Shown here: positions 1 to 64,000 of the stretch, in pieces
How positions within the stretch are numbered: the first letter of the stretch is position 1
Layout of the letters: the number at the start of each line of letters is the position of its first letter
Assembly (NCBI GenBank): GCA_903813345.2
Contig: CAIIXF020000002.1
Coordinates: 4,008,001-4,072,000, forward strand
Origin: Owenia fusiformis
Taxonomy: Eukaryota; Annelida; Polychaeta; Sabellida; Oweniidae
Direction: 5' to 3'
Length of the DNA stretch: 64,000 bases
The notes under the pieces: model-generated
What the model was told of the DNA's origin: nothing
Seen by the model: the letters and a program-made list of their open reading frames with translations, nothing else
Database searches by the model: none
Made by a program: the position numbers and the translations under genes

Positions 1-495
1 CCCCCTTAAACTTCAACAAATTTTATGAAGTAGATACAAGGGAGGGGAGTCCAGGGTCTTGAAGCAAGACTACAAATGACAAAAGACATTCGTCATTTTA
101 CAAAAATACAAGATAAGCTACTTGTAAGAACCTCACTATTTGAACTATAAACTGCAAATAAATATTTGTATTACCGTAATTATATATACATATATCCTAC
201 ATCTTATAAAATCACAAGATATGTCTAATGACCACAATTCTTTTTAATTACTTTGTGTTGTTGACAAAGATAGAAACATTAGCTTATTAGGGATCAGTCC
301 CAAGATAAAATAGTAACTTTGGCCAGTCTTTCTTTGATCATTCAAATTGTCTCTTTAAGGCTATACCTTATCTTCAGCAAAAGTACATTGATCTTTTTAT
401 CTTTTTCCCAATTATATGATATTTTTCAAACATGGAACATTATTATTCAATGTTAACCAGAAGGTACAAGATTCTTACAATGCACAATGCAATCT
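1..495. other. Intergenic, nothing recognised
   Basis: AT-rich sequence with no convincing open frame, splice-flanked exon or repeat that I can place. Confidence 0.5.
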
Positions 496-673
496 CAGAC
501 CTGTAGCAAGCTTTTGCCAAGGGTGGGGGTCACTTTTCAAAAATTTCATGGGGATTCTCATTTGTCAACTTTGACCCAATATCACTTGAAAGGTGCTCAG
601 AATGGTAAAAAACTATATGATTTAGGAAGATTTTTGGCCTGGGGGTGGGGGGTGGGGGTGGGCTACAGGTCTG
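496..673. mobile_element. MITE, CAGGCCCG-end family, copy 1
   Basis: Begins CAGACCTGTAGC and ends GGCTACAGGTCTG, degenerate versions of the family ends (CAGGCCCGTAGCCAGG / CCTGGCTACGGGCCTG). It is flanked by AATCT (491-495) and AATTT (674-678), a 4-of-5 match to a 5-bp target duplication. The core 'ggtgctcagaatggtaaaaaact' region is shared with the other copies. It has no coding capacity; an open frame running through it is incidental. Confidence 0.75.
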
Positions 674-712
674 AATTTGACTGTAATAGTTCAACAATAA
701 TTTGTAGCAGAT

Positions 713-897
713 CAGGTTCATAGCAAGCTTTTGTCAAGGGGTTCACTTTTTAAAATCTAGGAGGAGTTCACTTTTGACTATTTTGGTCCATTTCAAAAGG
801 TGCTCAGAATGGTGAAAAACTGCATGATTTTGAAAGAATTTTCAGCCAAGAGTGGTTCGAACTCCCCTTCCCTCCCTAGCTACTAGCTACGGGCCTG
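713..897. mobile_element. MITE, CAGGCCCG-end family, copy 2
   Basis: A second copy in the same orientation, 40 bp after copy 1. The right end CTACGGGCCTG is intact; the left end (CAGGTTCATAGC) is degenerate. Flanks CAGAT (708-712) and TAGAT (898-902) match at 4 of 5 positions, as expected for an old 5-bp target duplication. Confidence 0.7.
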
Positions 898-1017
898 TAG
901 ATTAGTGACTTCAAGTTATCGAAGCCACTGAGATCCATTCTGATGCAACCCATATCTCTGTTTACAAACTTCAAGGTTAAATAATTAAAATATAAAATTT
1001 ATCTAATGTGAACACTA

Positions 1018-1176
1018 CATTAACTGACCAAAAGTGTTTGGATAGGTGGATGTTCACATTTTGAGTTTTTCAAACATTGAAATATATGGCAATATTACAA
1101 AATTGGGACTGAGGAAGTTTAGATTAGAGAGATTACTCATGTTAGAGAGATGTTCGTATATACAGATTTTTCTGTA
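1018..1176. mobile_element. Degenerate pogo/Tc1-like MITE fragment
   Basis: Contains 'ccaaaagtgtttggat', 'ttagagagatgttcgtatatacag' and a terminal 'ttctgta'. These match the better copy at 10847-11114 in the same order. The left TIR is not intact. No coding sequence. Confidence 0.5.
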
Positions 1177-2790
1177 ATATAATGCAGTGATCATTTGTAA
1201 TGATAGAAATCCGAGTATAATGGCATGAATACATGTAGAGAACCAATGATTGGGCAATTTCAAATTTTGAAATCCAAACTCACACTGATCAGTTCTATAG
1301 TCAAGTTTTCACAGTAGGATATCAACTGATCAATTTGAAATGGAAATTCTGATAATAACTAATTATAATGCATTATGAAATAACTATCTGCTAATGTAAT
1401 AAAGAAGCAGGGGACAGTATAAGGTGTGAAAACTTTGGATTTGTGCATCCTCGATTATAATCGATAATCGTGTGAAATTTTGAAATTTGATATGCATCAT
1501 GCAATATTATATCACTGTTTTTTTATACCACAGATACTATCAGATAGAATCCACAATTCTAATTTCTAACTTATTTTCGTTATAAAACCAGATTTTCTTT
1601 GAAATAAATGTTGCATTCGGAAAAGGGAAAATGTTGCATGAGTTCAATACAATTCTGCAAATAATCAAAAATGTGAAATCATCAAACCATAATGTTTTAA
1701 AAAAATGTTTACACCCTTAATCTATCAGTCAGCCAAGCTAATCTGAGAAGACAAAACTAAGCTCTTATATACAAATTGCAATCATTTTATGATCTAATTG
1801 TTTAATCCTTTGAAAAAACATCTGATAGTCTCAGACGGTTTAAAAATTCATGACAATGATATGCATGTCCTAATTCCATGACACCAATCCTATAGACAAT
1901 GTCTTAATACGCTAATTATCGCCACCCTATACTGTTTTCTCTTAAGCAGGGGGTTTTAATTGCAAAAGGTGTAAAAAGGATCGCACAGTCTGAGGGCAAT
2001 TCACAATGGCAAAAGGAACATCAAAACATCAGGTTGTTAAATGGAAATAAAAAATCTGTGAAATCGCCATACTGATTAATAAATCATTTTTATAGCGTAA
2101 TTGAAAAAATGAACTAACCTATTAAAAGATTTGTAAAATTGATGAATAACAACAGACAAGTTCTATTCGAATAATAATACCAAAACATTAAAAATCAAAT
2201 GATCTAGACTTAATAGATTTGATTAAAATATAAAATGAGTTATACCATTTATATCAACAGACATAAAACTTGTAAATGGATGTAGATTTGCTTCAAATTA
2301 TAAGTTTACACCGAGTACTAAAAAGAATTCCTCAGAAAAATTCATAGGTATCAGAATATCAGTATGGATCGCCCAGATTTAATTTTGAATGAGTTCTCGA
2401 ATTACAATTAATTTTGATTTTACATTTCCAAGTTCTGAAATCTCTCTTATCATTTTAAACATCAATTTTGATGGCAGAATAATTAAATACCACTGCTATC
2501 AAATCTTTAATTTACGAGGTTGTTCTAAAATAAAAACGCCCAAAACATAAAAAAACGATAAGACATGTGTGTCTATCTGTTAATAAAGAACTAAATTGGG
2601 ATTACTACTTTCAACAAATTGCTAATTGATTTTTGAATTTTGAAAGTTAAACTACGATTATTTCCGCGCTGGTGGCTGGGGATTCACTTGTTCAGTTTAT
2701 TGTAATCATATAAATGTGAATTTAAATTAAGAAGTAAGATCAGGTTTAACAGCCCACTTCAAAAATAGATTATGAACTGTCTGAGGATAA
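1177..2790. other. Intergenic, nothing recognised
   Basis: AT-rich with short stop-rich frames only. No repeat family or exon could be assigned. Confidence 0.45.
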
Positions 2791-2794
2791 GAGA

Positions 2795-2915
2795 CCCACA
2801 GTTTTCACTATTTTGAGCACTTTTGAGTGATTTTGGGCCAAAATCTTCAAACTTGAACCTCCCTGGAATTTTTCAAAAATTGAACTCCCCTTATCAAAAC
2901 CTGGCAACAGGGCTG
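2795..2915. mobile_element. MITE, CAGGCCCG-end family, partial copy
   Basis: Inverse orientation. It contains 'cagttttcactattttgagcacttt', 'ttttgggccaaaat' and 'ccctggaatttttcaaaaa', matching the family core, and ends in a degraded CTGGCAACAGGGCTG. The other end is eroded. Confidence 0.6.
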
Positions 2916-5700
2916 ACTGCTATACTTCAAAAATGAATCATGAACTGTTTGAGGATGATTTAACAAGAATGTTCGGTTGTAGATGAAATTTTATAAAAAC
3001 AGAAGATAATTTATAAGGGATTATAACTTTACCTATATTTAGATATTGTTTATCATCTTAATCATTATTTACCAAACAAATAGCATAGGCAACTTTCACC
3101 AAAGGAGCTCCTTTATTTTCTGAGGGTCTATTTTTTAGGGGATCTCAAAATTTCATCAAAAATGCATTTTGACATAATTAACAGTATGATTTCACCCACA
3201 TAGTTTTCAAAAAGTATACTTCTTGAGTAAATTGATGGGGGGTATATTGAGACTACATTGGTCTATCCAGGAAAAATGTTATATATTACAGTGATCTCCA
3301 CAGGATTTTTTCTCAAGTAGGTGCAAAATTCTCCTTTTTACAATTCATACCAAAATTGGTCAGAATATGCCCATTTTCCATGATTTTTCTCATTTTCAAG
3401 TGGGTGCAAATGGATTTTTAGGTAGGTGCAAGCCTATTTTCAAAATCTCAGGTGGGTGATGCGCCCACTTGCTTTAATGCTGTAATTACTGTACTGGTCT
3501 GTACTGGTATGTAATAATTAGTACTCTATTTAATATATATATACAGAATATTCATTTTCCCATACATTCCAAGGAACATTAAATATTTAGATTTCATGAC
3601 AAGCTTAATGATTGTCCAGAACAAGTGACAGAACAAAAAAAATTCAACAAAAACAAAAGCTAAATTTAAGTAGAGTATTTAAAACACCCCGGTCCAGCGG
3701 AGATGATACTGCATCAAATCAATCATGATTGCCGAAACAACAGGTATAAAAGTTAATTTTCCACTTGTCTTTATCTCAACCTGGCATAACACAACAATAC
3801 CATTAATAGAAGTCTACCTTAAAAAACAACTCACCAGGAAATTACAAACTATGCAAATTAGTCGAAAACAATTATACAAATGTTTTAAGATTTGAGTTTT
3901 TAAAGTGCAATTAGATGGCAATTAAAAAGTTTGCGGAGTCAGAAATGGTTGTTTGAATTGATTTGTCTCTGTATTGGTGTGATGGGTGATACTAGCTACC
4001 CTTTGCATTCGTTTGACTTCACTTCTTAAAAGAGAGCTTCGTCTTCAGTTTAACTAGGCTCTGCACGCAGGGTAGAGACTAGCTAAACTTCAAGAAAAAA
4101 TTAATACTTAAACCCTAAATGGAATATTCACAGGTGACTTAAGGTGAGGGTTGGGGAATTTCATCTCATTTCTTCTCAATCGAGATATGTTGCTATGGAA
4201 ACAGAAAAATGTCAGAATAAATGGTAATGAGAATTGTCATTTCTGAATTAGAGTTCAAATTGACTTTATAATCACCCATCGAGATGTATTTACTGATAAC
4301 CGTGTCAGAGGTTTTGAATATCTGAAACCAAATATTTCTAAAACAAAAGCCAAATTTAATGATGACAGATTTATGTTGTCTATTGTTCCCTTTTAAGCCC
4401 ATCCGAGCAAGGTGCTTGTTAAATAAGTTGATGTTCTATATCCGAGACAAGTTTTGCAAAATAAAATGGAAAAATAGAGTCTCTGTATATTTTAATAAAC
4501 AACATTATTTGTGATGTGATGTAACAACATTTCCATTCAGATTTCCATTTGGTTATTTAAAATAAATTTGATTAATGAAAATTCCATTATCGAAGCATAG
4601 AAAGACATCCATTTTCTTTTCGCATCTCAACATATCTTTGCAAAATAAATTTTCTCCCAAACATTTTTGCGTTTGGTAAATCGGTAGAGGAAGAAAACTA
4701 GCTGTAAATAAAACAAAGTCAAAACCATGACACAAATAAAAAAAAAGCTCACTGACAATGGATTGAATTTTGAAAGTTGAAGTGATATCGTAGGATTGAG
4801 GTTTACCAGTCGTTACATCAATATTTGTCAGTATACAATATCCCACAAAACACAATAACAAAACAGTTACTTATGATGCAAAAAATACAATAAACAGTAG
4901 TGTTACATCTGTCAGTATACACTGTACCACAAAACACAACAACAGAACCATTACATATAAAAAATACAATTTATATCTTTGACACTCTTTACCGCTGAGT
5001 TATTAGCCTGATTGGTATCATGTCAAAGCAGATTAATCAAAATGGAAAAATCAATAATAAAGCCCTATAAACCACAACAATAAAACAATCACAGTTTCAA
5101 AATATATTTAAGATATCAGTGGCACACTTAACCACAAACTGGGAAATCAGTTTGATTGGCATTTTATAGGAGATCTTCAAAATGATATATGAAAACAAGA
5201 GACGGGAGAGTCATTATCCGATGATATAAGCCCTTAATTCTGTCTAGATGCAAACATAAGCAACGCAAAAAATAATCAAAATATCCGAGGCACACTTTAC
5301 CAATGGGATAACTAAGGTAGATGTTTATCCCATACCAGATGGATAAAATGATAAATGAAAACAAGAGACAGAAGGTTGATCATCCTATGATATAAGCCTT
5401 TAATTATGTCTATAAATATGGCTGTTGAACACATGATTAACTTCGCGAAAATAAAAAAATCAAAAAATCAGTGACACACTTCCCAATATTGTGGCATTAG
5501 GCCAGTAGATTAGTATCTTATGAAAGAATTTGATAATTAGTAAAAACATGTTTTTTTATTTGGGGTTAATTTACTATATCCTTTTGACCATATGGTCATT
5601 TTAAATACTTTTGATATTTATTACTGTAACAACAATCTCTTTTTAGCTTGTGATGTGATACGACTGTGGCAAGAAAAATAAAGTATAATACAAGTAAAAA
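2916..5700. other. Intergenic, with one possible repeat
   Basis: Mostly featureless AT-rich DNA. At 3288-3495 a segment repeats 'ctcaagtaggtgcaaa', 'ttcaagtgggtgcaaa' and 'aggtgggtgatgcgcccac', lying between 'tacagtgatc' and 'taattactgta'; it may be a decayed small transposon. A 13-bp motif AAAAGAGAGCTTC that recurs in the window lies at about 4028. No gene is supported. Confidence 0.4.
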
Positions 5701-5794
5701 CAAGAACACAAATGTGTACAAAATGTCCCCACCAGTGGGTGATCCCATCAAATGGTTATCCTGAAAATGAGTAGACAAGACTTTACCAACACAA

Positions 5795-6795
5795 TTTGAG
5801 GACGGAAAATCCAAAATGGCCACCTTAAAATTTACCCAGAATGCCAAAAATTTAGTCAGTTCTAGATTTTCAAACTAAGAACCACCCCTGAAATTTTTTA
5901 ATTGATCCGTCACACAGTTAACTAGAAAACATGTAAACAAGACTTTACAGACAAGATTTTAGGATGGAAAATCCAAAATGGCTGCCTTGACATTTACCCA
6001 GAATGTCAAAAAACTAATCTGTTCCTAGATTTTCATACTAAGAATCATCCCTGAAAATATGACATTGATCTACCAAATGGTTCACCTGAAAACGCGTAGA
6101 TAAGACTTTACAGACAAGATTTTAGGACAGAAAATCCAAAATGGCTGCCATGACATTTACACAGAATGCCAAAAAACTAATCAGATGTAGATTTTCACAC
6201 TAAGAATCATCCCTGAAAATTTGAAATTGATCTACCAAACGGTTCACCTAAAAACGCGTAGACAAGACTTTACAGGCAAGATTTTAAGACGGAAAATCCA
6301 AAATGGCTGCCTTGACATTTATCCAGAATGCAAAAAAACTAATCAGATCTAGATTTTCATACTAAGAATCATCCCTAAAAATTTGAAATTGATCTACAGA
6401 ACGGTTTACCTGGTAATGCATAGACAAGACTTTACAGACAAGATTTTAGGACAGAAAATCCAAAATGGCTGCCTTGACATTTGCCCAGAATGCCAAAAAA
6501 CTAATCAGTTCTACATTTTCATACTAAGAATCATCTCTGAAAATTTGAAATTGATCTACCAAACGGTTCACCTGAAAACGCGTAGACAAGACTTTACAAA
6601 CAAGATTTTAGGACGGAAAATCCAAAATGGCTGCCTTGACATTTACCCAGAATGCCAAAAAACAAATCAGATCTAGATTTTTATACTAAGAATCATCCCT
6701 GAAAATTTGAAATTGATCCACCAAACGGTTCACCTGAAAACACGTAGACAAGACTTCACAGACAAGATTTTAGGACGGAAAAATCCAAAATGGCC
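5795..6795. repeat. ~160-bp tandem repeat array, about 7 units
   Basis: The phrase 'aaaatccaaaatgg' recurs at about 5811, 5969, 6130, 6294, 6458, 6616 and 6780, spaced 158-164 bp. Each unit also carries 'cagaatgccaaaaaac', 'aagaatcatccctgaaaa' and 'tagacaagactttac'. The array lies inside the TGTCCCCACCA element. Any protein read across it is an artefact of the repeat. Confidence 0.85.
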
Positions 6796-7261
6796 ACAAT
6801 AAAAAAGTGATTATGTGTTTTTGCTGATTTCTTCTTACAAAATTATCACATATAACTACTGTTAGCAATAACATAGGCTTTTACAACAAAGTACATCTGA
6901 AATTATTTATAAACCTACTAAATAGTTAAAGTATGAAAACTCAAAAACACCATTCAATATGATACAAAGTATTATCGTGCGCTAACTTTTCTTAAGACAT
7001 TCAAAATGGCTGACATGACTGAGCTAACAGGTCCAAAACCTAATCAGATCTAGAATGAAGTGAGCTGAACAAGATGTTAAAGTTTTAAAAGCAACTGTGA
7101 AGCCGTTTTTCTTAAAGTTTGCAGACAAGGATTTTAGCATTTGACTTCAAAATGGCCGACAGGAAGTAGGTATCGAGTTAAAATTTTTTCATCCACATCT
7201 GTATGCACTCATAAGTTATCCCTGAAAATTTGAAGGTGATATCTGTAGAGGTTTTGGAGAA

Positions 7262-7325
7262 AACTCCCGGACGTACGGACGGACGGACAGACGGACGGAC
7301 GGACGTACGGACGGACAGACGGACG
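7262..7325. repeat. GGAC tetranucleotide microsatellite
   Basis: Imperfect (GGAC)n with GTAC and AGAC variants. It sits at the same place in the second element copy (about 45253-45305). Confidence 0.85.
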
Positions 7326-7379
7326 CGCCTAGGCCGACAATATGGCCCCACACTATGTGGTGGGGACATAAAAAATGGA

Positions 7380-7492
7380 CATCTGAACACCTCTCAAATC
7401 TGACAACCCGTCAACATGAACACTTTTTCTCAGTATCAAATAAACCTTGAAATGTGAACACCTGCCATTCTGCACACTTTTGGCCACTACCA
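7380..7492. mobile_element. Pogo/Tc1-like MITE fragment, inverse orientation
   Basis: The stretch 'aaaccttgaaatgtgaacacctg...cacttttggcc' is the reverse complement of the left half of the copy at 10847-11114. It abuts the right end of the TGTCCCCACCA element. Only part of the MITE remains. Confidence 0.5.
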
Positions 7493-9085
7493 GTAAAGTA
7501 GGATGGAATACTGGTGGGGTGACCATTAATTGGTGAGGGATGTTAAAACTGGATTGATGCCAGACTAAATCTTGAGTTAAATTAACTGAATTCTTATCAA
7601 AGTATAACATAATTTATAATCATATTAGATTGAGAAAATATTTGAGGATTAAAATATTTGAGGACTAAATGGTTAACTCGGATGCAGCAGGTGAATCTGC
7701 TGAATATATATTATTATTATTTGGATGGTAAGTTAACTGATGTTTGCACAGATTTACTTATCTCATGCTATACCTAGAAACAAAGTTCAAGTTAATTTCA
7801 GATATTCCATCACTATACACAAATAACATCATATATTTTTTATAAATCTTTATAGTTTAGTCAGTGAACTTTAATACAGATTAATTCCATTCCTTGGTTT
7901 TTCTTGTTTTCTCTGTTTAAGTATGATATATCGAAATAAATGTGATATTATATTTTTGAGATAAGTGTGCAATATTATACATATTCCAGGGCCTTTTGTC
8001 TCTGATAATCTAACCTAAAGCTGACCTGTCAACACCTGTAAACACCAACAGGTGTTTATACATATAACTCAAATGGGTTTAACAGATAGAATCAAATAGT
8101 TTATGGCAGTTAGGGGGGCAGGTGAATTTTACAGACTTACAAATCCATGGGACTTATCTGGATATCCCAATATTTGGAAAGAAAATTATTATTTACTTTT
8201 TGAAGTTTTAAATATATATGATATCAGCTGTTGGTATGTAATTTAAGTCATGCGGTTGAGAGGATGCATAATGTAAGGCTGCATTACGTCATATGTACCT
8301 CACCCCCCCCCCCCCGGCTTGTCATCCTTCATGCTTTTCTTGCTTGTACTATGAAGGGACATTGTACTAACCCTTGAAATACACAGGCATCAAACATTAG
8401 ATAAAGATGCATCGTGGTAAGTCACACCCTCTCCATCTCCATCCTTCTGGATAGGATCTGCGATGCAACAGAGAGAGATGCTATGAGTATCATAATGATA
8501 AAGATGACTGTGATAACTCAGGATGATGAAAAGGTGATAATTTGATAATTTGTGTATTACTTCCAAAATTGGGTATATCCTTTTATGGGAGTAATCAAAC
8601 TTCAAAACAAATCCTCATTGTAGTATTAAGAAATATTCAATATTTTCTTGAATTAAAATGGGTCCACTAGTAGGGGCTACGGGGAGGGGTAGAAAGCATG
8701 ATGTTTCAAAGAGGTTCATCTTCCCACTGCAGGTGTCCAAAATCCAGAACATCTTTCTTTTTCCGAGGAACTAGTTCTATGTCGGTGGATGACGAGGGTT
8801 AACTTATTCAGCTTTTGGGATTAAGACTAGAGGGTTAACTTATCCAGCTTCTGTTTTAGCTGATTCCGATACAATTAAATCCTCTTAAATTAATTAAGAT
8901 ATAATACATAAGTGTGTCATTTATCTCTAGATTATATGCACTTGAAGGGACTGAATACTGTATTATCTCATATATTGATAAAGACACCTGATTTTCACAT
9001 TACAGGTATCTTTTCAAGCAGGTGCTATTGATAACTTGTATATGAACTTATCTTTAATTATATCGCAGTAAATCACAACTTTGTT
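7493..9085. other. Intergenic, nothing recognised
   Basis: AT-rich with a C-run near 8306-8316. A short stem 'acacctgt...acaggtgt' occurs near 8030. No gene supported. Confidence 0.45.
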
Positions 9086-9086
9086 T

Positions 9087-9228
9087 GAATATTCCCCTTC
9101 CCTAATTCCCCCTCCCTTATTCGAAAGCCTCTAGGATTGTCTCTTTTTGAACACCCCCCTCCCTAATTTTCCCTCACTTATTCGAATGCCTCTAGGATTG
9201 TCTCTGTTTGAACAACCCCCTCCCAGTG
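9087..9228. repeat. 62-bp tandem duplication, C-rich
   Basis: Two full units and a partial third. 'ttattcgaa.gcctctaggattgtctct' recurs at 9117 and 9179 (62 bp apart), separated by 'gaacaccccc(ct)ccctaatt'. No coding sense. Confidence 0.8.
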
Positions 9229-9314
9229 ATAAGTGGTAGGTAATAGTTTATGAAATCAAAATGATTCTGAATTTCAATAACTTTATTTATTTATCCTATG
9301 CCAAGTAGAGTTTT

Positions 9315-9341
9315 AGGGAGATATGTTATGCATATCTCCCT
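9315..9341. repeat. Short perfect stem-loop
   Basis: AGGGAGATATG and CATATCTCCCT flank a 5-nt loop (11-bp stem). It lies among repeated 'ggataaacccc.catcc' pieces (9340-9360, 9395-9418 inverted, 9735-9760), so it is probably part of an unclassified repeat rather than a functional RNA. Confidence 0.5.
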
Positions 9342-9813
9342 CTGGATAAACCCCACATCCAAAACCTTCAAGTACATAACCCTTATTTATCCTATATTTG
9401 GATGTGTCTGTGGGATAAATGACTTTGGAAAATTTTGTATTTTCAACAGCGGACAGGATATAGCTTCATGTCCTGGCTGAGCGGAAATATATATTTTATC
9501 TTCCTGCTAAGGAAAAATAAAACATTAAAATTTAGAAATCTTTTTTTATATAGAAAATTATGATCATCTTTCACTTTCCAGAACCAACACCCCCCCCTCC
9601 CCCAGGATATATAACTTCTTATAATGAATGTAAAGAGCATCAATACAGTAGTAGGTTCATAATATTGGAATTATCCTATGGTGTATATGATAAATCGGTC
9701 CTCAAGGGCTACAGCCTGTGGCCAGATATATTATACTTGCCTCAGGATAATCCCCATATCCTTAACCATTAGTAGTGGGATAACCTGTTTGAACCAGTTC
9801 CCTAGACATACTT

Positions 9814-10005
9814 CAGGCCCGTAGCCAGGGGGGGTTGATGAGTTCGAGTGACCCTCCCTGGCCAAAAAATCTTTCACAATCATGCAGTTTTTCACTATTC
9901 TTAGCACTTTTTAAGTGATTTTAGGACTAAAATTGTCTCAAGTGAACCCCCCCTGGAATTTTTCAAAAAGTGAACCCCCCTTGGCAAATCCTGGCTACGG
10001 GTCTG
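9814..10005. mobile_element. MITE, CAGGCCCG-end family, near-complete copy
   Basis: Starts CAGGCCCGTAGCCAGG and ends CCTGGCTACGGGTCTG. It is flanked on both sides by an exact 5-bp duplication TACTT (9809-9813 and 10006-10010). This is one of the two cleanest demonstrations of target-site duplication for the family. 192 bp, no coding sequence. Confidence 0.9.
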
Positions 10006-10291
10006 TACTTTGACAAAAGTTTGATTAAAGGGAAGGGGATATACACAAATAAAATAAAATGCACTTGTACATTAATTGATCTAGAGATTTTAACAACATT
10101 CTTTAAAAGTTATAGTGTTGCTTCAAGAACATGAGCCCCCCCCCTTCTTTCCTTATCTACTTCACCAACACAACACTTGTGGGGAGGTATGTAGTAAAGG
10201 TGGGGGGAGGGGTCAACACAGGCTTGTAGTTAGACTACGAAAGTTATTTGGAATATGAAATTCGTCAATGTCAGATAAGAGAAATTGTTCG

Positions 10292-10519
10292 GTGCCTATT
10301 ATTTGAATAATAGGCAATAAAATTCAAAAGTGCCTATTATTTGAATAATAGGCAATAAAATTCAAAAGTGCCTATTATTTGAATAATAGGCAATAAAATT
10401 CAAAAGTGCCTATTATTCGAATAATAGGCAATAAAATTCAAAAGTGCCTATTATTTGAATAATAGGCAATAAAATTCAAAAGTGCCTATTATTCGAATAA
10501 TAGGCAATAAAATTCAAAA
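10292..10519. repeat. 38-bp tandem array of palindromic units, 6 copies
   Basis: Unit starts are at 10292, 10330, 10368, 10406, 10444 and 10482. Each holds an inverted repeat TGCCTATTATT/AATAATAGGCA. In two units the centre is TTCGAA, giving a perfect 24-bp palindrome; in four it is TTTGAA. The spacer 'ataaaattcaaaag' is invariant. Units are contiguous with no variable spacers, so this is a minisatellite and not a CRISPR array. Confidence 0.95.
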
Positions 10520-10844
10520 GTCGATAAGTGTGTCTTCAATAATGGCCTTAAAGGTCAATGCAAGTGTGCCTATATCTGAAAGCATCACTGGAGACCATTC
10601 TCATATACATCATCACCATCAATCAAAAATATATTATATAGTCTTGCATCAAATCAACCCCTATTTTATTTTAATACAGTTAGAGAGAAGTTGGACATAC
10701 AGGGGCTAATTCAAGAGTGATTCAAGACTAAGTGCAATCAGACGTCAAATCCAGGTCAAGATGGAGGATCAATGTCAAGATTTTGATTTTGACAAAAAAT
10801 AATGCAATCATCAAAAGAGCAATATACCTGAAGCACTCACTATA
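10520..10844. other. Intergenic, nothing recognised
   Basis: Open frame reading out of the palindromic array into this stretch has no recognisable domain and is not supported as a gene. Confidence 0.45.
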
Positions 10845-10846
10845 TA

Positions 10847-11114
10847 CAGTAAAACATGTTTAAGTCAAACACCTCTGGGACAGGCCAAAAGTGTTCGGAT
10901 TAGCAGGTGTTCTCATTTCAGGTTTTTAATTTTTTAAATAGGAGATGTGGGGCCAAGAAAAATTGTTTATTTTAAGAAATGTTCAGATTAACAGGTGTTC
11001 ACATTTCTTATAAACATGTAAATCAATGGGAGACTACAAATTTGGGATCAATTAAAAGTGTTCACATTGAGAGTGTTTGGATTAGAGAGGTGTTCACATA
11101 TACAGGTTATACTA
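10847..11114. mobile_element. Pogo/Tc1-like MITE with CAGTAAAAC end
   Basis: Left end CAGTAAAACATGTTTAAGTC; right end 'cacatatacaggttatacta', a degenerate inverted copy. It is flanked by TA on both sides (10845-10846, 11115-11116), as expected for the Tc1/mariner/pogo superfamily. 268 bp. Internal 'gtgttcggattagcaggtgttc' phrases recur in other copies. No transposase. Confidence 0.75.
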
Positions 11115-11116
11115 TA

Positions 11117-12160
11117 TAATAACCTTTACTTTCAAACCATCAATTCAACCTTTAAAAGTTGCACTCAGTCAAAACAATGGTAAAGATATATTGGCTCAAT
11201 ATCTACTAAGATCAGTAATTACATTCAACGAGAGAAATATACTAGAGGCACTTTAAAACAAGTAGAGACAATAGTCTATGGCACTTTGACATTTTATATC
11301 AAAATGTACTTTAATATCATTGATGTACATCAATTCTATCACTTTTAAACTATATATCTGCTTTAAGTAGGCTTATATAAGCCTTTTGCAGATCATCGAT
11401 GTAGATGTAGAAGTCTATTCCCCCACACCTAATATATGCATGTTAGTTGGAGGGAGGGGGATATAAGGATTTGGCAAGGTTATCAATATTATCCCATAGT
11501 TACGCTGTGGACCCCCCCCTATTCTTTTAAGCACACCCTAGTTAAAAATTGTTGTTAAAAATTAGTTTATTTTATCACAAAAAATGAGTCAAATGCATAA
11601 GAAGAAACATAGATAGCTACTTCTACAAAACCCTGCGTTAAAACGTTTTAATCAAAATCTTAAATGAATGGAACAAATGTTTTAATCAATGAACAAAATA
11701 AAAATAATTCAATATAAAAAGCTTGCACGCAAAATGCCAGAATGTCTTTAATTTCTCGTATTCTAGTATTTACACTGTATGTAAATGAGAATTAACCCTT
11801 ATCTAAAACTTTCAAATATTGTGAGTATCACATGCAATCACAGCATGGATTCAACCATCAAAGGGTTAATTATGCCTAATGTGATATTTAAACCCAACAG
11901 CCAATCAGAATCCAGTATTCCGAACAGGGTATTGTGGCTCATTTTCCTAAACATAGTCAGTCATACCATCTGCTTCAGAGCTGAAAGGACTTTAATTTGA
12001 CAATTGTCTCTCAACAAAACGGAATAACTTTGCAATTTATATTTACGGACATTTAAACATAAGTTTTAACACCAAGAAAACTTCAGCATATACCTTGGAG
12101 TACTGTAGCAGATAATGAACATTTCTTCAACATCAGGTATGTAAATCATGCAATTTAAAG
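11117..12160. other. Intergenic, nothing recognised
   Basis: AT-rich. Short frames only; a C-run occurs near 11513. No gene supported. Confidence 0.45.
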
Positions 12161-12162
12161 TA

Positions 12163-12533
12163 CAGCTGGAAAATAACATTTTGGTAAAAAATTGCTATAC
12201 CTGCACATGTTATTTTCTGGTATCAATTTGCTTGCTTTTTTCAGGAAAGTATCATTACATTGTCTTCTTTTAGAATATCTTGTAGGAGTTCAATGGCAAC
12301 TCCAGGAAATTCTGATATTTCACACTTTCTTTTTTGCAAATTTTCTTTCAAAGTGTCCAGACAACACAGGAACTACCATTGACCTGTTTCCAGCTTTACT
12401 AAAAGTAGACAATGTAATGATACTTTCCTTAAAAAAGCTAGGAAATATACGCATGCCTTCATACTTAATTTTGTACCAGAAAATAACATGTGTAGGTATA
12501 GCAATTTTTTACCAAAATGTTACTTTCCAGCTG
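12163..12533. repeat. Long foldback inverted repeat (~370 bp)
   Basis: The left arm begins CAGCTGGAAAATAACATTTT and the right arm ends with its near-exact reverse complement (AAAATGTTACTTTCCAGCTG). The first 60 bp of the arms differ at about 2 positions. Pairing resumes inward: 'aggaaagtatcattacattgtc' (about 12241) against its inverted copy (about 12410), then 'agttcaatggcaactcc' against 'aactaccattgacc'. A loop of about 60 nt remains around 12311-12375. Transcribed, it would form a long hairpin. The 188-codon open frame at 12192-12758 runs through it and is not supported as protein. It could be a foldback transposon or an hpRNA locus; no target duplication was found. Confidence 0.85.
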
Positions 12534-15460
12534 AACCCTAAGTTAATCTTCTCCGAAAGGAAAAGTCAAAGAGAGAGATTTGATTTTCTTTCAGAAAAGG
12601 AAAATATTTTTGTTCTTAAATGTTACTTAGGCCTATATATTACTGTATTTATAAAACCAGATTATTTCCATTGGTTCCCATGTGAAAGGAGCGTTTTGCA
12701 TGTAAGGAAGTCAGTTACTCAGCTTAAAATATCTCATCAAAAATTCATGAGCGAGTAATTAAAAATTACAAATTAGGTCACCGCCACCTTTGCGTCTCTA
12801 CAAAAGTCACAAACGTAGATTTCTCATGAGATACAACGTCTGGAGACAAAACTTCAAAAATGAAACTCCGTAGGAAATTTATTTCCGTGAAATACTTCTC
12901 TACAGGTTAAGTTCAATATTGGATTATATTAAGATCTGTTGTAGGTACAATGGGTTTATATTAACTGATACAAAAGAGACTAATTAATGTTTACATATAT
13001 AATCAAGCCTAAAAACTATCTTGGAATATAAAACGTCTCTATTGAGTTGCAATCAAAGTTTTACAATTTTCAGTTTCATGGAGAACAGCATCATGATAAA
13101 CCATGGCATCTCATTTCTTCTCAGCCCTGATTTCAGCTGAAACAGAAAGATGCTATGAGTATCAGAATGGGAGAACAGTAGCTTGGTGCATGATATTTTA
13201 ACCAAAATGAATATATTTCTTTAATATCCAGTATTTTCATCTTGATTCAAAAGGTTTCAGTTCCTCCAACCTCTTGCGGGTGCAAAAACCTGAAAATCTG
13301 AACACAATAATAATAGCAATAATTAGCAATATTTAGCAATGGTGTCTGGATTAGACAGATTTTTACTGTATACATCTTCTATGACCCATCACAATTACAT
13401 ACAAACTAAAATACAAGGTAGCTAAAATAGGATATTACTGAATTCAAGAAAATAGATGGATAGGGGGGGTTAATGTCCCTAAAATAGAACTCTGTGATGT
13501 CAAAAATACAACTTGAAATGGGCAGAATTATTATAGGGAAACCAGGGAGGGGGGGGGGGGTATAACTACAGAATTTACCTGAATGAAGTTATATAAGTAC
13601 AGTCAATTGAGCTTGATTTAGGCAGCCTTAAGACAGATGTGATGAGAGAATTAGAGTGAGGGGTTGGATGTTGATGAAAGACAAGTTAACAATACCCTTG
13701 GGGCATACAGGAGAGAGAATGGGTGTAACTTTCAATAGAGTCAATAGAGTGACCATTAAGTTTGTAACACTGCATAACTTAACACTATTACCTGCATTTC
13801 TTACTCACAAGTACCATGCACAATGGGGACACCCTCTACTCACAGAGAGGGACATAATTAGATCTTATAGTTAGATAAGAAATTAACAAACCAGTATGAG
13901 AAAATCCATCCTTTGAAGTTAGGTTCAGTGCTCTGATCCATCAAGGGTCATGTATTGCATAAGATCAACTAAGGATAGTGTTGAATTCAACTCAGTGCCT
14001 GAATAAACATGACGGGGGGGGGGGGGGGGGTTGATGTAAGACTATTACAAGGAATGCTATGATTGTAATATGTAACTCCAGGGATCACATCTTTCTGTTT
14101 TGCTAAAATCTCTTCACCATATCATGTTCTTCCATCAGTTCCTTTCTTGGAACAATCCTAATCAGTGCAAAACAGAAAATGTGATAACTTTAAGGAGTGG
14201 AATGAACATCATTAAAGAGACACTATGGTATAAATATATGGTATGGTATATATATATGCATGGTATATATGAGCTGAGTTTTTTATGGTATAGTTGAGAC
14301 TGATTTGGGATATTTGGAATGTACCCTAGTCATATCCCCCTCCCAGCTGCTTATTCTTATGTTAGATGGTATATATGGTTTGGTAATTAGGAAAGTAATA
14401 ACATGCTTTGACACTTTTGTCAATAAAAGAAATATGACCAAAGACATTTCCGTAACTCTCTTCTGCAGTTCTAACCAGTAAAAGATGATTAACAATGAGC
14501 AAAATAGATCATAAATATTCTTGAATTTTCTGAAATTGTTTCCAAATGCAGTTTGACAAGAATCACCTGGTTTGCCCATCTTGATACTAATCACAGTGTA
14601 CATTATTGACCTTGGGGCACACTTCACTTAAACCCCCATTAAATCTCAACAAAGTCATGATTTAAAATGGAAAATTAACATAAAAATAAGGGATTAAGAG
14701 AAAAAATAAAGAAATAGGGATGAAGATGACATCCTAAATTGTACATAAAGGCCAAAAAATGAGACACTTTATTCAAATTTTATTGAGAAATACACGAAAT
14801 AAAAGTGATGGATTTGAGAATTTACTTCCTGGGTATACTTCCTCTAATTGCAGTGTTTGATGTATCACTTGTTATGCTTTCTGCACATGCTTTATCAAAT
14901 TCCTCAGTGATATCTCTAAATTATAACAGTTAATGATTTTTAACGGAGGTATCTGCCCCTGGGGTAATGGCCTAAGGGTGAGGGAGTGACGTTGGTGAAT
15001 AGACTCCATGTTATTTCGGTCATTAGGATGACTTGTTGAGAGATACGTACAAATAACACAATATGATGTCTTTGAATTTAAACCAATTGAAGGATTTGAA
15101 ATTCATTCAATAAAATCCTGGTCAGTAGAAAGATAATTGAATATATAATATATAAATGTTCAAATACCCATATCAACAGTTGAACAATAGATGGCTGGTT
15201 AACATGAAGAATTGATGATTCTTTGGTATTGTAACCTTGTCTTCAAGGGGCACAGGTTACTTTACTTATTGTGTTTACTGTCCTCTGTTAGAATGAAGAT
15301 AGTGTTAAATTTTGCATGTAAAAGAGAGCTTCAATGACATCGAAAATAATATTTTAGGGTAAGGATGAGATGGACCTTGATATGGATTGAGGGTTCTTTA
15401 AATTTAAACCGATTCAAATTCTCAAATCTTATCTATTAGGTGATTTCTAAACTTGACTTG
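12534..15460. other. Intergenic, with G-runs and MITE end
   Basis: Near 13346-13374 'ctggattagacagatttttactgta' matches the right end of the pogo/Tc1-like MITE. G-runs of at least 12 lie at about 13549-13560 and 14013-14030. No exon with both good borders and coding character was found. Confidence 0.4.
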
Positions 15461-15466
15461 TGCAGT

Positions 15467-15745
15467 TTGTATCTTTTAACAAGTTGCAAGTCCCTGTGAC
15501 CCCCCCCCACAGCCCTTATTTTATCCATCGCAGTATTTCTGAGGCTAGATCCCTAAGGTAACAGAGTAAAAAATTGTAATTCATTAACTTGATGAAGTGA
15601 TTTAATCTTTCAACAAGTTATAAGTCCTTGTGACCCCCCCCCCCCCCACAACCCTTATTGTATCCATGGGTAATTCTGTGGCTAGATCTCTAAGGTAGCA
15701 TATAGACATAAGTTAGTATTGTAATTCTTTTACTTGTTGAAGTGG
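15467..15745. repeat. ~135-bp tandem duplication with C-runs
   Basis: Two units share 'atctttcaacaagtt.taagtcc.tgtgacccccccc', then 'ca.cccttatt.tatcca', 'ctgtggctagatc.ctaaggta' and 'attgtaatt'. The C-run length differs (9 versus about 15). No coding sense. Confidence 0.8.
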
Positions 15746-16122
15746 TTTGATTTGTTTACTTGATGTGATCTATAAATTATTCAAACATTTCTGTCAAGAT
15801 GAAAGGGATCAAACTTCCAATTTATCTATGACACCCCCAATTATGTAATAATTATCTGATATGGTATAACCTTGTAAAATATTACAGATACAGATTTCAG
15901 ATTTCTGATTTCAAAGATTTCTTGCATATTCTTAACATGTAACAATCATAATAAGGGAGTTCTATTGGCGCTATAAACACTTAATTCATTCAAGTATTCC
16001 TAAACTAAAATACTTTGATTTTGCTCATTTAAAAGAGAGCTTCGTCTGCTAACATTTGATAGGCTCTGAGTACTAAACTTGAAGTACAAAAACCTTACTA
16101 CCTCAACTTCTCAATTTTACTA
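15746..16122. other. Intergenic; recurrent 50-bp motif
   Basis: At 16029-16070 there is 'aaaagagagcttcgtct' followed by 'aggctctg', matching 4028-4065 in the same order. Otherwise nothing recognised. Confidence 0.4.
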
Positions 16123-16131
16123 ATGTCTCAG

Positions 16132-16278
16132 TCACATTTGATCTACAGCGACCGAGCAGCAACCGTAGCTTCCGAAAATCGAGAGAAAATAGGCAGCATA
16201 AAATATAGGGATCTGTACGATGTGGATTTTCTATATCAATTTTGTGAAGCTACAGTCGCCGTACCGCAAATATTACAG
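16132..16278 (+). CDS. Candidate isolated coding exon, unknown protein
   Basis: A 147-nt frame (49 codons) is less AT-rich than its surroundings and has a protein-like composition: SHLIYSDRAATVASENREK, later DLYDVDFLYQFCEAT and VAVPQILQ. It follows 'ttctcaattttactaatgtctcag', a plausible 3' splice site; alternatively it could be a first exon from the ATG at 16123. On the right the frame ends at CAG followed by GCGAGT, which would need a GC-AG intron; a GT donor (GTAAAT) lies 4 nt further but shifts phase. I find no partner exon nearby and recognise no domain. It could be a fossil exon or a chance frame. Confidence 0.35.
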
Positions 16279-16284
16279 GCGAGT

Positions 16285-17255
16285 AAATATCATGCACTCT
16301 ATCTGTTATTTTTTTGTACTTTACATTTTTGTTCATCTTAAATTATGTATTATTGTAATCTTACAAAATAACATAAAATTATTAAAATATAATAATAAAA
16401 GTTGATATTGATTTTTTGTAAGATTGTCTATTTTCTTAGATTTTTTTACTGAACTATAACCATCATAATCATTACATTAAAATTAGGGTTAATAACAGTT
16501 TTCTCTTTTGAATGAAAAACAATGAAAAATAAAATTCACATCAATTTCTCTTTACCCCCAGACAAAAACTAGACGTTAATTCAATTCATAATAAAATTAT
16601 TATTAATTAACCAAAAGATGTAAAAAACAAAAATAAAATGTTCACAACTGGACTGACAACTCTGTAGCCTTGCTAGACGTTTGTGACCATGTTTAGCAAA
16701 CACTGGCGTGTGATGTTTGAAATATCGGCTAATTGCTACCCGTAGGTGCAAACAATAGCATATTTATAAACCCACTGATTGTCTCTGGAACTCAATGACG
16801 ATGACAATGTCTAGATTAAATCTCAACTTTTTTATATATGATAATCAATCAATATTATTGAATCGTTGTTTGACCAGAATTTTTTAACTACCTGTAGTAA
16901 TTAATAGAGCAGATGTGATGGAATTGCAGAAATGAAAAAATATAATATCAAGATTGCTTGTCTTGAAAACCGTATCCTACATGCAGAGTCTGGTCAAAAA
17001 CTACCCTCTGCCCCACAACCTATGGCAGTGACAGCCAAGGACCTAGATTATTTCAAACCAATCATGATTTTTCTCAACCAATCAGCAATCAAACATATGC
17101 AATGAGTAGGCAAAGCACTTATTTGTTCAAAATTTAACATTGTGTCTTGTTTATTTTACGTAGGATGGTATGTTAATTTCTAATTTTGTTTATTTTATAC
17201 AGGATAGTATGTTATTTTGTAATTTTCATGAGGGTATATTTAAACATCTAGAAGA
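16285..17255. other. Intergenic, nothing recognised
   Basis: AT-rich DNA after the candidate exon; no partner exon identified. Confidence 0.4.
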
Positions 17256-17260
17256 TAAGA

Positions 17261-17405
17261 CAGGCCAGAAGCTAGGTTTTGCCAAGAGGGAGCTTTTCAA
17301 AAAAAAATCCAGGGGGGTTCACTCTGACAAATTTGACTCGAAACCAAACTGCATGGTTTTGGAAGAATCTTTAGCCAGAGGGGGAACCCCCCAGCTACAG
17401 GCCTG
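17261..17405. mobile_element. MITE, CAGGCCCG-end family copy
   Basis: Starts CAGGCCAGAAGCTAGG and ends CAGCTACAGGCCTG. Flanks TAAGA (17256-17260) and TTAGA (17406-17410) match at 4 of 5. 145 bp, internally shortened relative to the copy at 56557. Confidence 0.8.
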
Positions 17406-18189
17406 TTAGATGGGGAAGGGGGGGGGGCAGACAATTCATACTTCCAGAACACGCAGAAGAGAGGGAGAGGAGGGCATCTAGTATTTTCCACTGCCATCAT
17501 TTTCCTTTAGAAACTTCCCAAGGTGATAGCATGGGGGTAGGGGCGAGAGGTAAGCACAGATTGATGCGGAATTCTGAACCTGTTGCAGGCATCAAGTTTA
17601 CCCCAGCAAAGAAAATGAGCCATAATTTGAAATATTATCCCAGAATGTGACATCAGGCTATATAATAACAAAGCAACTGTCTAAACATTATATGTTGCAT
17701 TGAAACTGCTTGAAATCACTTCAAACCGATGCATATTAAAATAAATAATTACACCTAGTAATTAATACTTAGAACTACCCATGATTAATTAAAATATTAC
17801 TTTTATCATGCTAGAAGTAAAATGCATTCATATATTTAATTCTCCAGTTCATAGCGGACTGTTCGAAGCAGAGATACTAAGGGCTGGGGGGGGGGGCTCT
17901 TAAGGCTTAATGCAAGACTAAGGGAGAAAGTCAAACTTTTTGAAAAGGCTAAGCATATAATGTTAGGGTAGAGTCTATGCTAACAATAGGGGCCCCTGTT
18001 ATCTTGTACACCTTGCTGAAATATGATGCTATCATATATCACTGCATTTTACTAACATATGCACCCATTTCTGAAACAGTTGAATGTATTGTTGAATGTT
18101 GAATCAGCAGATTGACCAAAAGATTTAGAACAACAGGAGTTGGAAATATTAGATGTTTTATTCATCATTTTCAGCAGGTTATAGCCACC
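17406..18189. other. Intergenic, nothing recognised
   Basis: G-runs at about 17418 and 17885. No gene supported. Confidence 0.4.
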
Positions 18190-18193
18190 TTAA

Positions 18194-18412
18194 GGTAGTT
18201 CCGCATAATGAGATTTTTTCATGTTATTTTGCTATAACAAGTGCTGTTATTTAATCATGAAATTGGTAATATTCTTCAAAATATTGATGTGGATTTTTAC
18301 ACATGATTAAAAAACACATAGTTCAAAATCTAAATATTTTGCTAGAATTATGTTGAACCGACAATTCCCCAATTTGTTTATTTTTATTTTTTCCTGAAAG
18401 TGCGGAACTACC
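18194..18412. mobile_element. TTAA-target MITE, 219 bp
   Basis: Perfect 12-bp inverted ends GGTAGTTCCGCA / TGCGGAACTACC are bordered by TTAA on both sides (18190-18193 and 18413-18416). TTAA target duplication is typical of piggyBac and Kolobok transposons. There is no coding capacity, so it would need a transposase supplied elsewhere. Only one copy is seen in the window. Confidence 0.85.
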
Positions 18413-18714
18413 TTAATTATAATAATCAATCTGAGACATTGACAAATCTTTGAATTCAAAGTGATTGACTTTAATAATAGGAATTACTCTTATCACTACT
18501 GGAAATGAATCCAATATGGCCAGGTAAGAATATTGATATTTTCTTGAGCACAAATGGTAGAAAAGAAGGAGATATGATTATGTTACACCTCTGAAGGAGG
18601 TAAGTAATATAAACACATTTCTAATTTTTAGGGAATTGATTATGCATAAAACCCTTGTGATCGCTTACTTTTCTTATTCATACTTCTGGAGTAAAGAAGA
18701 GGTGGGGGAGAGGG

Positions 18715-18840
18715 CTGTAGCCAAGGGGGGGGAGGGTCACGGGGTTTCAGGTGGCGAGGGGGGGGGCAAAAGTTCCTTCAAAATCATGCAGTTTCTTTTA
18801 GCATTTTTAAGTGGTTTTGTCCCACAATTGTCAATCCATC
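18715..18840. mobile_element. MITE, CAGGCCCG-end family, partial copy
   Basis: Carries 'gctgtagccaagggggggg', 'caaaatcatgcagtttctttta' and 'gcatttttaagtggtttt' in family order. The right end is missing, and a G-rich stretch lies between the left end and the core. Confidence 0.55.
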
Positions 18841-21800
18841 AAATATATATAATATAAAGAGGGGTGAACCTTTAGAATCTACTGATCTGATTTATAAAAA
18901 AAATTATAAATTATTCTAGGCAATGTCGATTGAAGTTGTATGCATAAGTAATCTGCTGGTGAGAGCCTTGTGATATTACACAGATGAAGCCCTCTTTTAA
19001 TGAACTGTTGGAAACTGAATATTATAAGGACCAACTGGTGTCTTGCGGGTTCAATAAACAATCTATATTATTGCCTATTAAGAACCAATCCAAACTCATG
19101 GATGACATCATGTTAAGTTGATTGCATTATTCAGCTGTTAGTCTAGCTATGAGCCCTTGTGCCCCCCCCCCCATTACACCCCCCATGTGTTGGTGTTACA
19201 GATGGGGGGGGGGGGTATTCAGCTGTCTACTCAAGCAGAGCATGTCTGTCAAAATACACAAATCACAGGTGTGGGCAAATGTAACAAATAAACAATGAAT
19301 AAAAAAATAAACTTGGTAGATGCAAGTTCTAGAATCATAATACAGTACTTAACTTGATTAATTCATAACTTAATAATTCAAGTAATATTGAAAAAAGTAA
19401 ATGTGATTAAATTATGACATTTTTTCAATCTCATACTGGATTAATTTCCATGGATACCGAATACCAAATAAAAAAACATATTTTGGTTAGAGATAAGTGT
19501 CAGGCGTTGTAAAAATATTACATTTTTTTAGAAATGAGGGTCTTAGACATTTAATTGTTTGATTCCAGGATCTTAATCCTATTAAAAAACTCGCAGACGG
19601 ATGTCACCATTGTCTAGCATTGCTACAAAATACCAGGCAGTTCATGCTTTTTCCATGAAATTTCTCTCTAAAATTTGAAAGAACTATTTCAAATTCTGAT
19701 ATTTCTCTACAATTTAGGGTCTTAACTTGAAGCCACTTAAATAAAATCATGGTGATTTCATTAGTTTTTGTTGTATTTTGAAATTTAAAATGTCACCCAC
19801 CATCTGATCATTTGATTTGTAACTGGAATTAGGATGATGTGAAGCATTGGTTCATTAGAAATCAAATAGTCCAGTTAATGTTTGCATTAATTAGTCCATG
19901 TATAAACATAGTTTATCAAAATAATGCCATTAATCTCTCAATCTCCAGAGCAGAGCTTGTCTCAGACAACAGGGAGCACCAATCAAATCACCTGGAGATT
20001 GAGTCAATCTCCAAACTGACTATATCTCTGTCTGGTAAAGCCTCATCGTAACAACCAATCAAATCACCTGGAGAATGCAAAGCTGACATATATAGAACAC
20101 ATGTCTATCAAGTCTTACTTTCACTAAAACAACCAAGCTAGTACTACTAGTGAGATTTTCCAAAAAAAGAAGCAATCTACCGGCACAAGACAAGAATTTG
20201 ATATAACAGGGATTTTGATACAACACAAAGTTACAACTTAATTTGGAAAACAAAAAACAATTAATATGCAAGGATGAATGTATTACATTTAAAAATTGGA
20301 GAATATGTGTTTATTGGTAGGACTCAGAAGTTCAACACGTTCCAGTTTATCCGTTTAAAACAGAAGTAAGTTTACTTTTATATCATTTCAATAATCACAA
20401 TAGCATTATTGTGAAATTTCTTGAAAATATAAATTATCTTGGATTTCATGCTGTTTTTTTACATTGATTAGCCAATATTGAAGGTTACAGCTTAATTTTA
20501 TGAATGAATATTCACTTAAATTTTGAGAAAAAATCCAGTAAAAGAATCACAGAATGAATGATTTAGAAGGAATTTCTGGAAGATTAAAGGAACTGTAGGC
20601 AATGATTGTACAACATGGGGATCTTCCATCTTTCTTGGAGTGTGTTTAACCTGTGATACTTTACTAAACTAAGATTAGTATAATCTCACATAATCTTTGA
20701 TTAGAACATATAACCCTTACAAAAATTATATATTACTATCTTATCTGATTTTTTCTGACGTAACTTGAAATAAACTGAGCAAAAGAAATCAAAATATACA
20801 TGTACATACAGATCCATACATTTCAATGTCATCTTGATAATTATCCTAGAATCATTATGGTCATTTATCAGGAAAATGAAAGGAATTAAAATTGTAATTT
20901 TAAGCAAGGGTTCTCATTAGAGAATCATCTTTAAGATTGCTATCATCTGAAAGATAATCCCAGGAAACATTTCAGACTTTGAAATGTTTATCCCCCAAAA
21001 TAGAGCCTTTAAATTTAGCTCAAATAGCAGCTTTTCATAGTTCATATAATCATGAACTCATGAGGTTCATTCTCATGAAGTTCATTTCTTATTCTGACAT
21101 TATATTTCCATGCAATATTCATTTAAACTTAATTCTTACATCTATACCATAATTAAAATAACCATACTATGAGAGTAAGATAATTATAAATTTTTATATT
21201 TTTTGCTGAAAAAAATTCAAACAAATGATATCTGATGTCTGCACAAATAGTTCAAATTCTCAGACTTTGTGATTCCTGATTTCTACATCTTTAATTTACT
21301 TAAATTCTTAATATGTTTGCATTTAAACATTTCAAATGACCCTCCAACTTACAAGTATCATACAAAATAAGTGTTTGCACCCCACTCAGGCAACCCATTA
21401 AATGCATTTCTATGTAAGTCAATGGATTATTTACACATTAATCTTTTAATCTGAAGGTTGAAACATAAAGGATTAACAGGAGAAATCTAATAGATTAACG
21501 TAGATTAATCAGATTAGCTTATTTTACTGCCAAGTCAATGAGAACTCAGACTCCTTGATTGCGTTTAGAGTCGGCATGTTAGGTTTTTCAATTGTAGACC
21601 CGTTGTCTCCTTTTTGTAGAAAGGTGTCAGAAAATTAAACACCTAAATATTGTGATTTCTAATTACTGTCAGACAATAACTCCATGGAGGGTACATCATG
21701 GGAGGCCGAGGGTGTTAAAATAGATATTAGCACGTCATTGACTAAATCTTCGAAATAATATAATTTTTGGTAAATGTCCCTTGTTTGAAACTCTTTAAAA

Positions 21801-24020
21801 TTCTTCCATGTAAATATGTGTAGCAGGCACATTCCAGAAACTACTAGAACAACAACAGATTCAATAGTACTCTTTGTAACTAACTTTTAAATAAACGAAC
21901 AAATTGTAACTTTGAGCAATCATATGCTCTACAGTGTCATTCAATCCTCAAAAGAAAGCAAATTTGTTCTCTTACAAGACAATCAAAAATATTTTTAGAG
22001 ACAAGAGGGGGTTATTAACTGCTCAATTGAGTCTCAATGGTTTTCTGTGGAGGCTGAAGAAAACCTACGATGTATCAACTATTATTTTTCACATCACTTG
22101 GTTAGTTATTTGTTTGGCAGGTTACAGGTGTGAACATATTAATAGAATATCTTTTGTTCGTGTTTTTTGGTGACTTCAGAAACTGGCATTTTACATATTT
22201 AAAGACAGGATATATATTGTTGAATCAGAGAGTTTCTAATTCTATCCAGATGTTCTCTAAATCTGTCAATGAAAATAACTTGCAGAATTGAGAGGGGAGA
22301 TGATATTGCTTATAATGATGCTTTTTTCATTTAAATCGAATTTTCCCGAAGCTGCAATAAAAATGAACAAAACGGCAAAAACAGCATTTGGTAAACAATA
22401 TGAAAATGAATGGAGATCGAGATGGAGATTGATGTTCTGATGATTATTAATATTCTCAAACTAAAACATTCTTTCAAACAATATATGCATACGTTATTTA
22501 AAAAAGTAAGACTCCGTATAATCCTAAATTTTCATAATTTTCACCATTTCAAAACGAGCGACACTAAGACATGATAAACACTTCATTGACAGGTCATTCA
22601 AAAAATTAACCGTTAATTTCTCCCGTATCATCTGCTTTTTGCAAATCCTCGGGGTAAAATTACTAAATCCTTCAAACATATTTTTTCTACTAAATTTTTA
22701 ATTTCTTTGCTGTGCATTATAACAAAACAAATGAAACCTGAGTATGTATGATTAGACTTCAAGACTAATCAGTGGAAAATCTTTGACATTTTTTCCACCC
22801 TCGCAAAATTCACAATTCGTCCATTTGACACGATTAATATAAATATTATGAGTGAAAAACATCCTCAATTAACAATATTATCTGCCGTAAAGCACAAAAA
22901 CACTTTACAGGATTTTATGAAACCTACTTTCAAGGATTTAAACTTGGTATAAATATTGAAAAAAATCATTTTCTAAGTTTAATTTAACAGTTCCTAAAAG
23001 CTCTCATTTTCTAGCGTTTTTTGTTCAATCAAAAAAAGCGTGACAAATTGGAATGCCCATATCTTTTTGACTGGTAATTATGGTCAGTTATAAATTGTAA
23101 ACGTGAACGTAAAATGTAAATTACCCCTATAATGTCATCCTTTCTTTAATTTTTTAAAGACCAATCATGGCACAAAAGACTGATTCATTTCAGTTTTACT
23201 GGAAAATTATAATTATAACTATAAATCAAGGTTTTGTATTACTTTACCTAGGAAGTCAAATAGATGTAAATAGCAGAATCAGATATGCACACAGAATGTC
23301 CTTTTGGAACTAACGAAATGACAAATGAGACTTTTTGCCTAAATATTAATTAGAATAGTCAAACAAAGTATGCTAATTAACTGCTGGAAAATTACAAAAT
23401 TTTAAAATTTGCATGTTTGAAATATATAACTGAATTGAATAAATTCAGCAAAAAAAATCATTTAAGAGATCACAACATTCTTTTAGTTCTTTTTTGTCTG
23501 TTGTAGTTGTAAAAAGAAGGAATATTTGAATGGAGAACAACCAGATAAATATTTAATGCAACTTCTATTTCTAGCATTGGTATTCAAAATTATTAAATGA
23601 CAAATGTGTTTCCTAATATCTCCAATAGTTTAATTTTGCTTCCTCAAAGAGAGCTTCAACTTACTAATAAATTAACACTCAGGCTAACTCATGATGCAAT
23701 TTACCATCTGTCATTTAAAAACAAAGATGTAAAACACATTTGAAATCTGAGGTCATAATAAGATTTGATCTCTGGAGTGGAAGATAATTATATCTTCCTT
23801 GATGTAACTTAAATAGGATTTAGACCTCTTATCACTGATGGAGATAAATTAGAAATAGTTAATTTTACATTTGATTGACTCGGGCCTACTTTATTGGCTC
23901 TTGAGGTAGATCTCCCATAAGCAGGTGTGATTTGGTTGCTGTGCACCTAATATTTCTGAATCTGACATCTGGCCCATAGTCGCTTTCTACTGGGTTGTAG
24001 CAACTGAAACCTTGTGAATC
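18841..24020. other. Intergenic, mostly featureless
   Basis: Noted only: a C-run/G-run pair at 19163-19215; a 20-bp direct repeat CCAATCAAATCACCTGGAGA at 19979 and 20055; and the recurrent 'aaagagagcttcaa' at about 23645. Many short frames, none with splice-flanked coding character or a recognisable domain. Confidence 0.4.
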
Positions 24021-24026
24021 AAGATC

Positions 24027-24172
24027 CAGGCCTGTAGCCAGAATTTTTCAAGGGGGATTCACTTTTCCCTAAAATTCTAGGGGGGGGGTTACTTTGACAT
24101 ATTTGGCCAAAAATCACATAAAATATGGTCAGAATAGTGAAAAACTGCATGATTTTGAGATAAATTTTGGTC
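24027..24172. mobile_element. MITE, CAGGCCCG-end family, right end missing but target duplication present
   Basis: Starts CAGGCCTGTAGCCAGAATTT and runs through the usual core to 'gataaattttggtc', where it stops short of the G-rich right end. Even so AGATC (24022-24026) is repeated directly after the break (24173-24177), and the match extends to AGATCCA when the first element bases are counted. Confidence 0.7.
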
Positions 24173-24477
24173 AGATCCAAGATGCATCTTGCCATGGTGA
24201 AATACATATTTATAGTCTGAGCTTTCTTTAATGAAGTGAAGTCAGAAGGATGTAAAAGGTACTCCGAAATTATTTTCTGACCCTAAGATAAACACAAAGA
24301 TAGAAATTTGGGGGACAGGGTCGTGACGTGAAGCTTCCTTTAGCCATATTATTCTACCATTATTTCTCAGCAGTCATGCAAAATAGTAGTCATGTGAAAC
24401 ATTAGTCATGTTAAATAGTAGTCATATAGCATAATTAATAAAATGTCCTTCGCTGATCCATTGTTACTTGGCAGATG

Positions 24478-24597
24478 TTTGTATGTCACATTTTTCTTTA
24501 TTTTCTTGCATGTCACATTTTTCTTTATTTTCTTGCATGTCACATTTTTCTTTATTTTTTTGCATGTCACATTTTTCTTTATTTTCTTGCATTTATC
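24478..24597. repeat. 27-bp tandem array, 4 units
   Basis: Unit 'catgtcacatttttctttattttcttg' is repeated four times with few changes. Because 27 is divisible by 3, frames stay open on both strands (CMSHFSLFS on +, KKIKKNVTC on -); this is not evidence of coding. Confidence 0.9.
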
Positions 24598-24599
24598 AT

Positions 24600-26610
24600 A
24601 GCTTAACACATTTCATTGATTTTTTTAATTTAGAAATGTATGAGGGGGGCTTATTAAACTATATGCCCCTATCAAGGTGCTAATGTTTGAAGTTACATCT
24701 TAATTCAAATAAAGATGGCACTGTAATAACTAACTAAATATTAAATTAAAAACTTCTAAACTGCCATCTTTATGTGAAGCAAAGATATGTTCCACCAAAT
24801 AATAATATCCAAAAAACATCAGACATCAGACCACCTCAGAGATTTTGATAATTTTTAGGATTAACCTAGAAAAAGCAAATATTTGGATTTAGAAGAATCA
24901 TCAATTGTAAAAAATAACAATAATATTTTTGGGTCATTTTTTCATACAAATTTTGGCATTAAGAACACATCTGTCAAGTTAGAGGTTTTTGTTCATTTTA
25001 TCGTAAAAATATTTTTATAGCCTGAACTGAAAGGCTAGTATTTTTTAGCTTAATTATAGTTCAGTTGCGAGCTACTTTTAAGAATCAGCAAATGTTGTAT
25101 GTTTTGTTGTTACCCATTTACAAATATTTAAAAAGTTTCTTTTAACTGAAAGTTTAAATTCAATGATTCTCTATGCAACTTAACATGATATTACAAGAGT
25201 AACTTATAGCCCCCTTTGATGCTAAAATTATTTCAAAATAGGGAAAACAACCCGATATTCAATTAATTATTCAAAAGATTTCAATTTAGGTACCGAAACG
25301 AGCACTGAGTCACTGTATAATAAATTGTTGAAACAAGCCACAGGCAAAATTCACACAGACTTGGCTCATTTTGAACTTGAAGTCTTCTTCGAGAGAGACA
25401 CTATTTTCATGAAGTGAAAATCAAATTAAAACACTAAGACTGTATTTACCAAACAATGTTGGAATCTTGGGAAATATTCAAAAATTATTACGAAAAGTAA
25501 CTTTTAGTAATCTTCAATCCGACAGATTTAACATAAACATGTAACACTGGAATACACTTCCTAAATATATCAATAAATTATAAGGAAGTCGCATGAATCT
25601 AATTATTTAGTGAGAAAATTAGGAACCACCAATCAATATTTTGGAAAGGGTGTGTAAAAATTCTAGTAATCTGACAATAATCCCGATGATCAATATTAAC
25701 CTAGGATATCTCTATGTATCATTTCCTACAGGCAAAACATCATGGCGGTCATGTTTTAAATTGCAAAATAGAGTGGAAAAGAGTGGAATTAGCAAGGAAT
25801 AAACTTCACACATAGAAAGTAAATACACTAAATTGTATAGAAATGCAAAAAAATTGGATACTTCAATCAAATTTTAGAAAGTTATTGAGTAAAATAAGCG
25901 AAAGCAGACGGCATTCAGCAAGGGTCGCTATGTATCAATAAGTACCTTGAACCAATGTCAATATAACATTAGGCTATTATATCACCAAAACATCTCATAG
26001 CGTAAGGATGTGGGGATGTTAAGATACAAACGTGCACCTAGATGGATTATTTCTTGTACAATCAAATTATTTTCTCACAAACAAAATCGTAATTGAGATG
26101 ACTTTAACTTGGAAGCATAAGGCTAGGTTTTGGAATTGTTTGTTTTAGACCAAACTAAAGTTAATATAATATTGAAAATAGATTAATGAATAATACTTCA
26201 ACAACTACGATTCAATTTTAAGTACAAAAGATTCAGGATTTTACAAAAAGGCACAACAAACGAATAATAAGATGGGGGTTAAAAAGCTGAGGAAACTACG
26301 AAATAGAAATGAGATCTTAGGGTAAGTAGCATAAAATAGTCTACATGTTTAAATATTTTTGGCTATCAGAATTAGTTTAACTTTCCCATGGTTGGTTTAG
26401 AATTAGTTGTTTCAAATTATTTCATTTTACAAAATTGGAATCACAGACTCTCGAATTAGGTTGAGATATTCCCCATTTGAAATTTCTGCCTTCTGTACCA
26501 GATGATGATGTTATATCATTAGATAAATAATTTATCCACCCTGACAACTAGTTCACCATTATAATCATAACAACCCTAATGAGGGACAATTTCAAATTCC
26601 ATTCATTCCT
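24600..26610. other. Intergenic, nothing recognised
   Basis: AT-rich DNA without supported genes or repeats. Confidence 0.45.
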
Positions 26611-26611
26611 T

Positions 26612-26804
26612 GGCCTCCTATGATGGGTCTAGAAGATGTGATTAGAAACGGTTACCATGGGTTACATAATACATCTGGTGTGTATTTTCTGTATGCTTTA
26701 ACCATTCCTAGGCCTCTTATGATGGGTCTAGATGTAATTAGAAACGGTTACCATGGGTTACACAATACATCTGGTGTGTATTTTCTGCATGCTTTAACCA
26801 TTGT
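26612..26804. repeat. ~99-bp direct tandem duplication
   Basis: Unit 1 (26612-26710) and unit 2 (26711-26804) share 'ggcctc.tatgatgggtctag', 'attagaaacggttaccatgg' and 'catctggtgtgtattttctg'. The open frame spanning both units repeats a peptide and is not considered a gene. Confidence 0.9.
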
Positions 26805-29800
26805 TAATTTCGTTTTCATCCTAATTTTGCAGTTTATGACATAATTACCGAATAAGAGCACAATGCTTATATTCTGTGGAGGAAATCAAAAACAAAAAAA
26901 TTAAGTAAATTCCTCATATTAATGAAAAAGATAACTTGAATAAATGAAAAATAAAAGGTAAATAGGGCATTTATCATTTCCTCAAACCATTCAAGCTCAA
27001 CTTCATCAAGAGCAAGGGAAAAATGTACAAATAAATGCTTTTTTATAAGTCCTTTTTCTAATGGCTGTCTTAAAGGCTGAGAGCGGGTATAAAAGGCAGA
27101 TGGAACAGCCCACAACAGCCAAATATGGCAGTTTAAATGTCTAGTTCAAACAAAATGAGAAAATTTTCAAACTTTCTACTATAACAAGATTGTTACCATG
27201 AGTTCCAAGCTCTTTTTTTGTTACAGAGGTTTGTGAAACTATCATGACTATAAATTTCAAATCAAAATCTAAAATATTTTTTAGTTTTTGTGAAATAAGA
27301 CAATTTCCTTTTTGTAAATATGCTCATTAGTATAACTGAAAATTTAAATTTCAACCAATGGTCATCTCTTATCTGTTTAGAAGTAAACAAACATAGCATT
27401 AGGCTGTAGCTCTCTTGTAGCATACCATGTGTTTCTGTATATGCTGGACATTTAAACTGGCCACATTAGCACTGATTGGTTGAATAGTGACAGCTTGATT
27501 AATAGCTTCACCCGGGTCCAAATCTCTGGGCCTTTAAGCATAAAAAGCATAAATATACAAAATCATTCCTGAAGTAAGAAGTTGGCTAATTTCTCCTATC
27601 CCAAGGCGAGATGCGTGATTAAATCTTTTATCTCATAACACATGTACTTATTGTAAAAACAATGTTTGCTTGATGAAACAATATATTTGATTAGATGGCA
27701 ATTAGATGTAAAACATCAAATGAAATACCAGGGGCTTGTTTAAGGATAATTTAGTGTCATTGACTATTATAAATGGGTTAACCATTATAGAGTAGGTAAT
27801 ACTCATTTTTTCATCATTTTGGTTTGCCAGACATCTTTTTACCTGCCAGTATGGAAAAGTCAAAATCAATGGTGGTGTGGGTATCACAATGTAAATAATA
27901 TGTATTAATATAAATATATTATGTCAACGTATTCTACAAAAAATGATAAAAGTAGAGGTGAATCATCAGAATGGAGGTAAATAGTGGATGTGACAATACA
28001 AAGAAGATTTAATGTGTCTTACATATCAAGCGTGATTGACAACCCTGAGTTACCCCCCCCCCCAATCTCTTGTACATAAACATATCTGGGGGAAATATAC
28101 TTGGGGGTGGGGGATGGGGGATGTTTCTATATTCACTCACATCACTATTTCAAAAACACACATGTACTTCTGAAATATTAGATATTCTCAATATTGGGTC
28201 TTCTGTATGTACATTTCTTTGTTTCCTATAAACTCCATTCTGCGATTCCTTTCATTACATAAAGCCATTCTGCATTTCTATTATTAAATAAAACCATTGC
28301 CCAATTACGCTTTGTCTTAATCATTCATATATAAAACCTAATTATCTCATAATTAATATGAGTAAGACCTCTTGCAGTGATTATAAGAATCTTCAAATTA
28401 TTGGAAACTTTATTGTTATGAAATATTAATTGAGATAACTGCCTTGAAAGTATCGTAAAAGCATGTGATGTAATGTTTGCTCATTTGATACGATCATGCC
28501 GTGATTGGTCAATATGTGCCGTGTGGCTATACATGTCTTAGGACGCTTTGAACTCTTGGGCCTGAAGTTTTTCAATCACGCTATATCTTAATCACCATAA
28601 AATATAAGACATAGGTTGATACAAACAAGAAAACTCATGTTGGTTTCTGGAGGGAAACATTTAAATTATTTGAGTTTTTAACTGCTGAAATATTTCAAGT
28701 AATACTGTTCCAACTTTTTGGGAGGGAAGGTAGATACTTTTGTAAACAATGACGCTGTAATAATATCAGAGAATCCTATAGATTTTTTAAAGTGCACGAT
28801 AATCAGAGTAAAATGTTATAATAGCAATAAGCTCTAAGTACAAAGAGGACTTTAATCAAGATAGAACACATATTAAAGAAATTCAATGAATAGAGAAAAT
28901 ACCTTTTTAAATAAGCATTTTAAATAAGGCTTAACAATTAAACATTTTACATTGATTTGGAAATCTTTTGAGCTTATACAACACATAAAAGGTAAGACAC
29001 TTCTGAAATTTTAAAATTAATACCAAGTAAAGTTTGGTATCTAAAATCTTAATCTTAATACTACAGTTTATTGTAAAGCCTTCAGAATTGGCTTAAACTG
29101 ACTTATTCCACTATTCATTTACATATATTTTTGATGTCTGTGCACCTGACTGTATAGTAAGAATGCATGTAGCATATGCCATGTGACAATTCTAGCATTT
29201 AGTAGTAATACTCTATTTCTTCCATAAAGATAACAGATAATCAATTTAATTCCTATGTTTTCATTCATATTTCCTTTAATTGGATATAATCCTATCGTGA
29301 TCAAAGGAACTGGAAAATAAAACCTGACTATAATTTAGTTGAATGAATCAAACCAAACTCCTACAATACTCAATATAAAAAATCATATTCCAAAAATAAA
29401 TATTTTTTTAGGCTCGAGTCAAGTCCTCAATTAGGAGTGACTGTTAACGCATCAATGGACACCCCCTCCCCCTTATACCCCTCCTCCCCTCCTCTGTCCA
29501 GCTGATAGACAATAACTATAATTTCATTTTTAAATCATTTTTAAACATTTTCCACACATGACTGAATCATCATATGGAGATGACCCAGTCAAATTAGCTA
29601 ATTAGTATTCAAATAAGAAGCTACCCTGATCTGTTTTACTGATAGTACAGGTTACTTCATAGGGAGCCAGAGGGCTACCAAATAGATGACATCCAACATT
29701 TAATACAAGGTAAAGCTAGAATCGCCAAATACGAAAGACTGATTTCTACACTGGTTTTGCTTGGAAAAGCTTAAATTAACTCATAACTAAAAGTAGTGGC

Positions 29801-30470
29801 ATTAAATAGACATTAATGCAGGTGACAATATCGTAAAATCATAAAACTTTAAGTTAAGTTTAAAATTATGCCTCAGTTTATGTGGTAGCCCTTTCTTTAG
29901 ATAGACACCTGATTCTCTTACATATACATTATCATATAAGGTTACATGTAAGTTGAAATATGACATTTCGTGTACTATAGAAAAGCAGAAAAGGAACATA
30001 TGGTTTTACACCTTGGGTAGACATGCACAAAGAAAAAGTGTTAAACATGTATTGCTATGTTATAAGTAATTTATAACATTTTTCTATGGAGTATTGAATG
30101 GTATATTGTACATTGGATTGTAAATTCATAATCTAAACCTACAATGTCGTGATTAATCATATATGGTCACAATAGGTAAGTCACAAAATTTTGTCAATTT
30201 TCAAAAGCAAATAAACAAAATATAATAAACATACACAAATATCATATTATACAGTAAAAGTCTATTTGTGTTATACCCATCTTCCTAACTTGATTGAAAA
30301 TGAGATAAAAATGAAGATAAACCAAAAGAAGTTTTATGATACTCAAATTCCCATGTTTGGGTGTCAAATTAGAATGATTCTTAGGGAATTGTGCATTTCT
30401 TATCTAATTTTACTTATTAATCATTGGCTTGATTTTATTATATTGTATAATCATAGATCAAAGGATGTAA
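26805..30470. other. Intergenic, mostly featureless
   Basis: A TATA-like TATAAAAGG sits in a locally GC-rich patch at 27088-27096 (+ strand), without a supported gene downstream. A C-run lies at about 28053. Nothing else recognised. Confidence 0.4.
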
Positions 30471-30471
30471 A

Positions 30472-31412
30472 CTCAAAATGTCTTTAGATTCATTTTGATA
30501 ACTACTAATATCAATAAAAACTCAACTCAAAATGTCTTTGATTCATTTTGAACTCGAATTGCTAAGAAAAACTCAACTCAAAATGTCTTTGATTCGTTTT
30601 GAGAACTCGAATTGCTAAGAAAAACTCAACTCAAAATGTCTTTGATTCGTTTTGAGAACTCGAATTGCTAAGAAAAACTCAACTCAAAATGTCTTTGATT
30701 CGTTTTGAGAACTCGAATTGCTAAGAAAAACTCAACTCAAAATGTCTTTGATTCGTTTTGAGAACTCGAATTGCTAAGAAAAACTCAACTCAAAATGTCT
30801 TTGATTCATTTTGAGAACTAAAATTGCTAAGAAAAACTCAACTCAAAATGTCTTTGATTCATTTTGAGAACTAAAATTGCTAAGAAAAACTCAACTCAAA
30901 ATGTCTTTGATTCATTTTGATAACTCAAATTGCTAAGAAAAACTCAACTCAAAATGTCTTTGATTCATTTTGAGAACTAAAATTGCTAAGAAAAACTCAA
31001 CTCAAAATGTCTTTGATTCATTTTGAGAACTAAAATTGCTAAGAAAAACTCAACTCAAAATGTCTTTGATTCATTTTGATAACTCGAATTGCTAAGAAAA
31101 ACTCAACTCAAAATGTCTTTGATTCATTTTGAGAACTAAAATTGCTAAGAAAAACTCAACTCAAAATGTCTTTGATTCATTTTGAGAACTAAAATTGCTA
31201 AGAAAAACTCAACTCAAAATGTCTTTGATTCATTTTGATAACTCGAATTGCTAAGAAAAACTCAACTCAAAATGTCTTTGATTCATTTTGAGAACTAAAA
31301 TTGCTAAGAAAAACTCAACTCAAAATGTCTTTGATTCATTTTGATAACTAAAATTGCTAAGAAAAACTCAACTCAAAATGTCTTTGATTCATTTTGATAA
31401 CTAAAATTGCTA
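30472..31412. repeat. 53-bp satellite-like array, ~18 units, with higher-order order
   Basis: Unit 'aaaaactcaactcaaaatgt...ttgctaag' repeats with an exact 53-bp period from 30567. Each unit has the inverted pair CTCAAAATG / CATTTTGAG around a 9-nt centre. Variants are ordered: four units with 'cgttttgagaactcgaattg' (A), then gagaactaaaattg (B) and gataactc.aattg (C) in the order BBC-BBC-BBC-B, then two gataactaaaattg (D). The first two units are degenerate. Confidence 0.95.
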
Positions 31413-32730
31413 AATGAAAGATTTAACTCAATGTACCTTTGATTTCTTTTGATATTAATTTGACTCAATTTAATTTCTATCAATAATTTGATAATAATCA
31501 AAACAAAAGTATTTGATCCAATTCGACATTAATATAAGCATAATGAAAACAAAAATGTGTCCCATTTGAAATGTTATACCTGAGACAATTAAAACTACTA
31601 ACTATCTAAAAATCACTATACAGTATAGCATCTGAATTAAATCCAAAATGATCAGTGCTTACAGTTTATCTATCATATCTTTTTCATCTTCCTCTTGTTC
31701 TCTCAAAAGCAAATATTGAACCGAATCAAAACAAACAGCTACAAAGATCACTTTAAGTGACTGGATTGTGTATGATTTAAGAAAATTACCATTCATGTAG
31801 GAAATCTGGAAAATTTGTGTATTCCATTATAACTTTGAAAAACTACCTCTCCATGTGATTAATTAAGGAGACAATAGGTAATTAAGGGTAATTATACTTC
31901 AATAATTGGTTCCCAGAAAAGGAAGTCTGGAACAGTTTTTGGAACTCAGCAAACTTGAGTTTGTTTATGTTCTGTATAATTCTTGTATTGTTATTGTTTA
32001 TAGGTTTAATTAATTTCATAATTGATTTTATACAAAAATATAATACTAAATGAAAAATAATGTTAAGAAATAAGTAATATTTTTCAAAAATATATTATGA
32101 ATGTTCCACATCACATTCGTAGCCAAATAATCAACTTTAAAATTGTAAACAAGATGGTCAAGGGGGGAAATTGAATATTAAATCTCTTTTCTAATTTTTC
32201 AACAGCTGAAGACAAAAAACAGGTGGATATATTATCAGGTTGATCACATATATATGTGATCAACATTTTATTCCAAAACATTGAAGAAAACTTCTTTAAT
32301 TATTCTATAATCTTTCTTTTTTAATCTCCAAGTTATCACTTTTCAACATGTGTTCAAAAAGAAAAATAGATTTTTAATCCACCCAATAAAAACACTGGGT
32401 TTAAAAAATGAATCAAACGTACCTAATTAATGGCTAATTATCTTATATTCTTTTTGGCTGGGTGTATTATAACTGTTATGATATAAATAAGCAGGACTGG
32501 ATCTAAAACAATTTAAATACAGTTATAATTCTGAAGAAGAGACACATCAAAAAGCATTGCAAAAAAATTAAAGTGAATTTCTAGTTCTGACACACTTGAT
32601 ATCAATATCCACATATATTGGAATATTTGGATATAATTCACGGATACACATAATGTAAACATCAACTGACAGTTGGAAAAAACATTGGATTAATATAATA
32701 TTAAGAAGAGTTTTAAAAGTTTAAAACAAT
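31413..32730. other. 5' flank of the gene at 32.7-41.9 kb
   Basis: AT-rich; contains a perfect 26-bp palindrome at 32239-32264. A TATA-like 'taatataatatt' lies about 35 nt before exon 1a. No other feature supported. Confidence 0.4.
32239..32264. repeat. Perfect 26-bp palindrome
   Basis: The half-site GTTGATCACATAT is followed immediately by its reverse complement. No spacer. It lies about 470 bp upstream of exon 1a. Confidence 0.9.
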
Positions 32731-32819
32731 ATGCCAAGAGTTAGGAAACAAATGGATTTACTACAACGGCATTCTGACAAGATGGTCTGGTCGTTGAATT
32801 TGTCACCTATCAGCCACAG
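32731..32819 (+). CDS. Candidate alternative first coding exon 1a
   Basis: ATG (A at -3) opens 29 codons plus 2 nt, ending CACAG followed by GTACTT, a fair 5' splice site. The peptide carries DKMVWSLNLS (32776-32805), which matches DKMVWSLDLS in exon 1b at 9 of 10 residues. The two DNA stretches differ at about nine bases, and every difference inside DKMVWSL is silent, which is strong evidence for coding. The exon ends in phase 2 with AG, exactly like exon 1b, and fits exon 2 (which supplies G to make Arg). It cannot be joined in frame to exon 1b by any good acceptor I see, so alternative use is the simplest model. Spliced via exon 2 and the terminal exon it gives 1,057 aa. Confidence 0.5.
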
Positions 32820-33269
32820 GTACTTTAACAAATATTTGTATTTATGATTTGTTAATGAAACTATGGGATTAAGATATACAAGTATATTAATATAATAGTT
32901 GTACAATATGAAAATGTCAGTATGATATCATTGACATATTTTGGGAGCATCCTTTGTGAATATTCAAGTATATTTGTATATTAATATATAAATGTCAGTA
33001 TGATATCAGTATTGATATATCTTTGGAGCATCCTTAACAGCTACAAAATTCAAAATCACTATGTCAAATTTTTCAGATTTTGCACATCGTGTATCTCATT
33101 CTTTGCAGCCAGTGTCCTGTTATCAAGTTTTCATAACTTTATCTTTATCAGTATTTAATGAATATTGTCCTAAGTTGACTTATAAAGTCTTAGAGGTGCA
33201 CTTTTCCAATTGACATTATAGATTCTCGTAGGAGTCCAAGGATTATCCAACCTGTAACTATTACATAAC

Positions 33270-33461
33270 TTAAAGTTCTTCCTTTTGCAAATATCCTTCT
33301 AAGTTCAATAAAGTATATTGAACAGCCCCCCAAAAAACATCAAACCCCTGTATATTTAATAGGAACATTGAGCCAATTCTGGGTACTTTGCACGGGACTG
33401 TACCTTCATCACCCATTGATAAATCTAGCAATGGATTACCACATTCACCTGAGAGATCTTC
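33270..33461 (-). CDS. Weak candidate terminal exon, unknown protein
   Basis: On the minus strand, 'atttgtcacag' precedes GAAGATCTC, a possible 3' splice site in phase 0. The 63-codon frame to a TAA has protein-like composition (EDLSGECGNPLLDLSMGDEG, then TVPCKVPRIGSMFLLN). No domain or partner exon is recognised. It could equally be chance or a fossil; its position inside an intron of the plus-strand gene does not help. Confidence 0.2.
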   Translation of the reverse strand, partial: EDLSGECGNPLLDLSMGDEGTVPCKVPRIGSMFLLNIQGFDVFWGAVQYTLLNLEGYLQKEEL

Positions 33462-34298
33462 CTGTGACAAATACATGTTAAATATGTCAATACAAAGTTA
33501 ATGGTAGTAAATACATAGGTAATCACGGTTGATCATTAATCCATGTGTTGTGATCATGTAATATTTCCTCTTTTCTTAATGTGTGACGTCAAGGACATAT
33601 AGATCCTTCAGTGGATGTAGTGTGTTTAATGGCGTAAATGGTGGGGCGGGGGGTGCAATCAAATGTAGGTAAAATTTTATGTCATGTGTTGATAAAAATC
33701 TTTTAAAAAAATTTGGATTGAATTATGATTTATCATATATAAATAAATTATTTGTCAAATAAACTATATGTTAGCCAAACTTAACAATGGTCTGAAAAAA
33801 TGAAGCCATTTTTTCAGGATGAATGTCAAAACTTCCTCAATTTTAAATGAAATGAAATTACTCAACTCAAAATGTCAAAATAACTGTGAAAGTTTGAAAG
33901 AACTTAATGTGTCAAAGAATCTTAAAATTAATCCCTACTCATTTTGCCACTCTAAAAAATAAAATTCACCTTTCTAAATTATACTTCAATTAAATTATTA
34001 ATAACATTTGAAATAAACAACAATTCAATTTTTTTTTATCTATTTATATTTTATAATACCTTGAAATTATGTTAAACTAGCTAACAAATAGATACTATTC
34101 AAGAAAAGAGTTTCTTCATAAACATCAAAATAAACAAGTATTGATGAAAAAACATTATTATAAACAATGGATTATAGAAGTAAGAATTCTACAAACTTGC
34201 ACCAGGAAGTAAAGGATCCCAAATAAGACCTTTTTTATTTATTTAATACCCTTATATATCCTTACAATCCAACATCCTGTTATGATACCATATTTGGG

Positions 34299-34306
34299 TA
34301 TAAAAT
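34299..34306 (+). promoter_or_regulatory. TATA-like box before exon 1b
   Basis: TATAAAAT lies 34 nt upstream of the exon 1b ATG. If it is used, the 5' UTR would be only about 5-15 nt, so either the leader is very short or the ATG is served by another promoter. Inference from sequence only. Confidence 0.3.
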
Positions 34307-34339
34307 ACAGAATGTATATTTTAAACCACACTCTAGAAA

Positions 34340-34959
34340 ATGAATTCAAAGAGAACACAAATACAAATTATGAGAGCAGTGATACCACGGTACAGAATTG
34401 TTTCTAATATTTCAGATTTAGATGACGTTTTCGACGAAGACAATGGCGAAACTGATATAGATATTTTTGATGATCATCACATTGGTGATTCACACCAAAA
34501 TGACCAAAATGATCAGTCAAGTAGGTGTCATTCATTTGTAAATGATGCCAATTTGACAAGCAGAACATATTCTTTTGACAGTACGGATTTGACCAATAAA
34601 CTGATATTTGACCTTGACCCACGGGTGAGATCGTTCAGCTGTGACCTTGACCATTATGGTAAAGGTCACAATATGGACAGCATTGCGGCTATTAAACAAA
34701 ATACACATAACTTGATTGACCTTGCTGATAAAATGGTATGGTCTTTAGACCTATCAGAAATACATTCTCTGAGTAAACAAAGTGTTGACGATAAAAATGA
34801 CATTGCCAAAGATAATGACAAACTTGCCAATGACTTCAAGAAATATGAAATATTAGAAACAATTTCTGGATTTAATAGTCACCATGGTAACCAGGAAACA
34901 AGCATATGGAACACAATTTCAACTGACATATCACATGACATGTCACATGACACATACAG
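34340..34959 (+). CDS. First coding exon 1b of the unknown Ser-rich protein
   Basis: ATG with A at -3 and an in-frame TAG two codons upstream. 620 nt, 206 codons plus 2 nt (phase 2), ending ACATACAG followed by GTAATG, a good 5' splice site. The product is acidic and polar, rich in Asp, Asn and Ser, without signal peptide or membrane segment. Visible motifs are ISDLDDVFDEDN (about residues 24-35), three RxxS sites (RCHSF, RTYSF, RSFSC), and DKMVWSLDLS (34727-34756) shared with exon 1a. With exon 2 and the terminal exon the summed length is 3,705 nt, exactly 1,235 codons including the stop. No known family recognised; likely intracellular and disordered. Confidence 0.75.
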
Positions 34960-37900
34960 GTAATGATATTCACAAAGCATTTTTTTCTTTTTGAGTAGAA
35001 TTCATTGGTCATTTTAAGTCTGAACTTTGTTAATATGGGGTCATTATACTCGATATAATTAGTCCTCGTCGATGGATTGTTGTTTACCATGACGTGCGAG
35101 ATGTTTTCATTGTGAAACATGAAAAGGTTATATGAAGGAATCTGAAGTGTGAGTCTACAATGTAAGATTGTAGCTAGGTGCAAAATACATTGTACAAATC
35201 ACAATATAACACAACCAAAAGTCTCTTGGCTTTGTGGGATCGTACTAAGTTAAAACTCAAGCTTTAAATACAACACAAAAGGGAAATATTTATCAAAAAC
35301 ATTTTGAAAGTTCAATGGACAATAGAAAATCAGACTTACATGCTATGAACCTTATTGACTTTAAAATGGGAGACCGCCTTTAAGAAATGGTAAAAACATC
35401 CGAGAAAGTAATTGGACACCCAACAAATATTTTTCAGTGCACTTTAAAATTTCAATGTCCGTGGATTCAAGAGTAACAAACCTGTCTCTCTACCAGGACA
35501 TACACACTACATTCTGTTTAATCTCCGATAAAAGGAAAAGCTAACAAAAATGCCACGAGAGCATCGGGAAAATTATTGAGCAGATTTCTTACTAAATACT
35601 ATATAGAAGCACTTCTAAAGGAAACCCTCCGAGTTATAAAAACAAATTAGTAAACAGCGTAAAACGTCAGAATAAAATATAGAAAATGAATGCATAATTC
35701 CACCTAGGATAAAGTTAGTGCACTCGACTTAAGTTTCTATACAGACAACTGTCATAAAAATGTTCAACTGAGCAAATAAAATATGACTGAAATTCTTAAA
35801 TTAGATACAAAATTTTCTGAATATGTAACGAAAAAGTTGTATGCTTAACATGGAGATTTTATATACAGTTATCACTATGGCTCATTACTGGAACTTTGGG
35901 CTTGGATTATCCTGGAAATTGGCTTAAGGTAGGGATTAACAGGCGATTTCCTCTTCTGTGCTAATCTAGGACAATCTCATTAGAAATTATTAATGAGGAT
36001 GACATACTTTAATTATATAAAATAAATATTGAGGTTCATTATTAATAACACATGATGCATTCAACTGTACACAATGAATCTAAATGATAGAAAGAAGCCA
36101 CGTCATGAAATTGTTTATTTCAAGTAAGTATAAAAGCAATGTAAATTCCATGATCAAAAACTGCAGATTTTCTTGTTTGTTACAAATATTTTTGGCTTTG
36201 TGAATCAAGTTGTTTTGAAGTAATGTTATTCAATTCCAATCGTGCACTTAAACTTTGAGGGGGAATGTGTCAATATCTTAGTTATTCAATGTTTCTCAAG
36301 TATTTGTATGCCTGATATAGATCTTGAGTTCTTGCTTGCTTGCATCAGTCCAAATTCTACTCAAGAGTTAGCTAAGGATCCTCAAAATAGTTTAGAGCAC
36401 TTGGTGAATGATACTTGCATGGTGCCTTTCTTGGAGATAAACACCATTCTTTGTTTGAAATGAATGATTACAAATAAAAGTTGGAATTTGAAGTTTTAAT
36501 GCCTTTCCATGGAGCCGAATCAATTTTGCACTTTTATTTGATATTACATGGGAAAACAACTAAAATGTAGCCACGTAGGTTTTTCTGAACGGTTTCGGGG
36601 TATGACGCCCTCAGGATACGCTCTCAAAGGGTCAACATATTTACTAAAGGGATCCGTGAAAGGGTTTATATCTAATGTTGTTGTTACAAATCACTCCCAA
36701 TATTGAAGTGATCAGAGTCCCTTTATACGCTGTGAAAGCGTAGGAAATTGATCCCATTCAATGGCGATACTTTCAACAAGGATTTCTAGGTTTAATTCCT
36801 AATGGTTTTGGTAAAGCACATAGAGTAAACATTGTTGAACTCCAATTGATGCAATTAAGGGTGAAGAACTAACATTCCCAACAATGAAACTTTCTCTAAA
36901 GTACAATAAATACCCGAACATTGATCTAAGCAAATTTTAGATAATTAGATCCAGTCTTGAAAATTAGGCATTTTTGTCTACCCGGAGGTCTTGCGCTATG
37001 ATGCAATTACCCAGAATGCTAAATTGGAAATTACAAATTATCGAAATACCAATATAAAGATAATGGACAATAGCATGTGAAATTTTAGCCAAATAGTGCA
37101 GATTGGAAAGCCCTTTGATGTATTCAGTATAATTTGAGCTTTTGCATGGGGCTAATTGAACATAATTGCAATACATGCAATTTGGGGCAAATTGATCAAA
37201 ACACTTTCTACTACTATCAACCAAATTACACAATATTACATTAGGAAAATTAGAAAATTGAAATAGGTATTGTTATACATGTGTGTTTAGTGCAAGCATT
37301 TGCTAAGTGAATGTAGCGTGAGAGAAGTCATGCTTTTAAAATGTTTTACTTTTTGTGGGAATTTGTTTCTGATGAGACATACTCAGAATGAGGATATCAA
37401 TCTTAGAAAAAGCAAGCACAGGTAAGAGTAAGAGAAAAACACATTAATTTTCTTAGCTCTACCCCTAGAGGAAATTCACGACTTAAGAAAATAAACAACT
37501 AGAAAATAACATAACATAATCATTACAGTAATATTATTAATACAGCTCAAGTTACATTTAATAAGCATAAAATGTTATTTCACAAGTTAAAACTGTTATA
37601 ACATAACTCAGAGTATCTTATTTAGGTATACAGGGTAAGGAAGTATCTTAGAAGTCAATTAAGGTTTTCTTAATGAAATGTTTACTTGGCGTAAAAGTTG
37701 GTTCAATAATAATCATATAAGAAGGATATTGAGGTCAGATGCTAAGCTAGATAGGTGCATTTTAATAAAAGTGGTAAATTATGTAATATTCTTTTTTCAC
37801 CTGCTCCCAAACATTTCAACTATTTGAAATATTAGAATAATTTTCATTTTAAGTTTAACACATGAAACAGATTGGTGAGATAAATATAAAATATTGAATT

Positions 37901-38101
37901 TCAAATTTTTGCTTTTAGGTATCATTTTTTCTTATTTTGTTACTAATATACTCTTCAATCTTCATCTCTTTTAGGTTTGCGGGCAAATGATTTCTATAAG
38001 ACTTTCCATTTTGTATTCATCCAGCCATATATTAACATGTATTTCTTGTATATTAACATGTATTTCTTGTATATTAACATGTATTTCTTGTATATTTCCA
38101 G
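34960..38101 (+). other. Intron between exon 1b and exon 2
   Basis: 3.1 kb. Begins GTAATG and ends TATATTTCCAG. Three copies of 'tatattaacatgtatttcttg' (21 bp, 38028-38090) abut the acceptor. A frame at 36242-36463 and a locally less AT-rich part at 36570-36850 have no recognisable product. A second acceptor-like CTCTTTTAG at 37966-37974 is out of phase with exon 1. Confidence 0.6.
38028..38098 (+). repeat. 21-bp triplication abutting the exon 2 splice acceptor
   Basis: 'tatattaacatgtatttcttg' occurs three times, and the fourth start merges into TATATTTCCAG. The repeat supplies the pyrimidine-containing tract in front of exon 2. An open frame starting at 37977 reads through it but belongs to the intron. 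Confidence 0.85.
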
Positions 38102-38309
38102 GGACTCTATAATGGATGGGAACAGCAGCTCGTACAGTTCATTCAGCGATATCTCCCCGCCATGCATAAAGCATCAAAGTCGTATCAATAGCACCGTTTA
38201 TCTTGATACAGACACATCCCCAAGTGTTAACAATACCAATCTCTCTGACTCAGTATTTATTGATGAAAAACCAGTCCAACAGCTCTATATTGATACTAAG
38301 CTTGAAATG
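38102..38309 (+). CDS. Exon 2 of the unknown Ser-rich protein
   Basis: Flanked by TTTCCAG and GTGAGT, both strong sites. 208 nt: it starts as the third base of an Arg codon (AG from exon 1a or 1b plus G) and ends in phase 0 after KLEM. The peptide begins DSIMDGNSSSYSSFSDISPP and is Ser/Asp/Asn-rich with no domain. The frame continues beyond the donor for 29 codons before a stop, so the exon end is set by the splice site. It has no counterpart upstream of the duplicated terminal exon. Confidence 0.8.
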
Positions 38310-39035
38310 GTGAGTGTTTTTTCTATTTCTTACTTAAATTATAATGCTATATTAATTCTTATGTATGATTGGAAATCTCTTATGATGGGTAAATAAAGAA
38401 ATACAATACAATATGGCCAAATATTCAATTTCACAAGTTAGATGTTTTATATTACAATGTCAGGTGAATTACAGGTGTAATTTTTGATTAAAATAAAACA
38501 ATTTGTTTTTATGTCAATGGTACTAATTGGCAGACATGTTTAATATCTGGGCTGTCATACTTTTCTGGAGAGTTTTAAAAATATCTAGAAATTGGGAATT
38601 ACCTGATAGGAAATGTGTATTGGTTCTATTTGTAAATCTAATATTATTCCTCAATATTTATAAATAATAAATAAATCAAACATTTGCTTAATTTTCTAAT
38701 CTGCAAAGTTTCTGTTACTTTAGTTATAGAGTTTAAGAGATTTCAGATTTCTTAGGAAAACAATAGTGCTTCAGATTTGTTTAAAACTTTCCTTTTGTTT
38801 TATTTAACATGGGGATTAAATAATATTAATATTTCACCATATATGACACCTGTCTCTATTACACATGGCAAAATTTTCCTCAGTTTGGTCAACAGTTTTA
38901 AAATTAGCTTAAGCTTAGGTATATAATAAAATATTTAATAGTAAGACACCATTCTGAAATTAAACACCATACTGTTCACATCTATCTACAAACATGAAAT
39001 TATTCAAGAAATTAAAAGTGAATTCTGCTTTACAG
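38310..39035 (+). other. Intron 2, partly duplicated at 45.7-46.1 kb
   Basis: From about 38600 on it aligns with 45690-46108, with many substitutions and indels. The last 75 bp are notable: a TATA-like GTATATAATAAAAT (38919-38932), then a 30-bp block before the ATG at 38994 that is nearly identical in the two copies. The intron ends CTGCTTTACAG. Confidence 0.6.
38919..38932 (+). promoter_or_regulatory. Possible internal TATA-like element, conserved in copy 2
   Basis: GTATATAATAAAAT here corresponds to GTATATGATAAAAT in the duplicate (about 46033-46046). In both it lies about 65-75 nt before an ATG that opens the frame into the terminal exon. A function as internal promoter is inference. Confidence 0.25.
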
Positions 39036-41912
39036 ATTAAGATCTTCAAGGACCATATGGCGCTCAAGGCAGAGTTAGAAGATGCTAAGACTAAGGCAGA
39101 GCAACTTATAGACTCTCGGGATCTATCAACAGCACTCTCGGAGATTCCCACTATGGCCTCACAATGGGAACTATCCAGTGACCAGAAATATGGCGATTCT
39201 ACATATGGACAATCGACACTCAGTATCGACCAACAAAGCTATGGAAGTTATTACATCGATAGTCAGAACCCAGCCAGTTATCGTCCAAATTCGACAGAAA
39301 TAGGCGGTCCCGTGCCAACATTGATTGTGACAAGTGCGACAGATGATAGCCAATCAAGTTGCAGCCTTTCAACATCGGATATCAGTCGATCAAGCTCTAT
39401 ATCTAGCGATGTCGGTGATTATCGTAAGGAATCTACAAACCTGACAGAGAACACTCTTCAAACTGGAGGTGAAGATCTTTACAACAAACTATGTGAAAAT
39501 GTTGGAACAATCAAAGCTACAAATAAATCCCATAATACTGCTGATGTAAGCAGACGGAATACAACCACCAGAGCCATCTATAAAGACATGAATCAAACAA
39601 ACATGTCTGGCAATGTGCAATGTTGTGTTATGCCTCCCAAACTTCGTCAATCTTTAAAGACAACCAGTGACAACTATAAACTATCAAATGCTCCAAAGAA
39701 AGCATGCAGTGAACCAAAGCTCAATAATTTCCACACGCTTAAGGACGATCTTGTGCAGTTCCACTCTGAACAAAATATTCATAAACTTAAACACAGAGAC
39801 TCTAAACGTAGTTCAAAGCGCCAGAAGAAACGACTCAGCTCCATCAAAGAATGTGATAATGACATTCCAGAATGTTACGATCTTGAGAAGGAGTTCCCCA
39901 GCCCCAGAATTCCTACTCTGGAGCAGACAATCCAACATGGCTGCCTTCCAAACATCATGCGAAGAAAATCCCGTTCACAGTCTCAGAAACAGAAGTCAAC
40001 AAAGTCTCAAACCACTACATCGGAGATGCCCCCTCCAGTTTTGCCTCCCCGTGTCGCAAGAGGGGTCAGAGCAAATCCCATAGTGTCGCAGTCTAGTTCT
40101 AGTCGCTCATCAACTGAATCTGTATTACCCCGTACCTCAACCAAAAAGCACCTGACCTCAGACCTACCCCGTACCTCCACAAAAGTGAGATTAATCTACA
40201 AAACTGAAAGTGACATTGAAACAAACGCTGGTGCTCAAGCTATGAGGCGAACATCAGGAAAATCTGACCTTCAAACTGCCAACACACATTCAACATCAAC
40301 ATCATCTGTTACTGGTAAACCACCATTGCCACCTCGATCTTCATCATCGAAATCTCGCAAGGGATCTACTTCATCAACCCAGAGTGAATGCTTATCAACT
40401 ACAGCATTTGAACTTCGTCGCACCTACGAGCAGCGACAGAGCACAGGAAGGACCCCCACTAAGCTTCCATTCCGACCCTCAAGTGACGGAGACAGTTACT
40501 CCAGTTCCAGCTCAGATGTAGATACAGACAGTGTATCAGTATGGACAATATATGAATCTGAAGTCAATGATTTTGATGATGTGTTCCAGGAGCCCTCAAA
40601 CTCTGAGTCTCAGAGACCCCTTAGCAGCAACGCAGATGAAAGTGACTTAACCATCAGTGAATTATCAAGCATTGCCAAATACCCCAAGCATAATGAGTGT
40701 GTTGATCATGCCCTGCATGAAGCTTTGGGTGAACCATGCTCCATGTTTCTCCAGGACAGACCCCTTAGTCCCACCACAAGTCATATCAGCAGTAAACCAG
40801 ACTCTAGTAAGAGGTATTATTCATCAGACAGTGACCTTGATCTCACATCAGTAAGTTCGGACATTGAAAATTTCTCAATTAGCCCAGTGTCCATGTCTTC
40901 ATGTACAAGCAGCCAATGTGACGTCTGCTCCAAACAGCCATGTACCCATAATGCACCTCCCCAACACTTAAGATATGCAGTCTGTAAGATCGCCAACCCT
41001 CATCAACCAATTGAAGACATTGATTGCTCAATGAATGCAACATGCGCATCAATCCCTGATATGGGAGAAGTTGGCACGCCATCTATCTACCATGACACGC
41101 AAGATTATAACCATGTCATACCAGATGACCTTTCTGGAACATGGAACAGCGAGAGTGACGATAGTTCTCTACACGAGTCCGACATCTACTCAGATGACTC
41201 AACTGGGTACCCTATTGTTCCCCTCCATACCCCAGCAACTACCGCAACCCCCCACAATCTCACTGTTAAATCAACCCCAAGGATGAAAAATAAGGCTCGC
41301 CCCAACCCCAAGCGTCTCCAATATGAAGAAATCGCTCCATTGTTAGCTGATGGCCAGAACTCCATGCATTCCCGTCACCGTGGTCTCCCACCAGTTGGCT
41401 GTGAGTCAGCCGATCTCAACAAACTCAAGGATGAATATGATTCAGGAATTAGTACACAGAGCTCAATCGACTGCCAGGGGAAAGTTAAACAGCCTAAGAT
41501 TGTGAACAATAATACAATCCACACCTTTAACCAATCATATGGTGCTACAACAATGAACAATCGTAACCACAGAGTGACCAATCACAGCCAGGCGTCAAAT
41601 GCTTATAACAACCAATACAATCACTACAACACCCAACAGGGTCAGCAATCGGACAATTACGCTGAAAATATGTACGGACAATGTGCACCCGCTCCTAGTC
41701 TCGCATCCCAGAATTCAACCAGTTCTTGTTATTCACAGAGTTCTCGGCAATATCTTCAATCACGTCAAGGCCCAAGTGGTTGCGACTCAGTTCAGAGTGA
41801 GGCTGCGGCTAAAGATCGCAAACGAGAACTTAAACGTAGACTGAAAAAATTCAGCAAGCAATACAAAATGACAGATGGAAGTAATACTTTCCAGCATCTT
41901 GGTCATTGCTAA
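39036..41912 (+). CDS. Terminal coding exon of the unknown Ser-rich protein
   Basis: 958 codons plus TAA, entered in phase 0 after CTTTACAG. The frame is open 42 nt further upstream to an ATG at 38994, a possible alternative start. In order: a short helical/coiled-coil stretch (IKIFKDHMALKAELEDA); long Ser/Thr/Asn-rich disordered sequence; RRKSRSQSQ; PVLPPR (about 40034-40051) and PPLPPR (about 40320-40339), both PxxPxR class II SH3 ligands, separated by a doubled LPRTSTK; VSVWTIYESEVNDFDDVF; CDVCSKQPC (40917-40943); NATCASIPDMGEVGTPSIYH; and a basic tail RKRELKRRLKKFSKQYK near the C terminus. No enzyme domain, signal peptide or membrane span. An adaptor or scaffold role is a guess from the SH3 ligands only. 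AATAAA signals follow at 42048, 42119 and 42549. Confidence 0.85.
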   Translation: MKIFKDHMALKAELEDAKTKAEQLIDSRDLSTALSEIPTMASQWELSSDQKYGDSTYGQSTLSIDQQSYGSYYIDSQNPASYRPNSTEIGGPVPTLIVTSATDDSQSSCSLSTSDISRSSSISSDVGDYRKESTNLTENTLQTGGEDLYNKLCENVGTIKATNKSHNTADVSRRNTTTRAIYKDMNQTNMSGNVQCCVMPPKLRQSLKTTSDNYKLSNAPKKACSEPKLNNFHTLKDDLVQFHSEQNIHKLKHRDSKRSSKRQKKRLSSIKECDNDIPECYDLEKEFPSPRIPTLEQTIQHGCLPNIMRRKSRSQSQKQKSTKSQTTTSEMPPPVLPPRVARGVRANPIVSQSSSSRSSTESVLPRTSTKKHLTSDLPRTSTKVRLIYKTESDIETNAGAQAMRRTSGKSDLQTANTHSTSTSSVTGKPPLPPRSSSSKSRKGSTSSTQSECLSTTAFELRRTYEQRQSTGRTPTKLPFRPSSDGDSYSSSSSDVDTDSVSVWTIYESEVNDFDDVFQEPSNSESQRPLSSNADESDLTISELSSIAKYPKHNECVDHALHEALGEPCSMFLQDRPLSPTTSHISSKPDSSKRYYSSDSDLDLTSVSSDIENFSISPVSMSSCTSSQCDVCSKQPCTHNAPPQHLRYAVCKIANPHQPIEDIDCSMNATCASIPDMGEVGTPSIYHDTQDYNHVIPDDLSGTWNSESDDSSLHESDIYSDDSTGYPIVPLHTPATTATPHNLTVKSTPRMKNKARPNPKRLQYEEIAPLLADGQNSMHSRHRGLPPVGCESADLNKLKDEYDSGISTQSSIDCQGKVKQPKIVNNNTIHTFNQSYGATTMNNRNHRVTNHSQASNAYNNQYNHYNTQQGQQSDNYAENMYGQCAPAPSLASQNSTSSCYSQSSRQYLQSRQGPSGCDSVQSEAAAKDRKRELKRRLKKFSKQYKMTDGSNTFQHLGHC

Positions 41913-43118
41913 TAACTGTGTATCACAGAAAACTATTTAGCGTTACAAATTACTGTGCTTGTTACAGATTGTTGTTACAGAATACTTTTTGTGTCAGCCA
42001 GACTTAAATAACTGAAACCAAATATATTTTTGAATAGTCGGAACAACAATAAACCAAGTACTTTCCTGGATGTTATCAAATTATAGTTCACCTTTATGCT
42101 CAATCATTATGTACTTTAAATAAAACTATTTTTGATTTTAAAGATTTAACATCAAAAGGTCAAATCAAAATGACACACTTCCTGACACTATTTTAAATAG
42201 TTGATTACTGATCATGTATTTTGATTACAAAATATGGCTATATTTTTGTGTGTAGTTCTATGATCAAGTCAAAAGCCATTTAGAGCGTAGCGTATAGTGA
42301 AATTAAAGGTCACATGTAAGGTACATGTATATGTAATTTAACCAACATATAGCTTGTAATATTTATGATCATAATAATTTAAAATCAAAATGAAGAATGA
42401 CAATCAAGTAATTATAAAAATTGAGGCAAACAAATCAAAAATATGGTTAATTAGATTATGATTACAGTTTTATGTAATTAAAAAGTAATTAGAGAGTAAT
42501 TTGAATATGTGTAATTTGCATAAATATATATGCCAAACATAATTTGTAAATAAACCAATGCCAAAATTGTGATTACTATAGAAACATTTTTTGTGTGTAT
42601 GTATATGTTGTCATGGTTTCCAAATTAAAATTCAAAACATCACATTCACATTTGTAGTTTTATTTTTATTGTAAAAACGTAAAATATTTGGAGAAAAATT
42701 ATTGGAAACATATAAAGCATTCGCATACATCAAAATAGATTAATTAGATTATATATAGCAAATAGTATAATAGTATGGGATGGTAGGCAAGCAATATTGA
42801 TGTCACATTGACTGAAAATATATGAAGGAAACAAATATATTCATGTACATAGTGTATATAATGTAAATAACAAACACACAAAAAGCAATAAACAAAACAC
42901 AGTTTATATATATATATTTAAATATCTATTTTGTCTATTATTTGTTTAAAGATATATATAAATTATGATGAAAGCATTATTACCCCCCCCCCCCAGGCTC
43001 TCATTTCAAAACTGCAATATTGTTATAAAAACATCAATTTCTATCACCCATTAAATAATTCCATTCCTGTTTGTCAAAAAACTACATCAAAAATATAATG
43101 GTCTCCCCAGAATTGGAA
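41913..43118 (+). other. 3' UTR and downstream flank
   Basis: AATAAA occurs at 42048-42053, 42119-42124 and 42549-42554; any could end the mRNA. The part at 42850-42955 matches 48690-48785 behind copy 2, so the duplication extended past the gene end. C-run at about 42984. Confidence 0.5.
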
Positions 43119-43540
43119 CCTGCACCCAGTTGAAAGTAGCCAGTACCCAGTTGAAAGTAATCTGTACCCAGTTGAGAATAATCTGTACCCAATTGAAAGT
43201 AACCCGTACTCAGTTGAAAGTAACCTGAACACAGTTAAAAGTATCCTGCACCCAGTTGAAAGTGACCTGCACCCAGTTGAAAGTGACCTGCACCCAGTTG
43301 TAAGTGACCTGCACCCAGTTTAAAGTATCCTGCACCCAGCTGAAAGTATCCTGCACCCAGTTGAAAGTGACCTGCACCCAGTTGAAAGTGACCTGCACCC
43401 AGTTGAAAGTGACCTGCACCCAGTTGAAAGTAACCTGTACCCAGTTGAAAGTAACCTGAACGCAGTTAAAAGTATCCTGCACCCCGGTGAAAGTTACTTG
43501 CACCCGATTGAAAGTTTAGAACTTGTACTGCACCCAGTTT
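43119..43540. repeat. 21-bp tandem array, ~20 units
   Basis: Unit 'cacccagttgaaagtgacctg' with variants (taacc, tatcc, gtaccc). As 21 is a multiple of 3, the minus strand shows an open frame of VQVTFNW heptapeptides; this follows from the unit length and is not taken as a gene. It lies between two blocks (42.85-42.95 and 43.70-43.80 kb) that are both present behind copy 2, where the array is absent. Confidence 0.95.
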
Positions 43541-44170
43541 AAATTCCATTGGCACTGTTCAGTTAATTCAAATGAGGTCAAGAAATGAACTATTTCAGTG
43601 ATTTAAAAAAAACTGGTCATCTTTTAAATTTTTACATGGCCATAAATACAAGAAAAACGAAAACCATTAAAATGAACAAAATTAGTTACTTTACTAACTT
43701 TTGAAAGATGGCAGCACATTCTTACATGCTAAATTGAAAATATGACAGTTTTGCTTTAGAATAGATGGCAGCAGTTTTCAGAATTCAAATTGTTATGGTT
43801 TGGCCTTTCCCCTCATTTTAACCAAATTTACATGTTGACTTGTGTTTTACTTAAATATTAATGTCATGTCATTAAAATGTCACCAGCTGCCACTACAGAT
43901 GCTAAACGCCAATAAAAAATAGATAACAGCAACGCTTGCAGCAAATCCTATGAAACAGCCATAGCTGCCAATTTTGCAAAATCCTTCCACTATACTTTAT
44001 CAGTACAGCAAAAATCGTATAATAACACACAAAAAATGGCCACCATTTTCAAAATCGTCACTCACTAGCCATATTGTCATAAGACAGTGTTCTCTGCTTA
44101 TGAGTATTCACATGTCAAATAGAGACAAAATTGTTCCATCACTTTTTGAGTTATAGTAAAAGATGTAAAA
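43541..44170. other. Downstream flank, end of duplicated unit
   Basis: 43700-43790 ('gaaagatggcagcacattct', 'atgacagttttgctttaga', 'atagatggcagca') matches 48855-48935. 43866-43915 weakly resembles a dispersed repeat seen at 51556 and 60955. No gene. Confidence 0.45.
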
Positions 44171-44187
44171 ACACAAATGTGTACAAA

Positions 44188-45349
44188 ATGTCCCCACCAA
44201 TGGGTGATCCTGTCAAATGGTTATCCTGAAAATGAGTAGACAAGACATTACCGACACAATTTGAGGACGGGAAATCCAAATGGCCACCTTAAATTTTAAT
44301 CAGAATGCCATAAAATTAGTCAGTTCTAGATTTTCATACTATGAACCACCCCAGAAAATTTGAAATTGATCCGTCAAACAGTTAACCAGAAAACGGGTAA
44401 ACAAGACTTTACAGACAAGATTTAAGGATGGAAAATCCAAAATGGCTGCCTTGAAATTTACCCAAAATGCCAAAAAACTAATCAGATCTAAATTTTCATA
44501 CTAAAAATCATCCCTGAAAATTTGAAATTGATCTACCAAACGGTTCACCTGAAAACGTGTAGACAAGACTTTACTGACAAGATTTTAGGACGGAAAATCC
44601 AAAATGGCCGCCTTGACATTTACCCAGAATGCCAAAAAACTAATCAGATCTAGATTTTTGTACTAAGAATCATCCCTGAAAATTTTAAATTTTAAAATGG
44701 TTAAAAGAACCCAACAGTTCACCTGAAAACGTGTAGAGAAGACTTTACAAACAAGATTTTAGGACGAAAAAATGCAAAATGGCCGACAATAAAAAAAAAT
44801 GATAATGAGTTTTTGCTGATTTCTTTTTACAAAATTATCACATATAACTACCATTAACAATAACATAGGCTTTTACAACAAAGTACACCTGAAAGTATTT
44901 ATAAAGCTACAAAATAGTTAAAGTATGAAAACTCAAAAACACCATTCAATATGATACAAAGTATTATCGCGCGCTAACTTTTCTTAAGACATTAAAAATG
45001 GCTGCCATGACTGAGCTAACAGGTCCAAAACCTAATCAGATGTAGAATGAAGTGAGCTGAACAAGATGTTAAAGTTTGAAAAGCAACTGTGAAGCCGTTT
45101 TCCTTAAAGTTTGCGGACAAGGATTTTAGCATTTTACTTCAAAATGGCCGACAGAAAGTAGGTATCGAATTTTCATCCACATCTGTATGCACCGATAAGT
45201 TATCCCTGAAAATTTGAAGGTGATATCTGTAGCGGTTTTGGAGAAAACTGCCGGACGTACGGACAGACGGATGGACAGACAGACAGACAGACAGACAGAC
45301 GGACGCGCCTAGGCTGACAATATGGCCCCACACTATGTGGTGGGGACAT
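44188..45349. mobile_element. Non-autonomous element with TGTCCCCACCA inverted ends, copy 2
   Basis: Same ends (ATGTCCCCACCA / TGGTGGGGACAT), same internal order and same microsatellite as copy 1 at 5723-7369. It has only about 4 of the 160-bp units, hence about 1.16 kb. The last 22 bp (CACACTATGTGGTGGGGACATA) are present twice in a row (to 45372). It lies at the junction between the two halves of the gene duplication. Confidence 0.8.
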
Positions 45350-45374
45350 AACACACTATGTGGTGGGGACATAA

Positions 45375-45464
45375 TAAAACTGCATGATTTTGAAATAATT
45401 TTGGGCCAGGGGGGGGGGGGTTCGCTCGAACCCATCAAACTCCCCCCCCCTGGCTACGGGCCTG
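45375..45464. mobile_element. MITE, CAGGCCCG-end family, right half only
   Basis: Carries 'aaaactgcatgattttgaaa', the G-run, GGTTCGCTCGAACCCATC and CCTGGCTACGGGCCTG. The left half is missing; the break coincides with the doubled tail of the preceding element. Confidence 0.75.
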
Positions 45465-46108
45465 CAATACTAACACTCAGATATAAAAATTCAAGAAAGA
45501 GCTTTTGGAATTTGACCATAAAAAACAACACAGTAATCAATGCCCAGGCACAGGTGCTATGTAGAAGTACATGAATCAAGACTCCTGTGGCTCTAGAATT
45601 TTTCTAAACTCTATAATTTTTCTAAACAAAAGCAATTATGCAAAATCGCTTAACCAATCTTGCATCTAACCAAATATATAGAATTTATGAATTATGTGAA
45701 AGGAAATATACATTGGTTCTATTCACCTGTATATAGATATGTATAGCATATTTGTAATAATATTCTTCATCAATATTTGTTAGAATAGAATAAATGAAAC
45801 ATATGCTCAAAACTGTGAACATTCTGTTGATTTACCTAATTATCTGTAAAGATTAAAATATTTCAAAGCACCTTAGAAAACATTCAGATTAAAATTTTCC
45901 ATTTGTTTGGCTTAACATGGGGATTAAATATTATTTAATTCAATATATTCATATATATGATACCGATCTCTTTAAACATAGAGCAACATTTCCTCAGTTT
46001 GGGTAACAGTTTAAAATTAGCTTATTAGTACATGTATATGATAAAATTTTTAATAGCAAGGCACTACTTGGAATTCTGATACCATACTGTTCACATCTAT
46101 CTACAAAG
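45465..46108 (+). other. Duplicated intron 2 segment upstream of copy 2
   Basis: From about 45690 it aligns with 38600-38993 ('aacatggggattaaata', 'tttcctcagtttgg', 'cagttt.aaaattagctta'). The 30 bp before the ATG at 46109 are almost identical between copies. No counterpart of exon 2 or exon 1 is found here. Confidence 0.65.
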
Positions 46109-48058
46109 ATGAAATTATTCAAAAAATTAAAAGTGAATTCTGCATTGCACATCAAGATCTTCAAGGACCATATGGCGCTCAAGGCAGAGTTAGAAGATGC
46201 TAACAATAAGGCAGAACAAGCTACAGACTCTAGGGAACTTTCAAAGGCACTCTCTGTGATTCCAAGAATGGCCTCTCAATGGGAACTATCCAGTGATCAG
46301 AAATATGGCGATTCCATATATGATCAACAAAGCTATGGAAGTTACTATAGTGACAGTTCTTCAATGCCGACATTGGATGCAGCAAGTGTGACAGGGAATA
46401 GCCAATCAAGTTGCAGCTTTTCATCATCTGACCTCAGTCGAACTCTCCAAAGTGGAAGTAAAAATCTGGATTACAAACTCCGTGAAAATGTAAAAACTTT
46501 GAAAGTTACAAATGCATCCCATAATACTGTTGATATAAGCAGACGGAATACACCTACTAGAGCCATCTATAACGACATGAATCAAACAAACATGTCTGGC
46601 GATGTGCAATGCTGTGTTATGCCTCTCAAACTCCGTAAATCTTTAAAGACCACCAATAACACCAATAAACTGTCCAATAGACCAATGAAAGGAGGCAGCG
46701 AACCCGAGCTCAATAAGATCCACACGCTTAAGGATGAATTTGGGCAGTTCCGATCTGAACAAAATATCCACAAAATGAGCTCTAAAATTAGATCCAAACT
46801 CAAGAAGAAACGCCTTGGTTCCATAAAAGAATCTGACAATGACATTCCAAATTGTTGCGATCTTGAAAAGAAGTTCCCCAGTCCCAGAATCCCTACTCTG
46901 GAGCAGACAATTCAACATGGCTGCCTTCCAAACATCAAGCGCAGAAAATCTTGTTCACAGTCACGGAAATCAAAGATGCCAATCAAGTCTCAAACTAACA
47001 CATCTAAGATGGTGCCTCCTCCTTTCGCAACCCTTGACACAAGAGGGCCTAAAGCAACCAAAAAAGTGTCGCAATCTAGTTCCAGTCACTCATCAACTGA
47101 CTATGTATTACCCCGTACCTCAACCAAAAAGCACCTGACCTCAGACCTACCTCGTACCTCCACAAAAGTGAAATTGATATACAAAACTGAAAGTGACATC
47201 GAAAAGAACACAGATGCAACACCTGTTAGGCAAAAATCAGAAAAATCTCATCTGCAAACTGCCGACACACAATCAACATCAACGCCACGATCTATGTTGT
47301 TTAAATGCTGTAAATGCTTATCAACCACAGCTTGTGAACTTCGTCGTACTTACGAGCGGCGACAGAGCATAGGAAAGACATCCACTACGCACACATGTGA
47401 ATCCTCAAGCTCGGACAGTGTATCAGTGTGGACAATCTATGAATTAGAAGTCAATGATTTTAATGATGTGTTCAAGGAGCCCTCAAATTCAGTTGAGATT
47501 CAAAGACCCCTCGGCAGCAAAGATGAAAGTAACTCAAACATCAGAGAACTGTCTAGTATTTCCAAGTATCACAATCACAATGAGTGTGCTGATCATGCAG
47601 TACATAACACTTTGGAAGAACGGGGGTCAATATTCCAACAAAAGAGACCCCTTAGTCCCACCACCAGTCATATCAGCTGTAAACCAGACTTTAGCAAGAG
47701 GTATTTTCCATCAGACAGTGATCTTTCATCGTTAAATTCAGACATTAGCCCCGTGTCTATATCTTCCTATACCAGTAGCCAGTGTGACGTCTGCTCCAAA
47801 CAACCATGTTCCCATAATGCATTTCCCCAACACTTGGGATATGCAGTCCGTAAGATCGCCAACTCTCATCAACCAATTGAAGACATCGATTGCTCAATGA
47901 ATGCGACATGCGCATCAATCCCTGACATGGGAGAAGTTGGCACGCCATCTATTTACCATGACACGCAAGATTATAACCATGACACACCAGATGACCTTTC
48001 TGGAACATGGAACAGTGAGAGTGACGATAGTTCTATGTATGAATCTGACACTGACTGA
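46109..48058 (+). CDS. Tandem duplicate of the terminal exon, shortened, possibly its own gene
   Basis: 649 codons plus TGA, roughly 85% identical in DNA to the terminal exon by eye, with all indels in multiples of three. Retained: IKIFKDHMALKAELEDA, LPRTSTKKHLTSDLPRTSTK, CDVCSKQPC and NATCASIPDMGEVGTPSIYH. Lost: both PxxPxR motifs (now PPPFATLDTR and TPRSMLFKCC) and the last ~240 residues with the basic tail. The acceptor CAG of the parent is CAC here, so the ATG at 46109 is the natural start unless a weak AG at 46155-46156 (phase 0) is used. The TGA aligns with TCA at 41190-41192, and an AATAAA follows at 48127. It may be a young gene with its own start, an alternative terminal exon, or a pseudogene; the intact frame argues against long neutrality. 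Confidence 0.65.
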   Translation: MKLFKKLKVNSALHIKIFKDHMALKAELEDANNKAEQATDSRELSKALSVIPRMASQWELSSDQKYGDSIYDQQSYGSYYSDSSSMPTLDAASVTGNSQSSCSFSSSDLSRTLQSGSKNLDYKLRENVKTLKVTNASHNTVDISRRNTPTRAIYNDMNQTNMSGDVQCCVMPLKLRKSLKTTNNTNKLSNRPMKGGSEPELNKIHTLKDEFGQFRSEQNIHKMSSKIRSKLKKKRLGSIKESDNDIPNCCDLEKKFPSPRIPTLEQTIQHGCLPNIKRRKSCSQSRKSKMPIKSQTNTSKMVPPPFATLDTRGPKATKKVSQSSSSHSSTDYVLPRTSTKKHLTSDLPRTSTKVKLIYKTESDIEKNTDATPVRQKSEKSHLQTADTQSTSTPRSMLFKCCKCLSTTACELRRTYERRQSIGKTSTTHTCESSSSDSVSVWTIYELEVNDFNDVFKEPSNSVEIQRPLGSKDESNSNIRELSSISKYHNHNECADHAVHNTLEERGSIFQQKRPLSPTTSHISCKPDFSKRYFPSDSDLSSLNSDISPVSISSYTSSQCDVCSKQPCSHNAFPQHLGYAVRKIANSHQPIEDIDCSMNATCASIPDMGEVGTPSIYHDTQDYNHDTPDDLSGTWNSESDDSSMYESDTD

Positions 48059-48170
48059 AACGACTCCACTGGGGATGTATGTTCCCCTCTATATGATGCC
48101 AACATTGAGCAATATGAGTGTAACCAAATAAATATTTATCAGAGTCAGGCGCCAAATGTCTGAGATGCTG
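48059..48170 (+). pseudogene. Decayed 3' remainder of copy 2
   Basis: After the TGA, homology continues briefly ('gactccactggg', 'tgttcccctc'). It then jumps about 330 bp in the parent to 'gtaacca...agtcaggcgccaaatg' (parent 41572-41605), followed by another TGA. So the region encoding the C-terminal part has been deleted and no longer encodes the tail. AATAAA lies at 48127-48132. Confidence 0.7.
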
Positions 48171-48194
48171 TAAACGTAACTAAAAACAAATATT

Positions 48195-48632
48195 TTCATT
48201 TATAGAAAAATTTGTTTAAGTGAACACCTCTTTCTTGTGAACACCTGTATCTAGTAGACATCTTTTCTCTGCACATACTTAGCAGGCCTGAACCCCCTGG
48301 CCAAACATTCTTTCAAAATCATGCAGTTTTTCATCATTTGGACCAAATTTTAAGTGATTTTGGCCATTTTTGGACCAAAATTGTCAAAAGTGAACCCCCC
48401 TTGGCAAATCCTGGCTACGGGCCTGCTAAGTCTAGCTCCAAACTCTTTGCCAACAAGTGTGTGAAGTGTGTAATCAAGTTGAGAGGGGGGGGGGTCACAG
48501 AGGCTTGTAGCTAGACTACACATACTCTACTGACTTCTACATAAATTATCCTATCTGTATTGAACACCTCCCATTACTGAAAAGTTTTTTATTGGCAAAA
48601 ATGTTCAATACACACAGGTCTTACTGTATATA
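48195..48632. mobile_element. Pogo/Tc1-like MITE interrupted by a CAGGCCCG-end MITE
   Basis: The left part has 'gtttaagtgaacacctc' and 'tgtgaacacctgta'; the right part ends 'caatacacacaggtcttactgta', matching the TIR of this family. The insertion at 48283-48425 splits it. Left TIR is degraded. Confidence 0.6.
48283..48425. mobile_element. MITE, CAGGCCCG-end family, nested copy
   Basis: Starts CAGGCCTGAACCCCCTGGCC and ends CCTGGCTACGGGCCTG. Flanks CTTAG (48278-48282) and CTAAG (48426-48430) match at 4 of 5 positions. It sits inside the older pogo/Tc1-like MITE. Confidence 0.8.
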
Positions 48633-49486
48633 ATGTAAAAACTGCATAGTTTAATAATATTAGGTAAATACTGTTTATAATGTTATAATAAAATGTAAAT
48701 ACTACATATAATATAAATAACACATATTGACAAAGAAATAAACGTAACAAAGTCTATATAATTTGAAGAGTTCTGTTTTGCCTATTACTGATTTTGTACT
48801 TGTAATTATGACATAGCTCAGACTTCATTTTAAAATATAATTATTATTTTATAAGTATTGAAAAGATGGCAGCACATTCTGATGTACTACACTGAATAAA
48901 CATGTCAGTTCTGCTAATAGATGGCAGCATGTTTCATATCCTGAATCCACATATGATCTTTTTAACAAATGAACCAAGGGCGAATGTAATGCTTGGAATG
49001 TGTCTGTTTTCTCTGTTTTTCTGTTCGTATTAGCCTTATTTACATATCATACATTTAAGTTAATCAATCATGTAGCTAATGATATGTACGGATTGCAATG
49101 AAATAGAGTAAGATTACCGCTAAACGGTGCTGAAAAAGGTGCCTAGGTCTGAGAAAGCTAACCCCTTTTACCACTACTTTGTAATGAGGACATGCAAAGA
49201 CCCGGATGTCGTATCATTTCGTTTGGTACACATACTAAGGCCCGGGTATTAAATAAAACCACATTTCACAAAGACAGTGTTTCACAACATTTTAGTCAAT
49301 TCCACTGAATAGAAACTTGCTAGGTAAGTTCAAAGCACTCCAACCATAGGGAGACAATGGAAATAATGGGTCCTGGGATCTATATTGACCAAGGCAATAC
49401 GATTCAACATTCCACATAGGTTTTCTTCAAAAGTGACAATATCAATTTGTGAGTATTTGAAATAAGTTCAGTTGTATTTGAAATAA
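48633..49486. other. Duplicated 3' flank, then unrecognised
   Basis: 48690-48785 and 48855-48945 match 42850-42955 and 43700-43790 behind the parent gene. The rest is unrecognised. Confidence 0.5.
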
Positions 49487-49491
49487 GTACA

Positions 49492-49760
49492 GTAAAACCT
49501 GTGTAAGTGGAAAGTCTTAATTCCACTTAAATGTATTCTATTGAGGAGGTGTTCCAGTCTCGTAGACAACTTTTTCCAACTTTCTTTTTGAAAAATTCCA
49601 GGGGGTTCAATTATTGACAAGTAAAATGGCCAAAATCACTTAACAAGTGCTCAAAATGGTGAACAATTATATGAATTTGAAAGATTTTTTGGCAAGGGGA
49701 AATCCACTAGAACCGCCCCCCCCCCCACCTGGCTACAGGCCTGTATTCTACACATAACAG
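49492..49760. mobile_element. Pogo/Tc1-like MITE left part, interrupted
   Basis: 'tacagtaaaacctgtgtaag' followed by 'tggaaagtcttaattccactt' is the best-preserved left TIR of the family, preceded by TA. At 49555 a CAGGCCCG-end MITE intervenes, and only a short piece ('tctacacataac') continues after it. Confidence 0.65.
49555..49743. mobile_element. MITE, CAGGCCCG-end family, nested copy
   Basis: Starts CAGTCTCGTAGACAAC and ends CCTGGCTACAGGCCTG, flanked by TGTTC (49550-49554) and TATTC (49744-49748), 4 of 5 matching. The core is well preserved. Confidence 0.8.
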
Positions 49761-51535
49761 ATGTAACTGATGTAACAGATTCAGACATCAATATAGACAA
49801 CAAACTCAACTGTTCTAGAAACCTGATAAAATAGTTGTCTCATAAATTATTAAAATCATCATAGCGGCACCTATCCCGCCTTAAGATCCTACCTAACCAG
49901 TAACTCAAAAAACCTCTAAAAGATCTTCTGATAACCCTTTCAAAAACTTCGAATTGTTGTCATCATTTCTGGATAAATAACAGAGAATTCGTTAAAATAT
50001 ATCTCAGCTTTTTTATTACTCATATGTAATTATAACCTCATCAATTATATTCTGTTGTCAGCTAGATTCTAATTTTGAAAAAAGTTTGAAAAATATTTTG
50101 GATTTTTGGTGATATTTGATATAAAATTAATAGTTTTTGGAGGCATATATAATATTTTAAGGAAAATTTGATACTCGATTTGTATAATTGAAATCTTTTC
50201 ATGTCTGGGATTTACGTTCACTTCAATGGTATTATTTATATGTTTTGTCATTAAGGTTTATTTTTTGTAATTTACACGAGATAAACAACATTGTTTGTTT
50301 ATATGCAAGGCCATATCACATTTTAAAGATAAAAAATTAATAAAGTAAAATAAATGTGAATGCCTATCTAAAGTAAATACATCACAATGTGAACATCTTC
50401 TGCGATAATTTAATTGTAATCTATAATTGTTATAAACCGATTAAAGGGCCAATAGCTGTAATGCGTATCCTAAATAACCCTAAAATATTTAAATTTAAAA
50501 TGCTATATGTGACTTCCAAGATCAATAGAGTAAGCCATGAATGTTCTTTTGTGAAAATATCACAGCCCTTTCCTAGTTAGTAGCACAGGTTCCAAATTGA
50601 AAAAATACAAGCGACTTTCAATTTAAAAGACAATTGATTAATTCAGAGTGATCCTCGTACATTAGCTGATAAAGCAACAAATACAAAACATGTCATTTTA
50701 ATTATGGATTTTTTTTTGATAACAGGCATCCAGTCCCGACAAATTAAAGGTCTTTAGAGTATGTGTCCATATAATTTTGTAAACTGTCATTGAACAGTAC
50801 AAAAGGGAGAGGAAATTTTTATCGAATCAATGAATCAATTCACATTAAATAATATAATCATATTTCAATGCAAATTGTTGTTTTGGATTGATTTTTATAT
50901 TAAAGTATGAAAATAAATATCCCAAAATCATTTGTAAATTTTTATTTTCACTAATGAGCACTTTTGAAGTTTTAGCATGACACGCATAATTGGAATCTGC
51001 CATTGTATGAAAGATAACTTCCTTCTGAGATTCAAAATAAGGCTTTCACACTTCAAAATCAAGCGATTCATAAAAGAAAAAATCATGTAGCACACTCATA
51101 CTTTCTGTACAGGTCCAATATATTAATAAATAAATAGAAATTACGCTAAAATAATGACTTCCTCTGAAATTAAACCAAGGTGTTTTATTAGTTCCTATGG
51201 AAAATGATTACAACAATTTTCATCTCAATTATCGCCCAATCTTATCGAAATATCAATGCAAGAATGGCAATAAATAATTCTTTATTGCTTCAGTTTTGTA
51301 AAGATTGAAAGCAAGAAGTACCAAATAACCTAGATAGTTACATATTTTTACAATTTTTACAAAATTGTTACAGATTATATTAACCAACTACTACACATAA
51401 ATCATTTTATCATCGTATATTTATGACAAAAATGACGACATTCTGTTCTTTGACTTAAATACAGGATACCATATAAACCTACAAACTGTTAGATGCAGAA
51501 ATACTGAGTAATAATAGTTTATAATGCACCCGGGA
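49761..51535. other. Intergenic, nothing recognised
   Basis: AT-rich DNA, no supported gene or repeat. Confidence 0.45.
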
Positions 51536-51555
51536 GTAGATGATATATAAGGCAT

Positions 51556-51640
51556 TAACATGAAAATGTCACCACCTGCCATTTGTTACAGACACCAAAC
51601 ATCAGTCACCGAACACCAACCATCAAACACCATCCACAAA
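51556..51640 (-). repeat. Dispersed repeat, related copy at ~60955
   Basis: The reverse complement reads 'gtaacaaatggcaggtggtg' and then 'acattttcatgttaatgcct', matching 61001-61040. The flanking 'ggttggtgtt' phrases are shared too. Family unknown. Confidence 0.6.
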
Positions 51641-51712
51641 AAAATCCGAAGACACTCAGAAATTCAAATGAGTATTGAGTAAAACAGCAAAGTATTGAGT
51701 CCGGTTCACAAG

Positions 51713-52012
51713 GTTGAAAAGTACCTAAAAACAATAGGCGATTTTGAGAAAACAACGGGTGAAAATCGTCTGTTGCCTGCTACCAATGAAACCTCTGTAG
51801 GGACAATTGATATACAAGAAATGTAAAACATATATGACAGAGGTTTCACTAGAATTCCTCACTTCAGGCTAAATAAATGAAAACAACAGGCAAAATTAAT
51901 GGAAATCAAAAATTTCAACATGGAAAAGTTGAAAAGTTCCTAAAAACAACAGGCGATTTTGTGAAAACAATGGGTGAAAATCACCTGTTACCTGCTGCTA
52001 ATGAAACCCCTG
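51713..52012. repeat. Two 85-bp direct repeats, 216 bp apart
   Basis: 'gttgaaaagt.cctaaaaaca' leads into 'caggcgattttg.gaaaacaa', 'gggtgaaaatc' and 'tgcta.caatgaaac'. These phrases run at 51713-51797 and again at 51929-52012. The frame at 51877-52104 covers the second unit and has no recognised product. Confidence 0.8.
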
Positions 52013-54815
52013 ATCAGTATACACTTGCAGTTTCCTCTTTTATAATACAGATGAAGCTCTCTTTTGAAGGGGCACAATCCAATAATTGTAAAGGGCAACA
52101 ATAGAGCTGCTTAATCATATGGTAAAGATTCAAAGAATGCAAATAGAGACTAGTAGTACAAATTCCTATCCTCTGAGTATGTCAAAGCTCTCAATCAGAG
52201 GAAGTGAACCTCTTGACAAGGGTACTTACTACTTAGTATATGTTATATCACGGATAAGGAATTACGATAACACTGAATTCTTATCTATCGTTCTATTTTG
52301 TCTACAGAGCAAATTAACTTGAAATAATAACACACGTGAAGTTATCTGTCACCTGGTCACAACTGCAAAAAAATATGGACCTGTATTCCTAAACGAACTT
52401 GTTCAGAGATCTACAGTTTGAAATGACTCTATCATTTCTTGAAGTACCTTGTATTTATTAAAATTTAACTGACATTTCTTGCATTCTCTTTGAATCTCTT
52501 TTCTAAACCTCGAATTTTATCTCTGACTTTTGTTACACTGAAGGTCTATAAAGATCTCAAGTGTGATTTTGGAGAGCTGGTCAGTTTATTTCACATCAAT
52601 TTCAATACTATACTTATCTAGAAGTATTTTACAGCCAAGCATCAAGTGCTCAGTTTGGAATTCAGCAAATTCAATCAACAAATTATCATACGATTCTAAT
52701 GAAATATGAAAGGAGTTTGGTTACATTTGAATCTATATTATTAAGAATGAGCCTTGCGATATCATTTTTGGTAAGTATTTTGATTCAATTTTCTAAAAAT
52801 TCAAATACTACAAAAGCAATATTCTCTCAAGGATGTTTTCTATGTTTTCTTAGAACCAAAGAAATAGCTAAAACTGATCCAAAATTTACAATTTCCAACG
52901 AGGTACAAATGAATTTTGAACAGGACACAAGGTAGTTTCCTAACTCTCAAAAGACTGTAGCAAAATAATTCATTGACTCCAGTGCTTAAATCCTTTAACA
53001 TTGCATGTAGTCAATCCAGCAGCATCATGAAGGATAACATGTCAGCATGCAAGTCTCTAGCCCCTGCATTCACTTATGTATTATGTAAGTGTTTTTTTGG
53101 GGGGGGGGGGGTAGGCAGGTGGGGGTGGAGCAAAAGAATAGCCAGTGCCCATTCTCAATACTACATCTCTCAGACTGAAGCTTGATGAATCAAGATGGGA
53201 TGAAGAGCTTGATGTGAAACTAGTGAATAAAATCAATACAAACTCCCCAGATCTATGAATAAACAGGACACTGGGTTAACATAAATCATCACCTGACATG
53301 GCATATTCAATATTTTGGCAGAGATATGGGGCAGTCTCATTCAAAACTTGCCTACCTAAAAAATATTTAGCTCCATGGTGCCATAAACCATTCCAAAGTA
53401 TAGAATATAAAATGGGTCATGTAGAAATATGTACCCATTAATTTACTCTCTGTCATCCCCTGACACCGTGTATGGGTCAGTTCAATACTTGACTTTTTAT
53501 AGATTTTAACCGCCTAAAACTCACCCGACACTGTTTTTTCAATATTCTATAAGAAATGTAGGGCAGTTTCATTCAAAATTGATTTTTTACAATTTGCCCG
53601 AATAAAACTCCATGATGCCAAAAACCATTTCAAATTATAGAGTATAAAATATATATTATATATATTATATATATTAATTCATCTATTCTTGACGTTATAT
53701 CAAACCACTGTCATATAAATGACTTTACATGAATTAAATATACTCAAAGGCAGTCCTTAAATCAGTTCAAATATGAGAATTATTTGTATATGCGAGAAAC
53801 GTCATAATTTATTTTTGATTTCAATTTTTTTAACTTGTACAACAGTTTAGTCTGGCTTATATCTTGTATTTGAAAAATATCATCTTTTCATTTTAGACAT
53901 TTAAAAGCTAAAAGTATTTTTTCACAAAAATAAGTTTAATTAATTATTTATGCACCTATAGGGGTCAATTTTTGGCCATCTACTGTTTGGTAGTGTCAAT
54001 TAAAATTAATTATTTAATTTTGAATGAATAGATCAAAACAAATCTAAACGAATCAAATTACACTCTTATTATTCTAAAATTAAAACTTTATTGCTAAATT
54101 CTACATTTTCTCAGCCAGATCTGATTTTAAAATAATACAGACATTAGATCCAATTTAATAAAATTAATGAATCCATAAACATCTCCTGAATATGTCAAAA
54201 AAAGTTTTTCCCAGCATGCAACTTATTGATCATGTGACCTTAACTAACCAATAAATAGGGTCTTAACAGTCTAAGGGTGACTATAAAAACATGGATCGAA
54301 CAGAACTTATCCTTGAAAAAGAAAAAGTCCAATAACAAGCAGAATACCCTGCCACATACATAGCCATGTAATTCTATATCTAAATAAATTTTCTGCCAAA
54401 TTTCATACAAATAACATTAAATAGAAAAGCTTAATGGAATTAAATATAAATTCCATTAATGAAAAATATTTTATTTACTCCCATGAGTTTCAGCTATGAG
54501 ATTTTGATATAAACAAGTTGTGTGTTCATTTGGATTTACCGCATTTTCTTGTCTTCATATAATTTACAAAGAATTTACTTGGACATATTCTCAATATAAA
54601 ATCTGCAAAACAAGCTGTTTGACAGGCTTATCGTTCCAATAAAGGCTCCAATCCTGAACAAATATTGAAGTATTGTATACTCAGAAATCGCATTTACGTC
54701 AAAGTATATTAAGGAAGTCATATAGAAAATGCTGTAACATTTGTTGGATTTAATGTAATTCAATCAAAAAATTTATATTTTGACACATTGGAAATCTCCT
54801 GGAGTTCACTGACAT
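52013..54815. other. Intergenic, weak signals only
   Basis: The recurrent motif appears inverted at about 52063 ('gatgaagctctcttttgaa'). A frame from ATG 52699 with a hydrophobic stretch meets a strong donor (GTAAGT at 52771) but has no partner. G-run at 53097-53110. No gene supported. Confidence 0.35.
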
Positions 54816-54816
54816 A

Positions 54817-54944
54817 ACATGGGTTTGATATAACATGGGTTTGATAAAACATGGGTTTGATATAACATGGGTTTGATAAAACATGGGTTTGACATAACAT
54901 GGGTTTGACATAACATGGGTTTGACATAACATGGGTTTGACATG
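54817..54944. repeat. 16-bp tandem array, 8 units
   Basis: 'acatgggtttgatata' repeats from 54817 with a 16-bp period. The last four bases alternate tata/taaa/tata/taaa and then become cata, so the first half has a 32-bp higher-order period. Confidence 0.95.
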
Positions 54945-55049
54945 TGCCTGCTTAGGTAGAACATGGCCCATGGGTAGAGATAATAATTAACTGTCTTTTG
55001 AGATTCAAACAGACCACAGCGGCTAACATCAACAATAAACTCAAATTAT

Positions 55050-55390
55050 CACATTACACTCAAAAAATATTAATTCACTCAAGCTATCAATTTATACTCA
55101 AACAATAAACCTACTCATTCTATCATTTTATACACAAACAGTAAACTTACTTAATCTATCAATTTATACTCAAACAATAAACTTACTCAATCTATCAATT
55201 TATACTCAAACAATAAACTTAAGCAATATATCAGGTTACACTCACACAATCAATTCATGCTAAAATAAAACATTCTTATAATGTCAATTTATACTCAAAC
55301 AATCAACTTATACTCAAATAATAAAATTACACTGAAATAATCAACTTATACTCAAGCAATCGATTTCTACTCAAACAATCTCACAATCAA
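55050..55390. repeat. Irregular ~30-36-bp repeat
   Basis: 'atctatcaatttatactcaaacaataaacttact' and variants recur about nine times with varying spacing. Non-coding. Confidence 0.8.
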
Positions 55391-56551
55391 TCAACACAGA
55401 CAGAATATGTCTCACATTAAAACATCATGTTTTATAAAACTATCAAATCATCAACAACGTGTGAGGCCTAAATATACTATACAAATAAATGCTTTAATAT
55501 AAGCTGATTCCACTTTTGAAATGCATGTTCTTGGTGATAGGAATTTTGACTTTATTTGACAAGTTATTACTGCTCCCAATAGGCAAAAATTTACCTATTT
55601 GGTTGCTCCTAGGGTAGAGAATTTGACAGCCCAATTTTTAATTTGGCTAAATCTCCTCCCCTACTTGCCTGGGGGAGGGGGGTCTGATGCAGTCCTTTCA
55701 ATGTGTATATTATCACTCAAGTATCTTTAATATTTTTTTCAGATCAGTCTATAAATAAACTCTTTCTTAAGCATTATACATACAAATATCTGGATATTAG
55801 GATACAGCTTCTTAAAAGCTTGCATAATTAAACAATAATATTGATTTTAGTATTTTATTCTGAAGTTCATAACAACTTTATTCCAATCTGTTCATTGATA
55901 TTCAGATTAGACTGTAAAACATGATATATTCACCTATGTGCTTTAATAACAGTTTTCAAAGCAAAGAAGTGTAATCTAGGTACGAGGTAAGTGAAAATAT
56001 TAAATTTTTCAGAACGAAAACAGAGGTGTTCCTCGCCATTTACACACATTTTCATACATTTTAGGGAAGGAATTTATGTACCGATGCCGAACCGATATTA
56101 ACCCTTTCTGTCCCGTGTCCTGAACCAAAGCATCTGGATTGAAATTCGGTCCAATATCGGGAAACTGTGACATCTCTACTAATGAATGTAAGTAAATATG
56201 TCTCTAGCAATTGTCCTCAATTTCCCAATGAACAATGGTCATATTTGTACCAAAATTCAAATCCTCATTCCAAAAATATTCCAAAAATTGAAGAAATTCC
56301 ATGACTGCCACAATACAGTAGTAACACATACATGCTAACGATGCTACTACATGTACATAACATATTAAGGTACCTTTTGAGGAGTTTCATTCGGATAATC
56401 TATTACGATCAAGGAGACAGATCACCACCATAGATGACGCATAACAAGACAAGAATTTAAATCTTGTCTTAAAATGTCATCTTATAATCCATACATCAAC
56501 ATAATACATCATCGAGAATTACATGAAATGGATAAAAATTATTCCACTGTA
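55391..56551. other. Intergenic, nothing recognised
   Basis: AT-rich, no supported gene. Confidence 0.45.
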
Positions 56552-56556
56552 TGAAT

Positions 56557-56759
56557 AAGGCCCGTAGCCAGGATTTGCCAAGGGGGGTTCACTTTTTGAA
56601 AAATTCCAGGGGGGTTCACTTGTGACAATTTTGGTCCAAAAATGGCCCAAATCACTTAAAAAGTGCTCAGAATGGTGAAAAACTGCATGATTTTGTATGA
56701 ATTTTTGGCCAGGGGGGGGGGGTCGCTCGAACCCATCGAACCCCCTGGCTACGGGCCTG
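56557..56759. mobile_element. MITE, CAGGCCCG-end family, best-preserved copy
   Basis: Starts AAGGCCCGTAGCCAGG (first base changed) and ends CCTGGCTACGGGCCTG, with an exact 5-bp duplication TGAAT on each side (56552-56556, 56760-56764). 203 bp. Order: TIR, 'ggggggttcactttttgaaa', 'aaagtgctcagaatggtg', 'aaaactgcatgattttg', G-run, TIR. Non-coding. Confidence 0.92.
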
Positions 56760-56992
56760 TGAATCATACAAGAAATGGCTATTAGGTAAGAATATAATTT
56801 CATTTCATTTCATAGAAAAATAATATATGTTATAAATAGCATTAGCGGATTTAAAACAAAATAAAAGTTGGATGATAAAAAAGACCTAAAACTAATTTTT
56901 TGAAGACATAACAATATTTAGAGTTTCAGTTATAAATGTGTGATGACTCAATTAAGAGTGCCGAATACAATTAAGTGAATGTTAGCTATAAT

Positions 56993-57420
56993 TTATAGTA
57001 TTGACTATAATTTACAGTATTGACTATACTTTAGAGTGCTGGTTAGAGTGTTCAGACTATTATTTAGTAGACTATACTTTACAGTGTTCAAACTATAATT
57101 TAGTAGACTATACTTTAGAGTGTTCAAACTATAATTTAGTAGACTATACTTCAGAGTGATTAGACTATAATTTAGTAGACTATACTTTACAGTGTTCAAA
57201 CTATAATTTAGTAGACTATACTTTAGAGTGTTCAAACTATAATTTAGTAGACTATACTTCAGAGTGATTAGACTATAATTTAGTAGACTACACTTTAGAG
57301 TGTTCAGACTATAATTTAGTAGACTTTACTTTAGAGTGTTCAGACTACTGTATAATTTAGTAGACTATACTTTAGAGTGTTCAGACTATAATTTAGTAGA
57401 CTATACTTTAGAGTGTTGAC
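56993..57420. repeat. 36-bp tandem array, ~11 units
   Basis: 'actataatttagtagactatactttagagtgttcaa' with variants (agtgattag, ttcagag). 36 is divisible by 3, so the minus strand shows a repeated 12-residue peptide (NTLKYSLLNYSL); not taken as coding. Confidence 0.92.
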
Positions 57421-59505
57421 TATGTGACTGAATTCATTCTTAACTAAATGACACTCGTTCCTCTAATAAGACATCTAGTAAAAATATTTTCTATTCTGGC
57501 AAAAACATCCTGTCCTCGAACTATTTTCTTTCAAAATTGAATATACCGTAAGGTATATACAATCAAATAGTTTAAATCACGAGCAGTGTAATATGAGAGT
57601 AAATTGCATAATTTTATCTCGAAGAAAAAACAGTAATGACATGAACAATTATATCATTGTGAAAATGGATGTTCGATTAATCTTACGCTATCGTGAATTT
57701 CTAGATGTAATTCATGACTAGATTTTTCCGTGTATTGTTTTCTTTCGATTAATCATGATCTCCTTCTAAAAAAACAATAGATATCCTAATGGTACAATAT
57801 TTTCTCATTAATTTCTAATAAAACCTCCTGCGTTATATTGATGAGCTATAATCAGGGAAATTCTCAAATTGAGACATTCTGATATTTTATTAATTTGTTA
57901 GTGGATTGAATATTAGTTTTATGTCATGGTAGGTTTTAGATATGGAGTTATCCTTTGAGTATATTTCCACTGGATAATTTTTTTTTTTTACCTGGATGTC
58001 TGAGACACTTATTTGTCACAGATAAAACCAAAAAAAAGTGTTTGGCAAAAATGTTTGGTTTAGCAGGTGTATCTCACAGGGAGATATTAAAATTGGAATT
58101 AAAGGAATATTCCTTGCCAGACCCTTTCTCTCTTGATATGGTAGATATTATCATATATATAGTTTCCATATTTAGCAAAACATGGGAAAATGTTTTGATA
58201 TGGTCAATATTGATCATTTAAAAATCTAGTGTTTATTTCCAGTGAGCTGCCATCTTTTAAGATTTCTTGCAGGAAGTGATGTCATCAACTCTCAACTTCT
58301 ATAACCTTGCCCATAACAGTATAGGAAAGTAGCACAAAATCATTTCTAGACAAGTGATCAATACTTTCTGAGCAAAAATATTTTCAGGGCTTGTCAACTT
58401 AGAATAAAAGAAGAGATTTTCAGAAGGATTAAATACGATACAAAGATGAGAAAGAATATTTAGCTGGTTTTGTAATTCTTAATAGCTCCTCACCTAATGC
58501 TATATGCAAAGTTGAGATATATCCAAAAGACAATGTTTTATAGAGTGTACCCTTTAATGTGTAACTAATAAATTACAAGAATTCAATTAAAACTGAACTT
58601 TTTTCACGTCATAAATTGCCCCGCATGACCAAAACACAGGTTGCCATAACAACCATAACTTTTGACCAATCAGAACAAAGTAATTTATTTTTTGTTTTTC
58701 AATGAGTATGTATTTTTTCTATGATTTGTGAAAGTTTCAAGGAAAAACATTGAAAAAAAAAATGAGAATGTTTTTGCATGAACTTATTGAATGACCTGGT
58801 ATTTATATAATATGGTATTCATGATGTAACAAATTTTCAATTATCAATTTGCCAAATGTGTTTTCTTGACATACATTTGAAACAATCCCCTATCAAATAA
58901 ATGATGAGTATTCTCATAACAAAAAATCTGAATCATTTTGCTATTGATTGCATAAAAAGACTTCACAATTCGTGATCTTTTTGTTATTCTCCAAAGGTTA
59001 TGTTTAACCATAAAAACAAAAAAATATTTTAAATTAATGAGGGGTCTTTGCTTAAAGCAGTACCTTCTCATATCTATTTCACTACATTTCTATTTAAAAT
59101 TTGAATAAAGTGTCTGATTTTCAAGTTTTTCCATATACTTTTGAATGTTGACTATGTGCCTGTTTACTTTATTCCTTGCTGGTTCCACTCATTTTCAGTT
59201 TATTTTGCATTTCAAATTATGATCACCTAAAAATTACACTCTGTCATTTAATACAATATTCCCTTCAATCTAAGGATAGACAGATTATATTGGTATTATG
59301 TATTGGAGTGGTGCTTTCTCTTGTGTCGATCACGTAATGCCTCTCGCAAGAATTGATCCTAACATTTTTCAAGAACCATATAATGATGAAATCACAGATC
59401 AAACCTAAACTGTTCTAGCGTTCTGCTTAGCAATGTCATCTATGTTCAAATTCTTACTCTGTTCATTTATACAGAGCTTCATTATACTTGATTTAATAAC
59501 TACAT
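57421..59505. other. Intergenic, nothing recognised
   Basis: AT-rich. A frame at 57955-58221 has no recognised domain. No gene supported. Confidence 0.4.
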
Positions 59506-59507
59506 GT

Positions 59508-59925
59508 ACAGTGAAGTGGAACCTGTAACAGGGCTCTCACCAGGAAATATTTAGGGTGTGGTGCTAACATCTTCAGAATAACCGTCCAATCGTGATAAAT
59601 CATATTTATGTTATGTTTTATCCTCTTTACATGCTATTATTGTATATTCAGTCAAGTTTAGACTGTGGAAACAGTCAATAGGGTGTGGAGGGAGCTAAAT
59701 AGAGTGTGGTGCTGCACCACAGTCTAAAAGCCTGGCGAGAGCCCTGCATAAGTGAAACAACTCTAGAAGTAGAACACCTCTGTTAGTAGAACACTTTTCA
59801 GAGTCCAAAGATTGACTGACTTAATGTTAAATGGATCCCTGTGAGTGGAACACCTCCCAAGAAGTAGAACACTTTTTATTTTTAGAGGTACAAAGGGTGT
59901 TCTCCTTAAACAGGTTTTACTGTAC
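59508..59925. mobile_element. Pogo/Tc1-like MITE interrupted by another MITE
   Basis: Left 'tacagtgaagtggaacctgt' and right 'ttaaacaggttttactgta' are the family ends with TA at the borders. Inside are repeated 'agtagaacac' and 'gtggaacacct' phrases. A 218-bp element (59529-59746) is inserted near the left end. Confidence 0.7.
59529..59746. mobile_element. MITE with CAGGGCTCTCACCAGG ends, nested
   Basis: Left CAGGGCTCTCACCAGG; right CCTGGCGAGAGCCCTG (one mismatch in 16). Internal 'gtgtggtgct' is repeated near both ends. 218 bp, non-coding. CAG...CTG ends would fit hAT-type elements, but no clear target duplication is visible (left CTGTAA, right CATAAG). Confidence 0.75.
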
Positions 59926-60940
59926 ACAAATTTTCTTTCAGGAAAAATAATAATTCTCACTGGCTAAAAAAGCATACTACTTTGCAAACAAGGAGCCATT
60001 CAGTATCTTTTTTGTTATTTTATATTGCACTGAAGAATATTGTCTGAATTCATTATAATAGCTGCATGAAAATGAGATCTTAACACTCAGCATTCAAACT
60101 AGAGTGATATTGTACAATATGACCAAATTGCTTGAAATAAGAGCATTTTGAGTGAATATTTGAAGTATGAGTGAAGTGTTGAGTCTTTGAATGTGGAATA
60201 TATAAAACCCATAAATTTTGTTAATAGAATATGCCGAGATGCAAAACTAGATCTAAGTAGTTTTCAAGAATGCATTTGGCATTCTTCAACTTTAAATAAT
60301 TATAAAAACAAGCTATTTTGAAAACAACGTAGGTATGCTTGAGATTCATAATTCCATCCTCTGAATCGAATTTAACTTATAAATAACACAAATATCGCTA
60401 AAATGGGCATCTAACACTAATATGAGCATAAATATAATTTACTTTTAAAACACTTTCAATACATAATTGATTTTGGATATTACAAAATAAATCGCAATAT
60501 CAACTTTGCCAGGTAACCAGTAAATTGGTATTAGAGAGATGTATTGTGTAAGTGCCTATTTAGAGTACTACAATGTCTGGGGGGTGACCTCATAAAATAA
60601 TAATTTCTCAAGACTTTTTGACTCATAACACCAAAGCTTAAATATGTCAATTATAGACCAACGGCTTTAATCATAGAAGTGAAGTGTTCCAGTCAATGCT
60701 TATATATAGTCAATGCTTATATAAGTACAAGCTTATCTCTTATAAGAATAAAATCTATATATGTCTAATATGTGTCAAGTATAAATTCTCTGGTATTGCA
60801 TGTTTTATTACTCCACCTTGGGGGGGGGGGGAGAATACAATGGCCTTAATATATATTGATAACATTTTTATGTCACAACCAGAAGTGCCGACATTATTGC
60901 TAGTCTCTAACTTTTTTGGGGGACAGTGTTCAGCGGTAGA
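59926..60940. other. Intergenic, one diverged repeat
   Basis: 60195-60262 ('tataaaaccca', 'atatgccgagatgcaaaact', 'ctaagtagt') matches 61155-61212. G-run at about 60821. No gene. Confidence 0.4.
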
Positions 60941-60944
60941 TATT

Positions 60945-61040
60945 TGGCATTCGACACGCAATGGTTGGTGTTTGGCATTCAATGCTTGGTGCTGGATATC
61001 TATAACAAATGGCAGGTGGTGACAATTTGCATGTTAATGC
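60945..61040 (+). repeat. Dispersed repeat, related copy at 51556
   Basis: 'ataacaaatggcaggtggtg' then 'acaatttgcatgttaatgcc', with upstream 'ggttggtgtttggcattc'; homologous to the reverse complement of 51556-51640. The frame crossing it (60684-61022) is not supported as a gene. Confidence 0.6.
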
Positions 61041-62574
61041 CTTGTTAATTGTTACAATAAACCTTCCTCTCCTTTTCCTATGCTTATCATCTAATGCAGC
61101 TTTTTGAAATAGTCTCGTGAATGTGTCATTCTAAATGAACATCTAAATGCAAAATCGTTATATAAAACCTATAATATGCCGAAATGCGAAATTATAACTA
61201 AGTAGTCTTAATAAGAACTGACTAACAGTTAAAAAAAAATATACATATGTTTCATTTTTTCTATTTTTGTGAATTTCTTCCTTGCAGCAGCAATTAACTC
61301 CAAATATGGGCTTCATTAGAATTCAGGACAACAGGCAAATGAAATAAAAGAACAAATATTATTAGAAATTATCATTTTGACAAGGAAATGGTTGTAAAGT
61401 TCGTTACCCTACAGTATAAACACGTAAAATTGTTGATGTGTTAACTAAAAATAACAATAAATTGTTTGACAAGAAAGTTTTCACAAATTTCCGAAATTTG
61501 ACAACTTTAATTGAAGCCATGCAATTTCCCTTTGCATACAAATTGACCCTTGCAAAAAATCATACTGGTCACGATTATTTCCCGGAAATATTGAAACAAA
61601 AAGAGGAATTAGCATGAAATAGAGAATATGGGTAAAAGACTGCCAAAAAATATGAACAATGTCAAAAGCCAGCAGCAGCATTTAAAATCGTTTTTCCCGA
61701 AACTGAAAAAAATTCCAAATTTTGACCTAGTGATATTTCATTCCCTGGTCAATGATGTCACAGCGAGTTACTTACTATAAAGCTGTGTATTTTGGCAATT
61801 CCACAGTCAAAGTATTGTTAAATATTTTCTATTGATGTTTCATATTTTCTTTTCTATTTAATTTTCATGCTTCTGAAACCACGGGATTGTAATGAACTTT
61901 TGATTCCGGTCCGGACAAACTTTATAATTTGTATACCACCCCATAGAGGTTTTCAGGACAAGTACAATTGGTGCTAGTATAAGAAAACAAGTCGGAAACT
62001 GGAACAAAATTAAGCAATAAAGAAAGGTATGGTTTTGGATACTGAGAAATTGCTAGAATAACTGGATTATCAAACAGATTGGACTTTTACAGGATGAATT
62101 TTCTATACTACACTAGACTTCAATCAAAGAGAAAAGGACAATTTTGATAAAACATTGAATTCTTTAGTGAAGTTATTTTTCAGATATATTTCAAAAAGGA
62201 ATGAAAAGTAAACAAAATAATGGAATAATTGGAATAGTACACCACATATTGAAATATAGAGGTTTGTATATAATTTTCAAGTTTTAAAATTTTGTCTATG
62301 TAAATATATATGAGATAAAACACATTCTTAAAACTTTCTAAGTAGCGTTTAACTTTAGATTCTATGAATATGTAAAGATTACAAAACTATATTTTTGAAG
62401 CAATGTATGTTATTAAATGGTAACATAATCTCTTTTGTGGTAAAAAACTTTTTAATTCGGGAATCATGTAATACAATATTTTTGAGAAACATGGCCCTAG
62501 AATTTGGAGATACAACTCAGAAAAATGGAAATCTCATAGTTCCCTGAGTTCTATGTAATGTATAGAAAATCAAC
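61041..62574. other. Intergenic, nothing recognised
   Basis: AT-rich. Contains the second copy (61155-61212) of the short diverged repeat above. Confidence 0.4.
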
Positions 62575-62576
62575 TA

Positions 62577-63129
62577 TAGTAAAACCTATACAAGTAAAAC
62601 ACTTTTGGTTCTTAAAAACAAGTTCCAGGTACAGAGATTCATTTTACAGGAAATTTGTGAGAAACTGGATTTTGAAGTGTTCTACTTTCAAAGGTATTCC
62701 ACTTGTAAAGGTGTTCCACTTACAAAGGTGTTCCACTTGCAAAGGTGTTCCACTTGCAAAGGTATTCCGCTCGCAAAGGTATTCCGCTCGCAAAGGTGTT
62801 CTACTTGCAAAGGTGTTCCACTTGCAAAGGTGTTCCACTTGCAAAGGTGTTCCATTTGCAAAGGTGCTCCACTTGCAAAGGTATTCCACTTGCAAAGGTG
62901 TTCCACTTGCAAAGGTGTTTCACTCGCAAAGGGATTCCGCTCGCAAAGGGATTCCACTTGCAAAAGTTTCTACTTGCAAAGGTGTTCCACTTGCAAAGGT
63001 GTTCCACTTGCAAAGGTGTTCCACTTGCAAAGGTGCTCCACTTGCAAAGGTATTCCACTTGCAAAGGTTTTCCACTTGCAAAGGTGCTCCACTTGCAAAG
63101 GTATTCCACTTACACAGGTTTTACTGTAA
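62577..63129. mobile_element. Pogo/Tc1-like MITE swollen by an internal 17-bp array
   Basis: Left 'tagtaaaacctatacaagta' and right 'ttacacaggttttactg' are the family TIRs with TA outside. The interior is almost wholly a 17-bp minisatellite whose unit resembles the sub-terminal sequence of the element itself (ccacttacacagg versus ccacttgcaaagg). Confidence 0.75.
62678..63117. repeat. 17-bp tandem array, ~26 units
   Basis: 'ttccacttgcaaaggtg' and variants (attccgctcgcaaagg, gctccacttgc). No stop codon arises in most frames, so five long overlapping open frames of Lys/Cys/Phe/Val repeats appear; they are artefacts of the unit sequence. A few units are 16 or 15 bp and shift the phase. Confidence 0.95.
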
Positions 63130-64000
63130 TCAGGAGTTATCTAATAACATGACACCCTTGGTTTATTGGCAGAATATAAGGGAGAAGATCACAATTCAGT
63201 TAAAGGTGAAGCATCTCTAAATCTGATGTCAGATTATGTGAGAAGTTCAAAATACAATAAAATGTCAATAGTTGTTTTTAAATGTCACGCTAAGCGATAT
63301 TAAATATACCTTACATAGATAATGTCAGCACAGCCATGAGTTTCCTTACAAAAAATTTCACGGATAGGAATTAGCGAAAAATTCAACAAATGTCGCTGCG
63401 AACTGCCAAATTACATCACACAAACAAAAGTCAAAATAGATATTGTACATAGAGAAAATGATTCCCTATTACTTCATCAATTATTTTTTAAACTTTAAAC
63501 GGTAAACGGATCATGAAAATTTCCAAGGGCAGCCTCATGTATGTAACATGACTTCCAATAAACAGATCATCTATTTTCATTATTGCATATTTTCACAAAA
63601 CATGATACGATTCACCTTTTATTTACATAGCCTAGCCCAAAACTAATACACATCTATAAATCATTTGACTCTTTGGACTTGTCATTGTGTAAAAAATGTT
63701 ACTTCATTTTCTTCGCGATATGCTTATGCCAGCTCATACCATAGCTGATAAAGTTCTGATAAGAGCTAGATTGCAGAGAAATGAGACAAGAATGATCGAG
63801 TTTAGCTCATTAGTAAAGCCATTAATTAAAGTATAATGTAGTAATTATCCTAAAAAATACATAAACTTTCAATGGTTTCTATGGTGATATAAAACATGCT
63901 TTCATATATATCAGATTTATTTTTGTACATCATTCATCAAAAAGTATCTCGTAAAATACATATCAGGTCATCAAAAATTAGAATTCCCTACCTAGTCCAA
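63130..64000. other. Intergenic, nothing recognised
   Basis: AT-rich to the window end, no supported gene. Confidence 0.45.

Follow-up and report, generated by a model that had tools for sequence, protein, structure and literature searches.

Downstream of a predicted three-exon gene of the annelid Owenia fusiformis lies a second, diverged version of much of its terminal exon (copy 2), and the question raised by this locus is whether copy 2 is a protein-coding gene of its own, an alternative end of its parent or a relic. The stretch of DNA analysed (the window; 64,000 nucleotides) has a G+C content of 27 to 45% in 2-kb steps and, with its spliced gene structure and dispersed repeats, looks eukaryotic. 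The parent gene is made up of three predicted exons:

34340 to 34959, + strand: predicted parent exon 1, opening with ATG (206 codons plus 2 nt; donor ATACAG/gtaatg; in-frame join with exon 2)
38102 to 38309, + strand: predicted parent exon 2 (acceptor ttccag/GGACTC; donor GAAATG/gtgagt)
39036 to 41912, + strand: parent terminal exon 3, exons 1 to 3 joined giving a frame of 1234 amino acids

Phases match at both exon junctions of the joined gene (+ strand), and the acceptors of exons 2 and 3 fall in the top 0.8% and top 3.7%, respectively, of the 3417 AGs in the window, as ranked with a splice matrix. Exon 3 belongs to an open stretch of 982 codons (38964 to 41912), within which the frame from an ATG shared with copy 2 runs from 38994 to 41912. 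Serine and threonine make up 24% of the parent protein. Neither the exon 3 frame nor copy 2 matched a Pfam family at E up to 1, the exon 3 frame matched no PDB chain at the same threshold, exon 2 likewise matched no Pfam family at E up to 1, and the single match of exon 1 was insignificant and below the cut-off (E 0.27). Collections of viral and prokaryotic contigs yielded no relatives of the exon 3 frame (7 and 21 pattern matches, respectively, none confirmed by tblastn), as expected of a eukaryotic gene. Scanning the window with Rfam (gathering scores) and for tRNAs returned no matches.

The window is otherwise rich in repeats, one of which stands between the two copies:

44167 to 45351, + strand: repeat element lying between parent and copy 2, built of 162-bp tandem units

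This element is about 88% identical in its best pieces to 5702 to 7371 and ends in a CGGA/GACA microsatellite. A dispersed short repeat family occurs on both strands (48293 to 48401, 49584 to 49699, 56558 to 56759, 9814 to 10013, 24019 to 24174, 497 to 651 and 721 to 883); one of its members lies within the decayed sequence on the 3' side of copy 2 and, by eye, precedes CTGGCTACGGGCCTGC, which recurs near 45450. The segment 12152 to 12544 aligns with its own reverse complement in self-comparison (palindrome-like, 68%) and overlaps an open frame of 193 codons that has no Pfam match at E up to 1. Tandem arrays of 53-bp (30470 to 31413, about 18 copies) and 17-bp units (62677 to 63119, 26 copies) are also present; since 17 is not a multiple of three, the latter carries long open frames in several phases on both strands, which would pass for genes to a gene finder.

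Parental positions 38579 to about 41229 have their aligned counterpart at 45672 to 48093, so that the duplicate comprises intron as well as exon sequence:

38579 to 38966, + strand: duplicated, decaying 3' part of parent intron 2 (counterpart 45672 to 46081)
38967 to 39035, + strand: 69-nt conserved block that closes parent intron 2 (counterpart 46082 to 46150)
45672 to 46108, + strand: duplicated intron part and leader before copy 2
46109 to 48058, + strand: copy 2 open reading frame, 649 codons and a TGA stop in a single frame, with the old acceptor CAG changed to CAC at 46148 to 46150

Copy 2 thus carries parental intron sequence, and its shorter frame is homologous to part of a longer one, as expected of a DNA-mediated partial duplicate. 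Both frames are present as the initial annotation described them; counted from the shared ATG they span 38994 to 41912 and 46109 to 48058 (649 codons and a stop), and the latter sits in an open stretch of 683 codons (46007 to 48058). Exons 1 and 2 were, as it held, left unduplicated: tblastn found no second copy of them in the window, near copy 2 or elsewhere, nor further copies of the gene, and its additional matches were at chance level (best E 0.11). What it called a copy of the terminal exon is homologous but not whole, the parent being 240 codons longer. It did not remark on the lost acceptor and upstream ATG, nor on a shortened end without the parental PxxPxR motifs.

Over 647 aligned codons (38994 to 41189 against copy 2), the first 14 of which match parental intron, nucleotide identity is 82.8% (1607 of 1941 bases) and amino-acid identity 74.7% (483/647). 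The divergence previously put at roughly 15% by eye is therefore 17.2% of aligned codon sites (334/1941), or 16.0 to 16.2% in alignments that leave gap lengths unforced. Differences are concentrated at third codon positions (13.1%, 13.0% and 25.5% at positions 1, 2 and 3). The frame of copy 2 contains no internal stop over its 649 codons, in agreement with the initial annotation, and no net frameshift, whereas the longest open stretch in 500 dinucleotide shuffles of copy 2 reached at most 186 codons in the three forward frames. The claim that every indel is a multiple of three held in the protein-guided alignment (12 internal gaps, 10 in copy 2 and 2 in the parent), a procedure that forces gaps to whole codons, but not in unforced nucleotide alignments, where 4 of 21 or 6 of 19 gaps in the reading frame are not multiples of three. 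When the gap lists were inspected, these frame-breaking gaps proved to sit in neighbouring sets that sum to whole codons (8+1, 17+25, and 28 in copy 2 offset by 1 in the parent), each set bringing the sequence back into frame. The duplicated intron part, said to align much more poorly, does so with respect to indels, whose lengths break the triplet frame in 16 of 18 or 12 of 13 cases. Its substitutions (64/340 or 76/345 sites, 19 to 22%, measured on 38600 to 38966; K2P 0.22 to 0.26) are just slightly more frequent than the 16% of the reading frame in unforced alignments, and its identity between parent and copy 2 is about 78 to 81%.

The intron does not diverge evenly up to the exon. The 69-nt block at its end, consisting of a 27-nt leader and the ATG-led 14 codons (MKLFKKLKVNSALQ), aligns without gaps and with 5 differences, whereas in none of 345 overlapping 69-column windows of the remaining intron alignment do the copies differ at fewer than 13 columns, gaps included. 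The leader, with 1 difference against an intron minimum of 3 among 392 windows, is the more striking part; the 42-nt coding piece, with 4, is near the intron minimum of 5 among 377 windows. In copy 2, the in-frame ATG at 46109 lies 42 nt upstream of the old exon boundary, in former intron. An in-frame ATG that stays open to the end occurs in 20% of random noncoding 69-mers here, so the ATG by itself is weak proof of a start. All 5 differences in the block, however, fall in the codon-position-3 phase (1 in the leader and 4 in the 14 codons), whereas mismatches in the upstream intron are spread over the three phases (23, 21 and 20), which suggests probable translation of the codons MKLFKKLKVNSAL(Q/H) in copy 2, and possible translation in a short form of the parent as well.

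The parental exon 3 acceptor CAG reads CAC in copy 2, which bears on whether copy 2 is an alternative last exon of the parent, with exon 2 joined past exon 3 to a new acceptor ahead of copy 2, to yield two proteins with common N-termini and homologous C-terminal parts. There are candidates for such an acceptor: an AG stands directly before the ATG in copy 2 (46107 to 46108; AC in the parent) and is in phase 0 relative to exon 2, and other AGs in frame end at 46156, 46165 and 46183. These substitutes score poorly on the same matrix, ranking in the top 25.5% (46108), 41% (46156), 32% (46165) and 21% (46183) of the AGs in the window, and between 46080 and 46260 it revealed no acceptor matching the parental one in quality. 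Precedents exist, as far as the published accounts are excerpted here, in the oyster AOX gene, whose terminal exon 10 is tandemly duplicated and alternatively spliced to the same upstream exons (PMC5589949), and among human tandem duplicated exon substitutions, in which C-terminal events are enriched (77/236; PMC9741552). Copy 2 resembles the former as a 3'-terminal coding exon duplicated in tandem in an invertebrate with both versions retained, and the latter as homologous exons in tandem, but differs from the oyster exon as excerpted (PMC5589949) in that its original acceptor is gone and its own ATG opens the frame, and from the human cases as excerpted (PMC9741552) in that splicing to the parent is unsupported. 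We consider an alternative last exon rather unlikely.

Whether copy 2 has been kept as a protein was addressed by the ratio of nonsynonymous to synonymous change and by survival of the frame. The between-copy dN/dS was 0.32 to 0.42 by four methods: 0.316 with NG86 (0.245 to 0.411 in 200 bootstraps), 0.354 with LWL85, 0.378 by maximum likelihood (0.309 to 0.467 in 60 bootstraps) and 0.424 with YN00 (0.331 to 0.575 in 100 bootstraps, 18% of which were at least 0.5). A pairwise ratio taken without an outgroup mixes both branches and is not divisible between the two lineages, and the fair null is therefore a neutral copy beside a constrained parent. With a fully constrained parent, NG86 values at or below the observed one arose in 0.5 to 3.5% of simulations (200 runs per setting), and with a parental omega of 0.1 or more in 0 to 1%. 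The stop test is stronger than dN/dS and does not depend on the parent. Under neutrality the copy would have gathered on average 7.7, 8.9 and 12.0 stops at 0.11, 0.13 and 0.19 substitutions per site in its own lineage, where 0 of 1000 simulations at each value were free of stops and the Poisson probabilities of zero stops are 4.5e-4, 1.4e-4 and 6e-6, respectively. Lower neutral rates weaken this test, stop-free outcomes appearing in 0.3% (0.08 per site) and 2.7% (0.05 per site) of 1000 simulations. The intron K2P (0.22 to 0.26) is below dS (0.35 to 0.44), and if the intron is taken as the neutral rate, the dN of 0.14 is little above the roughly 0.12 that a neutral copy alone would add; hence it is the stop and frame tests that carry the case for selection.

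The pattern of substitutions along the frame was also considered. Amino-acid changes are clustered (variance/mean 1.69, permutation P 0.0002) and synonymous changes are not (0.57), as expected if both copies keep motif blocks. An identical run of 38 residues carries 4 synonymous changes; under neutrality such a run has P 0.10 at 0.08 and 0.009 at 0.11, and the number of residues in long runs P 0.89 at 0.08 and 0.16 at 0.11, so that both are weak at low rates. Gene conversion as the source of the conserved patches found no support, since 61% of 5000 permutations gave a synonymously identical run at least as long as the longest observed (19 codons). Towards the copy 2 stop (alignment columns 650 to 734) we observed synonymous changes in 8 of 70 codons, about half the frequency of the preceding segments (16/68, 35/151 and 45/182; together 96/401). 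Copy 2 has probably been under protein-level selection for nearly all of its history, as the initial annotation proposed, on the strength of the stop and frame-retention tests and, less strictly, of dN/dS.

The two copies also differ at their C-terminal ends. The copy 2 TGA (48056 to 48058) stands opposite a parental TCA codon (41190 to 41192), beyond which the parent extends a further 240 codons (41190 to 41909), and the 238 parental codons from 41196 had no second tblastn match in the window at E up to 10. Traces of the missing part persist at the nucleotide level:

48059 to 48158, + strand: relic of the parent coding tail after the copy 2 stop, similar on to about parent 41229
48693 to 48794, + strand: possible relic of the distal 3' UTR (against parent 42843 to 42947, 71% identical, E 4e-13)

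A weaker similarity of the tail relic to parent 41537 to 41601 was also detected (68.6%, E 4e-4), and no counterpart of the parent coding sequence between about 41229 and 41537 was found after the copy 2 stop. An AATAAA lies at 48127, within the tail relic. The 3' UTR match is just suggestive, being AT-rich, obtained with the low-complexity filter off and accompanied by weaker matches nearby on both strands. Together these remnants suggest that the duplication originally spanned the whole exon and UTR and that the tail decayed afterwards; this degenerate tail can be set against the frame ahead of the stop, which has stayed intact.

The loss of 240 C-terminal codons and the decay past the stop are also what would be seen if copy 2 had functioned as a protein through most of its existence and had recently died through loss of transcription or translation. 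The frame tests limit how long such a neutral period could have lasted. From Poisson expectations combining stops with frameshifts at the intron rate, the probability of an intact frame is about 1e-3 or less for 0.02 substitutions per site and 0.007 to 0.03 for 0.01, giving an upper limit of roughly 0.01, and is 0.08 to 0.18 for about 0.005, with which a recent death is compatible. The frame is nevertheless intact up to its stop, and the decay beyond suggests that the truncation is not recent, yet the part upstream of it has remained whole. We regard a recent death as distinctly improbable. Similar sequences in tandem are also a common mark of haplotig errors, which raises the possibility that copy 2 is an unmerged second haplotype or a misjoined allele. 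This is very improbable given the divergence (17% in coding sequence, about 20% in the intron), the absence of exons 1 and 2 from one side and of the full tail from the other, and a repeat element that precedes copy 2 and has no equivalent before the parental exon. A neutral pseudogene since the duplication, intact by luck, is extremely improbable: partial duplicates are, in the part of the review drawn on here, commonly classed as pseudogenes, many of them maybe dead ends (PMC3449122), and 10 of the 12 internal gaps fall in copy 2, but with no stops against means of 7.7 to 12 at 0.11 to 0.19 and a frame that survives every indel this reading is rejected by the stop and frame calculations, most firmly at a lineage divergence of 0.11 or more, and the frame, though truncated relative to the parent, is not disabled. 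A processed retrocopy is rejected by the parental intron sequence present and by the missing exons 1 and 2.

The explanation that we think probable is that copy 2 is a DNA-mediated tandem partial duplicate kept as a protein, most likely a stand-alone single-exon gene. The duplicated segment of the three-exon gene would have comprised the 3' portion of intron 2 together with the terminal exon and, possibly, the 3' UTR, and purifying selection would have retained the copy as a separate protein, with translation starting at the ATG at 46109 in the former intron and stopping at the TGA at 48056 to 48058, short of the parental C-terminal tail. Having its own in-frame ATG upstream of the former splice site, copy 2 could dispense with exons 1 and 2. 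We infer that the parental structure is the ancestral state and that copy 2 is transcribed, and likewise where it starts and what it may do.

The start within the intron was perhaps inherited from the parent. We advance tentatively, as a possibility, that the parent itself has a short form lacking exons 1 and 2 that starts in the intron (ATG 38994), and that the duplication copied just this unit of leader, start and terminal exon, after which the acceptor would have been dropped as unneeded. The small number of changes across the 69-nt block in both copies, with the 4 in the 14 codons all at third positions, speaks for this. With the parental side free to change, zero changes at the 28 first and second codon positions have P 0.005 to 0.046; the splice signals of the parent may also constrain part of the 69-nt block and account for part of the conservation around the start.

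The predicted product of copy 2 is likely a mostly disordered, adaptor-like protein with a helical N-terminal segment, in which several conserved motif blocks are retained. Its AlphaFold model (two sequences) is of low confidence, with a mean pLDDT of 39, 580 of 649 residues below 50 and block means of 70 to 83 in residues about 11 to 60 alone, and shows helices at residues 2 to 37 and 41 to 66. An amphipathic membrane anchor at the new N-terminus was unsupported, the helical moment of residues 1 to 18 ranking 88th of 632 windows. Both PxxPxR motifs of the parent (PVLPPR and PPLPPR), which we take to be of the SH3-binding type, are missing from copy 2. SH3 binding through these two motifs would then be lost, and copy 2 could partially antagonise its parent or be a specialised form of it.

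Partial gene duplicates are frequent in worm and fly genomes, according to the portion of the Katju review considered here (PMC3449122), and on testable criteria copy 2 fits this known and common class. It shares with the duplicates outlined there (PMC3449122) possession of part of the parental frame, an origin at the DNA level and the possibility of a new role. It differs from the cases described in that portion (PMC3449122) in that it seems to start in a parental intron and keeps an intact frame at a dS of about 0.35 to 0.44, and in that the copies are here unpolarised by an outgroup. The intron-derived start and the long retention of the frame are thus what is less ordinary at this locus. 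Judged by titles and the beginnings of abstracts, no like case, in which an internal promoter and duplication turned an isoform into a gene, came to light, and we claim no priority. For annotation, a locus of this kind calls for caution, as pipelines could label copy 2 as a pseudogene or merge it with its parent. More generally, a partial duplicate without the first exons of its parent needs a new start, and a ready-made ATG in a former intron would be one route to it; if the parent uses the same start, this locus would clearly exemplify the separation of an isoform into an independent gene.
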